DNA from: Nannobrachium achirus
Taxonomy: Eukaryota; Chordata; Actinopteri; Myctophiformes; Myctophidae
Length of the DNA stretch: 64,000 bases
Direction of reading: 5' to 3'
Assembly (NCBI GenBank): GCA_963921795.1
Contig: OY997642.1
Location: 64,227,140 to 64,291,139, forward strand
Positions 1 to 64,000 of this stretch are shown piece by piece; the stretch's first letter is position 1, and the number at the start of each line of letters is the position of its first letter. Position numbers and translations under genes: made by a program. The notes under the pieces were generated by a model, which had not been told where the DNA came from, did not search any database, and saw only the letters and a list, made by a program, of their open reading frames with translations.

Positions 1-11
1 GTATTATTTAA

Positions 12-623
12 CCCTTAAGTGCTGTTCGGGTCATTTTGACCCGTTTTACATTTTCATTTGGAAAAAAAGGTAGAAGTTAAAAATGTTTCCACCTGAAACT
101 CACTGGCCTTAAAGATTCTTCTGAGATGAACATGTAAAAAAAATATTTTTGCACTACACCCATGCTACACCCCCCTCATATTTTTTGAACCTTAAGTGCT
201 GTTCGGGTCATTTTGACCCGGAAGCACAGAAATACACAGTATTATGCCAAAACACAGACACACAGTCACCCCCACTTCTAACACCCCCCTTCCGAAGCCC
301 CATTCCGAACCCTCCCCCCCTTCCTATAAGCATGAGCAATATTGCCCAGTATTAAATGAAGTAGTTTTTTTTACATGGATTTCAGCTAAATCAGTAAAAA
401 CGCCTAGCTCTTTCAGTGTTTAATGTGATATAGCAAAGCAGAAATGCAAACATTTACCAAATATATCATATGAATTGTTTGGTATTGAGTCAAAGTCAAT
501 GTATCATGATGATTTGTTAAGTTAAAATTTATATTAGTGTTGTTTTTTTTAAACCAAATATCCACCGGGTCAAAATGACCCGAACAGAACGAAGGTGTAG
601 TGAATCTGAACAGAACTTAAGGG
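12..623. mobile_element. piggyBac-like MITE with TTAA target duplication
   Basis: A 612-bp element bounded by TTAA at 8-11 and 624-627. The ends are inverted copies beginning CCCTTAAG and ending CTTAAGGG, and subterminal copies of the palindromic GGGTCATTTTGACCC / GGGTCAAAATGACCC motif lie at about 29-43, 204-218 and 567-581. The TTAA duplication plus CCC...GGG termini fit the piggyBac superfamily. No transposase reading frame is present, so it is non-autonomous. Confidence 0.75.
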
Positions 624-707
624 TTAACCTAAAGAACGCTCCCCTGAACTACCAGTTCTTTTCCCCCACACATGCGAGTCCTGCCCCTGTGTTTAACAGT
701 GACTGAC

Positions 708-1241
708 CTCCACTGGTCTCCTCCCAATCGTCACTGTCTTCAGTGACTTCAGAGTCAGATTCAAGCTTGACTTCAACTTCAGAACGGTGCGAAGAGATGT
801 CTTCATCATGGACTTCACTTTTCACTGCTGGTAACGCAGATGTTGACCCCTCAGGCTCCTCTGGTTTTTGACGTAGCTCATCCTGTTCCTCTTTAATGTG
901 TGGAGGATCTGGTTCCTCCTGTTCCTCCTTAATGTGTGGAGGCTCTGGTTCCTCCTGTTCCTCTTTAATGTGTGGAGGCTCTGGTTCCTCCTGTTCCTCC
1001 TTAATGTGTGGAGGCTCTGGTTCCTCCTGTTCCTCTTTAAGGTGTGGAGGCTCTGGTTCCTCCTGTTCCTCTTTAATGTGTGGAGGCTCTGGTTCCTCCT
1101 GTTCCTCCTTAATGTGTGGAGGCTCTGGTTCCTCCTGTTCCTCTTTAATGTGTGGAGGCTCTGGTTCCACCTGGAGCAGACTGGAGCTCCTCTCCTGTTC
1201 AGGAGAATCCTCCTCTTTACACAAAACCATGTGCAGGATGT
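708..1241 (-). CDS. Zinc-finger gene leader exon with 36-bp acidic tandem repeat
   Basis: The acceptor is a CTAG preceded by a pyrimidine-rich tract (AG at 1243-1242), and the likely donor is GTCAGT beginning at 707. The exon encodes KEEDSPEQERSSSLLQVE, then eight copies of a 12-residue unit PEPPHIKEEQEE (about 877-1175, 36 bp each), then an acidic serine-rich tail. If the donor is not used, the frame runs on to a stop at 649. The repeat units differ at only a few bases, so the array is recent and probably length-polymorphic. The plus-strand open frames over the array are shadows of the repeat. Confidence 0.7.
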
Positions 1242-4200
1242 CTAGGAACAGAAAAACAACATGATAGCTAACACTAGATTCCTTAAAGGGAACCCCATAA
1301 AGACTTGAATTCATGGATATTTAAGTGTGTCTGCCATGCAATGGCAAAACACTTATTGTACTCCGCCATACTTAAGTAAGTAAGTAAGTAATGTTCTTGC
1401 AAATTTCAGCACGTAATAACTGCCGCACAATTTTACGCCACCTCCGCAATGTATACATCAAAACGTGCGGCTCGGTCGGGAATAGGTTGCTATTACTTTT
1501 CTTTCCGATCCCATGGCGACGTAATTCGCAAAAAACAGCGTCCAAAAACTCCATTGACTTTGAATGGGGGACTCAAACAGAAACTTTGGCGCCACATTAC
1601 TCTGCCATACTTTTGCCTAGCAACGTGATTTAAACTTTAAAATGCTCACACGACTTTGGTCTTCTTCCGGCTAATAGGGATGAGCTTGTGTTGGCTGGGC
1701 TTTAAACAGCCATTACTCCAGTTCACGGCATGCTACCGTCTTGAAACTTGGTGTCTGGACTTAAACGGCCAATAGGGACTTATTACTTAAGCCCTGCTCC
1801 CTCTTAAGCCCCACCCCTATCTTCCTATTGGCTGAGCTTTAAACAGTTAATTCTCCAGTTTGCAGCATGGTACCGTCTCAAAACTCGCTGTGTGTACTTA
1901 CATGGCCAATAGGAATTCTGTGTAATTGCTTAAGCCCCGCCCCCTGCCTTTCTATTGGCTGGGCTTTAAACATCCATGTCTCCACTTCCTATGTGTTACT
2001 GGTCTCAAACTCGGTGGGTGGCCCCACAGTCTCAACGGCTACTGCAAACAAATGCTAATGTTAACAAATGCTAATGCTAACAAATGCTAATGCTAACACA
2101 TGCTTTAAACAGCTAATTCTCCAGTTTGCAGCATGGTACCGTCTCAAAACTCGCTGTGTGTACTTACATGGCCAATAGGAATTATCTGTAATTGCTTAAG
2201 CCCCACCCCCTCTGCCTTTCTATTGGCTGGGCTATAAACATCCATGTCTCCACTTCCTATGTGTTACTGGTCTCAAACTCGGTGGGTGGTCCCACAGTCT
2301 CAACGGCTAACCGCTAATGCAAACAAATGCTAATGCTAACAAATGTTAATGTTAGCAAATGCTAATGCTAACAAATGCTAATGCTAACACATGATAATGC
2401 TACCAAATGATAATGCTACCAAATGCTAATGTTTACAAATGATAATGCTAACAAATGCTAATGCTAACAAATGCTAAAGCTAACAAATGTTAATGTTAAC
2501 AAATGCTAATGCTAACAAATGCTAATGTTAAAAATGCTAATGCTAACACATGCTAATGCTAACACATGCTAATGTTAATGTTAACAAATGCTAATGCAAA
2601 AAAATGCTAATGATAACAAATGCAATGCTAAAATGCTAATCCTAGCTAATGCTAATGCTAAAATGTTAATGCTAGCTAATGTTTAAAATGTTAAAGCAAA
2701 AAAATCTAATGATAATGCTAAAAATGCTAAAGCTAATTGTACAAATGCTAATGTAAAAAAATCTAATAATGATATTTGTGTTAATGCAAAAATGCTAATG
2801 CTAACACCAACCGCTATACAAGGTTGCACACACTTAGTGAGCTGCAGGCACACTTAAAAATTCTTAGAAAATGTATTTTCTGCAATGGCAAAACACTTAT
2901 TGTAATCCGCCATACTTAAAGGAGTAGTTCACCACTTTTCAACCTGTCTTCATATAATAGGTCCTCACTAATGTTCATAATAAAATGGCAATTTTTTTCT
3001 ATTCAGTCTGGGTCTCATAGGAGAGCTGTCAAATCCTACTACCGGTGACATCATCGTTTGACAAAAAATAAATAAATGATATTTTTGAAAAAATAAAAAT
3101 TAGATTTTTATTATCACGAGAACAATGGCTTCCACTTTAACACCTGGGGAGCCAAACTCGTTCAGGGACGAGGTATGGCCACTAGATGTCCCCCTGCCAC
3201 AGGAAGTTATATTGTCCAGACACGAGGCAACAAACAGTTAACTTTTTGAGCCTGCAGCTGCCCTTTGAACTGGCTGAGATCATTACGTCACCCAGTCAGT
3301 GAAGGCAGCCCCTCTGGGGAAGACATCACGGAAGGACTTATCATGCTTTACATTCTACTTTGAAACATAAGAACGGCTTTATCTCAGAATGACATGAAAA
3401 CTGCCCCATGGAAGCAGAGAGCTGATTGTTTTCACGGCGACACTTTACCGCGATTTTACCGCGATTTTTGGATTTTAGTTTCGCGAGCGTTTGTAAACAA
3501 ATGGATTATCCTCCTCAATCTTCTCTGGACACGCACGTGCACACGCACGAAGCTTGCGAGGCACGTCAAAACAAAGCGTAAGTCAATGGTGGCAGCAGCA
3601 ACAGCTATAAATGTTATAAACCTTAGCAGCCCATGTGTTAACATTGCAACTTTTTCAGGAATAGAAAGCCTGCAGTTTCTATTAGCTTGCATTTCCCATT
3701 GATGATGTCACCGGTAGTAAGGATTTGACCCACCCACAGCTCTCCTATGAGACCCAAACTGAGTAGAAAAAAATTGTGATATTTTATCATGAACATTAGT
3801 GAGGACCTATTATATGAAGATAGGTTGAAAAGTGGTGGAGTGCCCCTTTAAGTCAGTAAGTCAGTAATGTTCTTGCAAATTTATAACTGCACGTAATAAC
3901 TGCTGCACAATTTACGCCATCCCCGCGGGTAGCGTAAATTGAGTATTGAGTAAATTAAGTATGGCAGATTACAATAAGATCAAAACGTGCGGCTCGGCCG
4001 GGAATGGTGGGCTATTACTTTTCTTTCTGATCCGCGTTACCATGGCAACGTAATTCGTAAAATACGACGCGCAAAAATCCCCATTGACTTTGAATGGGGG
4101 ACTCGGGAAAAAAAACAGAAACTTTGGCGCCACATAACTAGCAACGTGATTTGAACTTTAAAATGCTCACATGACATTGGACTTTTTCCAGCCAATAGGG

Positions 4201-5201
4201 ACGAGCTGTAATTGATTAAGCCCGCCCCCTCTGTAACAGGAAGTGCCCTTCGCCAAACAGGAAGTGCCTCTATATCTTATCAACCGTTTGTCGTACAGAC
4301 GTGTGGGTGGTGTCATATGACTTGATTAAGAGTCCTTAACCTTAATTGGTGCTTCCTTTGCCAAACAGGAAGTGCCTCTATATGTCATGAACCGTTTGTC
4401 GTACAGATGTGTGGGTGGTGTCATATGACTTGATTAAGAGTCCTTAATTAACCTTAATTGGTGCTTCCTTCGACAAACAGGAAGTGCCTCTATATCTCAT
4501 GAACCGTTTGTCGTACAGACGTGTGGGTGGTGTCATATGACTTGATTAAAAGTCCTTAACCTTAATTGGTTTAACTTAGCCCCGCCCCCTCTTCTGATAG
4601 GCCAAAACTTGATTGTTCCTTTTTTTTGGCTATTACTCATCAACCGTTTGTCATACAGAGTTGTGGCTGGTGTCAAATGTCTTGATTAAGAGTCCTTCAC
4701 CTTAATTGGTTTAACTTAGCCCCGCCCCCACTTCCCAACACGTTACTGGTCTCAAACTTGGTGGGTGGTCCCACAGCCCCAATTGCTAACCGCTAATGCC
4801 AACCGCTACTATAAAGCTAATGTTAATAAAAATTCTAAAATGGTTAATGTAAAAATGATAATGTTTTTTTTTTTTTTTAAGATTTGTTTTGGGGCTTTTT
4901 ATGCCTTTATTCGATAGGATAGCAGACTGACAGGAAACAGGGAGAGATACGGGGAATGACATGCATCAGAGGTCGTCCGGATCGGGAATCGAACCGGCGA
5001 CGCCAGCAGGCATCATAGCCTAGTATGTGGTATGCGCCTTTACCACTAGGCCAGCGGGCGCCCCAAAAATGATAATGTTAAAGCTAATGCAAAAAATGCT
5101 ACATTTAAAATATCTAACGCTAATGCTAACACCAACCGCTACACAAGGTTGCACACACTTAGCGAGCTGCAGGCACACTTAAAATTTTGTGTCATATTGT
5201 T

Positions 5202-5259
<58 letters not shown>

Positions 5260-5494
5260 ATATATTCTTGTTTTTAACTACAATCATATAATGTTACAGC
5301 TGCTCGACAAGTTGTGAGCTTGTAGATCGACAATGTTCAGCACATGTTCCCCCTGCATACAGCGATGCTAGGGTTCAAGTGGTTAAACTTACTGAAGTGT
5401 GGCTGATCTTCTGGCTCCTCCTGTTTAATAGAAACAGCCCTGTTTGAGTCTGGAGAGTTCATCTTCACCTGCATTCTGGACTCCACACACTGCT
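708..5494 (-). CDS. C2H2 zinc-finger protein gene, N-terminal leader exons only (fingers beyond left edge)
   Basis: Two minus-strand exons, 5494-5393 and 1241-708, join in matching phase (1 nt carried, 2 nt to complete). Together they encode a leader with the KQEEPED motif followed by an acidic PPHIKEEQEE repeat tract ending near DDWEETSG, the arrangement seen in many teleost C2H2 zinc-finger proteins. The zinc-finger exon should lie to the left of position 1 and is not in the window. The second exon ends with one leftover nucleotide, the same phase at which the zinc-finger exon at 55845 begins, which supports a shared family architecture. The role would be DNA-binding transcriptional regulation, inferred from the family only. 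No start codon is assigned; the true first exon is probably upstream (higher coordinate) of 5494. Confidence 0.65.
877..1175 (-). repeat. 36-bp coding minisatellite (8 copies)
   Basis: Eight near-identical 36-bp units each encode PEPPHIKEEQEE. One unit has Leu for Ile and the last has Asp for Glu. It lies inside the zinc-finger leader exon. Confidence 0.9.
2045..2800. repeat. ATGCTAAC-type minisatellite
   Basis: About 750 bp of degenerate repeats of a 9-12-bp core, variants of AATGCTAATGCTAAC. A shorter relic of the same array is at about 4795-4860 and 5078-5125. Confidence 0.85.
2920..3847. mobile_element. Non-autonomous DNA element with ~150-bp inverted repeats and TTAA duplication
   Basis: The outer ends read AGGAGTAGTTCACCAC and GTGGTGGAGTGCCCCT (inverted) with TTAA on both sides (2916-2919, 3848-3851). 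Inverted arms of about 150 bp (2920-3070 and 3700-3847) share the text around GTCCTCACTAATGTTCAT and CTCTCCTATGAGACCCA. The interior has no convincing gene. It is inserted in copy B of the surrounding duplicated repeat. Confidence 0.7.
4245..4730. repeat. ~120-bp tandem repeat, about four copies
   Basis: Each unit contains AACCGTTTGTCGTACAGA, GTGTGGGTGGTGTCATATG and CTTGATTAAGAGTCCTTAA. The last copy is the most diverged. Confidence 0.85.
4864..5064 (-). mobile_element. tRNA-derived SINE with 13-bp target duplication
   Basis: Read on the minus strand the element starts with a tRNA-like head. The A-box-like text is TGGCCTAGTGGTAAAGGCG and the B box is GGTTCGATTCC. A body and a terminal poly-A (the plus-strand T tract at 4864) follow. 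The 13-bp direct repeat AAAAATGATAATG flanks it at 4851-4863 and 5065-5077, which fixes the insertion boundaries exactly. Confidence 0.85.
5203..5255. repeat. (TA)n microsatellite
   Basis: An uninterrupted TA dinucleotide run of about 50 bp. Confidence 0.95.
5393..5494 (-). CDS. Zinc-finger gene leader exon with KQEEPED motif
   Basis: The 102-nt exon is bounded by a TTTCAG acceptor (AG at 5496-5495) and a GTAAGT donor starting at 5392. It reads EQCVESRMQVKMNSPDS then VSIKQEEPEDQPHF in the open frame. It enters with 2 nt completing a codon and leaves 1 nt. The acidic KQEEPED leader is typical of fish zinc-finger families. Confidence 0.7.
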
Positions 5495-5664
5495 CTGAAA
5501 TGAAGCAATTCAACAAGGACTTTAATAACCTCTCACCTAGTGGTGTCAAGGATATGCAAAAAATGGTCTAAAGTGAATATGATGAAAGTAGACAATCTTC
5601 CTTATATGCCCACCTCACCCCACCAACAATTATACCCCCCAACCCTTTACTGTGAGTGTCTTGG

Positions 5665-6640
5665 ATTAAAGTTGCTATAAGCTGTTTTCTGCTGACATAA
5701 ACAGGAAACATGCAATTGCTTATTTTCATGTTTTATTTTTATTTTATTATATTCAGGCGGCTAACAATGCTCCCTAAAATATCTAGTCCCTGTGGCGCTT
5801 CTAGGAGCCGCAGTCTGCCACCAAAACTATTATTTTATCTGTAAGAAGCTCTGTCACAAGCACATTGGTTCATGAACCAGCCGACCGAAGCTAAAAGGAT
5901 TGACAGACAGGTCAACTAGGGATGGTCCGATCAGTTTTTTTGGAACCGATCACCGAGCACCGATCACAAAAGTTTGATCACCCGATACCGATCAATCACC
6001 GATCCGATCAAGTTATTATTTATATATTATTTATATTTTCTAAATGTTAATGTTTTAACTTTAATTAATTAATTCACTCATGAATTCATTTATATATTTG
6101 CCTTATAGTTATTTACCAGCATTACTATGTATTTATTATCATAGCAGTAACTAATTATTCCTTCAGCACTGTGGAAATCAATACCCCAAAATGGCCTCAA
6201 GTGGGCATACTGAACGGCTGGTTGATCGGATGCACCGATCGGATCGGATCGGTGAATTTACCTTTTGATCTAAACCACCGATTATCGCCGATCACGCTTT
6301 GATCGGCCCGATCCGATCCATTACCGATTGATCGGTAACATCTCTAAGGTCAACCAATCCGAACAAGAACAAGAGGCAGCCTGCCAAATAAGCAGACCAA
6401 TCAGGTCATGTCTATCATGTCTATCAACCAATGATATAACTTCTCACAGATAAAACTAATAGTTTTGGAGGCAGATTGTTGCCCCAGGAAGTGTCACAGA
6501 CACAACATTTATTTAGGAAGCACAGTTAGCCGTATGAATATAATAAAATAAACATAAAAAACTAAAATAAGCAATTGTGTGTTTCCTGCTTATGTCAGCA
6601 GAAAAATGCTTATAGCAATTTTAAGTTTTAATTGAACGTG
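5665..6640. mobile_element. Foldback element with long inverted arms, interrupted by a hAT MITE
   Basis: Left arm (about 5665-5830) and right arm (about 6465-6640) are inverted copies sharing TGCTATAAGC, CTGCTGACATAA and GCAATTGCTTATTTT. The hAT MITE at 5918-6347 sits between them. Beyond the arms, similar sequence around GTAGACAATC / ATAGACAATC is directly repeated (about 5570 and 6640). Confidence 0.6.
5918..6347. mobile_element. hAT-like MITE rich in CGATC motifs
   Basis: The ends (AGGGATGG and CATCTCTAA, inverted) are flanked by near-identical 8-bp repeats GGTCAACT (5910-5917) and GGTCAACC (6348-6355). The subterminal regions are saturated with GATCGG/CCGATC, giving strong self-complementarity. 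No transposase is present. Confidence 0.75.
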
Positions 6641-6835
6641 AATAAGGTGAAAATAGACAATCTGCTTCCAATGCATCTGCAACCATGCTTCATTCTATGC
6701 CCAACCCCACAATAGTTATTGGGCCATACAGACTTGGATGTGTTAAGTGTTTTAGAAATGGTTTCATGTAAAACAGAGGAAGCATAGGATACAAATAATT
6801 GTAGTTCAAAAAACTGGGCTGTGATCCAAAATATA

Positions 6836-7042
6836 TACCGTATTTTCCGGACTATAAGGCGCACTTAAAAGCCTTTAATTTTCTCAAAAAACGTATTGTC
6901 CAGTGCGCCTTATATATGGATCATTCATTGACATTGACATTCCCTTTAGCACAGCTCCATCTGTTGGATGCATAACGCAACGGTAGCGTCTATTATGTGT
7001 GCCTTATAGTCCGGTGCGCCTTATATTCCGAAAAATACGGTA
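6836..7042. mobile_element. Short MITE with TACCGTATTTTCCGG ends
   Basis: The 207-bp element has inverted ends TACCGTATTTTCCGG and CCGAAAAATACGGTA and internal inverted copies of ACTATAAGGCGC. TA at both boundaries is consistent with a TA-targeting family such as Tc1/mariner, but the superfamily is inferred. Confidence 0.75.
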
Positions 7043-7050
7043 CTCAAACT

Positions 7051-7522
7051 TAGGGATGTCCCGATACCACTTTTTTGCTGACCGAGTACAAGTATGAGTA
7101 CTTCATTTTGAGTACTCGCCGATACCGAGTACCGATACGAGTACAATTAATAATACAATATGTATTTAAATTACTTTTTATTTTTTTATCAGATGTTCCT
7201 CACTTTCTGGCTGTATATAACACATTAAATTGCATTGCTTTCCCAGAACATGGCACAACTGCCACACATTTCCCTTTTTTTTCAGGTTTAGCCCATGGAA
7301 ATTCCTGTACTGTGCATGATCTTCTAGATCTGCTATGCTCAAACATTTTGTATTTTTACTTTTGATACTTTAAGAGAGAGAGAGAGAAAGGCGAAGTGGC
7401 GGAACACACAGGGTACTCGGGCACTTTGTGAGCAGTAGGCCTATCGGACGAGTACCGATACCGCAAAATAGGCCGGTATCGGGGCGAGTACCGATACCAC
7501 GAGTACCGATACCGCATCCCTA
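7051..7522. mobile_element. hAT-like MITE with GAGTACCGATACC subterminal repeats
   Basis: The TIRs read TAGGGATGTCCCGATACC and, inverted, GCATCCCTA. They are flanked by CTCAAACT (7043-7050) and GTCAAACT (7523-7530). Subterminal GAGTAC/GATACC repeats are numerous. It is inserted next to the previous MITE. Confidence 0.8.
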
Positions 7523-7574
7523 GTCAAACTCGAAATCAAGTGCTGCAAATGTTGCAAACAAAGGACATATCTTA

Positions 7575-9240
7575 GGTCAGTGGTTCTCAACCTTTTCAGG
7601 CTGCGACCCCCAAAATAATAATATTTCAACTGCGGACCCCCACCCTTGGCATTACATTAGTTTGACTACATCTGACTGTTCCATTGTGAAAATAGCAGAT
7701 CTACATGCTCGCAATGCCACAGACGCGTTGTGAGCATGTAGATCTGCTATTTTCACAATTTTGGCCACTATTATTTGACAATTTTACCAAGATATCTCAA
7801 CCTTCCATTGCTTTAACAATTTACTGTTAAATTTACTTTACTTACTTATTTACTGAATTTAAACTACTCTTAAGCCCTTTGCACACAGGCGCGTTTATCC
7901 GCACGGATAAAACGGACAATTATTTTTTTTTTAAAGAAAACAAAGATTCTCTACGACCTCATGATCCGAATTAGCCGTGCGACGAGTGGCTGCGGCCGTG
8001 CGTCTTTTTCTCGATCGAACCCAGTTCGATTTGTGCGTCTTGTTGCATGCGGTAAAAACTCATCATTCCTTTTATTACTCCTTTTGGGATCCGCAGCGCC
8101 GATTCCGCACAGCCTTGCACACCAAATCCAAATGCGTTTTATTCATGCAGCAAACGAAAAAAACGCAACGGTCCTGTGTGCAAAGGGCTTAACTCATTGT
8201 CCAAATAAAAAGTAACGAGTACAAGTATTTACTTTTTGAATCACTCAAAAGTAAGAACAAAAGTAGAGCATTTAAAAATGACTTTAAAAGTACAGATCCT
8301 CCAAAAAACTACTCTTGAGTAAATACTCGAGTACTTTTAATCGAGTATTTTCCACCTCTTCTCATCCCAGCTAGGCAGAAGGATATAGCTGACCTGTTCT
8401 GACGTCATAATGATGTTGCAAATAAATTCTATCCTTGTCCCTTTTATGCTAAAGGGCGAGGTTGTTTCTCTCCCTTAGGGTGTCTTACTGGTCATTAGTA
8501 TTCATCATAATCATCATCATTATTATATATTTTATTTTAAGACAAATGTATTGCTTGTTAGACAAATGTATTGCTGGTCTCAAACATATTACAAGTAAAT
8601 CAGACATCTGTGTGTCTGATTTTATGGGGTGTATCTCGCAAACCGTTAGACTGATGTGTACCAAATATTTTTTGTACATTGCCAGTAAGCCACAGAAGTG
8701 GCTCCACTATTTTTTTTTCCGCAAAAATGTTTCACACTTTTTGAAATATTTAACCTTAATGTGATTGATCATAACCGTTTTCCAGTCATTTATTCAAATA
8801 TGCAAATTATTTAATAATCAAGTACAATACACAAAAATCGTGAGCAGAAACGGATTCTGCTGGGAAAATTACTTCCAAATATTTTTAATGCATTTCTGGT
8901 CCATGTAACACTGATAAGGACCTAGATGCGCGCGCAGGTCGGTACCAACATTTACCAATGAAACCAGCGCTCCCCAAAACAACAGGTTTGGGGATTGTTG
9001 GGAATTGATTACATGATATAGTCACCTGTGCATTTAGTCTCAATGTTTGTAAACAAGAAATGGGTCTATAAGACCATTGGTTTCCAAAAAGTATAAGGGA
9101 TATACCAACATCACAGTTTCATACGGATGTATAGGTTTATTTAGGGGTGATAACTGCCATTAAGCTATCAGATTGGCAGAGTTATCATTCCAAAATATAA
9201 ACTAGAGACATGTAGGAAGACACAAATTCAAACAGTTTAT
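7575..9240. other. Gene-free repeat-derived stretch
   Basis: It contains a CAGTGGTTCTCAACC-type hAT fragment (7575-7660) and a hairpin unit (7683-7759). An inverted-repeat pair around ATCCGCACGGAT / TGTGTGCAAAGGGCTTAA (about 7875-8190) follows, then an AGTAACGAGTAC block and a GTCTTACTGGT-ended repeat tail (about 8430-8495). The open frames here show no family resemblance and I do not call them genes. Confidence 0.5.
7683..7759. repeat. Hairpin repeat, GATCTACATGCTC arms
   Basis: Perfect inverted arms of 28 bp around GCAGATCTACATGCTC and GAGCATGTAGATCTGC are separated by a 21-nt loop. It is one of the most perfect members of the dispersed hairpin family in this window. Confidence 0.85.
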
Positions 9241-9255
9241 GGTCACCTTGGGTGG

Positions 9256-9907
9256 TAGCCGCAAATTGCAACACTAGATTTTTTTTTATAATCGGATGAA
9301 TTTAGGGTAGGCAGCCAATACATCAAAACGTTATTTTGCTATCTGATTGTATTAAACGACGTCAAACCCACCAATATTGAGGCTCTATGGAAAGCTTGGA
9401 ATTTACTCTTTCTATCTGCAAAGTGTTTGTTTCAGAAAAACCCACCATAGATATGTTATGAGCCAGTTTCTATCAAGAAATTTGGTTCAGGTGATTATTT
9501 TTTCTAAGTCCTGGAGTTTGGAAGCGCTTGTGGAAAATCGCTCAGAGGTCCTGTTACCACCTGGTTCTAAATGTCACATAATGCAGGAGGCAGCGGGACG
9601 TTGCGTTATAGAAGACGAGCGCTTCTGAAGTTCAACACTTAGAAAATAAACCATGTCTGCTCGGATTTCTTGACCGAAAATAAATCATAACATGTTCACG
9701 GTGGAGTTTTCTGAAACAAACACTTTGCAGATAGAAAGAGTAAATTCCAAGCTTTCCATAGAGCCGCAATATTGGTGAGTTTGACGTCGTTTAATACAAT
9801 CAGATAGCAAAATAACGTTTTGATGCATTGGCTGCCTATGGGAGGTATTGCAACCCTAGATTCATCCGATTATAAAAAAAATCTAGTGTTGCAATTATTT
9901 GCGGCTA
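9256..9907. mobile_element. MULE-like foldback MITE with ~200-bp TIRs and 9-bp target duplication
   Basis: Inverted arms (about 9256-9445 and 9705-9907) begin TAGCCGCAAATTGCAA and end GCGGCTA. CTTGGGTGG is directly repeated outside both ends (9247-9255 and 9908-9916). Long TIRs with a 9-bp duplication fit the Mutator-like superfamily. The interior carries no recognisable transposase. Confidence 0.75.
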
Positions 9908-10339
9908 CTTGGGTGGTACCAACTTGTGAAAATATCATTCAGTATTAGCACCTGCACTATTAGCCTACAATAGAAATGTCAGGGGGAGGTAAGGATAGGC
10001 TTTGTTTTCATTTACCAGTTTCGAGTAGCAGCCTCGAGGTGGCTTTTCAGAACCGATATACCGTATATTTTCAATGCCAATAAACAACAACAACAACAAC
10101 GTACCTTCTCTAAGAATGTCTCCTGGTAGAAAACACACTCTTTCCACAGCCTGTTGTGCAACGACGCTCTCTCCGACACAAAGGTTTGTGAGTGAAAAGC
10201 TCTATTATTGTATTTATAACTCAGTGGTCGTTCAGTCTCTCTGCTCTGTTTACGCTACGAGAGAGAGGGACGGACCAGAGCGATATATAAGAGAGTGGCG
10301 TCACGCTTTGAACTCGCCGCAGACCGGAAGTGGCTTCGC

Positions 10340-10587
10340 ATGGAGCCGTTCTCATTCCTAGCGAGCCTCTGCCCCGTCCGCCCCCATTCTAGCCGAGGCA
10401 TTTAAAATCGCTGGAAGTAGACCAAATCACGTCTTTTTCACCATTGTAACGCATTCACGGGCCTCGCTAAGGTAGAAAACATTATTAAAAGAGTGAAAAA
10501 GACGTAATTTAGTCTACTTACCAGCGAGTGACAAAATGAATGGGGGCGGACGGGGCAGAGGCTCGCTAAGAATGAGAACAGGCTCCA
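10340..10587. repeat. GC-rich foldback element
   Basis: Inverted arms of about 47 bp (10340-10386 and 10539-10587) share TCTCATTC, TAGCGAGCCTCTG and CCCGTCCGCCCCCATT. A second inner inverted pair is GACGTCTTTTTC-like at 10430 and 10490. No gene is seen. Confidence 0.75.
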
Positions 10588-10814
10588 GTAAGATAGGCTA
10601 AGTTAGCTTCCCACCATAGAGTAAATAGGCTTTCCACGCTTACTATGGGAGTCGACGTAAGTGACGTAACTCTCTCTTCTACAACTCTGGGACGGACACG
10701 GTTCCCGTCCTCCCCTCTATCTGGTCCGGGGGGAAACACAGTGCACTGACCCGGAGTTCCACCACAGAAGTAGACCTACCAGAAATGCTGCTTTAGATCC
10801 AGTCTATGCTTTAT

Positions 10815-10902
10815 CAGTGGTTCTCAACCTGTGGGTCGGGACCCCCAGGGGGGTACCCAAATTATTTGGGGGATAACTGCCTGAAAAGGTTGAGAACCAC
10901 TG
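10815..10902. mobile_element. Miniature hAT remnant, 88 bp
   Basis: CAGTGGTTCTCAACCTG at one end and CAGGTTGAG-like AAAAGGTTGAGAACCACTG at the other form TIRs with very little between them. It is the smallest complete member of this family in the window. Confidence 0.7.
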
Positions 10903-10904
10903 GT

Positions 10905-11120
10905 TAGATCATAAACAAACAGGAGCACAAACCACTGGTACAAGGTCAACTAAAAGGAGATCCTAGTAAGCTTTATGGCTTATTTACACAGGAACCACTT
11001 CATGTGTCTCATATAACATTGAAAGACAGACGGATAGAACAGAGTAGGCCTACTTTGCCTTGGATAACATCATTTACAAAAGCATTAAAGATTATATTAT
11101 GATATATAGCCTATTATCTA
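10905..11120 (-). mobile_element. 5'-truncated LINE 3' tail
   Basis: It shares ACAAGGTCAACTAAAAGGAG, TTATTTACACAGGAACCACT and the following block with the LINE 3' untranslated region at 25742-25945, on the opposite strand. Similar tails occur at 35548-35740 and 63425-63610. Confidence 0.7.
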
Positions 11121-11377
11121 CATTGTATTTTAACTAAGTTAAACCTGGTCTAAACATGTGCATCAACTGTGTGTCATTATTCAAAACTACACTATTTCAT
11201 ATGAACTAAGCTATTTACCAGTAGGCATACTGTGCAACGGCCCACGTTGACCACTTAATGGCGCCATTTGACCAGAAGTTTGAATTCCACTGATAAGCTA
11301 TGGTGAACAAACAACTTATTGATTGTTAGTTTATTTCAAACTGGTGCTAACAGACAGCTATGACTGTAACTCTATAG

Positions 11378-11797
11378 CAGTGGCTCTCAACCTTTTCAGG
11401 CCGTGACCCCCAAAATAATCATATTTTAACTGGGGACCCCCCAGCTGATGAGCACTAAAGAGTTGAGGCATTACATTTTGTATAACACGGTTCTATTGTG
11501 AAAATAGCAGATCTACATGCTCATAGCGCTTCGCAATTTTCACAATTTCTGCCTCTAATATTTGAGAATTTGACCAATGTTTAATTTGCCATTTTTAGAG
11601 GTATTAAAAAGTCCTTAAAATGCCACTTTAGAAATGTGCAGATAACCTCTATACAGGTTTGTTTACTGTTGAGTGAAATAAATAAGTAAATGAATAAATA
11701 AATAACAATGTTTCAAATTAAGTTAATCATCTGGGGACCCCCCAAAATAATTTGGGGACCCCCCTGGGGGTCCCGACCCACAGGTTGAGAACCACTG
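11378..11797. mobile_element. hAT-like MITE with CAGTGGTTCTCAACC-type TIRs
   Basis: CAGTGGCTCTCAACC opens and GGTTGAGAACCACTG closes the element. Subterminal GGGGACCCCCC and AAAATAATTTGGGG are present. Flanks CTCTATAG and TTCTAATA are an imperfect 8-bp duplication. It carries an internal GATCTACATGCTC hairpin half. Confidence 0.75.
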
Positions 11798-12059
11798 TTC
11801 TAATACACCAGATGTTGTTGTGTTTGATGAAGAGTCCAGGGAATTATCTCTAACTGTATTAGAGATAGCAACACCTTTGACCCTATAAGAGGAAGCTTTC
11901 ATGACCACGGTCATTAAATACCAACTTCTCCTACATACCATCTCAGAGCTGGGCAACAGGTGCAGACTATTTGTACTCCTGTTCGCAATTTGGTGTCAGG
12001 GGAGTTTTTTACCTGAACTGAGTCAATGTGTCCCTAGACATGAAAAATCACAGAGGTGC

Positions 12060-12539
12060 ATGTCTAGCCTGCTTCCAGACCATAGACCCCGCCCACTCCC
12101 AGAGTGGACTCTTTCTCTGGTCTGGAGCTGAGTACATGAATCGGGATTTATTTTCGGCCCGTCCAATGAGTGCGGGGGGTGGGGGTGGGTCTAACGAATA
12201 GCCAATCCGCGCAGCAGTTGAAACGATTCAAACGAAGTTCACACACACACACACAGACAGGCTGAGGAAGGCACACACCATTTTGATTTCACCAAGCTGT
12301 TAATGTTGATTACATGTTTCTGGTCGCAGTTCTGTGTGGAAGCAGTCACTGGCACAGACAGAGACACACACACAATCACACACACACTCCGCGACCGTAC
12401 GTCGCGTCTACCGTGCGTCTCGATCACCGTGCGTCGCGATCGCTCTCGTGCACGCTCGCCAAAAAAGTCCCTCCCCGTAAATCACTCAGAATGGGCACAG
12501 TTTCAGACTACTGCGTGAGCTGAGTCTGAGATCAGGCTA
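12060..12539 (+). repeat. ~500-bp dispersed repeat, upstream of a decayed repeat gene
   Basis: It matches the inverted complement of 33470-33975. Shared landmarks are GAGTGGACT...TCTGGAGCTGAGTACATGAAT, CAGCTGCGCGG-type text, ACATGTTTCTGGTCGCAGTT and AATCACTCAGAAT. The position directly before the reading frame at 12540 suggests it is the terminal or promoter part of one mobile element; this is inference. Confidence 0.6.
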
Positions 12540-14312
12540 GTGCATGTCCGCCATAGTGCCATCAATGGCGCAATGGCCAAATCAAATATGGCCGCCATCG
12601 GCTATGATGAAAAGATGCCTACTGCATCACCACCACCATCTGCTGTAAGGCAGCAACAAACAACAGAAGCTACCACTCCACTCACATCGCCAGAAACTGC
12701 CCAGGTTTGTATTTTTCCAAAATGTAACAACGGGCGTAATGTCAGTGTTTATTGCCTTAACTGTTTAATACACAGATGGACATTTCTCCGGTGGCACCTC
12801 CCTCCTCACCAGCTGTCATGCGACGATATCGCAGGATTCGCAGATAGAGGAAGACTGTTCATAATAAGATGGGGCCACCATGTGGCTCGGAGAAATCACA
12901 AAAGCCTGCCAAATGACAACACGGCAGTAACCACACTCCGTGACTTGGTCATTAAAGAGGCGATGAAGCATTTAAAAAAAGAGTGTGAGGCGGTCACACG
13001 TGTTGCATTTGGCTCCATCTTACGGATAACCTCTCTCCAGTCCTTGAAGAACTTCCGTTGGGAGGACTTTGTTGAGGAATGGAGGAGTAGTGCACCTACA
13101 TTGCTCAAGTTCATTGAATGCGTTACTGTAACATTGAATGAGCCCACACCTACTGTAGTGACACCACTGAGGGTAATACGAAGAAACACGTTGCAACAAT
13201 GGCTGGAGCAATGATGCTACATGCTCGTTCACGGCGCATGTGTGCACCCATGTTCCGGAACTCACTTCTTTTAAGACATGCAGGGGCCACAAAACGTTGC
13301 TTTCAGCGGTTTCGGACACAAGGGATGTATGTGTCTCTTATACAAACAGACCCTAATTAAACTCCAAGAAATGGCTGCAAGCTATGACAAAGAACTCCTG
13401 CAATGGAAACAAGCATGCGAGGGAACAAATGAGGAACATGATGGCATTGATGAGAGGCCACATGTTGATGAGTGGATGGATATGGACGAACACTCAGATC
13501 ATCCAGAAGATGGAAATGTGGATGAACCCACCAATACCTCAACAGCAGAGCCCGAGGGTCCAACACCATTGCCAGGGCCCACTACCCACTACTTCTGATA
13601 TACAGGTATGGCCTTGATTTTACAGTACTATTGTCATTGATTGCCACATTTTGGAGATATCTTAAAAATGTGATCCATGTTGAAGAAGCAGCATAAAATA
13701 ACACTGAAGTGTAAAATACATTTTGTTGTCAACCTAAAATAAGTTATTGTTATATTCTTTCATCTTCAGGCCTCTCCACCACCAACACAGTTGCCGTTCC
13801 AACTCACCATGGACAACCTGGATCGTTCTGTCAGACCCATGCACATCATGACAATGGCTCATCAAAGACTGTACTACCACTGGCTACTAACGTTAGCAAA
13901 CCAGGAGAGAGTCAGCGCAGCCCATCTTTCAGATGAGACGCAGCGATCAGTGCTCAATGTCCCATTCGAGGAACTAATTCCCAATGATCTGGACAACGAC
14001 TACTTCCAAACGGCTTTCCAGGAATTATTGGTCGACTGGTGGTCAGTCTTTTTCTCACTTTTGCTCAGTTTAAGGACAAAGTCAATTGGCATTTGCCAAA
14101 TCAGTATTAAAAAACCATGTCCCAGAAAATAAAAATAATACCATTGGGTTTGCTTGATGTCGACGAGAAAAAGTCAGAAGACATGATAAGCACTATTAAG
14201 CACATAAGTGACAGACACGTGCTCTATATTGCAACTGAAATGAGTCACAGTTTCTGGAGATCAACTTACAAAGCAAAATTCCGACAAAGCCATCAATTCC
14301 ATCAACAATAGC
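12540..14312 (+). pseudogene. Decayed repeat-family protein gene (possibly DUF6589-type)
   Basis: An open frame of 224 codons (12540-13214) is followed, after a frame change near 13190, by homologous-looking text (13200-13340 and 13320-13598). A GTATGG donor then precedes a separate exon at about 13771-14040, which contains HIMTMAHQRLYYHWLL and VSAAHLSDETQRSV. A further segment at 14117-14311 contains IIPLGLLDVDEKKSEDM. The order of these blocks resembles multi-copy uncharacterised proteins in fish and cnidarian genomes that I associate with the DUF6589 family; the name is from memory and unverified. Frame changes and a stop near 14110 indicate decay. No catalytic motif is recognisable. A further coding-like stretch (14500-14750) and a possible exon (14998-15170, acceptor TTGTACAG) may belong to the same unit. 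Confidence 0.45.
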
Positions 14313-15199
14313 AACACAAAGAAAACAAGACAGGATGGAATCATAACTAACGTGGCATGACATCCACTGCAGTATGAATTTCAATGAATTGATCTACAAA
14401 AACCTCTAGGACAGTTTCCCGTTGCACAGGCCATGAGCAGAACCCTTGGTGAGATGAACGATTTTGTTGAATGTTTTGACCAAGGCTGTGAGTCTGTGAG
14501 ATCAGACCTGAGTCTGGAAAACACACCGCTGTAAACAAAGAGGCAGACGTCACAGTCATGGCTGATATTCTTCATCAACTCAAGGTGTTTGGTTTTACGG
14601 CAGGAAGGTCCTACAGTGGCTACAAAAATCAGAAGGCAAACCCAATCCGTGATTTGAAACAAGCTGTCAAAAAAATCAATGAAAAAAAGACTGGCGGCCC
14701 ACAAAGGAACTCTAGTGGCCTTCAATATTGATCAGTTCCTCTCTGCTGTATTTTAAGTGGCAGTGTGTGTGCACGTGTGTGTGTGTGTGCAAGCGAGCGA
14801 GCGCCTGCGTACTGTTTCATGATCACATTTTGTGATGTGATTCTGATGTATAATTTTCCACTTTATTTGAAAAGGTGAGTTAATCAGAATTTCATTCTTT
14901 CATCACAGAAATGTATGAAAATGTAGCCGTAAGCTTTTGGTCATGCTTCACTTGACATCACATCACAATATTGTTATTTGTCATTTTTTTGTTGTACAGC
15001 ATGAGCATGCTTTCATTGAGGAGACCTCAGAGGAGAAAGCTGAAATATCAAAACTCTGCCGAAGAGAAGATGAAGATGTTTTCTCACTAACTTATCAGGA
15101 AGCAAGCAAGCACTGCAGTTGTTCCAGAGGAAAGGGACATAGACTGGCATGGCTTTCCGTGGTGGCTTGAGGGCTGGTTCAGAATGGGCTTTTAGAATG

Positions 15200-17100
15200 G
15201 GTTTATTTTCTTTGTCTTTCTCTTTCTTTCTGTCTTTCTGTCAACAAAGAAGACTCAGTAAATCTTAAATAGGCCTACAACACACATACAACATTCAATT
15301 GATGGATATTTTTCTTGTGTTTATGGCTTATTTCGATTTTCTTTTTCTTTTCTTTTTTTTTCATCAGTGTGGTTGCTATAGGGAACCAGACTGTTGTTCT
15401 GGGTCAGAGAACTCACTGTCACCTATATAGAGTAAACCTGTTTTCATTTATTATCTGCATAAAACAGAGATCTCCGTCTTATCTTTTTTTCTAGTTCCGT
15501 GCCCAGTATTTCAGGTGTTTTTACCCGTTTTTGGAGGACGATCGCGAGCGGGCACAGTGCCGTGCGTGTTTTGTGTCAGCGTTGTTATGATATGATCCTG
15601 GCCTAAAGGTGCCAGGGACCACAACAAGAACAGGGGAGATGCAGTCAAACTAAGTTTAAATACTATTTATTGAATAATTAAATCAAATAATCAAACCAAA
15701 CCAAAACAGATGAGGTGTGTAATCAGTCAAGTCAGTAGTGGAATGCCGTGTGGATGCGTGGATCGTGTAGTGCAGCACTATTCAACCTGCAGCCCGGGGC
15801 CCCTGCGGTATGTCATACCAATAAATATATTTTGTCTACTTTGTCATTTTTCAGTTTCTCTCCAGAACCACTGTAGGAAACCATTTTTTTTTTTACTTGT
15901 TTTATGCAAGACCTTTTTGCAAATAAGTTTGTTCCAAAAGAAGAAACTTAATCATTAATCTTAATCATTCCATGACAATATTTTTGTTCAATGAGGTTTG
16001 GCCTTAAATATGGAAATGTGGCTGTTTTCTGTGTGTGTTAGACTACTCATGTAGTGTGTTCATAGCCAAATCATTGGCTAAACGTCCAAAATAGGTGTCA
16101 TTTTTAGCTTGTGGCACTTGGACATTTTGTATTTTGCCGTTGAGTAGCCTTGGTGTAGTGTCTTATGTGTTAGCCAAAGTGTTGAAAAGAGTGAAAACAG
16201 AACAGGGGGAGAGCAGATGAGAACATAACAGAAGTGAGCAGAGCTGGGAGAGGACTGGGGAAGCAGGCTTTTATAGGGCGTGTACACCCAGGCCCAGGTG
16301 CACGCCATCAGAGTCACGGTCGCCAATCTGCACCCCAGTCCTGTGGGGAAAAGGATGCCACGTGTTCTTGGGCCTTTCACGGCAATCGGACGCTGCATGC
16401 GGGATTTGAAGCATTTTGTTCCAAAAATGTGTTTTGCAAAAATTGACCCGCTGGTGGCGCTATAACAGGCCAATGTGAGAAGGGTGGCATCTGTTCCTTG
16501 GCCTAGTGGGAATGTGTGTGCAAAATCTCACACACATAGCAGGCTGCGTTTGAGACATTTTGTTCAAAAAGGAGCAATCCTGCAAACCTTGGAATTCAAT
16601 GTTAGCCAATTAGCTAGAATATGATATCTGACAAATCTGTCATGATTACATCACTGTAGAGATACTGTGTACTGATTTGTGTGATTTTCAGATAAAATCT
16701 GAAGGAGTAATATCGAAGAATGTGTTTTACATACTGTAAGTCGGCCTTCTGGTGGCGCTATAAATGGCAGATGTGAAAAATGCAGGGCACAGGTTTTTCC
16801 TTGGCCTCTGGGAAGTGTGCATACAAAGTTTTACACTAATCGGTGGTTATAGGTAAAAGCACAAATTGGCCTCTACACAACATGTATGCAAAAGACTGTA
16901 GGCCTATATGCAACAGACATAAAAAAAACTGTGATACTATGCACCTGGACAGTTTGATGATGTACATAGTAAGCCTTGCTGAGCTATGAAGACCATATGA
17001 ATCGGCCAGGCTATGAATCTCATATGGCAGGAGCCTATCTCCTGTTTCTGTAGCGTAAGGCAGCTTGATGTACAAGTACACCCCCTGGACATGACGCTAG
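15200..17100. other. Gene-free stretch with low-copy repeat relics
   Basis: It includes a TTTCTTTCTGTCTTTCTG pyrimidine tract (15215-15240) and relics with CTGGTGGCGCTATAA (about 16447-16465 and 16749-16763). No reading frame shows a recognisable domain. Confidence 0.4.
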
Positions 17101-17109
17101 TATGTCGCA

Positions 17110-17275
17110 GGGAGTTACCCCCAATCCAACCCTTGATGCTGAGTTTCAAGCAGGGAGGCACTGGGTCCCATTTTTTAGAATCTTTGGTATGACGCGACCC
17201 GGGTTTGAACCCAGATCTCCTAGTCTCAGGGCAGACACTCAAACCACTAGGCCACTGGAACTGGTACATGATATC
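17110..17275 (-). mobile_element. tRNA-derived SINE
   Basis: On the minus strand it carries the A-box-like text GGCCTAGTGGTTTGAGTG and the B box GGGTTCAAACC, followed by a SINE body. Confidence 0.65.
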
Positions 17276-17489
17276 ATTGCAATCCTTGAAAATCACAACA
17301 TAGGTGTAGACATGACAGTTTGTATTATAATGCTTGTTTCAGGATTTATGATGCAAAATACATTATTTAGTAATGGCGGATATTAAAATACGCATCAAGG
17401 GGGGTTGGGGGACATTTATAGGAAGGCTCCATATCAGACATTGTTCAAGGAACCAAACTGTAAAGTCTACCAAATGTCATGGTATTATG

Positions 17490-17575
17490 CTTATATAAAC
17501 CCCAAGCGGGATTCGATCCAACGACCTTCTGCATGAAAGGCATATGCCCTGACCACTACACTAGGCAGCCACAGG
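17490..17575 (-). mobile_element. tRNA-like SINE head
   Basis: The minus strand reads TGCCTAGTGTAGTGGTCAGG (A-box region) and GGATCGAATCCC (B box), with an intervening anticodon-arm-like stretch. Confidence 0.6.
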
Positions 17576-17744
17576 ATCTGTTAACCATGTTTGTTTAAAA
17601 AAAAAAAGGTTCTATGTAGGCTGAGTGCCTTGATTTTATTGATTTCTTTTTTATATTTTGGAGTCTTGGGATGAAATCAATGTAATCTGAGTATTTCTGA
17701 CATTTTCGAGTGATCATATTTTCTTTTACTCAGAACAGAAAAAA

Positions 17745-18460
17745 AAACGGCCGGTAGAGAAGGGCTCATTTTAAACATGAACGTGATCTGGAGTTAGATC
17801 AGACGTGTCAACATTAAAGAGTTTGACATAGGTACATGCCATGGGCATCCAGGATGTTAACATCTACTCAGTCCAACGTGGGGTTTGAACTGCCAACCAT
17901 CCGTATACCAGGCACAGGCACTGACCACTACACTACGGCAGTCACACATAATGGACCTGTCATTTAAAAGAAAAAGAAAAGAAAAAAGAAAAAGTTCCAT
18001 GTAATGTACTTGACGCCTTCTTTCAAAATGATATAGCGCCCCCCTTTGGCCAATTGGGGTAAGATTGGTTTCAGTGATATTTGGACTTACCCTCTACAGT
18101 AGTTGTGGGGCTCATTTTAAACATGAACGTGATCTGGAGTTAGATCAGACGTGTCAACATTAAAGAGTTTGACATATGCACATGCCATGGGCATCCAGGA
18201 TGTTAACATCAACTCAACCCGATGTGGGATTTGAACTGACAACCATCCGTATACCAGGCACAGGCACTGACCACTACACTACAGCAGTCACACATAATGG
18301 ACCTGTCATTTTTTTTTTAAAAGAAAAGAAAAAAGAAAAAGTTTCATGTAATGTACTTGACGCCTTCTTTCAAAATGATATAGCGCCCCCCTTTGGCCAA
18401 TTGGGGTAAGATTGGTTTCAGTGATATTTGGACTAACCCTCTACAGTAGTTCATCATGAA
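17745..18460. repeat. Tandem duplication of a ~345-bp module containing a tRNA-like SINE head
   Basis: Copies at about 17765-18105 and 18111-18455 share CATGAACGTGATCTGGAG, GGGCATCCAGGATGTTAAC, a tRNA-like stretch with a degenerate B box, and TAGCGCCCCCCTTTGGCC. A third, partial copy of the tail is at about 18830-18900. Confidence 0.8.
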
Positions 18461-18469
18461 AATTTTACT

Positions 18470-19480
18470 TTGCATGTATGTTTTAGAGGCAGAAGAATAA
18501 TTTGCATAAAACTTGCAATATTCATTGAATTATTAAAAAAGCATGTTTAAATTTTTAAATAATCCGATCTGACAGATCTTTAGATATTGGTCCAAAGTTC
18601 ATGTAAAAAAAGTTCCGTGCACGTGGCGCGAAAGTTCCGGAATAAAAGCGGGTTTAAGTGTTTTACAAACTGCTCAAAATGGCAGAAAATCTAAGGACGG
18701 AGCGTACTTAACAAAGACACGGATGGCTTCCGCTTGAGTCAAGGCACGCGTGTAACCAAGTTGCATGTCTTCAAACGAAACGAGGCATGACTTATGCCCC
18801 TTTAAAGTTTGAGTTTTCAAACGCTTCGTATAGCGCCCCCCTTTGGACAATTGGAGTAAGATTGCTTTCAGTGATATTTGGACTAACCCTCTACATATTT
18901 GCCAAATGCCATGAACGTGTCACTTTGCAAGTATGATTTAGAGGCAGAAGAATAATTTGCATAAAACTGCAATATAGAGTGAATTATTAAAAAATAATGT
19001 TTCGCTTTAAAAGAAATCCGCCGAGACATATCTAACCGTATTGGTCCAAAGTTCATGTAAAAAAAGTTTCGCGCACGTTACGCGAAAATCCCAGGAGGAG
19101 ATAGATTTTGACTGTTTTTCATATAATTCAAAATTGTGGGAGAGGTAAAGGTCAGAGGTCAAAAGTTAGAGTGTAAAAGTTGTTCGGCATGAGGAGACGC
19201 ATAAGTGTATACAGGTTTCATGGCTGGACCTGAAACAGAGCATGAGCTTTACCTGTTCAAAGTTGGCATTTTTCAAAGGCTTCCTACAGCGCCACCCTTT
19301 GGCCGATTGTTGCGAGCTTCGCGTTTTAGCCGTTTGGCATAGCCCTCTGCCATACTGCCGAGTTTCGTAAAAAGCGACTGCACGGTCTAGCCGCTAGAGA
19401 AAAAGTGGCGGAAGAATAATAATAGTGCTGAAGTCCAATATCAATAAGTGGCCATTTGGCCACTTCGTGGCCTTGGCCAC
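18470..19480. repeat. Dispersed repeat with GCGCCCCCCTTTGG and GAAGAATAATAAT ends
   Basis: It contains repeated TTTAGAGGCAGAAGAATAAT and GGTCCAAAGTTCATGTAAAA blocks (two copies each), and a terminal block near 19285-19430 with CGCCACCCTTTGGCCGATTG. No gene is seen. Confidence 0.55.
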
Positions 19481-19527
19481 TACTAAAGGGTTAGGGTTAG
19501 CACAAGACGTCCAGTGACTATGTGGTT

Positions 19528-20060
19528 TAGAGGTCTTCACGGGGGCCCCGACCCCGAAATTGCCCAAGGACCCGAGAGACCCGTACCAGGTTCGGTCAGT
19601 GTTTTATCATAGTCACTTGGAGCCGGGTCGGAATGGGCATCTCCCTCGGAATACGGGGCTGTCAATCATTATGTGTATTACCCGAGAGGACCCGAGAGGA
19701 CCCGTACTGTATGTGTACTTTCTGCTTTTTTATGCAAACTGTAAAGCAATCAATCAATGTGTGTGTATGTGCTGGCGTGCGCTATTAGGAGCAAACTACT
19801 GGAGTTCTGTTTAACGTGTGCTCACTGTGCTGTGTTTAGGCTGACCTAGGATCAGATCCATTAGCCGTGAGGCAGCGAGATGAATGGCTCTGTATGTAAC
19901 AGTGAGATGATAATGCTGGTCTAGGATCAGTTTAACAGCGGGGGAAAAAGAGCTTGGTGCGTGCGTAATGCATGCATGTTGCGTAGCTACTCGGAATCGA
20001 ACAAAAATTGACGGTCCATTTCGATTTCGGGAAAAAAACTTTGACCCGTGAAGAGCTCTA
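19528..20060. mobile_element. hAT-like MITE
   Basis: TIRs TAGAGGTCTTCACGGG and CCCGTGAAGAGCTCTA are flanked by ATGTGGTT (19520-19527) and CTGTGGTT (20061-20068), an 8-bp duplication with one mismatch. GGACCCGAGAG repeats lie inside. Confidence 0.75.
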
Positions 20061-20220
20061 CTGTGGTTAAGTGTCACAGTATGTTTCCTCTCCAGAAAGG
20101 AAACGGAAACAGTCTGCATGTATGTGTGAGTTGAAATAATTGGATTCAGTAGGCGGGCTTTAGACCGGATCTGAGCACTGAACAGGAAATAGCAGTACAT
20201 TGAAATACAATCAGCAACCT

Positions 20221-20287
20221 AGAGCAGATCTACAAGCTCACACCGTGCCTCTCTGTAACGTGATGAGAGCTTGTAGATCTGCTATTT
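20221..20287. repeat. Hairpin repeat, AGATCTACAAGCTCACA arms
   Basis: AGAGCAGATCTACAAGCTC and GAGCTTGTAGATCTGCTAT face each other across about 29 nt. Confidence 0.85.
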
Positions 20288-20715
20288 GCTACCAAAACTA
20301 CAGCTTTGAAATCAATCACTCAAACTATCTTTTTATTTCTTTTGATCAATGTTTAATCTAATATATTATGATGTTTAGTGATTTGATAAAAATCTATCCA
20401 TGTTCAATCTAATGTATTATGATGTTTAGTTAAACATAAGTGATGTTTTCAAGAAGTTTATCAGTTAAACATAACAGCAGTTTGCTCTGAATTCAGTGGA
20501 ACTGCTCTATCCATCTGGTTTTATTCAACGATCTCTGTCGCCCTCATGTGGACAAACTGTCAAACTGCAGGTCTGCTGCTAGAATGAGGAGATTTTTATT
20601 TGACACTCATTCACATACAATGAGTGGTGGAGAGTAACTAAGTATATTTACTTGAGTAAAGTATTTTTAGACTATCTGTAACTTCCTTACAAATATTACA
20701 CTTTTGACTCCACTA

Positions 20716-20932
20716 TGCCCTGTTAGGGGAACCACACTAACAGAATCCCCTTTATGCCCATATATGGAGATCCCTGATGTCATCAATATTAAGCCCTCAT
20801 GATGATCTCCATACATGCATGGAGTTGACCAACACTGACATCATGTGTCCTTTGACATCATGTGTCCTTTGTGGGACCTCACCCTTTAGGGGGTGAGGTC
20901 GCTTTTCACCCTTAGGCGTCTTACTGGTACTT
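20716..20932. repeat. Dispersed repeat with CArG box and GTCTTACTGGT end
   Basis: It contains CCATATATGG at 20758-20767 and a terminal GGCGTCTTACTGGT. Related copies are at 21487-21875, 22640-22850, 46720-47110 and 59530-60048. Confidence 0.65.
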
Positions 20933-21074
20933 TATACTTTAGTAAATGATCAAACATGATAAAGGAAACGTGTGTAAAGTGTCAGAAGTGTCAGCATTGC
21001 AGACATTATTTTAAATTGAATGAACGTGAATGCAGACACGGCAGTTTAATGTTCCTATTTATGTCTCTTCACAG

Positions 21075-21256
21075 GTGAATCTGTGGTGGTGAGAGATGGC
21101 ACAGGGTGGCAGAGAGACACAGGGTGGCAGAGAGACGCTTGGGAGCAGAAGCCTGGGGAAGTGGGAGTTCCTCGGCTCAGGAGGCTTTGGATTGATCTAT
21201 ACGGCTCAACACAAGGACTGGGGCAAAGTGGTCATCAAACTGCCTCACGATGATGG
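21075..21256 (+). CDS. Kinase gene exon with start codon (ATG 21096)
   Basis: The exon follows a CTCTTCACAG acceptor (AG 21073-21074), so an untranslated first exon must lie upstream. ATG at 21096 opens a frame with two GGRETQ-like repeats, then the glycine loop LGSGGFG and VVIK lysine. The donor is GTAAGA at 21257. The frame leaves 2 nt. Confidence 0.75.
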
Positions 21257-23552
21257 GTAAGAGATCATTAACATAAAGATACATCATTATGAAGATTGAT
21301 ATGAGACGATTAACATAACGATAAATAATATGATGATTGATATGAGACAATTCACATAAAGATAAATAATATGATGATTGATATGAGACGATTAACATAA
21401 ATATAAATAATATGATGATTGATATAAGACGATTAACATAAAGACACATCATTAAGATGATGGGTAAGAGATGATTAACATAAAGATAAACTAGGAAGAC
21501 GCCTCAGGGCGACATGCGACCTCGCCCCAATGCTTGGCCATCTGGTCAGTGATGTATATGGGACCAGTTACTCATGGAGACCCCTGCATGATAGTCAACA
21601 ATGTTATGCCAAAACATGCCCATATATGGGCATTACCATACATGGCCATTCCCAGATATGTCCTTAATATTGATAACATTGGGACAGGAATCTCCATATA
21701 TGGGCATAAAACGTATGTTAATTAGTAAAGCCAAGCAGAGCCTTGGCAAGTTAGGGCCTGGGTTTGATGCCTTGGGATCTCCATATTTGGGCATAAGTGT
21801 GTACCGTAACAGGGCATCATCTGGGAATGCCATACTGTATATGGATATTTTATTGTGGGCTCGCCTTAAAGGCGAGAACACTATGTTATCTTTATGTTAT
21901 CTTTATTTATATTAGGCTATTATATAGTGAGTTCCGTCTCAGACAGTACAAAGGCAGTTATTTATATAGTGAGTTCCGTCTCAGACAGTACAAAGGCAGT
22001 TATTTATATATAGTGAGTTCCGTCGCAGACAGTACAAAGGCAGTTATTTATATAGTGAGTTCCGTCGCAGACAGTAGAAAGGCAGGGCCATTAGCCAATG
22101 AGGTGCAATTGAGTTGCGGAAAAAATCTGGGGGTAGTGTTAACTGGAGTATTGGTTGAGCTTCACATGAGCACGCTGCAGAATATAGTCACGAGCGAGCC
22201 CATACTGTTTCGTAGGAAAAGTATTTCTAGTTTATTTTATCCTTTATTAATATATATCCATATACATACAGTATATGGACTTAATATTAACGTTTTCGTG
22301 GAAAGTAGGGTGTAAATCAGAGTAAAGCAGCCAGGGACATCCAGGGTTTGATCTTTGATGAGGTGATGTCATGTGATGTCACGTGACATCACTTCCTGTA
22401 CTGACACAGAGACAAGCTACTACATTTCTCATGGTAAACTGCAACCTTCTGTCGCAATAATTATGATGATGGGTAAGAGAGCATTAAAGATGGGGTGCCA
22501 TGTTATTTCCCCCTGAAACATGATGATCAGGTATTATGATTATACTAGGAGGAAAAGTGTACAGAAAGTGTTAAAATTATGTTTTTATGTGGCCACACCC
22601 ACCAGAACATTAAGTATGCCTGGTTGTTAGGTGGGTGGTCAGGGGAACCACACTAAACTAATCCCTTTTATGTCCATATACAGTATGTCATCAATATTAA
22701 ACCCATACCTGGGAATGCCAAATATATACATATTGTGTCAGTCTAACCAATGTGGCTGCCCCGACACGGGTCACACTTGCAAATTAATTCCATCCTTGTC
22801 CCTTGTATGCCCGAATTCAGTCCTGCGCAAACACACCCTTTAGGTGATTTCTTACTGATGATGGGAAGTTTATCTTCAACTGAGAATTAGGTTGATTCAT
22901 ATCAATCGGTTGATTCACATGAATCACATATCTGCAACACGTTGTGAGCTTGTATTGATCTGTTATATCTTTTATATATCTTGCTATATCATGTATATGT
23001 GGTGAGTCGTACAGTGTGGTGAGTCACAGCCCCAGCCTGAAGCCTCAAAAGTCTAGTATCTGCTCTTGTTCCATAGGGATGTCCCTATGATGGTTAAAAT
23101 ATTGGACTTTCACGCGGGAGACCAGGGTTCAAAGCGGGGTGGGGAGGTTCAGATCACCTCCGTTACATTGGTGCCGTGACCTGGATCAGGGCTTCCCCGT
23201 AGGAGGAGGTCAAAGGGGGTTGAGTGTGGTGAGTCGCAGCCCCAGCCTGAAGCCTCAAAAGTCTAGTATCTGCTCTCATTCCATAGGGATGTCCCTTTGG
23301 TGTGATGGTTAAGATATCGGACTTTCACACGGGGGACCTGGGTTCGAAACCGGTTGGGGAGGTTCGGATCACCTCCGTTACATATAGATCTGCTATTTTT
23401 TGGCATGGTCCCTCCCAGGTTGGGGATATTTTGATTATCGCAATAATATCGTGAATCACAATAATCGTGACATGAAATGATCATATTGTCCCATCCCTAG
23501 TCTACTGTAGCAACGCCAGCTCCATGTAACTGTGATCTACAGTAACTGTCTA

Positions 23553-23591
<39 letters not shown>

Positions 23592-24123
23592 CCTAACCTA
23601 AACGCTCCACGTCACCAGGTCTATCAGGTCCTACTCCGCTCTGTGTCGAGAGGCTGACTACATGGAGGCTGCAGTCCACCAGTACGTGCCTAGGGTCTAT
23701 GGGATGTACCGAGGCCGTGTGGCCAGCCTGGGCTCCACCGTGAGGCAGGGGATAGTGATGGAGCTGATGGAGAGAGGCTCCCTGCAGTCCCTCCAGGAGA
23801 GCCTGTCTCAGAGCCAGCCTAAGCCTCCACCCTGGCCCCTGGCCTTCCGTCTGGCCCACCAGGTGGCGCTGGCCATGGACTTCCTCCAGGGCACCAAAAA
23901 CCTCGTGCACATGGACCTGAAACCAGACAACATCCTGCTGGATGCCAACTTAAACGCCAAGGTATGTTCAGTTCAATCCAATGCCAACTTAAACGCCAAG
24001 GTGTGTCCAATCAGTTCAATTCAATCCCAACCTCTCAATTCCCGTTTCCAGTCTGGAATCTAGACTGGAATAAGGTTTTGTTTTGATTTACCCCCAAGCA
24101 GTGCAAACTGAGACACACACGCA

Positions 24124-24185
<62 letters not shown>

Positions 24186-27100
24186 CTGTAAACTATGGAC
24201 TCCTGCATCCTACTGTGGCCGGTGGCCGTTACACTACGTTTATGGGAGATATCATTACTTGTCATTGTGCTGTACACACATCCAGGCCTTGGTTGTCCCA
24301 CACCAGCCGCCATAGTCTGCTAAACTGGTGTTATGCTGTTTTGTTTTGTCAAGTCCCAGAAAAGACTCACTGTGATTGGCCAGTATAGATTGGAAGTTGT
24401 GTTGATTGCTCACCCCAAAACATTGTTAAAGAGACTGTGGCGACACAACCAAGGCATGGATCATGTGTGTACAACTAACACATTCATGTTTTGCTAATGT
24501 TGATGGGACTCTATTTACATGGGACACTATTTAGGAGTGTGTTTAGATCTGTTCATTATTGAATTGTCGACTTCACGTTTGTGTGTGTGCGTCCTTGGCA
24601 GCCGGAGTCACTGTGTTTTGACCTGTTTATCAGAAAGTAAATTGTTTTGTTCCCGCCCCTTGTCAAAGGAGTACCTCTGTGTGTTATGGCCTTGTTAGAG
24701 GAGTACCTCTGTTTGTTATGGCCTCAAAGCACAGATGCCTAACATCACAATTAAAGAAGGTGACACTGTGATAAACATCACAATTAAAGAAGGTGACACT
24801 GTGATAACAAGAAAAAAACACATCTGCTACCTGGGTTGCATCCTATAGATAGATAGATACCTTTATTATCCCAAGGGGTAAAGTTTGTTGCCCAGAGGCA
24901 GCACAGCAGTATAAGGTTATTTACAAAGTTACAGAGAAGTATGAAAAAGATAAAAGGAAAAAACAACTGTACTTACTGTACAGAGTACAGTAAGTACAGT
25001 AAGAGCAAGGTACAACAGGAAAGGGAACGAATAATATATATACATAAAGTGTCTTAAAGCACGACTATCAAAATAATACAGTGCCCAAATCAAAGTGACC
25101 ATAACAGTCAATGCAATGCCAGTTAGTGCAACAAGTATCTCTACATCATGGAGGCTAACCTATCCAGTGAAAAAATGACTACCAAGGTAATCAATAAAGT
25201 CAACCAAAACATTTGTTTCTTGCATAGGGTTGCCCCGCTGATCAATATTAAAACACAAAAGACCCTAGGAGGTGCTCTTATTTGGCCCCTCAATGATTAC
25301 AGAATCCTCGTTTGGTATCGCGATGCCCCAGTTGCCTTAAAGTTAAAGCTGCAAACAGCCCAGAACAAAATTATTAGGGTCCTGTTTTGTCTTCCTCCTC
25401 GGGCCCACCTTACTGTTCATTACCATGAAAGTGTGGGATGGCTCAAAGTAGCTGACAGAGTACAGCATCTTGCAATGGGCCTGGTGTACAAGATACACTA
25501 CACCTCCAATATACCTGTGTACCTGACAAACTACTTCCTAAAGGTCAAGGTCCATGATCACAACACCAGAGGCAGCTCCACTAATCATGTTCAACCTAGA
25601 TTTAACACAATAAAAGGCTCTAATTCGTTCTCCAGCTATACCACCATGTGGAACACCCTTTCGCAAGCCTTAAAGGAGTCCCTAGCCTCCTTCAAAATTG
25701 GTATGAAAAGTCACCTTCAGGAGGCTGCTACTCGAGATTTGTAAATAGACTAAGCCCCCATGTGTCCACCCCCTTTTTTTCTCCCTCTTTTCTGCTTTTG
25801 TAATTGATGTTAACCCATGTAAAGTAATATGTAATATACGTCTGTTTTTCAATGTTGTATGAGATACATAAAGTGGTTCCTGTGTAAATAAGCTGTAAAG
25901 CTTAATAGGATCTCCTTTTAGTTGACCTTGTACCAGTGATTTCATGAAACTGTACTTTTTTCTATTGCAAACTCTCCTTTCAACAGATTGCAGATTTTGG
26001 CTTGTGCACCGTGTCCAACAGCGTGAAGGAGACCACGCATGAACGCAAAGGCGGCACCCTGTCCTACACTCCCCCTGAGGCATTTGAAGATGACTACCGT
26101 CGTGTTCGCTCCTACGATGTTTACAGGTGAACTGTTGAAGGAATGCTGTTGATACAGACTCAGCAAGTAAATACTAGTTTGTGAAAATGCCCTTTGAAAC
26201 AATTTGTTTTCTTCTTTTCATCAGCTACGGTATACTTCTCTGGACCATCCTGACTGGAGACAGGCCCTATCCAGGTGCAGTTATTGATCCATAATTTCAT
26301 GTGAATGTCAGTCGTATGCAGAAGTATACAAACATTATGCCTAAACACTCCACACTCTCCTATCTAACATCAGGGTCTAGAGCTCTAAACCCTCCACACT
26401 CTCCTATGTAACATCAGGGTCTAGAGCTCTAAACCCTCCACACTCTCCTATCTAACATCAGGGTCCAGATCTCTACAGTGTTATTGGCTAAACCCTCCAC
26501 ACTCTCCTAACATCAGGGATTTTAACTTGTATTTCCTGTAGAGTTGGATCCAAGCCTGGTGTCATTCAGGATCAAAAGGGGAGACAGGCCTCTTCTGGAC
26601 AAAATAGATGTCCATCAAGCAGCTGGATTAGAAGATCTGGTGGAGCTGATGACCAGATGCTGGGACCATGAGCCTGACAAGAGACCCTTGTTTAGAGGTC
26701 AGTATTAATACTGACTCTTATACTTCACATTGTTCTAGTGATGCGCGGGCCGACCCGGTGCCCCCACCCGCCCGCCAACCCGCCCGCGTGCGGGTGGGTG
26801 GGTCAAGGTTTGAGACTCAATATTGGCGGGCGGCGGGCGGGCGGGTTATCACCACTCTCATGTGCAAAAAATAAATAAGAATAATCACCTGTTCTTATTT
26901 GCCTTTTATTCTTAATAAGAGTAGTCCTATAAGAATAAGAATACAACGTTTGAATACGAGCATGACGAGCGAGCATGTTTTAAAATGCGCCAGAGAGGAG
27001 CGAGGTTTCTCCTCCGCTCCTTGGTGCGAGGACCGTCCCAATTCCGCTCCTGTTGGGCCCGCGAACCGCATTTTGCCAACATTTGACACAATGTGAGCAC

Positions 27101-30100
27101 AGCAGAAGAATGCACAAACAATTCAGCAGGATTTCACTTACCGTATGTGTCTCTGTCATCCACACAAGTCCGTTTATAGCTAAATACTTTGCTAAATACT
27201 TTGCGACGGCCTGAAAGTCCAACGGCACGGAGATCCGAATCCGATGTCTCAGAGAGAGAGAGCCCCCCCCCCCTCATGCGCAGATCGAGGTTGATTAAAA
27301 CAATTAACTAATTAGCCTAAAAGCCAGCAAATAAATAGCCAGATCTGAGCACATATCAATATATAAGGCCAAATCTAATTAAAAAAAGTATAAAAGCTAT
27401 TTGAGATGTTTATAGATTAGAATCTTTACACACCTGCTCCCAAATAATTAATTATATAATTCCAGTTCACTGCGCATCTATTATGTAGGTCATTTCAATT
27501 AAGCTCTCGCACTCAATTGTGTCAGCGCTCGTCTGAAAAGAGTCGAGCAGCTCCCGCCTCCCTTAGTTTAAACTAGGTTATAAAATGACATATAGGTATA
27601 TATAGAATAGATTTTCAGCCAAGAAGTGAATGAAAACGTATTGTCCATGCTGGATTATTATTTCTTCAAATTGACTGCATCCATCCTGGATCACACAATA
27701 AGAGGTAACATCCAGGTCTTTATTATCCATCATGCTTTCAAATCAAACAAAGTAATCACTCATAGGCCTATGTGTGATGATGTGTGAGACCAAGTTTAAC
27801 ATCTTAAACATCACATGCTGCGCATCCAAAGTCAGCCGCCTCTCCTCCTCTTTCTCTCCTGCTCCTGTGTGTCTCCGCTCTCATATAGGCTATACTAAAT
27901 TGAACAGCCTTTCGGACTTTAAGTCACTCGGACTTTAAGGCCATCGGAAAATCACCATGCGTCCACCTCGAGTCGCTCCCATGATCCCATCTCTCCAATC
28001 TGGTGAATCAATAACCAACAGAATGTAATATTGTCCGTCTTTTGCTGTCTGCGCTGTATAAATATGATTGACATAAAACCTGAAACGCCATTCTTACCCC
28101 GACGATGCCCCAGAGAGAATGAACGTCTTTGAATGAATGTCTTTTAGGCTAAACCCCAATTTGAACAACACGTTTGTTTATTTAGCCCCTGACAATATTG
28201 TGCTACTGTAAACCTTTCTGTAAAGCGACGTTGGGTACTTAGAAGAGCCGTATACAGATGAGCTATTCTGGAGATGATATACCATCTTTTTTTTAAATGC
28301 GGGTTGCGGGGCGGGCGGATTCGTTGATTTGTATATTGTTCTGCGGGGCGGGCGCGGGCGGGTTACGTTTCGTGCGGGCTGTGGGTCGTGCGGGTTATGA
28401 AAAAAACCTGACCCGCGCATCACTACATTGTTCATTAATATTATACATTTTCAAGTTATTACTTACTTCAATATGTATGGAAAAAATATACATCAGTAAA
28501 GATGAAAATAATAACAATTCGTAGATCTGGTGATTAAACTCCATTCACCTCTTAATGCCTATAGATTCTATTGACCGGAGTCCTCAAGGGGTCTATCCTG
28601 GACCTACTCTTTTTTCCCCTCTACACCAAATCTCTTGGTGTATCGCTGTCCTGCTTTTCATTTAGTTGAAGATATATTTTGTGTATTTTCATTTCAGAAT
28701 GCATTGAAGTGCATTCTGAATTCACTTCAGAATGCATTGAAGTGCATTCTGAATTCACTTCAGAATGCACTGAAGTGACATTTTGTGTATTTTAATTTCA
28801 GAATGTGTTGAAGTGACCAGTCGTGTGTTTTCCAGACATGAAGAGGGAACCGACGCAGCCGTCTGTGAAGTGTTGAAATAGCTGGTATGTACTGTACTGT
28901 ACTGTACTGTACTGTACTGTACTGTACTGTACTGTACTGTACTGTATACGATGTGTCAACTTTATTCAGACTCTTTTTCTAACCCTTAGCACCTGACCTA
29001 GTAGTAATGACCATACTGACTGCATTTACCTGCGATCCTATAGTTTACTGAGACACTACACTGTCTCTCTGCATTCTATGATCCTATAGTTTACTGAGAC
29101 GCTACGCTGTCTCTCTGCATTCTATGATCCTATAGTTTACTGAGACGCTACGCTGTCTCTCTGCATTCTATGATCCTATAGTTTACTGAGACGCTACGCT
29201 GTCTCTCTGCATTCTATGATCCTATAGTTTACTGAGACGCTACGCTGTCTATCTGCATTCTATGATCCTATAGTTTACTGAGACGCTACGCTGTCTCTCT
29301 GCATTCTATGATCCTATAGTTTACTGAGACGCTACGCTGTCTCTCTGCATTCTATGATCCTATAGTTTACTGAGACGCTACGCTGTCTATCTGCATTCTA
29401 TGATCCTATAGTTTACTGAGACGCTACGCTGTCTATCTGCATTCTATGATAATATAGTTTACTGAGACACTACACACTGTCTCTCTGCATTCTATGATCC
29501 TATAGTTTACTGAGACATTAGTTAGTAGTCTACATGTGTGCAAGATGTAGCGTCCACAAGCTTACCTTCCCTACCCTTCTTCTTTTCCTTTTCTCCATGT
29601 GACCAGAACACTTCAGAGGAGCAGGCAGAGCCAGAGGATGTGGAGACAGACCTCATGGTGCCTATACAAGAGGACCATCATACGGTCAGTTTGTTTCACC
29701 TGAATGATTAGCAATGAGTTACTTCATTTACTTAACTCATTGTCTGCCAAAAACATCTCACCACCTATTTTCTTTTTTCTTCTTCTTAAAAAAAAGAAAA
29801 GAAAAACAAATTTTTCAAAAGAATTTCATGAATACATGGAAAATGGATGAAAATGGATGATCCACAAGCTCACAGTCACCTCTGCCCAAAAGTGACGCTT
29901 TGTGAGCTTTTAAATCTGCTTTTATCATAAGTTTGGGTTCCAGTTAAACATCCGTTTTAGATCTTGAACTAAAAGGTTTCGGGTTAGGTTGTGGTAGTGG
30001 TTAAGGTGGGCTAGCAGTTTAAGTAATATTGGAATGTTTGCACGTGCCTGCCTACAGCTGGCCTGGTCCTGTAAGGTGTGTACCTTCCTCAACAAGCCAA

Positions 30101-30547
30101 TGCGTCCTGGCTGTAAGATGTGTGGTGAGAAGCGACCAGAGATGTACCAGGCTCCTGACGTCTACGAGCCAGCATCTACCCGACTGAAGATGGAGGCACT
30201 TGCCTTGGCCCAGTACCAACAGGTAACTACTACTACTTTTGTGTATCATCGTCCTTGATGATTGGTTGGCGTCATGTATATACTAGAGGTTTGCGCCCGC
30301 TCCTCCCGTTTTATAGTAAGGTATTATGATATGATTTCCCCCTCTCTGATTGGCTATATGGGCCCATAGCCCGTGACTGGTTATGCACCTTGTAATGTAT
30401 TTATATTAGGCAGCACTTGTTGATAATGACGTCACCAATAATGCTAGTCCATCATTGGCTGTTGATGGTGATGATGGTGACGTCATCACCCAGTTGATGA
30501 CATCACTCTGTGTTATTTCAAGGATTCTCCCATTGGATGACGTAAAC

Positions 30548-30620
<73 letters not shown>

Positions 30621-33600
30621 AAGACAGACAGACATAGCTTTGGCTGATAGATAGATAGAAGATGTTCATTTGATGTATTTACTGCATTGTGTCATTACTT
30701 TGTACTGATTATGACAGCAATGCAACACAATTAATCTAACATTGTGTTTCCAATCAAACAGAAGGTGTCCAAGTCTCCGTGGAAGTCTGACACCAAACCC
30801 AAAAAACTGAAAGGTACAGAGACACTGATTAAAATATGACCTTTGATTTAAAGCTATACTGTGTAAGATGCCCAACTAGTGGTCATTAGCCCTATAGCAA
30901 ACCGCGGTCGCGTCCGCGTCTTTCGGCCGTTTTTCGTACCTTCAGACCCCCGCGTCTGCCTCCACCTCGCTGAGATCTATCTTTAGAGGGGTCCCTTGTT
31001 CCTGTGCGTTCAGTAATTCCAGAGATACGGACTCCTTCACCCTGCCTGGTAGGCGAAATTACCTAGAGACGGGATGGTACAAACGGGTGACAACAAATAT
31101 GGCAGCCATAGCGACCCCACTTCAAGATGCGCTGTGATTGGCCGGCAGTTGTATAACCCTCGCTGTGATTGGCCGGTAGTGTGATGACGCAATTTTGGCG
31201 CGAGATCCGGTCCCCGGCAAGGATCACAGTTTACATATATAGAGAAGGCTTTACAGGCTGAAATTCACGGCGCGGATCTTCTAAAACTTTTGTGATTTAA
31301 TAGTTAGGAGAATTTTAAGATTTGTTTTATAAAAAAAGTTACATAGTACAACTTTAAAGACTGTGGTGTGAGCACCACACTGTTATAATACAAGGTTATA
31401 ATGTAAGATCACTTACTAAGTCATTCAGAACTAGAAGGCACTCTGTCAAGGTGCTAACTTGCTTACTGTCTACTGTAACATGGGAACAATATCATTCTGC
31501 TGCTCTGCCACCAACATCTTTAATGTCCTGACACCATCATTAAAGATATCATTAAAGATGTTTAATGTCCTTACACAATCATTAAAGATGTTTAATGTCC
31601 TGACACAATCATTAAAGATGTTTAATGTCCTGACACAATCATTAAAGATGTTTAATGTCCTGGGTCTGACACTGTCCATTAAAAAAAACTAGCAAACCTA
31701 GCCTGTAAAAACATCTATCAGGAGACCACAAGGGGAGGTTAATGTAAAAACATCTATCAGGAGACCACAAGGGAAGGTTAATGTATTTGTCATTCAGTGC
31801 CCTTTTCTCTTTTGTACAGTATAGTGTACAGTACACAGTGTACATACAGGATATGTATTTAAAGGTTAAAATGTTATGCTCTGTAGATTAATTTGATACA
31901 TAGCACCACAATGGAAACAAGCCCCCAGGACTCCTTTTGGCCTTAATGTCTGACTGTGCCTCTGTTTACATTTATGACTAAGACAGTATTGTGTTGTAGC
32001 CCCCAGAGCATTCAGTGTGTATTTCCAAACGCACCCTTTGATTTATGCATACTTTGTAGATTAAAATGTAGATTAAATTGTAGATTAAAATATAGCCTAA
32101 ATTCAAGTCATTATTCAGTCGTGATGTTTAATGCCTTCTTGTGTCTCCAGGGAACAGAACAAGGACGGGCCTTTTACAACGTGAGTACATGCTGATTGGT
32201 TTTAATCCTTTCATGGTGATTGGTTCACTGCTTTAAACTATTCATGGTGATTGGTTCACTGCTTTTACACAAAGCCTTCATGTGATTGGTTCAATCTTTT
32301 ACACAAAGCCTTCATGTGATTGGTTCACTCTTTTACACAAAGCCTACATACACTGACATTGTTTGGATAGCGGTACACCAGTGGTTCTCAAAGTGAGGTC
32401 CGGGGACCCCCAGAGGTCCTTGAAGGGGTTCCAGGGGGTCCCAAGTAAAATACGTCAATTTGTTTATTAGCACAAACAAATGCACTCATGAGCCACAGCT
32501 GGTCACACAGACCAGTCGCCCAGAGGCGGCACAGCAATTAATGTTACTGAGTTTCAGGTAAAAGGTATTAAAAAGAAAAGGTCTTGTTCAAGATTCATGG
32601 TTACATATTACGTCTTTTGTACAGGTTGTGGGGAACGGGAAGCAAGACGCCAGTCAAGTTCACAGTTTAAGCCGCTTACAGGGCGTTTTATTTAGAAAAG
32701 AAGGAGACAGCAAAAAGTTAACTGAAAGGTTCCAATGTTCAACTCAAAGGTAAGTACAGCAGCAGGCAGTTCTTAGGGCGGGAACAGTGCCGGGAGGCAC
32801 TGGAGGTGAGTACTCAGGTAGGATACTCGGATACTCGTCAGCAGGTGGAGCAGAGGAAGGTAACCAGCAGGTAAGCCGTTAGGTACTTTTCAGGGGGAGG
32901 TGAGTATACAGCAGGTAGGTACTTGGATACTTTTAGCAGGTAGGGCCACAGTAAGTATTCAGGCAGGTAGGTAATCTGATACTTTTAGCAGGTAGGGCCA
33001 CAGTAAGTATTCAGGCAGGTAGGTAATCTGAAACTTTTAGCAGGTAGGGCCACGGTAAGTATTTAGGTATAGGGCTGCTGAGAGTACTCAGGTCAGCTGC
33101 CGTCGAGATAAGTATGAGGTAAGTTACTTTTACTCTTCACAGGTAGGGGAGCCCAGGTAAGGCAGTAGGGCTTAAAGTAATCGAATACGTGTGATGAACT
33201 TAGCTTCTAACTTTTACAGGGAATTAAAGAGGTCCATGTTTCAAGCCATCTTGTAGTTAGTCATGCATGCCAGGCCAGGATTGGGGTACAGAGCGGGACA
33301 GCCATTCGGCCTGGAATTAGAGAATCTAACATTACTATACAGCATTTCATCACACTATGCCTGAGAGGAAATGAGTGTGAGTGAGATATTCTTACCGAGT
33401 GAACTGCGTCCCACTGCACAGAGAGAGAGAGGAGGAATGAAGGAGAAACAGCTCGGTCTGCCCAGGCTGATTTCAGACTCAGCTCACGCTTTAGTCTGAA
33501 ACTGTGCCCTATTCTGAGTGATTTACGGGGAGGGACTTTTTTGCGAGAGTGCACGCGCGCAACCGCATGCGAATGATCGCAACGCACGGTGAACGCGACG

Positions 33601-35543
33601 CACGGTGAACGCGACGCACAGTGAATGCGACGCACGGCCGTGGCGTGTGTGTGTGATTGTGTGTGTGTGTGTGTGTCTCTGACATGTCTGTGCCAGTGAC
33701 TGCTTCCACATAGAACTGCGACCAGAAACATGTAATCAACATTAACAGCTTGGTGAAATCAGCGCGCACGCGTGTGTGCCTGCCTCAGCCTGCCTATGTG
33801 TGTGTGTGAACTTTGTTTGAATCGTTTCAACTGCTGCGCGGATTGGATATTTGTTAAACCCACCCCCACCCCCTGTTGGATCAGCCGCAGTTTTTGTCTG
33901 CTAAACTGCCGATTCATGTACTCAGCTCCAGATCAGAGAAACAGTCCACTCTGAGAGTGGGCGGGGTCTATTATGGAGGTATTTCTGTATCTTATTCGTG
34001 AGAGCAGATTTGTGATGTTGTGCAGTTATAGGCCTACATTAAGATTTGTGCACTCGTACCTCTGAATTTGCAGACTCGTATATGGAATCTGAACTTGAAA
34101 AGGCAAAAAAAAGCACACGTACACTTTTCCATTTGCAACTACAAATCCCTGTCTACACACTCGCAAATCGTCATTTACAACCTCAAATCCCTTTCTACAC
34201 TTGCTCAAATTAGTTGAAACTGTTGCTCTCTAAATTGCAACATATTCCTCAATATGTCGTTGCAATATTTGGCAAAAGCGAGCAGGGGACACTGAAAAAA
34301 TGCGAGTGCTTGTATGCTTGATTTGAGCATCTGTACATGATGATTCGAGAGGTTGTAAACTGAAATTTGTACGTGTGCAGTGTGTTTTTTTTCAGAATCC
34401 ATTATACACGTGTGTGCCCTGCCCTGCTCACGCACGCATTTCCTTTTACAACCTCAACTCCCTTTCTACACGCTCGCAAATCGTCATTTACAACCTCAAA
34501 TCCCTTTCTACACTTGCTCAAATTAGTTGAAACTGTTGCTCTCTAAATTGCAACATATTCCTCGATATGTCGTTGCAAAATCTAGCAAAAGCGAGCAGGG
34601 GACATTGAAAAAATGCGAGCGCTTGTATGCTTGATTTGAGGAAGTGTACATTGAGATTTGTGTGTGTGTAAAGCATAGGCCGAGCACAAGCAGAAACAAT
34701 TTGCATGTCTGTAGAAGCATGAGGCGAGTGTGAGCAGAGACATTAGTGACAATTTGCATGTGTGTAAAGCATAAGTTGAGTGAATACAGTTAATTAAAAT
34801 AGCAGTTAGATATCGAAACGCCACAAGGTACACAAGAGAACTTGTTTGTGTTTGGCTTCCTTCAGACAATGCAGTGGTATACAAGAGCAAACAATACAAT
34901 AACAGCAAAAACAAAAACAATCTAAAAGCGGCAAGTGATTCCTTTTGCCCTGGACCGTTCTCATCTTTGACAGTTTGTTCATGTGCCTGATTGTTTGTGG
35001 AAAGGAGCTTCTTTGTAGTCTGTTGCTAGTAGCTTTGAGACTGCGTAGCCGTTTTCCAAGAGGCAACATATTGAACAGACGGTGTAGATCTTTGATGATT
35101 CCCTGGGCTTTTTTGACACAGCGTTCGTTGTAGAGGGCTTGGATTGGGGGGAGATCACATCCACTGATGCGTTCGGCTGTCCGCACGACCCTCTGCGGTT
35201 GAGGTCTGTGCAGCCGCCGTACCAAGCAGTGAAGCAGCCAGTCAGGATGCTCTTTGTGGTGCCTCTGTAGAAAGCTCTTAGGACTTTGGGGCCCATCCCA
35301 GCCTTCTTCAGCTTCCTGAGAAAGTAGAGGCGTTGTTGTGCTTTCTTGACAACCCGCTCTGTCTGCACTGCCAAGGTAAGATCCTCAGAGATGTGCAATC
35401 CCAGGAATTTGAACTCTTCAACCCTCTCCACTGCAGCGCCCCCGATTTAATATACCTAAAGTACCAAAAAAAAAGCAGATCTACAAGCTAACAACACACT
35501 GCAATGCGACTATTTTCAAATAGCCTATATGTATAAAATAGGG

Positions 35544-35582
<39 letters not shown>

Positions 35583-37166
35583 GACTTTATTAGATGTTTG
35601 CATAGGAAAAGGTACAGTTTCATCATGGTACAGTTCACTGGTACAAGGTCAACTAAAAGGAGATCCTAGAAAAGCACTTGGCTTATTTACACAGGAAGTA
35701 TTGCATATAACATTGAATGACAGACGGATAAATGGTTGAAATGGTTAATGTATGTTTTATAATATACTACTCAAAGAAATGAAGGCAACAAAATGTTCCC
35801 TTAATGTATTTGAATTTATTTGAGTATAGTATACTGTAGTACTGCTCAAAGATATCTCAAAGAATTAAGGGAACATTGTGTTCCCTTCATTTCTTTGAGC
35901 AGTTGTATAATACTTGATATCTGCAAAGTAACTAGTGACTAAAGTTTTCTAATAGTGGAGTAAAAGTATATTTTCCTCTGAGATGTATTGGAGTAGAAGT
36001 AAAAGTACTGGAAACTGGAAAAGTACCTCAAAACCTTACTTAAGCTAATCTACAAGTCCATTTAGAACACTTGTTCTCTAAAATAGCAAGATCTACAGGT
36101 CCATTTAGAACAGTGGTTCTCTAAAATAGCAGATCTACAAGTCTATTTAGAACAGTGGTTCTAAAATAGCAGATCTACAAGTCCATTTAGAAGAATGGTT
36201 CTAAAATAGCAGATCTACAAGTCCATTTAGAACAGTTGTTCTCTAAAATAGCAGATCTACAAGTCCATTTAGGACTGGTTCTAAAATAGCAGATCTACAA
36301 GTCCATTTACAACAGAGGTTAACTAAAATAGCAGATATACAAGCTCACAGAGCATCATGGCGTGCTTTGACCTATTTTGTGTCCTTCCTGAGATCTACTG
36401 GCGCACACAGACACACACACGCGCGTGCACATACCACACACGCGCGCACACACAAACGCACGCACCCACGCACACAGCAACTAAATAATAAATAACACAT
36501 TCTTCTTATTGCTGTTGTTGTGTAAATGTTGATCCAACACAGTGACACCAGGTGTAAAGTGTTTCATTAGTTGAGATATTTTGTCATGTGTTTTTTCTCA
36601 CAGATTCCTGTCAACTTTCACTGGATGAAAACACAGCAAGCAACGAGCTCATCCTGTCAGAGGAGAACAGGAAGGTGACTAGTATATACCGAGACCAAGG
36701 TCGTCCTGAACATAAAGACAGATTTACCTCTAGGCCTCAGGTGTTGAGTAGAGAGCCTCTGTCTGACCGCTCTTACTTTGAAGTAGAATGGAGTGGAGGG
36801 GGTGTTTACGTAGCAGTCAGTTATAAAGACATCAGCAGGGAGGGGAGATCATCATGGTTTGGATACAATAAGATTTCCTGGATGTTAGTTTACGATGGTT
36901 CATCCTACAGGTTCAGACACAACAACACTCTGACTGACCTGTCAGGACGTCCCTCCACAGTGGGGGGTGTGGCTAGGGGGGTTTGGGGAGTGGACGTAAA
37001 TCAGAGAAATGGTTCTGTGTCTTTTTACAATGTTGATAAGAACACTCTGACCCTCCTCCATACAGTAAAACACACCTTCACAAAACCTCTCTATGCAGGG
37101 ATAATGGTTGGTGGTACTGGATCTACAGCAGAGGTCTGTAAGATCTGGTATTCAGAGAGCAGCTAA
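21096..37166 (+). CDS. RIPK3-like kinase - NZF zinc finger - B30.2 fusion gene (in-frame TAG after kinase)
   Basis: Ten or eleven exons join in compatible phase. They are 21096-21256, 23619-23961, 25987-26126, 26225-26274, 26542-26697, 28802-28884, 29607-29684, 30058-30222, 30762-30813, optionally 32151-32180, and 36604-37166. The kinase domain has a GSGGFG loop (residues 27-32), VVIK Lys48, HMD (151-153) in place of HRD, and DFG 171-173. It ends with LMTRCWDHEPDKRP and AAVCEVL, closest to RIPK3 from memory. A HOIL-1/RBCK1-like NZF (about 340-392) and a complete PRY-SPRY of about 187 residues follow. Codon 310 is TAG, so as sequenced the protein stops after the kinase at 309 residues; without that stop it would be about 596 (606 with the 30-nt exon). 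No RHIM motif is seen. RIP kinases signal in cell death and NF-kB pathways, and NZF domains bind ubiquitin; the combined role is inference. Confidence 0.7.
21262..21480. repeat. ~60-bp tandem repeat in kinase-gene intron 1
   Basis: About four copies of a unit containing GATTGATATGAGACGATTAA and CATAAAGATAAATAATATGA. Confidence 0.85.
21487..21875. repeat. CArG-box dispersed repeat in intron 1
   Basis: It contains CCATATATGG at 21620-21629 and 21694-21703 and CCATATTTGG at 21781-21790. It matches the inverted complement of 46800-47105 closely, including the outer GACGCC/GGCGTC ends. Confidence 0.75.
21912..22085. repeat. ~44-bp tandem repeat
   Basis: Four copies of a unit with ATATAGTGAGTTCCGTC and CAGACAGTACAAAGGCAG. 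Confidence 0.9.
22640..22850. repeat. Dispersed-repeat fragment related to the CArG-box family
   Basis: It shares CACACTAA, TTTTATG, TCATCAATATTAA and CCTGGGAATGCC with the copies at 20716 and 46720. No perfect CArG box is left in this copy. Confidence 0.5.
23020..23384 (+). mobile_element. Tandem pair of tRNA-derived SINEs
   Basis: Two copies (about 23020-23165 and 23230-23384) share AGCCTGAAGCCTCAAAAGTC and a tRNA-like head. The second has the better preserved head, with TGTGATGGTTAAGAT (A box region) and GGGTTCGAAACC (B box). Confidence 0.75.
23549..23592. repeat. (TCTG)n microsatellite
   Basis: About ten TCTG units just upstream of the second coding exon acceptor, contributing its pyrimidine-rich tract. 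Confidence 0.9.
23619..23961 (+). CDS. Kinase gene exon: hinge to catalytic loop
   Basis: The acceptor CACCAG gives a start at 23619, or 23628 if the second AG is used (three fewer residues). It encodes ELMERGSLQSLQ (hinge), WPLAFRLAHQVALAMDFL (helix E) and HMDLKPDNILLD (catalytic loop). The donor GTATGT begins at 23962. A 39-nt tandem copy just downstream offers a second donor at 24001. Confidence 0.85.
24113..24182. repeat. (ACGC)n(AC)n microsatellite
   Basis: A tetranucleotide run grading into a CA run in intron 2 of the kinase gene. Confidence 0.95.
24846..25140 (-). mobile_element. LINE 3'-UTR fragment
   Basis: ATAGATAGATACCTTTATTATCCC at the left end (plus strand, shown as its two halves ATAGATAGAT and ACCTTTATTATCCC) is the inverted tail of a fish LINE. 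CCCAGAGGC and the following CAGCACAGCA recur near 32520 in modified form. Confidence 0.5.
25148..25950 (+). mobile_element. Non-LTR retrotransposon 3' end (C-terminal reverse-transcriptase region plus 3' UTR)
   Basis: A 198-codon frame (25148-25744) reads LQTAQNKIIRVLFCLPPRAH, WLKVADRVQHLAMGLVYKIH and MWNTLSQALKESLASFKIGM, the C-terminal tail of a CR1/L2/Jockey-type LINE protein. The 3' UTR (25742-25945) recurs as truncated tails at 10905, 35548 and 63425. It is 5'-truncated and inserted in kinase-gene intron 2. Confidence 0.75.
25987..26126 (+). CDS. Kinase gene exon: DFG and activation segment
   Basis: The acceptor CAACAG is followed by IADFGLCTVS, GGTLSYTPPEAFED (activation segment to APE-like PPE) and SYDVY. 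The donor is GTGAAC at 26127. It enters in phase 0 and leaves 2 nt. Confidence 0.85.
26225..26274 (+). CDS. Kinase gene exon: helix F region
   Basis: A 50-nt exon between TCATCAG and GTGCAG, reading YGILLWTILTGDRPYP. Confidence 0.85.
26346..26520. repeat. ~45-bp tandem repeat in a kinase-gene intron
   Basis: About four units containing CTCCACACTCTCCTAT and AACATCAGGGTC. Confidence 0.9.
26542..26697 (+). CDS. Kinase gene exon: C-lobe end
   Basis: The acceptor CCTGTAG and donor GTCAGT bracket a 156-nt exon reading FRIKRGDRPLL and LEDLVELMTRCWDHEPDKRP, the conserved C-lobe arginine motif. Confidence 0.85.
26736..28425. mobile_element. Non-autonomous hAT element (1.69 kb) with perfect 8-bp duplication
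   Basis: TIRs TAGTGATGCGCGGGC and CCCGCGCATCACTA lie between identical CATTGTTC repeats (26728-26735 and 28426-28433). GC-rich subterminal arrays of GCGGGCGGG follow. A nested element (about 27207-27966) is shared with 62008-63215. No transposase frame is seen. It sits in the intron between kinase exons 26542-26697 and 28802-28884. Confidence 0.85.
28690..28790. repeat. Triplicated pseudo-acceptor segment before the TAG exon
   Basis: TTCAGAATGCATTGAAGTG and two close variants occur three times immediately upstream of the true TTTCAGAATGTGTTGAAGTG at the exon start, so the acceptor and first codons have been copied in tandem. Confidence 0.8.
28802..28884 (+). CDS. Kinase gene exon carrying an in-frame TAG
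   Basis: The acceptor AATTTCAG and donor GTATGT (28885) define an 83-nt exon reading ECVEVTSRVFSRHEEG and AAVCEVLK, then TAG (28879-28881) and one more codon CTG before the donor. Phase in and out agree with the neighbours. The TAG could be a real terminator of a kinase-only protein, a nonsense mutation (CAG to TAG is one change), or a sequence error. Confidence 0.7.
28886..28946. repeat. (TACTG)n microsatellite
   Basis: About twelve pentanucleotide units begin at the 5' splice site of the TAG-bearing exon. Confidence 0.95.
29035..29515. repeat. 46-bp minisatellite, about ten copies
   Basis: The unit contains GATCCTATAGTTTACTGAGA and GCTACGCTGTCTCTCTGCAT. Copies are nearly identical, so the array is recent. 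Confidence 0.95.
29607..29684 (+). CDS. Linker exon between kinase and NZF
   Basis: A 78-nt phase 0/0 exon between GTGACCAG and GTCAGT. It encodes NTSEEQAEPEDVETD, an acidic linker with no recognised domain. Confidence 0.65.
30058..30222 (+). CDS. NZF (RanBP2-type) zinc-finger exon, HOIL-1/RBCK1-like
   Basis: A 165-nt phase 0/0 exon between CCTACAG and GTAACT. The zinc ligands follow C-x2-C-x10-C-x2-C in WSCKVCTFLNKPMRPGCKMC, with the Thr-Phe pair that contacts ubiquitin in NZF domains. The following RPEMYQAPDVYEP and ALALAQYQQ resemble the helical tail after the NZF of RBCK1, which binds linear ubiquitin. The resemblance is from memory and should be tested by alignment. Confidence 0.8.
30541..30640. 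repeat. (GACA)n microsatellite
   Basis: About 24 tetranucleotide units with two interruptions. Confidence 0.95.
30762..30813 (+). CDS. Basic linker exon
   Basis: A 52-nt exon between AATCAAACAG and GTACAG, reading KVSKSPWKSDTKPKKLK. It leaves 1 nt, matching the B30.2 exon. Confidence 0.65.
30852..31353. mobile_element. MITE with TTAA duplication
   Basis: The ends AGCTATACTGTGTAA and TTACATAGTACAACT are imperfect inverted repeats flanked by TTAA (30848-30851 and 31354-31357). The GC-rich interior has no gene. Confidence 0.7.
31500..31790. repeat. Two adjacent minisatellites
   Basis: A 33-bp unit with CATTAAAGATGTTTAATGTC repeats about five times (31520-31665). It is followed by two copies of a 48-bp unit with AACATCTATCAGGAGACCAC (31705-31785). 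Confidence 0.9.
32151..32180 (+). CDS. Possible 30-nt cassette exon
   Basis: Strong splice signals (GTGTCTCCAG and GTGAGT) bracket 30 nt that keep phase 1 and add ten residues. Inclusion is optional; the downstream exon is in frame either way. Confidence 0.35.
32190..32345. repeat. ~35-45-bp tandem repeat
   Basis: Repeats of TGATTGGTTCACTGCTTT / TTACACAAAGCCTTCATG. Confidence 0.85.
32620..33250. repeat. Repeat-rich intron segment with ~60-bp tandem unit
   Basis: At least three copies of TTTTAGCAGGTAGGGCCAC with GTAAGTATTCAGGCAGGTAG (32930-33065). The outer part may be an old LTR or MITE but no boundaries are evident. Confidence 0.6.
33470..33975 (-). repeat. Second copy of the ~500-bp dispersed repeat (inverted)
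   Basis: It matches the reverse complement of 12060-12539 in order, with expansion of the CA/TG tract and of an ACGGTGAACGCGACGC unit. Confidence 0.75.
34205..34645. repeat. ~310-bp-spaced direct duplication
   Basis: Segments 34205-34330 and 34516-34645 share ACTGTTGCTCTCTAAATTGC and AAGCGAGCAGGGGACA. The surrounding TTACAACCTCAA / CTACACTCGCAA text is a looser repeat. Confidence 0.8.
34802..35445 (-). mobile_element. LINE C-terminal fragment with frame change
   Basis: On the minus strand one frame reads VEEFKFLGLHISEDLT, KKAQQRLYFLRKLKKAG and TAWYGGCTDLN. The homology then continues in another frame with RVVRTAERISG and LYNERCVKKAQGIIKDLHR, so there is a frameshift near 35180. This is the end of a fish non-LTR reverse transcriptase. 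Confidence 0.75.
35548..35740 (-). mobile_element. 5'-truncated LINE tail with (GATT)n
   Basis: A GATT tetranucleotide run (35550-35580) is followed by GAAGACTTTATTAG, ACAAGGTCAACTAAAAGGAG and TTATTTACACAGGAA, the inverted tail of the LINE at 25148. Confidence 0.7.
36045..36350. repeat. Tandem array of hairpin half-units
   Basis: Seven copies of a roughly 45-bp unit AAATAGCAGATCTACAAGTC plus CATTTAGAACAGTGGTTCT. The unit is one arm of the dispersed hairpin family, here amplified head-to-tail just upstream of the B30.2 exon. Confidence 0.9.
36604..37166 (+). CDS. PRY-SPRY (B30.2) terminal exon
   Basis: After a TTTCTCACAG acceptor the exon reads SCQLSLDENTASNELILSEE (PRY), then FEVEWSGGGVYVAVSYKDIS, SSWFGYNKISW and YAGIMVGG (SPRY), ending in TAA at 37164-37166. 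The domain is full length and intact. B30.2 domains of this type form the C termini of fish TRIM and NLR proteins. Joined to the preceding exon it starts DSCQLSL, the usual PRY entry. A separate gene starting nearby is possible but no alternative first exon is evident. Confidence 0.85.
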
Positions 37167-37465
37167 ACACTGTACAGCAGAGGTCTGTAAGATCTGGTAG
37201 TCAGAGAGCAGCTAAACACAGTCAAATGAAAGGTTCCAAGTAGAACCTGAACTGGTTCTTCACAGTGATGTCAGAGCAGAACCATCCATCAGTGGTTCAT
37301 GTTCATATTGAGTACCCCCAGACAAGAACTTGTTTTGTTTAATTGTAAAAAAAAAAGTGTATATATAGTATGTGATGCGATGTGAGCTTGTAGATCTGCT
37401 ATTTATCCTTTTTTTGTTTTTCTTAGCCTGTTTGGCATGTTGATGACACGTCATTCATTCACTCA

Positions 37466-37469
37466 CTCA

Positions 37470-37560
<91 letters not shown>
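37466..37560. repeat. (ACGC)n(AC)n microsatellite
   Basis: A tetranucleotide run grading into a CA run in the 3' UTR. Confidence 0.95.
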
Positions 37561-37562
<2 letters not shown>

Positions 37563-37772
37563 TTGCAATTGCTACTTTGTGGGGACATTACACATAGTCT
37601 ACTATCTTTGTGGGGACATTCCATTCATTTTTAACCCTAACCCTAACCCTAACCCTTAACCTAACCCCTAAACACCTTGTGGGGACGTATTAATTTGTCC
37701 CCACTTGGTTTTTTCCTCCGATTGTACTATATTTGTGGGGACATGAGGTCCCCACAAAGTAGCAATTCCCTG
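37561..37772. mobile_element. Foldback MITE with interstitial telomere-like repeats
   Basis: TTGCTACTTTGTGGGGAC and GTCCCCACAAAGTAGCAA are inverted ends. The interior has CCCTAACCCTAACCCTAA-type repeats at 37634-37665. CA arrays flank both sides. Confidence 0.75.
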
Positions 37773-37773
37773 T

Positions 37774-37890
<117 letters not shown>

Positions 37891-37971
37891 CTTCCATGTG
37901 CTTCCATGTGGTTCATTCAAAGCTGTACAACTTGTAGAGCAGATATATTCATTCTGCTGTTGAATGTCATG

Positions 37972-37977
37972 AATAAA
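37972..37977 (+). terminator. Candidate polyadenylation signal AATAAA of the kinase-B30.2 gene
   Basis: AATAAA lies about 800 nt after the TAA and is followed by ACTGATGG and a T-rich stretch. The intervening 3' UTR contains CA microsatellites and a telomere-like MITE. Confidence 0.5.
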
Positions 37978-38454
37978 ACTGATGGTAAAAAATTATGAAT
38001 TGAGATGAAAATACTTTGTTGTTTTGTATTTATTTATTTATTATAAAAGTCATATTATTACGCTCCGCGCGTCTCCAGACTCTTCTCCCTTCCCTAAAAC
38101 ACGATGATCTTTGACTATGCTTTTTTTTTTATCTAGCACCTCTGCTGGAACACTCCATCATCGCAGCGCATGTGCAATACCCCAGCAGAAGGCTGGGGTA
38201 TGGCCCCGTAAACATTCCTCTTTTTAACGTCCATTCTAGAAGGAAAGGAAACACGTTACGCCGGGGACACGCCATGACCGGCCATAACGCTCACCATGGG
38301 AGCCAAAACTCATACCGTGTTATGAAATCATGAACAAACACTATTTATGAACGACTGAGACCTTTGTCATATAATCTGTTCAGGAATATAAAAGAAGGCA
38401 TATCACAGGTTGTTTTCTAATCACTTCAAAATTGTGAAACACTCAAGTAAAGTA

Positions 38455-38748
38455 CAAACCATAGACACAGAAAGGTAGACGCCTCCTCCGCTCTGGGGCG
38501 TTGGTCAAAGAGGACTGGCAATTTTCCGGAATTCTGAAGGACACTTCCTTGGGCGTCACAGAATGGGACGCTCGGTAGGCCAATCAGATGCGGGACTGTC
38601 ACTGGACTGGCGGGACTCCCTCTTTCGCACAGCAGGGGGCAGAGTGCCTTCCAGAGTTCCACAGTTCTCCGCCAGTCCTGTTTGACCAGTCACGCCAATG
38701 AACTGCAGTGGCGGAGGAGGTATCCAGCTTTTTATATCTGTGGTACTT
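38455..38748. mobile_element. MITE with ~65-bp inverted ends
   Basis: CCATAGACACAGAAAGG...CCTCCTCCGC and, inverted, GCGGAGGAGGTATCCAG...ATATCTGTGG face each other. Both ends also share GGTCAAAGAGGACTGGC / GCCAGTCCTGTTTGACC. Confidence 0.65.
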
Positions 38749-38749
38749 T

Positions 38750-39450
38750 GTTCTTAAGTACAGTATTTAAGTAAATGTAGGCTACAAGTTACTTTACACA
38801 AGTGTTTACACTGCAGCTAATGGCGGCGGGCCCTGCAGGTTGTCGCTAAGGAAATCAGTCGACCATCAGAATGAAGCAAAATGGTGATAATTAACTCTAG
38901 CAACGCTTTGGACGTTCCCGTTCGCCCCATTTTTCCCGGCGGCGCGATGCCAATAGTACGTTCTTTGGCTCGTTCTTTTGTACCTTGGTTTGATGTCTGT
39001 AAACTGATGAGGGGTCTGAGTAGGGCAAAAGTGTGATGTGTGACAGACGTGACGTGACGCGACGTGACAGTAGAGCCCTGCACGGGCCTGAAATGTGGGG
39101 CCCGGCTCGGCCCAGGCCCGTGGAATTAAAGGTGTATTCAGTGATAAAGAAAGTGGCCGGGGGTCATCTTGTCCCTTACTGGCCTTACAGCGTGGAAATG
39201 TTTTGTTTTTAATAGATTTTTTACACCATTATAATGTTCTCGTTTTGATCATTAGACCCAATCACTGAATATCGCTAGGCCTACGTCTCTAGCTTCAGGA
39301 TATGTATGATACTGATTTACTACGAGACTGTGGCATTTTATGAGTTCAGTTGTTTACAATCCAGGCATTTAGCAGATGTTCTTAACAGAAAACATTGTGG
39401 TCAGAGATAGTATGTACAGCCCTTAAGCTGTGCTCGTCTTGCGCTCTGAT
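38750..39450. other. Gene-free stretch
   Basis: No gene is visible. A GACGTGACGTGACGCGACGT run (39046-39066) and a GGGCCCGG-rich repeat fragment (39075-39125) are present. Confidence 0.4.
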
Positions 39451-39454
39451 TAAA

Positions 39455-40560
39455 AGAAAGAAGTCAAAAGACAACACAAGTACACTCTGGATAAAATCAG
39501 ATCAGGCTGGGAGGCGGAATTAGGGGAAGCTATCCCTGATGACATTTGAAATCAAGCCCAAACTCAAGTGAATGGCAGTACCCCGTGTGCCCGGCTTAGC
39601 TTGATACAATTGAAGGTTGTACACCGCTCTCACTACTGCAAAACTAAACTTTCTAGAATATACTCCAGTGTGGATGACAGCTGCGACCGATGTCACACAT
39701 CCCCTGCAAACTTAACCCATATGTTTTGGTCATGCCCTCAACTAGAGAGGTACTGGTCTACTGGATCGCAATATTTAGACATATATCACAAATGTTATTG
39801 CGACCGTCAGGTCGCAGTTACTGGCAAAACCTCGACCAGCTGTCCGTCCGTCCGTCAGTCCGTCTGTCACACGTCACACGTCACACTTTTGCCCTGCTCA
39901 TATCTCCGCAACCGCTGCCCCGATCCATGCCAAATTTTGTACACACACTCCTTACCTGCCAAACCACAACCTCCATTCATTCTCACATGGCCCTCGTCTA
40001 GCGCCACCATGAGGCCGATTCTTGCAAAACACATTTTTTGGACACTGCTCCTACAATTTTTGCCCTAAAATCACGCAAATCGGTACACAGCATGCACAGC
40101 ACTCATCTCATTAACATGGATCTGTCCCATTTAGCGCCACCTTCAGGCCGATTTTTTCAAACACATTTTTGGACACTGCTCCTACACATTTTGGCCTAAA
40201 ATCATGCTGCGACCTGACGGTCGCTTATCTCCCGATTAGGGAGTCTTACTCGTTATAAACTTACAGCCTAACCCTGTAACAGCTATTTTTGGTGTACCGC
40301 CCAAAGAACTTCCTCATAATAAAATAACGTATAATGGTATTGCCTTTCTAACACTGTTAGCACAGAGAAAAGTCCTCCTAGAGTGGAAGTCCCTGTGTGC
40401 CCCTAAGCTAGATCTATGGCTGAAAGACGTAATGCTATATTAAACTAGAGAAAATCGAATTTGACTTACAAGGGATCCCAGGTGGATATATGTCCAACTG
40501 GGGCCCTATAATAAATGATCTTACCAGTCTGACAAGACTGTCTGAAGACACATAAGACTG
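39455..40560 (+). mobile_element. L1/Tx1-type LINE C-terminal fragment, split by an insertion
   Basis: The frames read VVHRSHYCKTKLSRIYS, CDRCHTSPANLTHMFWSCPQ (zinc-knuckle-like CxxC...H...C of L1-type ORF2 tails), and after the insert FGVPPKELPHNKITYNGIAF and LLEWKSLCAPKLDLWLKD. Stops and the insertion make it non-functional. Confidence 0.75.
39798..40252. mobile_element. Non-autonomous element with GCGACC palindromes, inserted in the LINE
   Basis: GCGACCGTCAGGTCGCAG near the left end and CTGCGACCTGACGGTCGC (40207-40224) near the right end are perfect inverses. The right end continues CTCCCGATTAGGGAG, a hairpin, then TCTTACTCG. GTTAT occurs at both junctions and may be a 5-bp target duplication. 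Confidence 0.6.
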
Positions 40561-40796
40561 ACAGCACTGACCTAGTCGGGGACCCCCCACCTATCGCAGA
40601 CTCTGTTGTTTATTGGCTTATTATTTTTGTTGACTGTTTCATCTTAAGTGTTGGGTACTTACTGTTCTCTGAGTTAAGTGTTTTGTAGCGTACTGTATTG
40701 TCTGTTTTTAGAAGAAAAAAATAAAAGAAGCATAATACTGTATCTATCACACTGCCCTACTATACTGTTTATGATGAATGCTGAATACAAATTATT

Positions 40797-40830
40797 AAAT
40801 AATAATAATAATAATAAATAAATAAAAAGT
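40797..40830. repeat. (AAT)n microsatellite
   Basis: A short AAT/AAAT run. Confidence 0.85.
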
Positions 40831-41034
40831 AAATGACAGTCCAGTCCAGCGCTCCGATACCGCACCACAGTAACTGGTGTGATCTACAAATAGCAGATAT
40901 ATCTACAATTAACGATCTGCTATTTTTGAAAAGTCGTGAAAACGTGTGCAAATCTTTGAATATATGTATTTTTTAAGCGAACATTTGTAGCTCAAATGTT
41001 GCTTCTGGGGCATCCCTGGAACGAAATATTTTGA

Positions 41035-42780
41035 GATGGGGGTCCGTGGCCAAATACATATATCATCATATCCATAATAATCATAGGCTATATGGCTATA
41101 GAGATTAACTCACGTGAACCGAAAATGTCCTAGTTTCACTGATAGATTATAGCAATGCTAGATTAGGCCTACAATGATAGATCACAGGGATTAATTGATG
41201 ATCCCAGGGTTAATAAAGGTGAGGGTTGAGCCATTTATATCAAGTGGGGATTATCGTCACCTCTATTGTCATAAAGACCACATCTCGATGGCCCATTGAT
41301 GGGTGACAAGTGGTTTTAAAGGATTTTGAGTGGATTACAGGGGATTAACCGATGATCCTAGTGTTGGGTGGGTTGAGCCACTTAATCAAGTTAAATCCAT
41401 ATGAAATGGTAGAAACTAGCAGTTTAATGTCTGTTGATTATAGTGACAAGACATCAGAAAATAAAATGATGTCTTAACCTGTGAACTAATAAAACATCTT
41501 AATTAACTTGTCCATTTGTATTTGTATTTTACTTTCAAATCTATCAATCTCAGTTGCTTAAAAAACATGGATTGTAGGCCTACTTGAATGCAAACAATGT
41601 TCATTGATCCTAAAATGCCAATGAAAAAATAATTTACAAAAAAAAAGAAAAAAAAGAAAGAAAGAAAAGACAATTTGTGTAGTATTAGGCTCCTGCCCCA
41701 CATTCATGGGGGGCCCGCAGTGAATCCTTGTACCCAGGGCCCAGAATTTGGTGTGACACCCCTAATCATCACTATCCTCATCATATCCATAATAATCATA
41801 GGCTATATGGCTATAGAGATTAACTCACGTGAACCGAAAATGTTGTCCTAGTTTCACTGATTATAGCAATGCTAGATTAGGCCTACAATGATAGATTACA
41901 AGGGATTAATTGATGATCCCAGGGTTAATCAATAATTAGGCGTGGGTTGAGCCACTTACAGTATATCAAGTGGGGATTATGGTCACCTCTGTTGTCATAA
42001 GGACCACGTCCCAATGGCCCATTGATGGGTGACAAGTAGTTTTAAAGGATTTTGAGTGGATTACAGGGGATTAACTGATGATCCTAGTGTTAATCAATGA
42101 TTAGGCGAGGGTTGAGCCACTTAGTCAAGTTAAATCCATTGAATATGAAATGGTAGAAACTAACAGTTTAATGGCTGTGGATTATAGTGACAAGACATAA
42201 TAAAATAAAATTGACACAAAATGTGAAACCTTAACCCGTGAACCAATGAAACATCTTAACGAACTTGTCAATTTGTATTTGTATTTTTCTTTCAAATCTA
42301 TCAATCCTCAATTAAAACAACATGGATTGTAGGCCTACTTGAATGCAAAAAAAAATCATAGTCCCTAAAATTCCCATGAAAAAATAATTTACAAAAAAGA
42401 GAAAAAAATAAATAAATAAGAAAAGACAATTTGTGTAGTATTCGGCTACATTCCAAATGGGACATAGCCTATACTGCTTAAGTCAATTAAAGCAACCAAA
42501 TAAACAATCTAAAAATAAAAATAAGAAATAAAATAAAATAAAAAATGTCAGGTCCATGTTACGAAATATCAGAGATTCAACTATAAGTGCCCACCCCCCC
42601 CTCCCCTAATGTCAAGAGATGTGGGTTTCAGCCTTGACATTGAATTATTGGGGATTATCGTCACCTCTATTGTCATAAGGACCACGTCCTAATGGCCCAT
42701 TGATGGGTGACAAGTGGTTTTAAAGGATTTTGAGTGGATTACCGGGGATTAATTTGATGAGCATAGTGTTAATCAATCAT
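41035..42780. repeat. Triplicated GGATTA-rich block upstream of wnt8a
   Basis: Copy 1 is about 41060-41690 and copy 2 about 41790-42440. A partial copy 3 (42640-42780) abuts the promoter region. Shared landmarks are AGTGGGGATTAT, GGCCCATTGATGGGTGACAA and TTTTAAAGGATTTTGAGTGG. GGATTA occurs at 41188, 41248, 41332, 41342, 41903, 41974, 42058, 42068, 42179, 42652, 42736 and 42746, all on the plus strand. Confidence 0.85.
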
Positions 42781-42847
42781 TTTAAAAATCCATTTTCACA
42801 GTGAAATGTTAGCGACGAGACAACATGTCAATCTAATGGAACAACCG

Positions 42848-42855
42848 TATAAATA
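42848..42855 (+). promoter_or_regulatory. wnt8a: Candidate TATA box of wnt8a
   Basis: TATAAATA lies 136 bp upstream of the ATG. A start of transcription around 42878-42885 would give a 5' UTR of about 100 nt with no intervening ATG in the first part. Confidence 0.55.
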
Positions 42856-42983
42856 TCACCAGTCTTCAGCCTTCAGACATTCAGTATCCTTTCTCTCTCA
42901 CGGAACACACACCCTGGATACTAACTAAATAACTTAATTACTTATATTTTTTTGGATATTTTCCTTTGGACAACAAACGACCT

Positions 42984-43045
42984 ATGGAACTAAAACTTCA
43001 CTTCATTCTGTCCACGTTCGGTCAATTTCACTTTGCAGCAGCTTG
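42984..43045 (+). CDS. wnt8a: wnt8a exon 1
   Basis: ATG at 42984 and GTAAGT donor at 43046. It encodes [20 protein letters not shown], a short signal-peptide-like segment. Confidence 0.85.
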
Positions 43046-45986
43046 GTAAGTCACACTTGTTCTCATTTTTTTTTTAAGTATTAAGTTTTACCTTTTATTT
43101 TTTCATTTAAATTTTTGTCTGTGATCTTAAAATACAGCACAGACTGTGATTTCTGGTGAAGAAGCTCAGGGGTGTCACACCAAATTCTGGGCCCTGGGTA
43201 CAAGGATTCACTCCAGTTTTGTGCTTTAACTATTGATAAATAGCAGATATACAAGCTCACAGTGTGGCACCGAGTTCAGCGCTGCGAACTTGTAGATCTG
43301 CTATTTTTGAAAAATCGTAAAAATGTGTGCAAGCCTTTGAATATTTCAGATCCTTCTAAGGGGTTTTTTTTATGTTGAAAAAACTATGTTTCTATGTCAG
43401 TGGTTCTCAAACCTTTTCATGTGAAGGACCCCCAAAGTGATATGTATTTGGCCACGGACCCCCATTTCAAAATATTTATTTCCAGGGAGCCCCGGCCCCA
43501 GAAGCAAAATTTGAGTTACAAATGTTCACTTAAAAATTACTCATAGGCCTATTCAAAGATATGCTTTAAAAAAATAGCAGATCTACAAGCTCGCAGCGCG
43601 GCACCTGTGAGCTTATATTATCTGCTATTTTTCAATAGTTAAAGCATAAAATAACGAAGGCCCCTCCACCTTGGGCCCTAGTAACTCAGTCCCACTCCCC
43701 CCCCCCCCCCCCCCCCCCCTTCCCCCCCTTGTGACGCCCCTGAAGAAGCTACTTGACTTTAACATGTCTCTTTGCTTCCTTTCTGCAGGTGGGCGAATAA
43801 TTTCCTCATGACCGGACCGAAGGCCTTTCTGCCATATGCCAGCAGCGTGCAGGTGGGCGCACAGAACGCGATGCAGGAGTGCAAGCACCAGTTTGCCTGG
43901 GACAGGTGGAACTGTCCACAGAGTGCCCTCCAGTCGTCAACACACAGTGGTGAGGAAACGCGCATTACGCTTGTTTTATGAATCATACTTTTGCCAATTC
44001 TCAACCTGTGGATCGGGACCGCCAGGGGGTCCCCAAATTATTTTGGGGGGTCCCCAGATGATTAACTTAATGTGCAACGTTGTTTTCTCACTCAACAGTA
44101 AACAAACCAACATATTTATCAACCAACATATATATCTGCACATTTCTAAAGTGACAATTTAACGTCTTTTTAATAACTTTAAAATGACAAATTAAACATT
44201 GGCCAAATTGTCAAATATTAGAGGCAGAAATTGTGAGAATAGTTGATCTACATGCTCACAACGCCTCGTGTTGCGAGGTGTTGTGAGCATGCAGATCTGG
44301 TATTTTCACAATAGAACCATGTTATACAAAATGTAATGCCTCAACTCTTAGTGCTTGTCAGGGTGGGGGGTCCCCAGTTAAAATATGATTATTTTGGGGG
44401 TCGTGGCCTGAGAAGGTTGAGAACCACTGGTGTACTGTAACCTATTGGCGAGATTGGACACCACAACTAAGGCGTAATGGTACCACTTTTGATAGCAAAA
44501 TTATATATTACACTCGAATAAATATGTTTTCTTTTCCACTCAATTTAGCCACAAGAGAGACGTCTTTTGTCCACGCCATCAGCGCTGCAGGAGTGATGTA
44601 CACACTGACCAAGAACTGCAGCATGGGAGACTTCGACAACTGTGGCTGCGATGACTCCAAAATTGGACAAATGGGTATGTTGGCGTAGATCAGGGGTTCT
44701 CAAACCTTTTTAGGCTGTGTCCCCTAAAATGAACATATATGAACTGGGGAGCCCCACCCTGACAAGCACTTGGAATTGTAGGTATCACATTAATGTGAGC
44801 ATGTAGATCGGCTATTTTCACAATGTTTGCCTCTTGCTTACTTAATATTTGACAGTTTTTTATAAATGTGTAGATACCCTGTATACACTTAAACTGTGTG
44901 TTAGCATGTTTACCATTGAGTGAGAAATAAATCTCATCTGGGGACCCCACAAAATAGTTTGGGGACCCCACTTGAGGTCCCGACCCCAAGTTTGAGAACC
45001 ACTGTCGTAGATCAAATGGAAATACACTTAAAGTAAACTAGGGACAATTATTATTAATTATTATATATTAACATGAAATCCAAAGCAGGCCTATAACTCA
45101 GACCTTTTGATTCTGCAGGTGGCAAAGGGTGGATATGGGGCGGATGCAGTGACAACGCAGCGTTCGGCGAGAAGATCTCCAAGCAGTTTGTGGACGCGCT
45201 GGAAAATGGACATGACTCGCGGGCGGCCATCAACCGGCACAACAACGAAGCTGGCAGACTGGTATGTGGTGCTTCATTATATTTTAAAATAATGAAACAT
45301 ACCTTGACTTCGTTATAATTTAATGCAAGTACAATATGCACTGGAGAGTAAAGAAGTTGCCTGACATATTTTGTCCCCCATTTGTCTCCCGACAGGCCAT
45401 CAAATCCACCATGAGGAAAGCCTGCAAGTGTCACGGAGTGTCCGGGAGCTGCAGCGTTCGGACCTGCTGGACACAGCTGTCCGACTTCAGGGACGTGGGC
45501 AACTTCCTGAAGGTCAAATACGAGCAGGCGAGGACCCTGGAGGTGGACAAGAGACAGATGAAGGCCGGGAACAGCGCGAACAACCGAGGCGCCGTCGCGC
45601 ACACGTTCAACAGCGTCCCCAAGACGGAGCTCATCTTCCTGGAGAGCTCTCCGGACTACTGCGCCAAGAACCAGAGCCTGGGCTACCGCGGCACGGAGGG
45701 CCGCGAGTGTCTCCCGCGAGGCAAGAACGGCGGCTCTCAGTGGGAGCGACAGAGCTGCCGCAGGCTGTGCCACGACTGCGGCCTGAAGGTGGAGGAGAAG
45801 CGCGTCGAGGTGGTCAGCAGCTGCAAGTGCAAGTTCCACTGGTGCTGCGCGGTGAAGTGCGAGAGGTGCGCGCAAGTCGTTGCAAAATATTATTGCGCGC
45901 GCAGGGAAAGAGCGCACAAAATAAAGCCAAGCGGGAGAAGGCCACACAATAAAACCACTCGGAGGCAACGCGCGCGCAAGCATTGA
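42984..45986 (+). CDS. wnt8a: Wnt8a secreted signalling protein
   Basis: Five exons (42984-43045, 43789-43949, 44549-44674, 45119-45261, 45396-45986) join with consistent phases into 360 residues, the usual size for Wnt8. After a short hydrophobic N terminus come [80 protein letters not shown] and [10 protein letters not shown]. The serine of CHGVSGSC (about residue 180) is the lipidation site in Wnts. The C-terminal cysteine domain has [16 protein letters not shown] and a strongly basic tail. Wnt8a acts through Frizzled/LRP6 in mesoderm and posterior neural patterning. Wnt8b is less likely because of the [10 protein letters not shown] and [12 protein letters not shown] text. Zebrafish has two tandem wnt8a copies; only one lies in this window. 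Introns 2 and 3 each carry a hAT MITE. Confidence 0.92.
43060..43780. repeat. wnt8a intron 1 repeats
   Basis: Hairpin units at 43237-43309 and 43571-43632, a CAGTGGTTCTCAAACC hAT end at 43399, and a C homopolymer at 43696-43720. No coding content. Confidence 0.75.
43789..43949 (+). CDS. wnt8a: wnt8a exon 2
   Basis: The acceptor TTTCTGCAG and donor GTGAGG bracket it. It contains [10 protein letters not shown] and [14 protein letters not shown]. Confidence 0.9.
43990..44429. mobile_element. hAT-like MITE in wnt8a intron 2
   Basis: TCTCAACCTGTGG at the left and GGTTGAGAACCACTG at the right are inverted ends, with GGGGGGTCCCC subterminal text. A near-perfect hairpin at 44231-44312 (GATCTACATGCTCACAACGC and its inverse) is internal. 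Confidence 0.75.
44549..44674 (+). CDS. wnt8a: wnt8a exon 3
   Basis: The acceptor CAATTTAG and donor GTATGT bracket it. It contains [15 protein letters not shown] and [12 protein letters not shown]. Confidence 0.92.
44691..45004. mobile_element. hAT-like MITE in wnt8a intron 3
   Basis: CAGGGGTTCTCAAACC and AGTTTGAGAACCACTG are TIRs, flanked by GCGTAGAT (44683-44690) and TCGTAGAT (45005-45012). Confidence 0.85.
45119..45261 (+). CDS. wnt8a: wnt8a exon 4
   Basis: The acceptor TTCTGCAG and donor GTATGT bracket it. It contains [18 protein letters not shown] and HNNEAGRL. Confidence 0.92.
45396..45986 (+). CDS. wnt8a: wnt8a exon 5 with stop
   Basis: After CCCGACAG it contains [16 protein letters not shown] and [20 protein letters not shown], and ends TGA at 45984-45986. 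GC content and CpG density are clearly above the flanks. The long opposite-strand open frame is a shadow of this exon. Confidence 0.93.
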   Translation, partial: AIKSTMRKACKCHGVSGSCSVRTCWTQLSDFRDVGNFLKVKYEQARTLEVDKRQMKAGNSANNRGAVAHTFNSVPKTELIFLESSPDYCAKNQSLGYRGTEGRECLPRGKNGGSQWERQSCRRLCHDCGLKVEEKRVEVVSSCKCKFHWCCAVKCERCAQVVAKYYCARRERAHKIKPSGRRPHNKTTRRQRARKH

Positions 45987-46041
45987 TTGCCACCGATTGC
46001 CACGCTTTTTTAAAGACAATTATGTGAATGTCTCTGCAATC

Positions 46042-46294
46042 AATAAATGACGAGTCTGGCCTCATCCTGGACTCGCATAAACTGACAGGCAGCCTTTCAT
46101 TAAAATACTTTTAATGCACTTTATATAAATTGGACTATCTCAAAAACTGACAACCTCGTATTCAGGCCTATAAAACCTCCCAATGGATTCACCCTCCCTT
46201 GACAGTGTCACTTGAGTGTTTACTGTGGTCTGACGTCATGTTGTGTGTGACCGTTTGTGTCAGATGTATTTTTGCATGATAAAACCTTAATAAA
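46042..46294 (+). terminator. wnt8a: Candidate wnt8a polyadenylation signals
   Basis: AATAAA occurs at 46042-46047 and again at 46289-46294. The second is followed by a TTTGCTCTGTCTC stretch and is the better-spaced choice for a normal 3' UTR of about 300 nt. Confidence 0.55.
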
Positions 46295-46719
46295 TATTTT
46301 AATAATATGCCTTTGCTCTGTCTCATCTGTCAATGGTGTGGATTCGTCAGCTCTGTGAATTGAAACTGTGATGCTAGTTATTTTGTATATTGGTTGGTGT
46401 GGTGGTTCCATTGGCTCTGCGGGGATCCCGGGATCAAGTGAGTCTTCACCGCAACGGCTGTCTGGTAAACGCTTGGTAAGCCTTTATTTATCGTAAGTTC
46501 GTCTGTGGATTTGCAGTGCTATGTCTTTTGTATAAAATGTAAGAAAAAGTATCACCCATCTATTTAGGCACCATTTACTTTTTTTTTTCAATACAATGCG
46601 ATATAACGTCTCCTTTTGTCTGGATACAAAAATGATGATTCCTAAATGTACACAGTGGACACTAACTGGCCCAATAGACTGCTTTACTCTGATTTACACT
46701 CTACCTTCCCCGAAAACGT

Positions 46720-47110
46720 TAATTTTAAGTCCATATATGTATATGGATATATATTAATAAAAGATCAAATAAATAAAATTTCCATATACAGTATGGGCAT
46801 TCGCAGATTAGGGTTCGGGTACCCCTTATGCCCATATATGGAGATCCCCACGCATCAAACCCTGGCCCCCCTGCTTGGCTTTACTAATTAACATACGTTT
46901 TATGCCCATATATGGAGATCCCTGTCCCAATGTCATCAATATTAAGGACATATCTGGGAATACCCATATTTGCCCATATATGGGCATGCTTTGACATAAC
47001 ATTGTTGACTATGATGGAGGGGTCTCCATATATGGGTAACTGGTCCAATATAAATCACTGGCGACCCCTTTAGGGCGAGGTTGCATGTCGCCCTGTGGCG
47101 TCATACTAGC
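46720..47110. repeat. CArG-box dispersed repeat, inverted relative to 21487
   Basis: CCATATATGG occurs at 46832, 46906, 46974 and 47026. It ends with GGCGTCATACTAG next to the RIOK1 retrocopy. Confidence 0.8.
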
Positions 47111-47224
47111 ATAGTACTTACTGAGCACATGTTGAACATGTCTGTCTTCGGTCCTGTTGTGTTCGTCTATCCGCTTTATTTTGATCTGCATCATACATTT
47201 TCCGACTGGTTCGATTCTGTCGTA

Positions 47225-48060
47225 ATGTCCATGGCTGCTGTCATCTCAGGAGCGTTTGGCGATGATGAATCAGATAGTTCGAATGTCTCAGAGGGTCAGA
47301 TAAACCACATGCTCCACGGGCCACCGTGGAGCACGTTCTAGATCCATTGACTTGCACAATCTTGTCCAAAATGTTAAGCTTGACGGACATTAAGATCCAT
47401 GGCTCTATCGGCACTGGGAAGGAGGCTAATGTGTATCACGCAAGCACCGCCAGTGGAGAGAGCCGAGCCATCAAGATTTACAAGACGTCGGCCCATCTTG
47501 CAATTCAAGGACAGAGAGAGATACATCGGCGAATAATTCAGGTTCTGTCGCGGTTACTACAAACAGAACCCCAGGAAGATGGTGAGGACCTGGGCCGAAA
47601 AGGAATTAAGAAGGTCTATATACCCAAGACGTTTAAGGAGGTGGCTCATTATGAGAGACTTTGAGTTCATGAACCTGAGAATGTAAGAATAAGACGCTTC
47701 CATTAACGTCCGCATGATAATATTATGTACCCCATTGTGACGGGGATGAAGAGTGACCTTTCAGGAGTACGGGTGGTCCCGTACTACTGGTGGAGGAGAG
47801 CGGAGGATGCTGCTTTTCCAGTGAAGATGAGGACGAGGAACCGAGAGCTGAGAAGCAGATAGAAGGTGGAGAGACTCTCATGGACAAAAAGGAAAGAAAG
47901 ATGATCGTAAAAGCGGCACAGAGAGAAAAAAGAAGACACAACATTCCAAAACATATACAGAAAAGAAAAGGGAAGAAGAAGGCACGCAAAACTAGAAAGA
48001 TGTCTTTGGAAATTGCAAGTGTGGTTGCAAGGAAGAAGAAAGAGAAGAAAGAGAAGTGAG
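47225..48060 (+). pseudogene. riok1: RIOK1 processed pseudogene with deleted catalytic core
   Basis: Without introns, the frames read an acidic N terminus ([13 protein letters not shown]), [14 protein letters not shown]-like text, and [19 protein letters not shown] with RAIKIYKTS (ATP-binding part of RIO kinases). In a second frame [14 protein letters not shown] follows, then directly [27 protein letters not shown] and a basic C tail MDKKERKMIV, AAQREKRRHNIPKH. In RIOK1 the segment between WAEKE and YIP contains the catalytic loop; it is missing here. Frame changes and early stops confirm it is non-functional. RIOK1 acts in 40S ribosome maturation. Identification is from remembered family sequence. 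Confidence 0.8.
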
Positions 48061-48179
48061 CTGTTGCGATGTAAATACAGGTCAGGCAGGTCACACTGAG
48101 ATTCTGTGCATTCTTCATGGATCTTCATGGATCAAAAATTACCCCAATTAAAATCAATGTGTTTTTGCAATAAACTAAT

Positions 48180-48545
48180 TTGCTCTCACACATATGCAAT
48201 ACTGCCATACTTTTGCCTAGCAACATGATTTCAACTTTAAATCGCTCACACGACTTGGGCCTTTTTTCCGCCAATAGGGACAAGCTGTAATTGTTGAAGC
48301 CCCGCCCCCTCTGTCTACTAAACGTGTGCAGCAGCTGTCACACTTTGCTGTCACACTTTGCTCTCACACATAACTCTGGCATACTTTTGCGTAGCAACGT
48401 GATTTCAACGTTAAAATGCTCACACGACTTGGCACTTTTCCCAGCCAATAGGGACGAGCTGTAATTGTTGAAGCCCTGCCCCCTATTACAAGTCTGTTGT
48501 TTCCACCCGCCTTGATGGTCGCTTCTCGCCCTGTCTTACTGGTAA
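48180..48545. repeat. Copies of the 1330-5185 repeat family
   Basis: Two tandem pieces share GCCATACTTTTGC, TAGCAAC and GATTTCAAC, and CCAATAGGGAC plus AGCTGTAATTG, with the duplicated unit at the left end of the window. The block ends CTCGCCCTGTCTTACTGGT. Confidence 0.7.
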
Positions 48546-48929
48546 TAGTAGTAATAGTAGTAGTAGGCCTAATAGTAATAGTAGTAATATTAGTAATTAT
48601 AGTTGTGACCGTAGGTCGCAAGTTTAGTATGTGAACGGTCACAGCTTGTCCGTATGTATGTATCTCTGTCACGCTTGACCAGGGCCGGCTGCAGGATGAA
48701 TGACTAAGGGGGCTTTTGAAAATTGTGAGGGGGCACATATTTTTTATATAGGCTAGTAATAATGAACATTAATTTTATTATCTATAATACCTACAACAGA
48801 TGCCAGTTTTATAATAAAGGGTAATAATAATGATAATAATAATATTCAGCCAATATTTGTGTTGTTTTTGATATTTCCGTGACTTTACATATGAAAATTG
48901 CACCAGTGCAAAGTGAGCGGTGCAAACAC

Positions 48930-48931
48930 TA

Positions 48932-49000
<69 letters not shown>
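48930..49000. repeat. (TA)n microsatellite
   Basis: About 70 bp of TA with one interruption. Confidence 0.95.
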
Positions 49001-49001
<1 letters not shown>

Positions 49002-50133
49002 CTTTACATCAATGTATATTGTCTCTTGTCTTTACAAATCCGGCTGCCTAAAGCAACTTTATTACCCTAAAGTGAACCATCCCACAATTATTTTCAAAAT
49101 TAGCAGATCCAAAGTACGAAATGGGGGATAATAATAAAGTTGTTAAACATAGTTGGGGACCCCCCGACTCTGCATCACTGATATAACTCTGTTCTTCACC
49201 TTAAGCCTGTGTGTTAAATGTTTTGTGAACATCTCTATAGATATGACAGAGATAGAAATAAAGTTAAAACACAGGTAGAACAGAAGGTATGACAAACAAA
49301 GAGAGCAGAGTTAAAATGGAGTACTTTATTCACACATTTCAAACAGTACACCACCAAGTACAATTATGTTTGTTTTGATTGTGGTCATAAGAGTTCTAAA
49401 ATGTCCTCAAATACGTAAGAAGCATAATTCAACGGCACAAATATAATATACACATCAAAATAACTTGTCTTTTAGGAATTGTACGTTCAGCATGGTCATA
49501 GTGACCTTGTAGTATGTATTTCTGTAGTTTATTTATTTAGTTTGTCATCTGCAATATATGCAGTTAGTATATTTTGTCTCCTTTTTTTCGTATAATTCTT
49601 TTACACTTTTACTCTTTTCAACCCATTTTAGTTGTTATGCCAATTGATTCCTCTCCACACACATTTATGTGTTGTCACTGCTGTAGTATCCTACACCAGC
49701 CACCAGGAGGTGCTGTAGTATCCTACAACAGCCACCAGCAGGATGAAGAGCCTTAATTCTTCCAAGAATTGTTTTGGAAAACATTTGAAGTGAAATATAG
49801 ACAATACAGCAACCAACATTTGATTCTATTTCATCAGCACTTCCTGTTTTCCCGAGGTGACCGCGTTGCTCCTGGCATTAATCAGGGACGTGCTGGCCAT
49901 TGGGAAAAGCGGGACAACTCCCGAACGGCCGGTTCATTCCCGTCCAGTCCAGGCCAGCCATTAGGAAAAAAATAAAAATAAAATGTCGGCCTTCGTTCCA
50001 TTTTGGGGGCAAGGCGGCCAACAAAGTAATTCATCACTGTCGGGCAGAAACCTTGTATCTCCAAGTTTCAAATTTGTAATTTTTTTCGCAAAGAAATGTT
50101 CTGCTTCATCATACAAGGCTGTCGCACAAAAGT

Positions 50134-50212
50134 AGTGAAAACAGCAGATCTACAAGCACACAACGCCTCGCGGTGCGAGGTGTTGTGTGCTTGTAGATCG
50201 GCTGTTTTCACT
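50134..50212. repeat. Near-perfect hairpin repeat
   Basis: AGTGAAAACAGCAGATCTAC and its inverse at the far end enclose CCTCGCGGTGCGAGG, so almost the entire 79 bp can pair. Confidence 0.9.
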
Positions 50213-50336
50213 AGTTTAAATCATTTTTAAAATGGTTTCCACCCGACAATGACGAAATATAACTCATGTAATTGGCCCACTGGCTTGTCACTTGTCATGA
50301 TTAGAAATGGAAAATCTTTGAGTAGCAATAGCAGCA

Positions 50337-50368
50337 GCGCTATAGAGAGAGATCTCTCTCTATAGCGC
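50337..50368. repeat. 32-bp perfect palindrome
   Basis: GCGCTATAGAGAGAGA is followed immediately by its reverse complement, with no loop. Confidence 0.95.
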
Positions 50369-50523
50369 ACAATGAGGGCCTCTACAACTCTTTTTCCCGG
50401 GCTGAATCAGGGGCCCAGCATGTCCCTGGCATTAATTAATGGAATACTTTCATTAACTTGAGCAATGAAATCCTTCATTGTTTTGTTACTATTGGGTCAA
50501 TTTATTTATTTCCTAATTAAGCT

Positions 50524-50795
50524 TGTAGCTGTAGCTCAGGAGGTAGAGTGGGTTGGCCAATGCTCCATGGGTCAGCGGTTCAAATCCCAGCTTCTCCTGT
50601 CTACATGTCGAAGTGTCCTTGGGCAAGACACTGAACCTCAAGTTGCCTCCGGTGAGCTGGTTGGTGCCTTGCATGGTTTCCACCGCCACCGGTGTATGAA
50701 TGTGTGTGTGTGTGAATGGGTGAATGTAAGGCACATTGTAAAGCGCTTTGGATAAAAGCGCTATATAAATGCACCATTTACCATTTACCATTTAA
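50524..50795 (+). mobile_element. tRNA-derived SINE with LINE-like tail
   Basis: The head has GTAGCTCAGGAGGTAGAG (A box) and GGTTCAAATCC (B box). The body has GTGTCCTTGGGCAAGACACT and the tail has GCGCTTTGGATAAAAGCGCT, then ACCATTTACCATTTACC repeats. This is a common fish SINE type. Confidence 0.85.
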
Positions 50796-51409
50796 TAAAC
50801 TTCAGAGTGATCAGAACCCTGCACTAGGGGTCTAATCCCCTTGTGCTTAATAAACACACTGAAGAGGAACAGACCTGGCTTGGACATTGTATCTCACCCT
50901 GCAATACATTGAAAATGAAAAAGCCTAAAAAGTAGAGTCAACCTAGTACAAAAACAACCTCAACGTTAAAAACCTCATGTGATTCTTTAGGTGAATGAAA
51001 ACCAAACGACAAACACGTGGATTTGTTCACTGCAGTATACACCACAAGTGTTACAACTAGCAATAAGCTGCATAATGTATTAAGTACTGGATATGCATCA
51101 AACGATTTAAGAAGATAATAAAACACATGGTGTATATGGAGTAAAAGTTAATCCAAAAACAAATGATTTAATTTTCAACATGCGGGAGGCCTATACTAGA
51201 TAATTAACATTCTACACTATAAAATGTAGATTAATAAACTATATTACAATGGTTAGTTACAATTTCACTTAATGCCTACTGTGGAAAGTCCACAAAATGG
51301 GTGACATATTTTCCTAACAATTCAACTGTAGGTTATATCAAACTCCAATTTCAGTAGCTCTGAAAACAACATCAAACTATATGGGCTCAGGCTGTGTGGT
51401 AAATGACCA

Positions 51410-51480
51410 CAGGGTTAGGGTTAGGGTAGATGTACAAAGTAGGCCAACTATGGATGACCAGAGGGTTAGGGTTAGGGTTG
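51410..51480. repeat. Telomere-like GGGTTA repeats
   Basis: Two short runs of GGGTTAGGGTTAGGGT in a 70-bp interval. Confidence 0.8.
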
Positions 51481-51984
51481 TCCTTTTCTAATAAAAGAAA
51501 GGTGTTTAAGGTCAGAATGAAATACTGGGGGTAAATTATACATTTCCCTAATCCTTAGGGTCATGCCAGTATTCTAGTTGCTGTACGTATCATACATATT
51601 CACAAAAGGGCTTGAATGAAAGCTCAAAGTGTCCCCTTAAAAATGACATCAAACATATAATATAAAACGTTGGAATATTCCTGAACACGAGCCAATACCA
51701 AGGTATGGACCTGTGTCTAAAATACACATTTTCAATGGGGGATGGTAGCTTTAGCAGCTGATAACACCAATTTAGCTACCAGTCAGCAAGGTCTATCATA
51801 ACAAAACTTAATCTAGGTATGTATAGGAATAAAACTATCACAACTAGAATTTGCCATCCCAGGTTGTACTGATATGTGAAATGTTGCCCCTTTGGCCCAA
51901 GGACTAACCAGCCGACCACTGCCACCGACACCAAGAACTCCCGGCCAAACAGCTTGGACTGTGGGAACCACCACATAGGCATGG

Positions 51985-52126
51985 ATGGAGAGGACATCCC
52001 ACAACTACCTACGTGGACGTACTAAAGAAAGATGCTGGTGCAGAAAGCACAGAGGAGCTGGTCAGATGTATGGAGAACCCAGATGACTGGAGACGCCAAT
52101 GGAGGGCTCATCTGAGGACGACGTAG
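51985..52126 (+). mobile_element. LINE protein C-terminal relic
   Basis: The frame reads TTTYVDVLKKDAGAESTEEL, VRCMENPDDWRRQWRAHL and stops at TAG 52124-52126. The pattern resembles the last residues of RTE-like or related non-LTR proteins. Confidence 0.5.
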
Positions 52127-52578
52127 AGAGAGAGAGAAGTACAAAGTAGTGGATGTCCAGAGGATCCTGATAGCTGATCATCAACCATCAGATGACACAG
52201 GTTGATCCTCCAGGGAGTCCAGAGGACATCCTGCTAGGTGGACGTCAATCATCAGATGACTCAGAGCTGCTTGACGGAGCCTGGGAGAGAGTTGAACAAA
52301 GATGATGGACAGGACATGTTAACATGTACAGTATGGAACCAAGAGTACATTTAGTAGGACATTAAACAGACAAAGAACCAACAGAACAATATAGTAGGAG
52401 ACATTTTGTTTGTTTGTTTGCTTAAACCTCAGAGTAAGAAGGATAGACTACACTAATATAATTGTTGGGAAATATGCAAGTCTGGAATACATGGTCATCA
52501 TACATGTTACATCTTTCTAGTTATTGGTGTTCTGTATAACCAATTACACTTAAATCAATCTCTTAAAATACTTCATAC

Positions 52579-53454
52579 TAGGGATGTTAATCGACGCATT
52601 ATTGGCGAATCGACGCGTCGCGGCCGAAAATCGACGCGTCGATCGACTTTTTTCACTTTTTTTTTTTCGCTAAGCAGCAGCTGAGAGGAGAGCACAACGG
52701 CGCATTACTAACACAACGTATGCAGCTGCACCCATCAGAACTTGCATCAAAGCCCTAATAATGAGTATAATAAATAATTGCTCTTCCTTGCGTTAGCATT
52801 GAGTCTAGACTAGAAGCGGAGTGATAACGTCCATGGAACGTAGTGGGGGCGCTCAGGCTGGCGCACCCCAGGCTAGTGTATCAAATGTGGAGCAGTCTCT
52901 GCCTCGCTTGTGGAGCAGTGTCTGACTCGCTCTCTCCCCGACCGAGTCAACAGGTGTGTCGCATTAACGTGTAATTTGCGATCATCGCACACGACGGCGA
53001 CGCTGCCATTAACAAGCGAGCTTTCGTGTCAAGCATGCAGAGGCCGGAGGTAAACAAAAGCATCCAGTCCATAGAGTTGATACAGTCAGGCAAGTCAGCG
53101 CGCACTGCTATGACGCGCACATCAGCCCGGTCCCACAGTGTTTCTCAACCAGTAGTCCGCGGACCTGACTAGCGCCGCATGCATGCGAATGCACAACACA
53201 TGCAGGCATGCACTCGTCTCCGACACAGACAGACACACACACACTCTCACACACACACACACACACGGTTCTCTCACATATGGAAAACATTAACGCTTAT
53301 AACGTTTTTGAACGATTCAAATCTTTTTTGGGGGAAAAACTTTTGAAAAATAAAAATATATATATATTTTTCGATTTTTCGACTCGTACTTTTTGAGTCG
53401 CGGTGAGCGTGAGTCGATCGACGCGCCGATTTCCGATTTTTTTTCACATCCCTA
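52579..53454. mobile_element. hAT-like MITE (876 bp) with perfect 8-bp duplication
   Basis: TAGGGATG and CATCCCTA termini lie between identical CTTCATAC repeats (52571-52578 and 53455-53462). Subterminal TCGACGCGTCG-type palindromes are abundant. A CA microsatellite (53218-53268) and an AT run are internal. Confidence 0.9.
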
Positions 53455-53789
53455 CTTCATACCATGCAATCTGGCCTATAACAATTAAGCAAGCTTGTGA
53501 CAGAGAAGTCGTTCTGTTTGTGTTGTATGAATATACAGTATTAGTAATATTTGGTGTATTGTGAATATTGCTTTTCTGATGCACAAAGAAATAGCTGATT
53601 GAGACAACATTAGCAAAATCTTTGTCCTTATTCAATTCGGAATAAATGGTTTAGATGTTTAAAATCACCTTTGACCCTCGGGACCTAATCATCGAATGAT
53701 ATGCAACATAATTAATAAAAAGAAAATATTTAACACGGTTACTGTCATGGCGATCAATACATAGCATGCTTGAAAAGTAGTTTGGGAAA

Positions 53790-55845
53790 TTAAATGTCCT
53801 GACCACTTACTCTGCCAGGCAAGGAAGAAAACAAATTAAGACTGGACTGGATAATTCTAAAGAGTAATAATCTCTGTAGAATAACCAAGACCAGTTTTAA
53901 TTCTACAAAGTCTATAGGAGAACTATTAGCAGCTTGGACCTGAGAGAAAGAAAGAAAAAGAATGAAACTCACTGAGGTCCTGGTGGTCTTCAGGTTCCTC
54001 TTGTTTAGTGGAGATGGTCCTGGATGGCTCACAGTTGAAAGGCTGCTCTCTCCACTATGGATGCACTTATGATTTCTTAATGCCCCAGGCCCAGTAAAGA
54101 ACTTCCCACATATTTCACAACCAAAAGGTTTCTCTCCAGCATGGAGGAGCTGATGTGTTTTCAGGTTGCCTTTCTGGGTAAAACACTTCCCACATGTTTC
54201 ACAGGTGAAAGGCTTCTCTCCAGTGTGAATTCTATTGTGTTTCACAAGGGCATCCTTTCGATTGAAACCTTTTCCACACTGGTCACAGGAATAACGTTTC
54301 TCTTCAGGATGGACGCACTGATGAGTTTTCAATTGATCACGACGAGTAAAACACTTCAAACACATTTCACAGCTGAATGGTTTAAATCCAGTGTGAATTA
54401 TGTTGTGTCTTTTGAGGCCATAAATGTCAGAAAATCTTTGACCACACTGGTCACAGCAGTAAGGCTTCTCTCCAGTATGAATTTGCCTGTGTCCTTTAAG
54501 GTGAGACAATTGAGTGAAGGCTTTTCCACACTGCTCACAACAAAAGGGCTTCTCTCCAGTGTGAATTTTCTTGTGTTGTTTGAGGAGACACAATCGAGTG
54601 AAGGTTTTCCCACACTGGTCACAGCAGTATGGCTTCTCTCCAGTATGGATGCGCTGGTGACCTTTTAAGGCTTTATTATCAGTAAAACACTTCCCACATG
54701 TTTCACAGCTGAAAGGCTTCTCTCCAGTGTGAATTCTATTGTGATTCACAAGGGCATCCTTTCGATTGAAACCTTTCCCACACTGGTCACAGCTGTAAGG
54801 CATCTCTCCAGTATGGATGCGCTGGTGACGTTTGAGTTGCTGACTTTGGTTGAATGTTTTCCCACATTGATCACAACTGAAAGGTTTCTCTCCAGAATGG
54901 ATGCTTCTATGACTTTTTAATGACTCAGCATGAGCAAAACACTTCCCACATATTTCACAACTGAAAGGCTTCTCTCCAGTATGGATGCGCTGGTGACGTT
55001 TGAGATTCTGACTTTGGGCGAACTTTTCCCCACACTGATCACATCTGTAAGGCTTCTCTCCAGTATGGATGCGCTGGTGACCTTTTAAGGCTTTATTCTC
55101 AGTAAAACAATTCCCACATGTTTCACAGCTGAAAGGCTTCTCTCCAGTATGGATGCGCTGATGAGATTTGAGATTCTGTCTGTAGGTGAACCTTCTCCCA
55201 CACTGATCACAGCAGTGAGGCTTCTCTCCAGAATGGATTTTTTTGTGTGTCAAAAGTCTAGACATTTGATTGAATATTTTCCCACACAGGTCACAGGAAT
55301 ATGGTTTCTCTCCAGTATGGATACGATGATGATTCTCCCCAATATGAATACTCTTGTGTCGTTTAAGATTACAGGATACATTGAAACGTTTCCCACATTG
55401 GTCACAGCTGTAAGGCTTCTCTCCAGTATGAATGTTCATGTGGTTTTTTAGGCTACCAGGGTGAGCGAAGGTTTTCCCACACTCCTCACAACTATAGGGT
55501 TTCTCTCTGGTGTGAATTCTCTGGTGTACTCTCTAGTGAAGCTTTTACCACACTGGTCACTACAGCACGTTTTCTTTTCAGTGTGAATTCTCTGGTGTTT
55601 TTTGAGATTTTGCTTTGTATAAAACGTTTTCTCACATTGGTCACAGCAGTAAGGTTTTTCTCCATTGTGAATTGTCTGGTGTGTCTTGAGATTAGAGGAA
55701 ATATTGAAACGCTGACCACACTGGTCACAGCAGTAAGGTTTCTCCCCTGTGTGAATCATCTGGTGTCTTTTGAGATGCTGCTTTGTAGTAAACCTTTTCT
55801 CACATTGACGGCTTGGTTTAACTGGAGGCAGGGCCGGACAGGTAT
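53790..55845 (-). pseudogene. C2H2 zinc-finger array exon (~20 fingers) with frameshift
   Basis: The exon starts after a TTTCAG acceptor (AG 55847-55846) with TCPALPPVKPSRQCEKRF. It encodes four fingers (the first lacking its first cysteine) until the fourth is broken near 55520-55545. There the spacing between TR and the HQRIH that follows is 16 nt short, so the next finger (YSCEECGKTF) is in another frame. From 55439 a 549-codon frame has sixteen C2H2 fingers with TGEKP linkers, ending FGCEICGKFFTGPGALRNH. The product would be a DNA-binding regulator; with this frameshift it is interrupted. A sequencing or assembly error remains possible because the rest of the array is clean. Confidence 0.8.
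53973..54050 (-). other. Shifted-frame KQEEPED exon with splice donor at the end of the finger array
   Basis: In a different frame from the fingers the sequence reads PFNCEPSRTISTKQEEPEDH and then QDLS before a GTGAGT donor (53972). This is the same leader motif as at 5393-5494, so a leader exon lies directly fused to the finger array. Confidence 0.65.
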
Positions 55846-55854
55846 CTGAAATAG

Positions 55855-56030
55855 AAAATGCATTCCAGATGAAAGCCAGTTTCATGCATCTATCAGACTT
55901 TACGTTCTTACTGTACAACTTTACAACCAAAGTCAAATGTTATGTTAAATATGGGAAATTGTCTTCATCTCAGAAGGAAAGGTCAATATTTGTCGGGCTT
56001 GTCATTCATTATAGTGCTTAAAATAAAGTC
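55855..56030 (-). other. Intron start upstream of zinc-finger exon
   Basis: Non-coding sequence continues from the acceptor at 55847. No leader exon is evident before the repeat at 56040. Confidence 0.4.
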
Positions 56031-56034
56031 TTAT

Positions 56035-56476
56035 TATTAGGGGTGCAACAAATCGAGCCGAATATCGAAAATCGAATGACCCTGTACCGAAAAATACAAT
56101 ACAATACCACTCCACATCCACATTCCCCTGGAACCCCCTCAAGGACCCCTATGGGTCCACAGAGCCCACCTAGAGAACCACTAACCTATAGGTATATAAA
56201 AGATCCCTCCATTTCGGCAGCCCCTCTAGATGGCGCCCTATAGGCGGCCACATGTCGCCTATTGCTGAAAATGGCCCTGACTGAAATCTGCGGTCTTATA
56301 TTTCTGGATAACCGACCGCTGCGCTTGATAACAGACCGATGCCTAATCAAAGGCTCAGAGAACCTGCTGCCCTCAGGCTGCACTGCATGAATCTTGTGCC
56401 ATATCCAACATGACAGCCATGTAAACAAACACATAGTGTCATTTAAAACATTGCTCTGAAGAATGTTTTTGAAAAC

Positions 56477-56514
<38 letters not shown>

Positions 56515-57040
56515 ATATTTGTTGATGTGTCTTTATCGATGTTTGATTAGTTTTGTTTCTGACCATGTGCACTTTGGGCAGCTTTGGGCTGTTGTAAATG
56601 TGCTATAAAATAAAAACGTATTGATATGTAGGTGTCTTGAGACAAGCTATTGTAAGAATAAAGCCTGTAGTAATAACTACCAAGGACGGACAGGACATGA
56701 ATATTAAATATCAATAATTACATTTTAAATTAATTATGAATACTAATATTACATGTTTATATAATATAATAACATCATATTACATAACACTCACATCACT
56801 GTAAATACGTGAGTTCTTGAACAGACTTATTTCATTGCTGTGTCTACTTGTGGATAGACACAGATGGGACTCCATTTTGGTCAAGTGGAAAGAATATAGA
56901 TAAAACTGGTACAAAACAAGAAAAATAAAATAATAAGAATGGAATTAATTACCCTTAATACGGGTGTAACTGTTTAGTGAATCAAGTGAGGACTGAACTT
57001 AGTTAATGTAGAGAAAGGAATGAACAAAGAACAAATAACT
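56035..57040. other. Gene-free stretch with MITE relic and (AT)n
   Basis: An AGGGGTGCAACAAATCGAG hAT-type end at 56038, an (AT)n run at 56481-56512, and AT-rich unique sequence. No supported gene. Confidence 0.45.
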
Positions 57041-57052
57041 CAGAATTGCAAA

Positions 57053-57207
57053 AGTAGCAGATCTACAAGTTCACAGCATGTCGCTCTGCGCCATGATGTG
57101 AACTGATAGATTGGTGGTCTTGGTCGAAGTATGAACAGAAAATTGGCAGATCTACAAGCACACAACACGTAGCTTGTTGCCATGATGTGAACTGGTAGAT
57201 AGGCTGT
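57053..57207. repeat. Two adjacent hairpin-family repeats
   Basis: GCAGATCTACAAGTTCACAG with GTGAACTGATAGATTGG (57058-57115), and GCAGATCTACAAGCACACAA with GTGAACTGGTAGATAGG (57147-57200). Confidence 0.8.
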
Positions 57208-57299
57208 TAGGTCGTACAGCTAAACAGGGGAAATTGCACACATTCTTACAGCAGATTCATCCTGTTGCCATAACATAACACATGATATACGACCTGGCT

Positions 57300-57700
57300 G
57301 TGAGGATTGTGCCCTAGACCAATGGCGAACGGCTTTGTAGCGGGCACAAAAAGGCGGCATGGCGACCATGGAGACGAGGAGGAGGGCGCATTGTTGAGTC
57401 GCCACTGTCGTCTGCCCTAGGCCAAGGACGACCACCGGGGCCGTATCAGGCTTTGTAGCGGGCGGACATGGCAGCATGGCAGGCCGTGCAGATGAGGAGA
57501 GCCGGGCAGAGGAGGAGAGCATCGAGCATCTGGGGCCCCTCGGTTTCTCTGGCCCTGGTCCCTGGATGGTGGTGACCGGACATGGCAGCATGGCGGGCTG
57601 TGGGGATGAGGAGAACAGCTTGTTGACCGTCTCCAACTCCCGTGGTGCAGGCTATGCGCCTAGTTGTCATCTCCTCCGGGTTGGTCGGTGGACTTCAGTG
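57300..57700. other. GC-rich repeated segment, coding status unclear
   Basis: GTAGCGGGC, GACATGGCAGCATGGC and GATGAGGAGA recur two to three times. Open frames exist on both strands but none shows a recognisable domain, so I do not call a gene. Confidence 0.4.
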
Positions 57701-59114
57701 AGTGTGGCCGGAGACGGGGGAAAGAAAGACCGAGATCTTTTCTGTGTGTTCTGTCTCATTGTTTTTCAAATCAAAATTGGCATTTGTTCATATGCGACAT
57801 GGTCAGGCAGCATACAGTATACATCATTATACAGTATATCATCATATTATATAGTACATACGCAAATCATATATTTTATTCTTTATTCATGCTCCACCCA
57901 ACACAATCCATGGTCCTTCCTTTACCCTTTGGTCATGTTCTTCTTGAAACTTGTGTTTTGGTTCATTAAATAAATGAAGGAAGACGACGAGAGGAAAACC
58001 TTCAGCACATTGAGTCATTGCCTGTCAGTCAGCCAAAGCATGCCATTGCGTCCTACCTTCCCTTTGCTGACATCAACCCGTACACACAGCAGTGCAAAGT
58101 GCATGATACTCGCCAATTCTGTGCTTCTTTATTAACTTATTGACCTTGCTCCATTGTTGGCAACATTTTCGTTTCATTTCGGCGTCTTTGGGCAAACCTT
58201 GACATCGGTTTCATCTAAACAAGCATGGGAGGAGCGACTCTAGCGTACAGTGTAACAGTTGGGAGCGAGCACTAAACAAAACGCACTCACGTAGCACGCG
58301 ACAGTCACAAGCTGCGGTGCGGTGTTGTGCTGTGACTGTGAGCTTGTATCTGCTATTTTTCTATACCAATGATTAGGCTGGCTGCTGTTTTTAGACCAAA
58401 GAAACGTGAGAATTACCGTGATATGCAAATGTAACTATGTAAGCCAGCAGGCTGGCTGGCTGATAGTGGCACTGCACTGGCTGTGCAGACCTGTATCCTA
58501 ACTGGAGATTTTCAAAAGCCGGACAATAATGCGTCCGGCCACAGGTTGAGCTGGGAGGAGGACAGCAGGGTAAAAAAACGGACTGTCCGGCCAAAATCCG
58601 GACGTATGGCCACCCTAGTGTGTGTGTAGTAGAAGGACCAAGGATGCAGAGTGAGGTGTTTGGTGACACATTCCTGGTTGCAGGCAGGCAGATGATCATC
58701 TGCTTTATGGCTTCCCCCCTACCCAACTGTCTTGGATCTCAAAGTTTGTTTAGCTGGTAGATAACAGTGTCAGGACAAGGGGTGAGACTGAGAGAAAGGT
58801 TACGATATGTCAGACAGTTTACGACCTTAGTCCTTGATTGATTAGAAAAAGGGGGTTTAGAGAGGCACCCATACAGAGTCTAACCAGATTGCATGTATGA
58901 TATAGTTATGCAATTTTGGGAAATGGTTTGAGGGCATCTTGCAGCATTGTCATTGCGATTTTGCATTATAAAATGTAACGATTTGTTAATAGAATTCCGA
59001 ATTGAAAGATGCAGCAGCTGAGGGAATAACCTATAGTCTCCCACTCTCACAACATGGGACCTCTCACAGGATCAAATAACACCACTCCAAACTGTCACAC
59101 ACACTGAATGCGCA

Positions 59115-59135
59115 CGCACGCACGCACGCACGCAC
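59115..59135. repeat. (ACGC)n run
   Basis: Five to six ACGC units. Confidence 0.9.
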
Positions 59136-59252
59136 AATGAAAGATTGGCGTCATTAAAAACACCACCTCTGGTGTTTTTGACACAATAGGCTGGAACAAT
59201 CTGACCAATGACCAATCAATTTGTTCAACCCACTCCCTCCTCCTCATTCTTC

Positions 59253-59256
<4 letters not shown>

Positions 59257-59307
<51 letters not shown>

Positions 59308-59318
59308 GCACACGCACG

Positions 59319-59395
<77 letters not shown>
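59257..59395. repeat. (TC)n(CA)n microsatellite
   Basis: A 34-bp TC run followed by about 105 bp of CA with ACGC interruptions. Confidence 0.95.
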
Positions 59396-59529
59396 TAAAA
59401 GGATCTTAAAGGACTGCTTTTAGGACACTTAAGGCTCAGTTGCAGATGTAAATGTTGTCTTTGACACGCTAACGTGGGTCTCCATTCCCCCAGAAGGGTG
59501 TATGGACAGACCATTTAATTCATTTAATT

Positions 59530-60048
59530 TAAACTAACACGCCAGGGCAGGTCGTGCCACAGTGATGTGGACATCAGGGACCCTGACATCAGGGGTCACC
59601 ATATCTCCATGGGCATAAAGGGGATTTGTTCCCCCTGGCTCCTGGCATCACTGGGATCTCTCTAACAGGGCATCATTAATATTGATTACATCAGGGAACT
59701 ACATATATGGGCATTAAAGGGATTCTGTTAGTGTGACATCACAGTGAAGCCAGAGCGTGATGTCAGAGTGGCAGACCCATTCTGTTAAGAGTGGTTCCCC
59801 GGGACAGGGATCTCCATATATGGGCATAAAACGAAAAAGGACGTAATTAATTTGCGAGTGTGACTTGTGATGACATCAGCGATCTCCATATATGGGCATA
59901 AAAGGGACATCAAGCCAGAGCGTGATGTCAGAGCGACAAACCCATAGAACCACAGACAAACCCATAGAACCACAGTGTACATACACGTCTACATGGACAC
60001 AGACATTTCTCATGGTAAACTGCGACCTTCGGTCGCAATAATGAGAAC
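59530..60048. repeat. CArG-box dispersed repeat
   Basis: CCATATATGG at 59814 and 59886. The right end has TGCGACCTTCGGTCGCA, a GCGACC palindrome like that in the insertion at 39798. Confidence 0.7.
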
Positions 60049-60417
60049 GTTCTCAAACATACACACTTTATAATATGAAGAACATTTTAACCTATTTTGT
60101 TAACTTCCCAATAGTCAACATAAGGAGCATCTCATTGGACCTGGACAGACTGAAGTGTCTCCACCTCCATCATCAACACCATGTCTGACTGATCACATGC
60201 TTTTCTGAACCCAAAATACTGCAAACACTGCTAATGACTGAATTACCCTGGAGAAATACTACTTACCAAAATAATAAGTCATATGATAGTAATAAATGTT
60301 GATTAACTGTCACATCCAATTATCAATTAGGCTTTGACAAAAGGTTCCCTATACTTCTCTCTTACAGTCTATTAGACTACATGTTTTAATGTTTAAGCCC
60401 ATTTTCGACTGCAGTTT

Positions 60418-60475
60418 TAGCACCACATCACACCACACTACACCACACCACACCACACCACACTGCACCACATAA
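60418..60475. repeat. (ACCAC)n microsatellite
   Basis: A degenerate pentanucleotide run. Confidence 0.9.
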
Positions 60476-61045
60476 AAATATCTACATTTTCCATTGCACA
60501 AAAGTATCCCTATCGGTAAGAAACAAATCGACCCTTTTAACTGTGATTATAATACAATATGAATTTGTATTACAACTATCCTAATTATAATGCACTAAAA
60601 TGGATTATATTTGGCCCTGTTATATGTTTGGCCCTGTTTGGCCTAGCTCAGACCTACTCTAGAGTGGATACTTTTTAGTACCCTGTTTAGTACCACTTTC
60701 ACACCACTCTACCCAGGTCCTTGTAGTGGAAAACCTGGCACAAGTGGGCGGTGTGGTGTGGAGTTGGGCCAGTGGAAAAGGGGCTTAGTGAACATAATAT
60801 AACATGCATACCTTTAGACATTAGACTAAATGTTTACACTTTACAGTAGCATAATAAAACAGTACAAACCTATTAGATAGGGCCCTAGCTCACCCCTTAT
60901 GCCTTATGCATATTCTCCCCAAAATATAAATAAAAGGCTAATATGTTTAGGCAACGGATAAGATAGGGGCCTTAAATGTTTACAGTAACATAATGAAATA
61001 GTATTACACTACATGTTTACAGTAACATAATAAACCTGTACATAC

Positions 61046-61190
61046 CTATTCTGTGTAACTTGATCACTGGTTTCAACATGGTGGTCTGCATCTCTGCTAC
61101 AACTCTGTTCTCCAAACACTGATGGAAAACTTTAGGATGGATGTTGGTAGACCTGGACAGCTCCAGATTTAAACTACATACGACAGAAGA
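61046..61190 (-). CDS. Possible 5' exon of the zinc-finger gene
   Basis: On the minus strand an open stretch reads LELSRSTNIHPKVFHQCLEN then MQTTMLKPVIKLHRI and reaches a GTATGT donor at 61045. One nucleotide is left over, which fits the phase of the finger exon at 55845. ATG at about 61092 could start translation. No family match is recalled, so the link is by phase and orientation only. Confidence 0.3.
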
Positions 61191-61319
61191 CACATAGCCA
61201 TGGATCTACAGTACACATCTATCAATCCAATCATGAGTTAAATCTCTATTTTGTTGATCAAAACACAAGTAGGTCGTCCTCCACTCCTGCCTGTGTCACT
61301 CGAGTAGCTGAGATACTTT

Positions 61320-61500
61320 CCATCCTGCTTGCTTGGTGCAGAGAGAGAAAGAGTGAGCGAGCAGTGAGTGAGAGACAGAGAGAGAGAAAAGAGGGGCTAT
61401 GGAAGAGATAGAGTAGGCCTATGAGAGAGACAAAGACAGAGTGGGGGAGGGAGAGAATGGGAGGATTGACAAGCAGTGTGGGGTGGGGGACGGTAGAGAG
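61320..61500. repeat. Purine-rich GAGA tract
   Basis: Degenerate GAGAGA/GAGTGA repeats. Confidence 0.8.
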
Positions 61501-61784
61501 ACTATAGTGAAGTTAACTCAGGGGTAAGGAGCAGCATGTGGCCCTCTCCCATGGTTCCCTGTTGCTAGGGGAAATAAGTAAATGAATACTTTTTTATATT
61601 CATTTTAATAACTCTAATTAACATTAGTAGAGTGGTTGCTATTAGGTAACACACTATTGTATTCGGTCAGAGAAGTTTTTGCCAGCAAAGTGAACGTGTG
61701 TTTTGTAAACGTTTTGAGTGATGTTATCAGGGTTGTAAGGATGCACAACATAAAACTGAAGTTTTTGGTCATGCTTTAACACAT

Positions 61785-63420
61785 GATATATCTGGGGTTG
61801 CCTCAATCCACTATCTCCCGCCTACAAATAGTTCAAAATGCCGCAGCCAGACTGACTGGAACAAGAAAAAGGGATCACTGATAAGATTGCATTGTTACCA
61901 GTAAAATTCAGAATTCATTTTAAAGCCTTGCCCTTTGTTTTTAAAGCCCTCAATGGGCCTGCCCCATGCTATATTTCCCCTGCCCCGATCGGCAAAATCT
62001 CGATATTCCGATGGCCTGAGAGTCCGACGGCACGGAGATCCGAATCCGATGTCCCAGAGAGAGAGAGGTCCCCCCCCCCCCCCCCCTCATGCTCAGAGGT
62101 TGGCATGATTAAAATAATTAATTAATTAGCCTAAAAGCCAGCAAATAAATAGCCAAATCTGAGCATATATCAATAAGGCCAAATCTCATTAAAAAAAGTA
62201 TAAAAGCCATTTGAGATATTTATAGATCAGAATCTTTACACACCTGCTCCAAATAATTAATTATATGATTCCAGTTCACTGGCATATTATGTAGGTCATT
62301 TCAATTAAGCTCTCGCACTCACTCCTGTCAGCGCTGGTGGTCGAGCAGCTCCTTTAGTTTAAACTAGGCTATAAAATGGCATAATATAGGCTATATAGAA
62401 TGGATTTTCAGCCAAGAAGTTGTGAATGAAAACGTATAGGCCTGTGCTTTTTATTGTCCTCACCTCAAGTAAACGCTGGATTATTATTTCTTCAAATTGA
62501 CTGGATCCAAATTCCAACCTGGATCACACAATAAGAGGTAACATCCAGGTCTTTATCCATCATGCTTTCACATCAAACAAAGTAATCACTCAAACCTATG
62601 TGTGAGTGTGAGCAAGTTTAACATCTTAAACATTACATGCTGCGACGGCAATCTCGGCACCCTCAGTCAGCCGCCTCTCCTCCTCTTTCTCCCCCCGTGT
62701 GTGTGCAGTGTTGTAGTGCTAAATTTGGAAGTGTGCATGGCACTCACCGCGCGTGCACGCACATGCACGTGCGTCGGTGCGCGTGCACATAACGTTTTCG
62801 CTGGCTTAAAACGGGTCTGCGCGGCGGCAGAAATAGCCTTAGACCAGTGGTTCTCAACCAATAATTTGATGACCGGATCATCATCCAAACTTCCCATGCA
62901 AAATAGCTCCACAACTGATATTTCCAATTAATTAATCCATTTTCAAATCTTATATTACTATCTGCTGTTAGTCATGCTCATTTCAGCACGGCTGGCGAGC
63001 CTATTTCAACCAATTGCTGGGTCAGAACGACCTGAAAATATAATATCAACTGACTTGACTTGAGAGAAGTGTGGGCACTCCGTACCCCCGCGTTCCCCCC
63101 CCCCCCCCACTACATCCCTGTGTGTGTGTCTCCGCTCTCATAGGCTAGTAAGGCTACTAAATTGAACAGCCTTTCGGACTTTAAGTCTCTCGGACTGTAA
63201 GGCCATCGGAAAATCACCACGCGCCCACTCCGATCATCTACCCAGAAACTCCTCTCAGTCCCCCACACAAACCTGGTAACAAAAGGTGATAGTGCTTTTT
63301 CCGTCGCCGCACCCACTCTCTGGAACAATCTACCACACCATATTAAGGATAGCCCCACCATTGAAGTTTTTAAATCTAAATTGAAGACCCATCTCTTTAC
63401 TTGTGCTTTTAATATAGTAG
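61785..63420 (+). mobile_element. L2-type LINE C-terminal fragment, split by a DNA element
   Basis: LPVKFRIHFKALPFVFKALN and GPAPCYIS (61892-61980) continue after the insert with NLVTKGDSAF-like, APTLWNNLPHHI and EVFKSKLKTHLFTCAFN (63230-63420). Frame changes show decay. Confidence 0.75.
62008..63215. mobile_element. DNA element inserted in the LINE; shared with 27207-27966
   Basis: CCGATGGCCTGAGAGTCCGA at the left and TCGGACTGTAAGGCCATCGG at the right are imperfect inverted ends. The interior matches the nested segment of the kinase-intron hAT element and carries an extra 400 bp, including poly-C runs (62071-62087, 63099-63110). Confidence 0.75.
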
Positions 63421-63424
63421 GCCT

Positions 63425-63610
63425 ATTGATTGATTGAAGACTTTATTAGAAGTTTGCATAGGAAAAGGTACAGTTTCATGACGATACAGTTCACTGGTAC
63501 AAGGTCTACTAAAAGGAGATCCATGAAAGGACTAAGCTTATTTCCACAGGAAACCATTAAAGTATCTCATATAATGTATAAATTATCTCATATAATGAGG
63601 TTATGTTTGG
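63425..63610 (-). mobile_element. 5'-truncated LINE tail
   Basis: GATTGATTGAAGACTTTATT and ACAAGGTCTACTAAAAGGAG match the inverted 3' UTR of the LINE at 25148. Confidence 0.7.
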
Positions 63611-63639
63611 TGTTTTGTTGATGTTTTTGTTGATGTTTA

Positions 63640-64000
63640 CTTACTTACTGTGTTATATGCCTGTATCATTGCTCTGTAAATAGACTAAGGTCTATTTTTG
63701 TTTATTGTTTTTGGAAAGCACTTTGGGTCAACTGCTGTTGTTTTTAAATGTGCTATATAAATAAAATGTACTTGACTTGACATGTCACTGTTCAGTGTTC
63801 ACAATATCTAATAGACGGAATTCAGTTCCCAGTGGATTCCTCATGACTTGTCTCTTGCCAGTGCAACCACACTCGCAATTTCCCAGAATTATTTTGTAAT
63901 GCTTGTACATATCCGTTTGCTTTCACCACCAACGCTGCTGATTTGACTGGTATACTTGATCTGCTTTGAAAAGTTAGCAAACAATAATCCAACCTGTGGT
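63640..64000. other. LINE or SINE tail, then unassigned sequence
   Basis: ATGTGCTATATAAATAAAAT at about 63747-63766 looks like a retroelement 3' end, and the upstream GCACTTTGGGTCAACTGCTG fits. The last 200 bases show nothing I can name. Confidence 0.4.

Follow-up and report, generated by a model that had tools for sequence, protein, structure and literature searches.

The window, a stretch of 64,000 nucleotides from Nannobrachium achirus, carries a locus which is quite probably a member of an expanded family of RIPK3-like kinase-linker-B30.2 genes, with an NZF exon that has been captured from rbck1 and a private TAG codon that truncates the allele. Eleven exons with GT-AG borders have been assembled on the plus strand between 21096 and 37166 (Table 1), leading from a RIPK3-like kinase via a HOIL-1-type NZF to a PRY-SPRY domain. 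An earlier note on this DNA had proposed that these exons encode one fusion protein, joined by phase-compatible splicing. In the rebuilt model, all junctions are indeed GT-AG and match in phase (2, 0, 2, 1, 1, 0, 0, 0, 1, 1 in order), and the domain names given in the note have been found correct by Pfam and PDB sequence searches. The exons and phases of the proposed fusion stand; its open frame does not, as an in-frame TAG in K6 (28879–28881) had been overlooked, which halts the frame after residue 309. Because the frame carries this stop, no kinase-NZF-B30.2 protein is encoded by the locus as assembled.

Gene Structure and Sequence Features

A Pfam search of the spliced protein, which had been suggested in the note as a check, matched Pkinase and PRY (PF07714 at 2.3e-43, PF00069 at 1e-35, PRY at 2.3e-13), with SPRY (1e-5, 26.0 bits) falling slightly below its cut-off of 26.3 and the RanBP zinc finger of the NZF also remaining below threshold (6.7e-4, 19.3 bits vs 27). 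At E ≤ 0.001, no Pfam match to RING, B-box, NACHT, UBL or RBR has been obtained for the spliced model, and Rfam and tRNA scans gave no match. That no other gene intervenes, as had been stated, holds insofar as none has been recognized; the scan between NZF and B30.2 comprised 10 plus-strand stop-free stretches and two larger ORFs.

Table 1. Exons and further elements of the locus, in positions of the window.
Feature	Positions	Strand	Description
K1	21096..21256	+	First coding exon; its ATG preceded by a purine at −3 and followed by G at +4; GSGGFG glycine loop, beta-3 lysine; homologous K1 in C24
K2	23619..23961	+	Alpha-C Glu through HMD catalytic loop; 35 full or long genomic copies
K3	25987..26126	+	DFG, activation segment
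K4	26225..26274	+	Kinase C-lobe
K5	26542..26697	+	C-lobe; Ser236 aligned with human RIPK3 Ser227
K6	28802..28884	+	Last exon of the kinase; 16 further copies detected in the genome, all open
TAG in frame	28879..28881	+	Private to the window copy; Gln codon in paralogues C24 and C18
L1	29607..29684	+	Linker exon of acidic character, phase 0-0; both C24 and C18 conserve the acceptor
rbck1-homologous tract	29999..30227	+	59 bp upstream, NZF exon and 5 bp of donor intron; 242 alignment columns, 83.9%
NZF exon	30058..30222	+	Phase 0-0; HOIL-1-type core and tail
L2	30762..30813	+	Linker exon, phase 0-1; homologous exon and acceptor in C24
L3	32151..32180	+	Linker exon of 30 nt, phase 1-1; both C24 and C18 conserve the donor
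B30.2 (PRY-SPRY)	36604..37166	+	Terminal exon with stop; acceptor conserved in C24 and C18
AATAAA	37972..37977	+	Likely polyadenylation signal of the gene

For the three linker exons, splice score and codon usage alone gave no clear answer, and the paralogues described below have decided instead. The codon usage of L1 is matched by 0.4% of stop-free intergenic windows, and L1 is the better of two phase 0-0 candidates by splice score; among 11 phase 0-1 candidates, L2 scores lowest, and a score as high as that of L3 is reached in the window by only three candidate exons on the plus strand (L3 included) and two on the minus strand. By the codon measure, neither L3 nor B30.2 appears coding-like; this measure was trained mainly on kinase exons and is considered weak because the B30.2 exon itself came out as non-coding.

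Further elements have been observed along the locus. An acceptor at 21074/21075, seen by eye, suggests an upstream non-coding exon before K1. At the end of K2, a 39-bp tandem duplication (23942–24031) provides two in-frame donors of similar strength (23961, 24000), and use of the second might yield a 13-residue splice variant directly ahead of the DFG exon. Upstream of K6, its acceptor and exon start are partially repeated three times (28698, 28731, 28764); these repeats have been dropped as a sign of decay, similar copies being present in C24 and C18. The K6-L1 intron contains a 46-bp minisatellite of 10.5 copies (29034–29516). Elsewhere in the window, a Wnt family exon is located at 45324–45983 on the plus strand (Pfam wnt, 1.6e-45), and a long C2H2 zinc-finger exon with 17 zf-C2H2 stretches in Pfam at 53793–55532 on the minus strand. 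The plus-strand segment 47278–47661, without a Pfam match at 0.05, carries a motif which we take to be part of RIO kinase 1. Segments 34982–35446 (minus) and 39550–40065 (plus) may be retroelement-like remnants, the Pfam matches being ALKBH8_N at 2e-14 and a weak zf-RVT (0.0034).

The Kinase Domain

Homology to the N-terminal kinase domain of the RIP family (RIPK1-5) is present, and among solved structures in the PDB the kinase is nearest to human RIPK3 (6.8e-49, 112/275 aligned residues identical). By sequence search rather than by a tree, the best bit scores are 170 for RIPK3, 153 for RIPK4, 129 for RIPK2 and 102 for RIPK1, the RIPK4 score falling between those of human and mouse RIPK3. The likeness to RIPK3 further comprises the retained catalytic Lys, Glu, Asp and DFG, and the AQH motif, the Ser227-equivalent and the post-kinase segment, all of which align with RIPK3. 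The gene differs from RIPK3 in having HMD for HRD, changes in the MLKL pocket, a C-terminal B30.2 and no RHIM-type xQxG, a motif absent after the kinase both in the window model and in the C24 and C18 linkers; a RHIM-core scan of the window gave a single match, at 40492, outside the gene. The RIP kinases described so far end in a death domain, RHIM, CARD or ankyrin repeats (PMC12119088, excerpt), none of which is matched after the kinase here, where Pfam (E ≤ 0.001) yields only PRY and SPRY.

On the MLKL-contact surface of human RIPK3, S227 and I209 are kept and V233 is replaced by I, V220 and L222 by P, T224 by L, and A232 by R. In human RIPK3, A232R has been described not to restore necroptosis, yet MLKL is still phosphorylated (PMC8608796, excerpt). 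As Arg occupies this very position here, necroptosis via MLKL appears doubtful as the output of the kinase. NF-kB would be the safer guess, since human RIPK1-4 activate NF-kB (PMC12119088, excerpt).

A Probable Family of Kinase-B30.2 Genes

The fish's own genome (1.66 Gb, 564 contigs, given here as C-numbers) has been searched with K2, which returned 78 matches. Thirty-five were taken as full or long single-exon copies with 65–100% identity, three of them covering only the second part of K2; 21 represent more distant genes of 42–68% identity, mostly with K2 split in two exons, and the other 22 are second pieces or fragments that were left out of the counts. None of the 35 copies contains a stop (2/78 overall do, both outside the 35). 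As judged from these sequences, the RIPK3-like kinases have undergone a large expansion in this fish; a part of the copies found on small contigs may have been duplicated in the assembly. The copies are often clustered, e.g., at C15:57.20–57.30 Mb, C15:62.3–62.5 Mb, C24:17.64 Mb and on C355.

In a genome search with the B30.2 exon, 150 of 1388 candidates were scored and gave 152 matches, of which the 150 listed ones were used. Judged by these listed matches, 13 of the 35 K2 copies, the window included, are followed on their own strand by a B30.2 no more than 40 kb downstream, as compared to two upstream on the same strand, two downstream on the opposite and one upstream on the opposite strand; 22 of the 35 have no listed B30.2 match within 40 kb. 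For the 21 distant kinase genes, the same listed matches place one B30.2 downstream on the same strand and none in the control positions. The B30.2 exons behind the kinases of the window, C24:1690614, C18 and C5:31664052 are rows 1, 2, 5 and 7 of the listed matches, among which eight of the best 12 are not paired with a K2 copy and many, row 2 included, contain a stop somewhere in the match.

Four paralogous loci have been read, two of them close relatives (C24:1654501–1674500 and C18:59571501–59591500) and two (C15:57196501–57204500 and C16:13099001–13109000) picked since they were already paired with a nearby B30.2 match. The C24 locus contains K1-K6 and all three linker exons (L1-L3), followed by the first part of B30.2, the remainder of which is masked as N; the C18 locus contains K2-K6, a single linker exon that corresponds to L1 and L3 fused, and the whole of B30.2. 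K1 of C18 either lies outside the stretch read or was not found there. In both, the frame is open from K6 to B30.2 (in C24, over the first part of B30.2 only), and conservation covers the donors of K6 and L3 as well as the acceptors of L1 and B30.2. With C24, the acceptor of L2 is conserved too, and intron sequence aligns with the paralogues across much of the locus. Linker exons left aside, C15 and C16 show the same order of K1-K6 followed by B30.2. The 20 kb flanking the window on each side gave only weak matches to family exons (E 0.2 to 0.5). Loci in which these exons belong to different genes had been named in the note as the case that would speak against the join; the paralogous loci of the same genome instead keep order and junctions. 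Because of this order, the conserved junctions and the open frames, kinase and B30.2 most likely form one gene in this family, as far as genomic sequence can tell.

The Captured NZF Exon

In the PDB sequence search, the NZF exon matched HOIL-1/RBCK1 at 5.7e-15, the tail included. NZF-like exons (E ≤ 0.001) have been found at four places in the genome, namely the window, C6:44637925, C21:29916535 and C5:35526053. On C6, the locus is that of rbck1, as RING-IBR-RING exons, recognized by eye, follow downstream on the same strand. The exons at C21 and C5 are HOIL-1-like with 47% and 45% identity and, as a guess, may belong to sharpin or to a relative of rbck1. Neither a family kinase nor a B30.2 turned up near these other three places in the stretches read (60, 30 and 20 kb), and a conserved kinase-NZF-B30.2 triad is thus not borne out; in other members of the kinase family within this genome, an NZF was not detected either. 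A search of viral contigs with the NZF exon returned no relative.

The homology to rbck1 extends beyond the exon, the borders of which are identical in both genes, into the intron flank (Table 1): the NZF is a genomic, not retrotransposed, copy of the rbck1 exon. About 1 kb separates L1 and L2 in the window and holds this copy; the corresponding distance in C24 is about 0.2 kb. The exon would accordingly have been copied, intron flank included, into the phase-0 intron between L1 and L2, and since its own phase is 0-0, it can, at the DNA level, splice in with the frame kept.

Compared to HOIL-1 (chain 3b08; numbering counted from Trp195), 31 of 54 aligned residues are identical. All four zinc Cys are retained, as are T201, F202, M213, K205, P206, R208, P209, Y228, P230, R237, L238 and E241; T207, E212 and D231 are changed, and the tail has lost three residues, among them the acidic one at the position of E234. 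T201, F202 and M213 have been assigned to the distal ubiquitin (PMC5135002, excerpt), and roles have been described for R208, P209, R237, position 241, the YXP motif and the acidic tail of the HOIL-1 NZF, a tail called unique to HOIL-1 so far (PMC10511788, excerpt). Judged by residue alignment only, the listed contacts for HOIL-1-type reading of Met1-linked ubiquitin are kept and the acidic residues of the tail are partly lost. The gene resembles HOIL-1/RBCK1 in NZF core and tail, on an exon copied from the rbck1 of its own genome, and differs by joining the NZF to a kinase and by lacking an RBR or UBL match. Relative to rbck1, Ka/Ks is 0.56 over 36 synonymous sites (7 synonymous and 15 non-synonymous differences), and strong constraint is not evident; should rbck1 be under constraint, the branch leading to the window would be close to neutral. 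A structure model of the single exon, computed without alignment, was poor (pLDDT 61.7).

The B30.2 Domain

Sequence searches support a PRY-SPRY fold of the terminal exon, with the B30.2 domains of stonustoxin and TRIM16 as the nearest relatives, and a low-confidence structure model (pLDDT 63.5, without alignment) matches TRIM16 B30.2 at 1.6e-9. As a single-exon C-terminal domain with these neighbours, it resembles the B30.2 of zebrafish NLR-B30.2 and TRIM16-type proteins, where the output module differs: here it is a kinase, and the spliced model has no NACHT, RING or B-box match. B30.2 is presumed to be a recognition module under positive selection (PMC4852459, excerpt). Between window and C18, Ka/Ks over 185 codons is 1.14, a point estimate with no significance test attached.

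The Premature Stop and Competing Readings

The TAG is codon 310, the second-last codon of K6, directly before a strong donor, and is the sole internal stop of the 607-codon model. No good phase-0 donor has been found upstream of it: in a ranking by a simple weight matrix, candidates stand at 16.5% or worse among the GTs of the window, compared with 1.9% for the real donor. Using K6 together with the residues that come next in the paralogues as query, 17 K6 copies were detected in the genome (E ≤ 0.001). As the frame is open in 16/17, the stop is private to the window copy; at this site, a Gln codon is present in both C24 and C18, the sibling codon being CAA. The stop is probably young, or an allele, and less likely an error. 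As a consequence of the stop, a truncated 309-residue kinase without NZF or B30.2, with nonsense-mediated decay, would be likely.

That the window copy is a pseudogene, NZF and TAG being accidents of a decaying duplicate and the intact kinase-B30.2 paralogues the working genes, is a serious possibility to which we give somewhat less than even weight. The privacy of the stop, the NZF Ka/Ks of 0.56 and the weak splice signals of L2 point this way, against which stand the single internal stop in 607 codons, the open B30.2 exon, the retention of the NZF frame, zinc ligands and T-F-M motif, and the kinase itself, for which Ka/Ks over K2-K6 is 0.25 for window-C24 and 0.22 for window-C18 vs 0.23 for C18-C24 (all without significance test). 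As the three pairwise values are alike, no sign of long relaxation is visible in the window kinase. This unchanged kinase selection, the lack of any other internal stop and the Gln codon of the sibling copies would also fit a TAG that stems from faulty assembly or sequencing, or that segregates as one allele, the full kinase-NZF-B30.2 protein being made. We regard this as less likely than not; CAA to TAG requires two changes, by which a single base-call error becomes improbable unless the local ancestor carried CAG.

The TAG, being in frame, could alternatively be the natural end of a kinase-only gene, with the NZF and B30.2 exons stemming from another gene or representing orphans wrongly joined. 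A precedent is provided by older zebrafish gene models, in which B30.2 exons had wrongly been joined to zinc-finger exons (PMC4852459, excerpt), an explanation which does not fit the paralogue loci read here. There, K6 is internal in C24 and C18, with a Gln codon and a conserved donor, and the frame continues to B30.2; furthermore, neither AATAAA nor ATTAAA occurs from the TAG to 30828, and the B30.2 orientation is biased (13/35 vs 2/35 among the matches listed). Kinase-only and split-gene models have hence been largely rejected on the paralogue evidence, and a kinase-only gene is considered very improbable. A kinase-NZF protein without B30.2 could result from a transcript ending after L2, where the donor is weak (top 11% of GTs) and a read-through stop at 30837 coincides with an ATTAAA at 30828, which by eye is conserved in C24 also. 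This product would be blocked by the TAG too, and in C24, where L2 and its flanks are conserved, splicing via L3 to B30.2 gives an open frame, which makes such an ending most improbable.

Implications for RIP Kinase Evolution

For the kinase-linker-B30.2 family to which the locus is assigned, we infer a ligand-sensing kinase function and an immune role of the protein. In intact members, the fast-diverging B30.2 would recognize a varying ligand, and this recognition would cluster or release the conserved kinase, which would then signal. An intact NZF allele would additionally be tethered to Met1-linked ubiquitin, with kinase and NZF in one polypeptide chain. TAB2 tethers TAK1 to Lys63 chains, and the TAB2/TAB3-TAK1 system is similar in that an NZF brings a kinase to ubiquitin chains; it differs in that the kinase and the NZF, there a reader of Lys63 chains, are parts of two different proteins.

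Searching the open-access literature by title and start of abstract has revealed no RIPK with an NZF or B30.2, which does not imply absence from print. The available excerpts mention neither SPRY nor zinc finger (PMC9573974), neither B30.2 nor zinc finger (PMC12119088), and, for immune expansions in anchovy, none of RIPK, B30.2, SPRY or kinase (PMC13403563).

The capture of the NZF represents an unusually clear case of exon shuffling, in which donor gene, donor exon, intron flank, symmetric phase and acceptor intron are all identifiable, and the HOIL-1-type NZF tail now has a second gene as its carrier, even if the allele at hand is interrupted by a stop. With about as much speaking for as against it, one may picture a multigene set of "kinase receptors" in the cytosol, where the NACHT or RING output is replaced by a RIPK3-type kinase, a fast-evolving B30.2 acts as sensor and modules such as the rbck1 NZF are added by exon shuffling, so that one kinase would read ligand and linear ubiquitin. 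With a multi-copy RIPK branch ending in B30.2, a recognition domain would be linked directly, and in a new way, to a kinase of cell death or NF-kB signalling.
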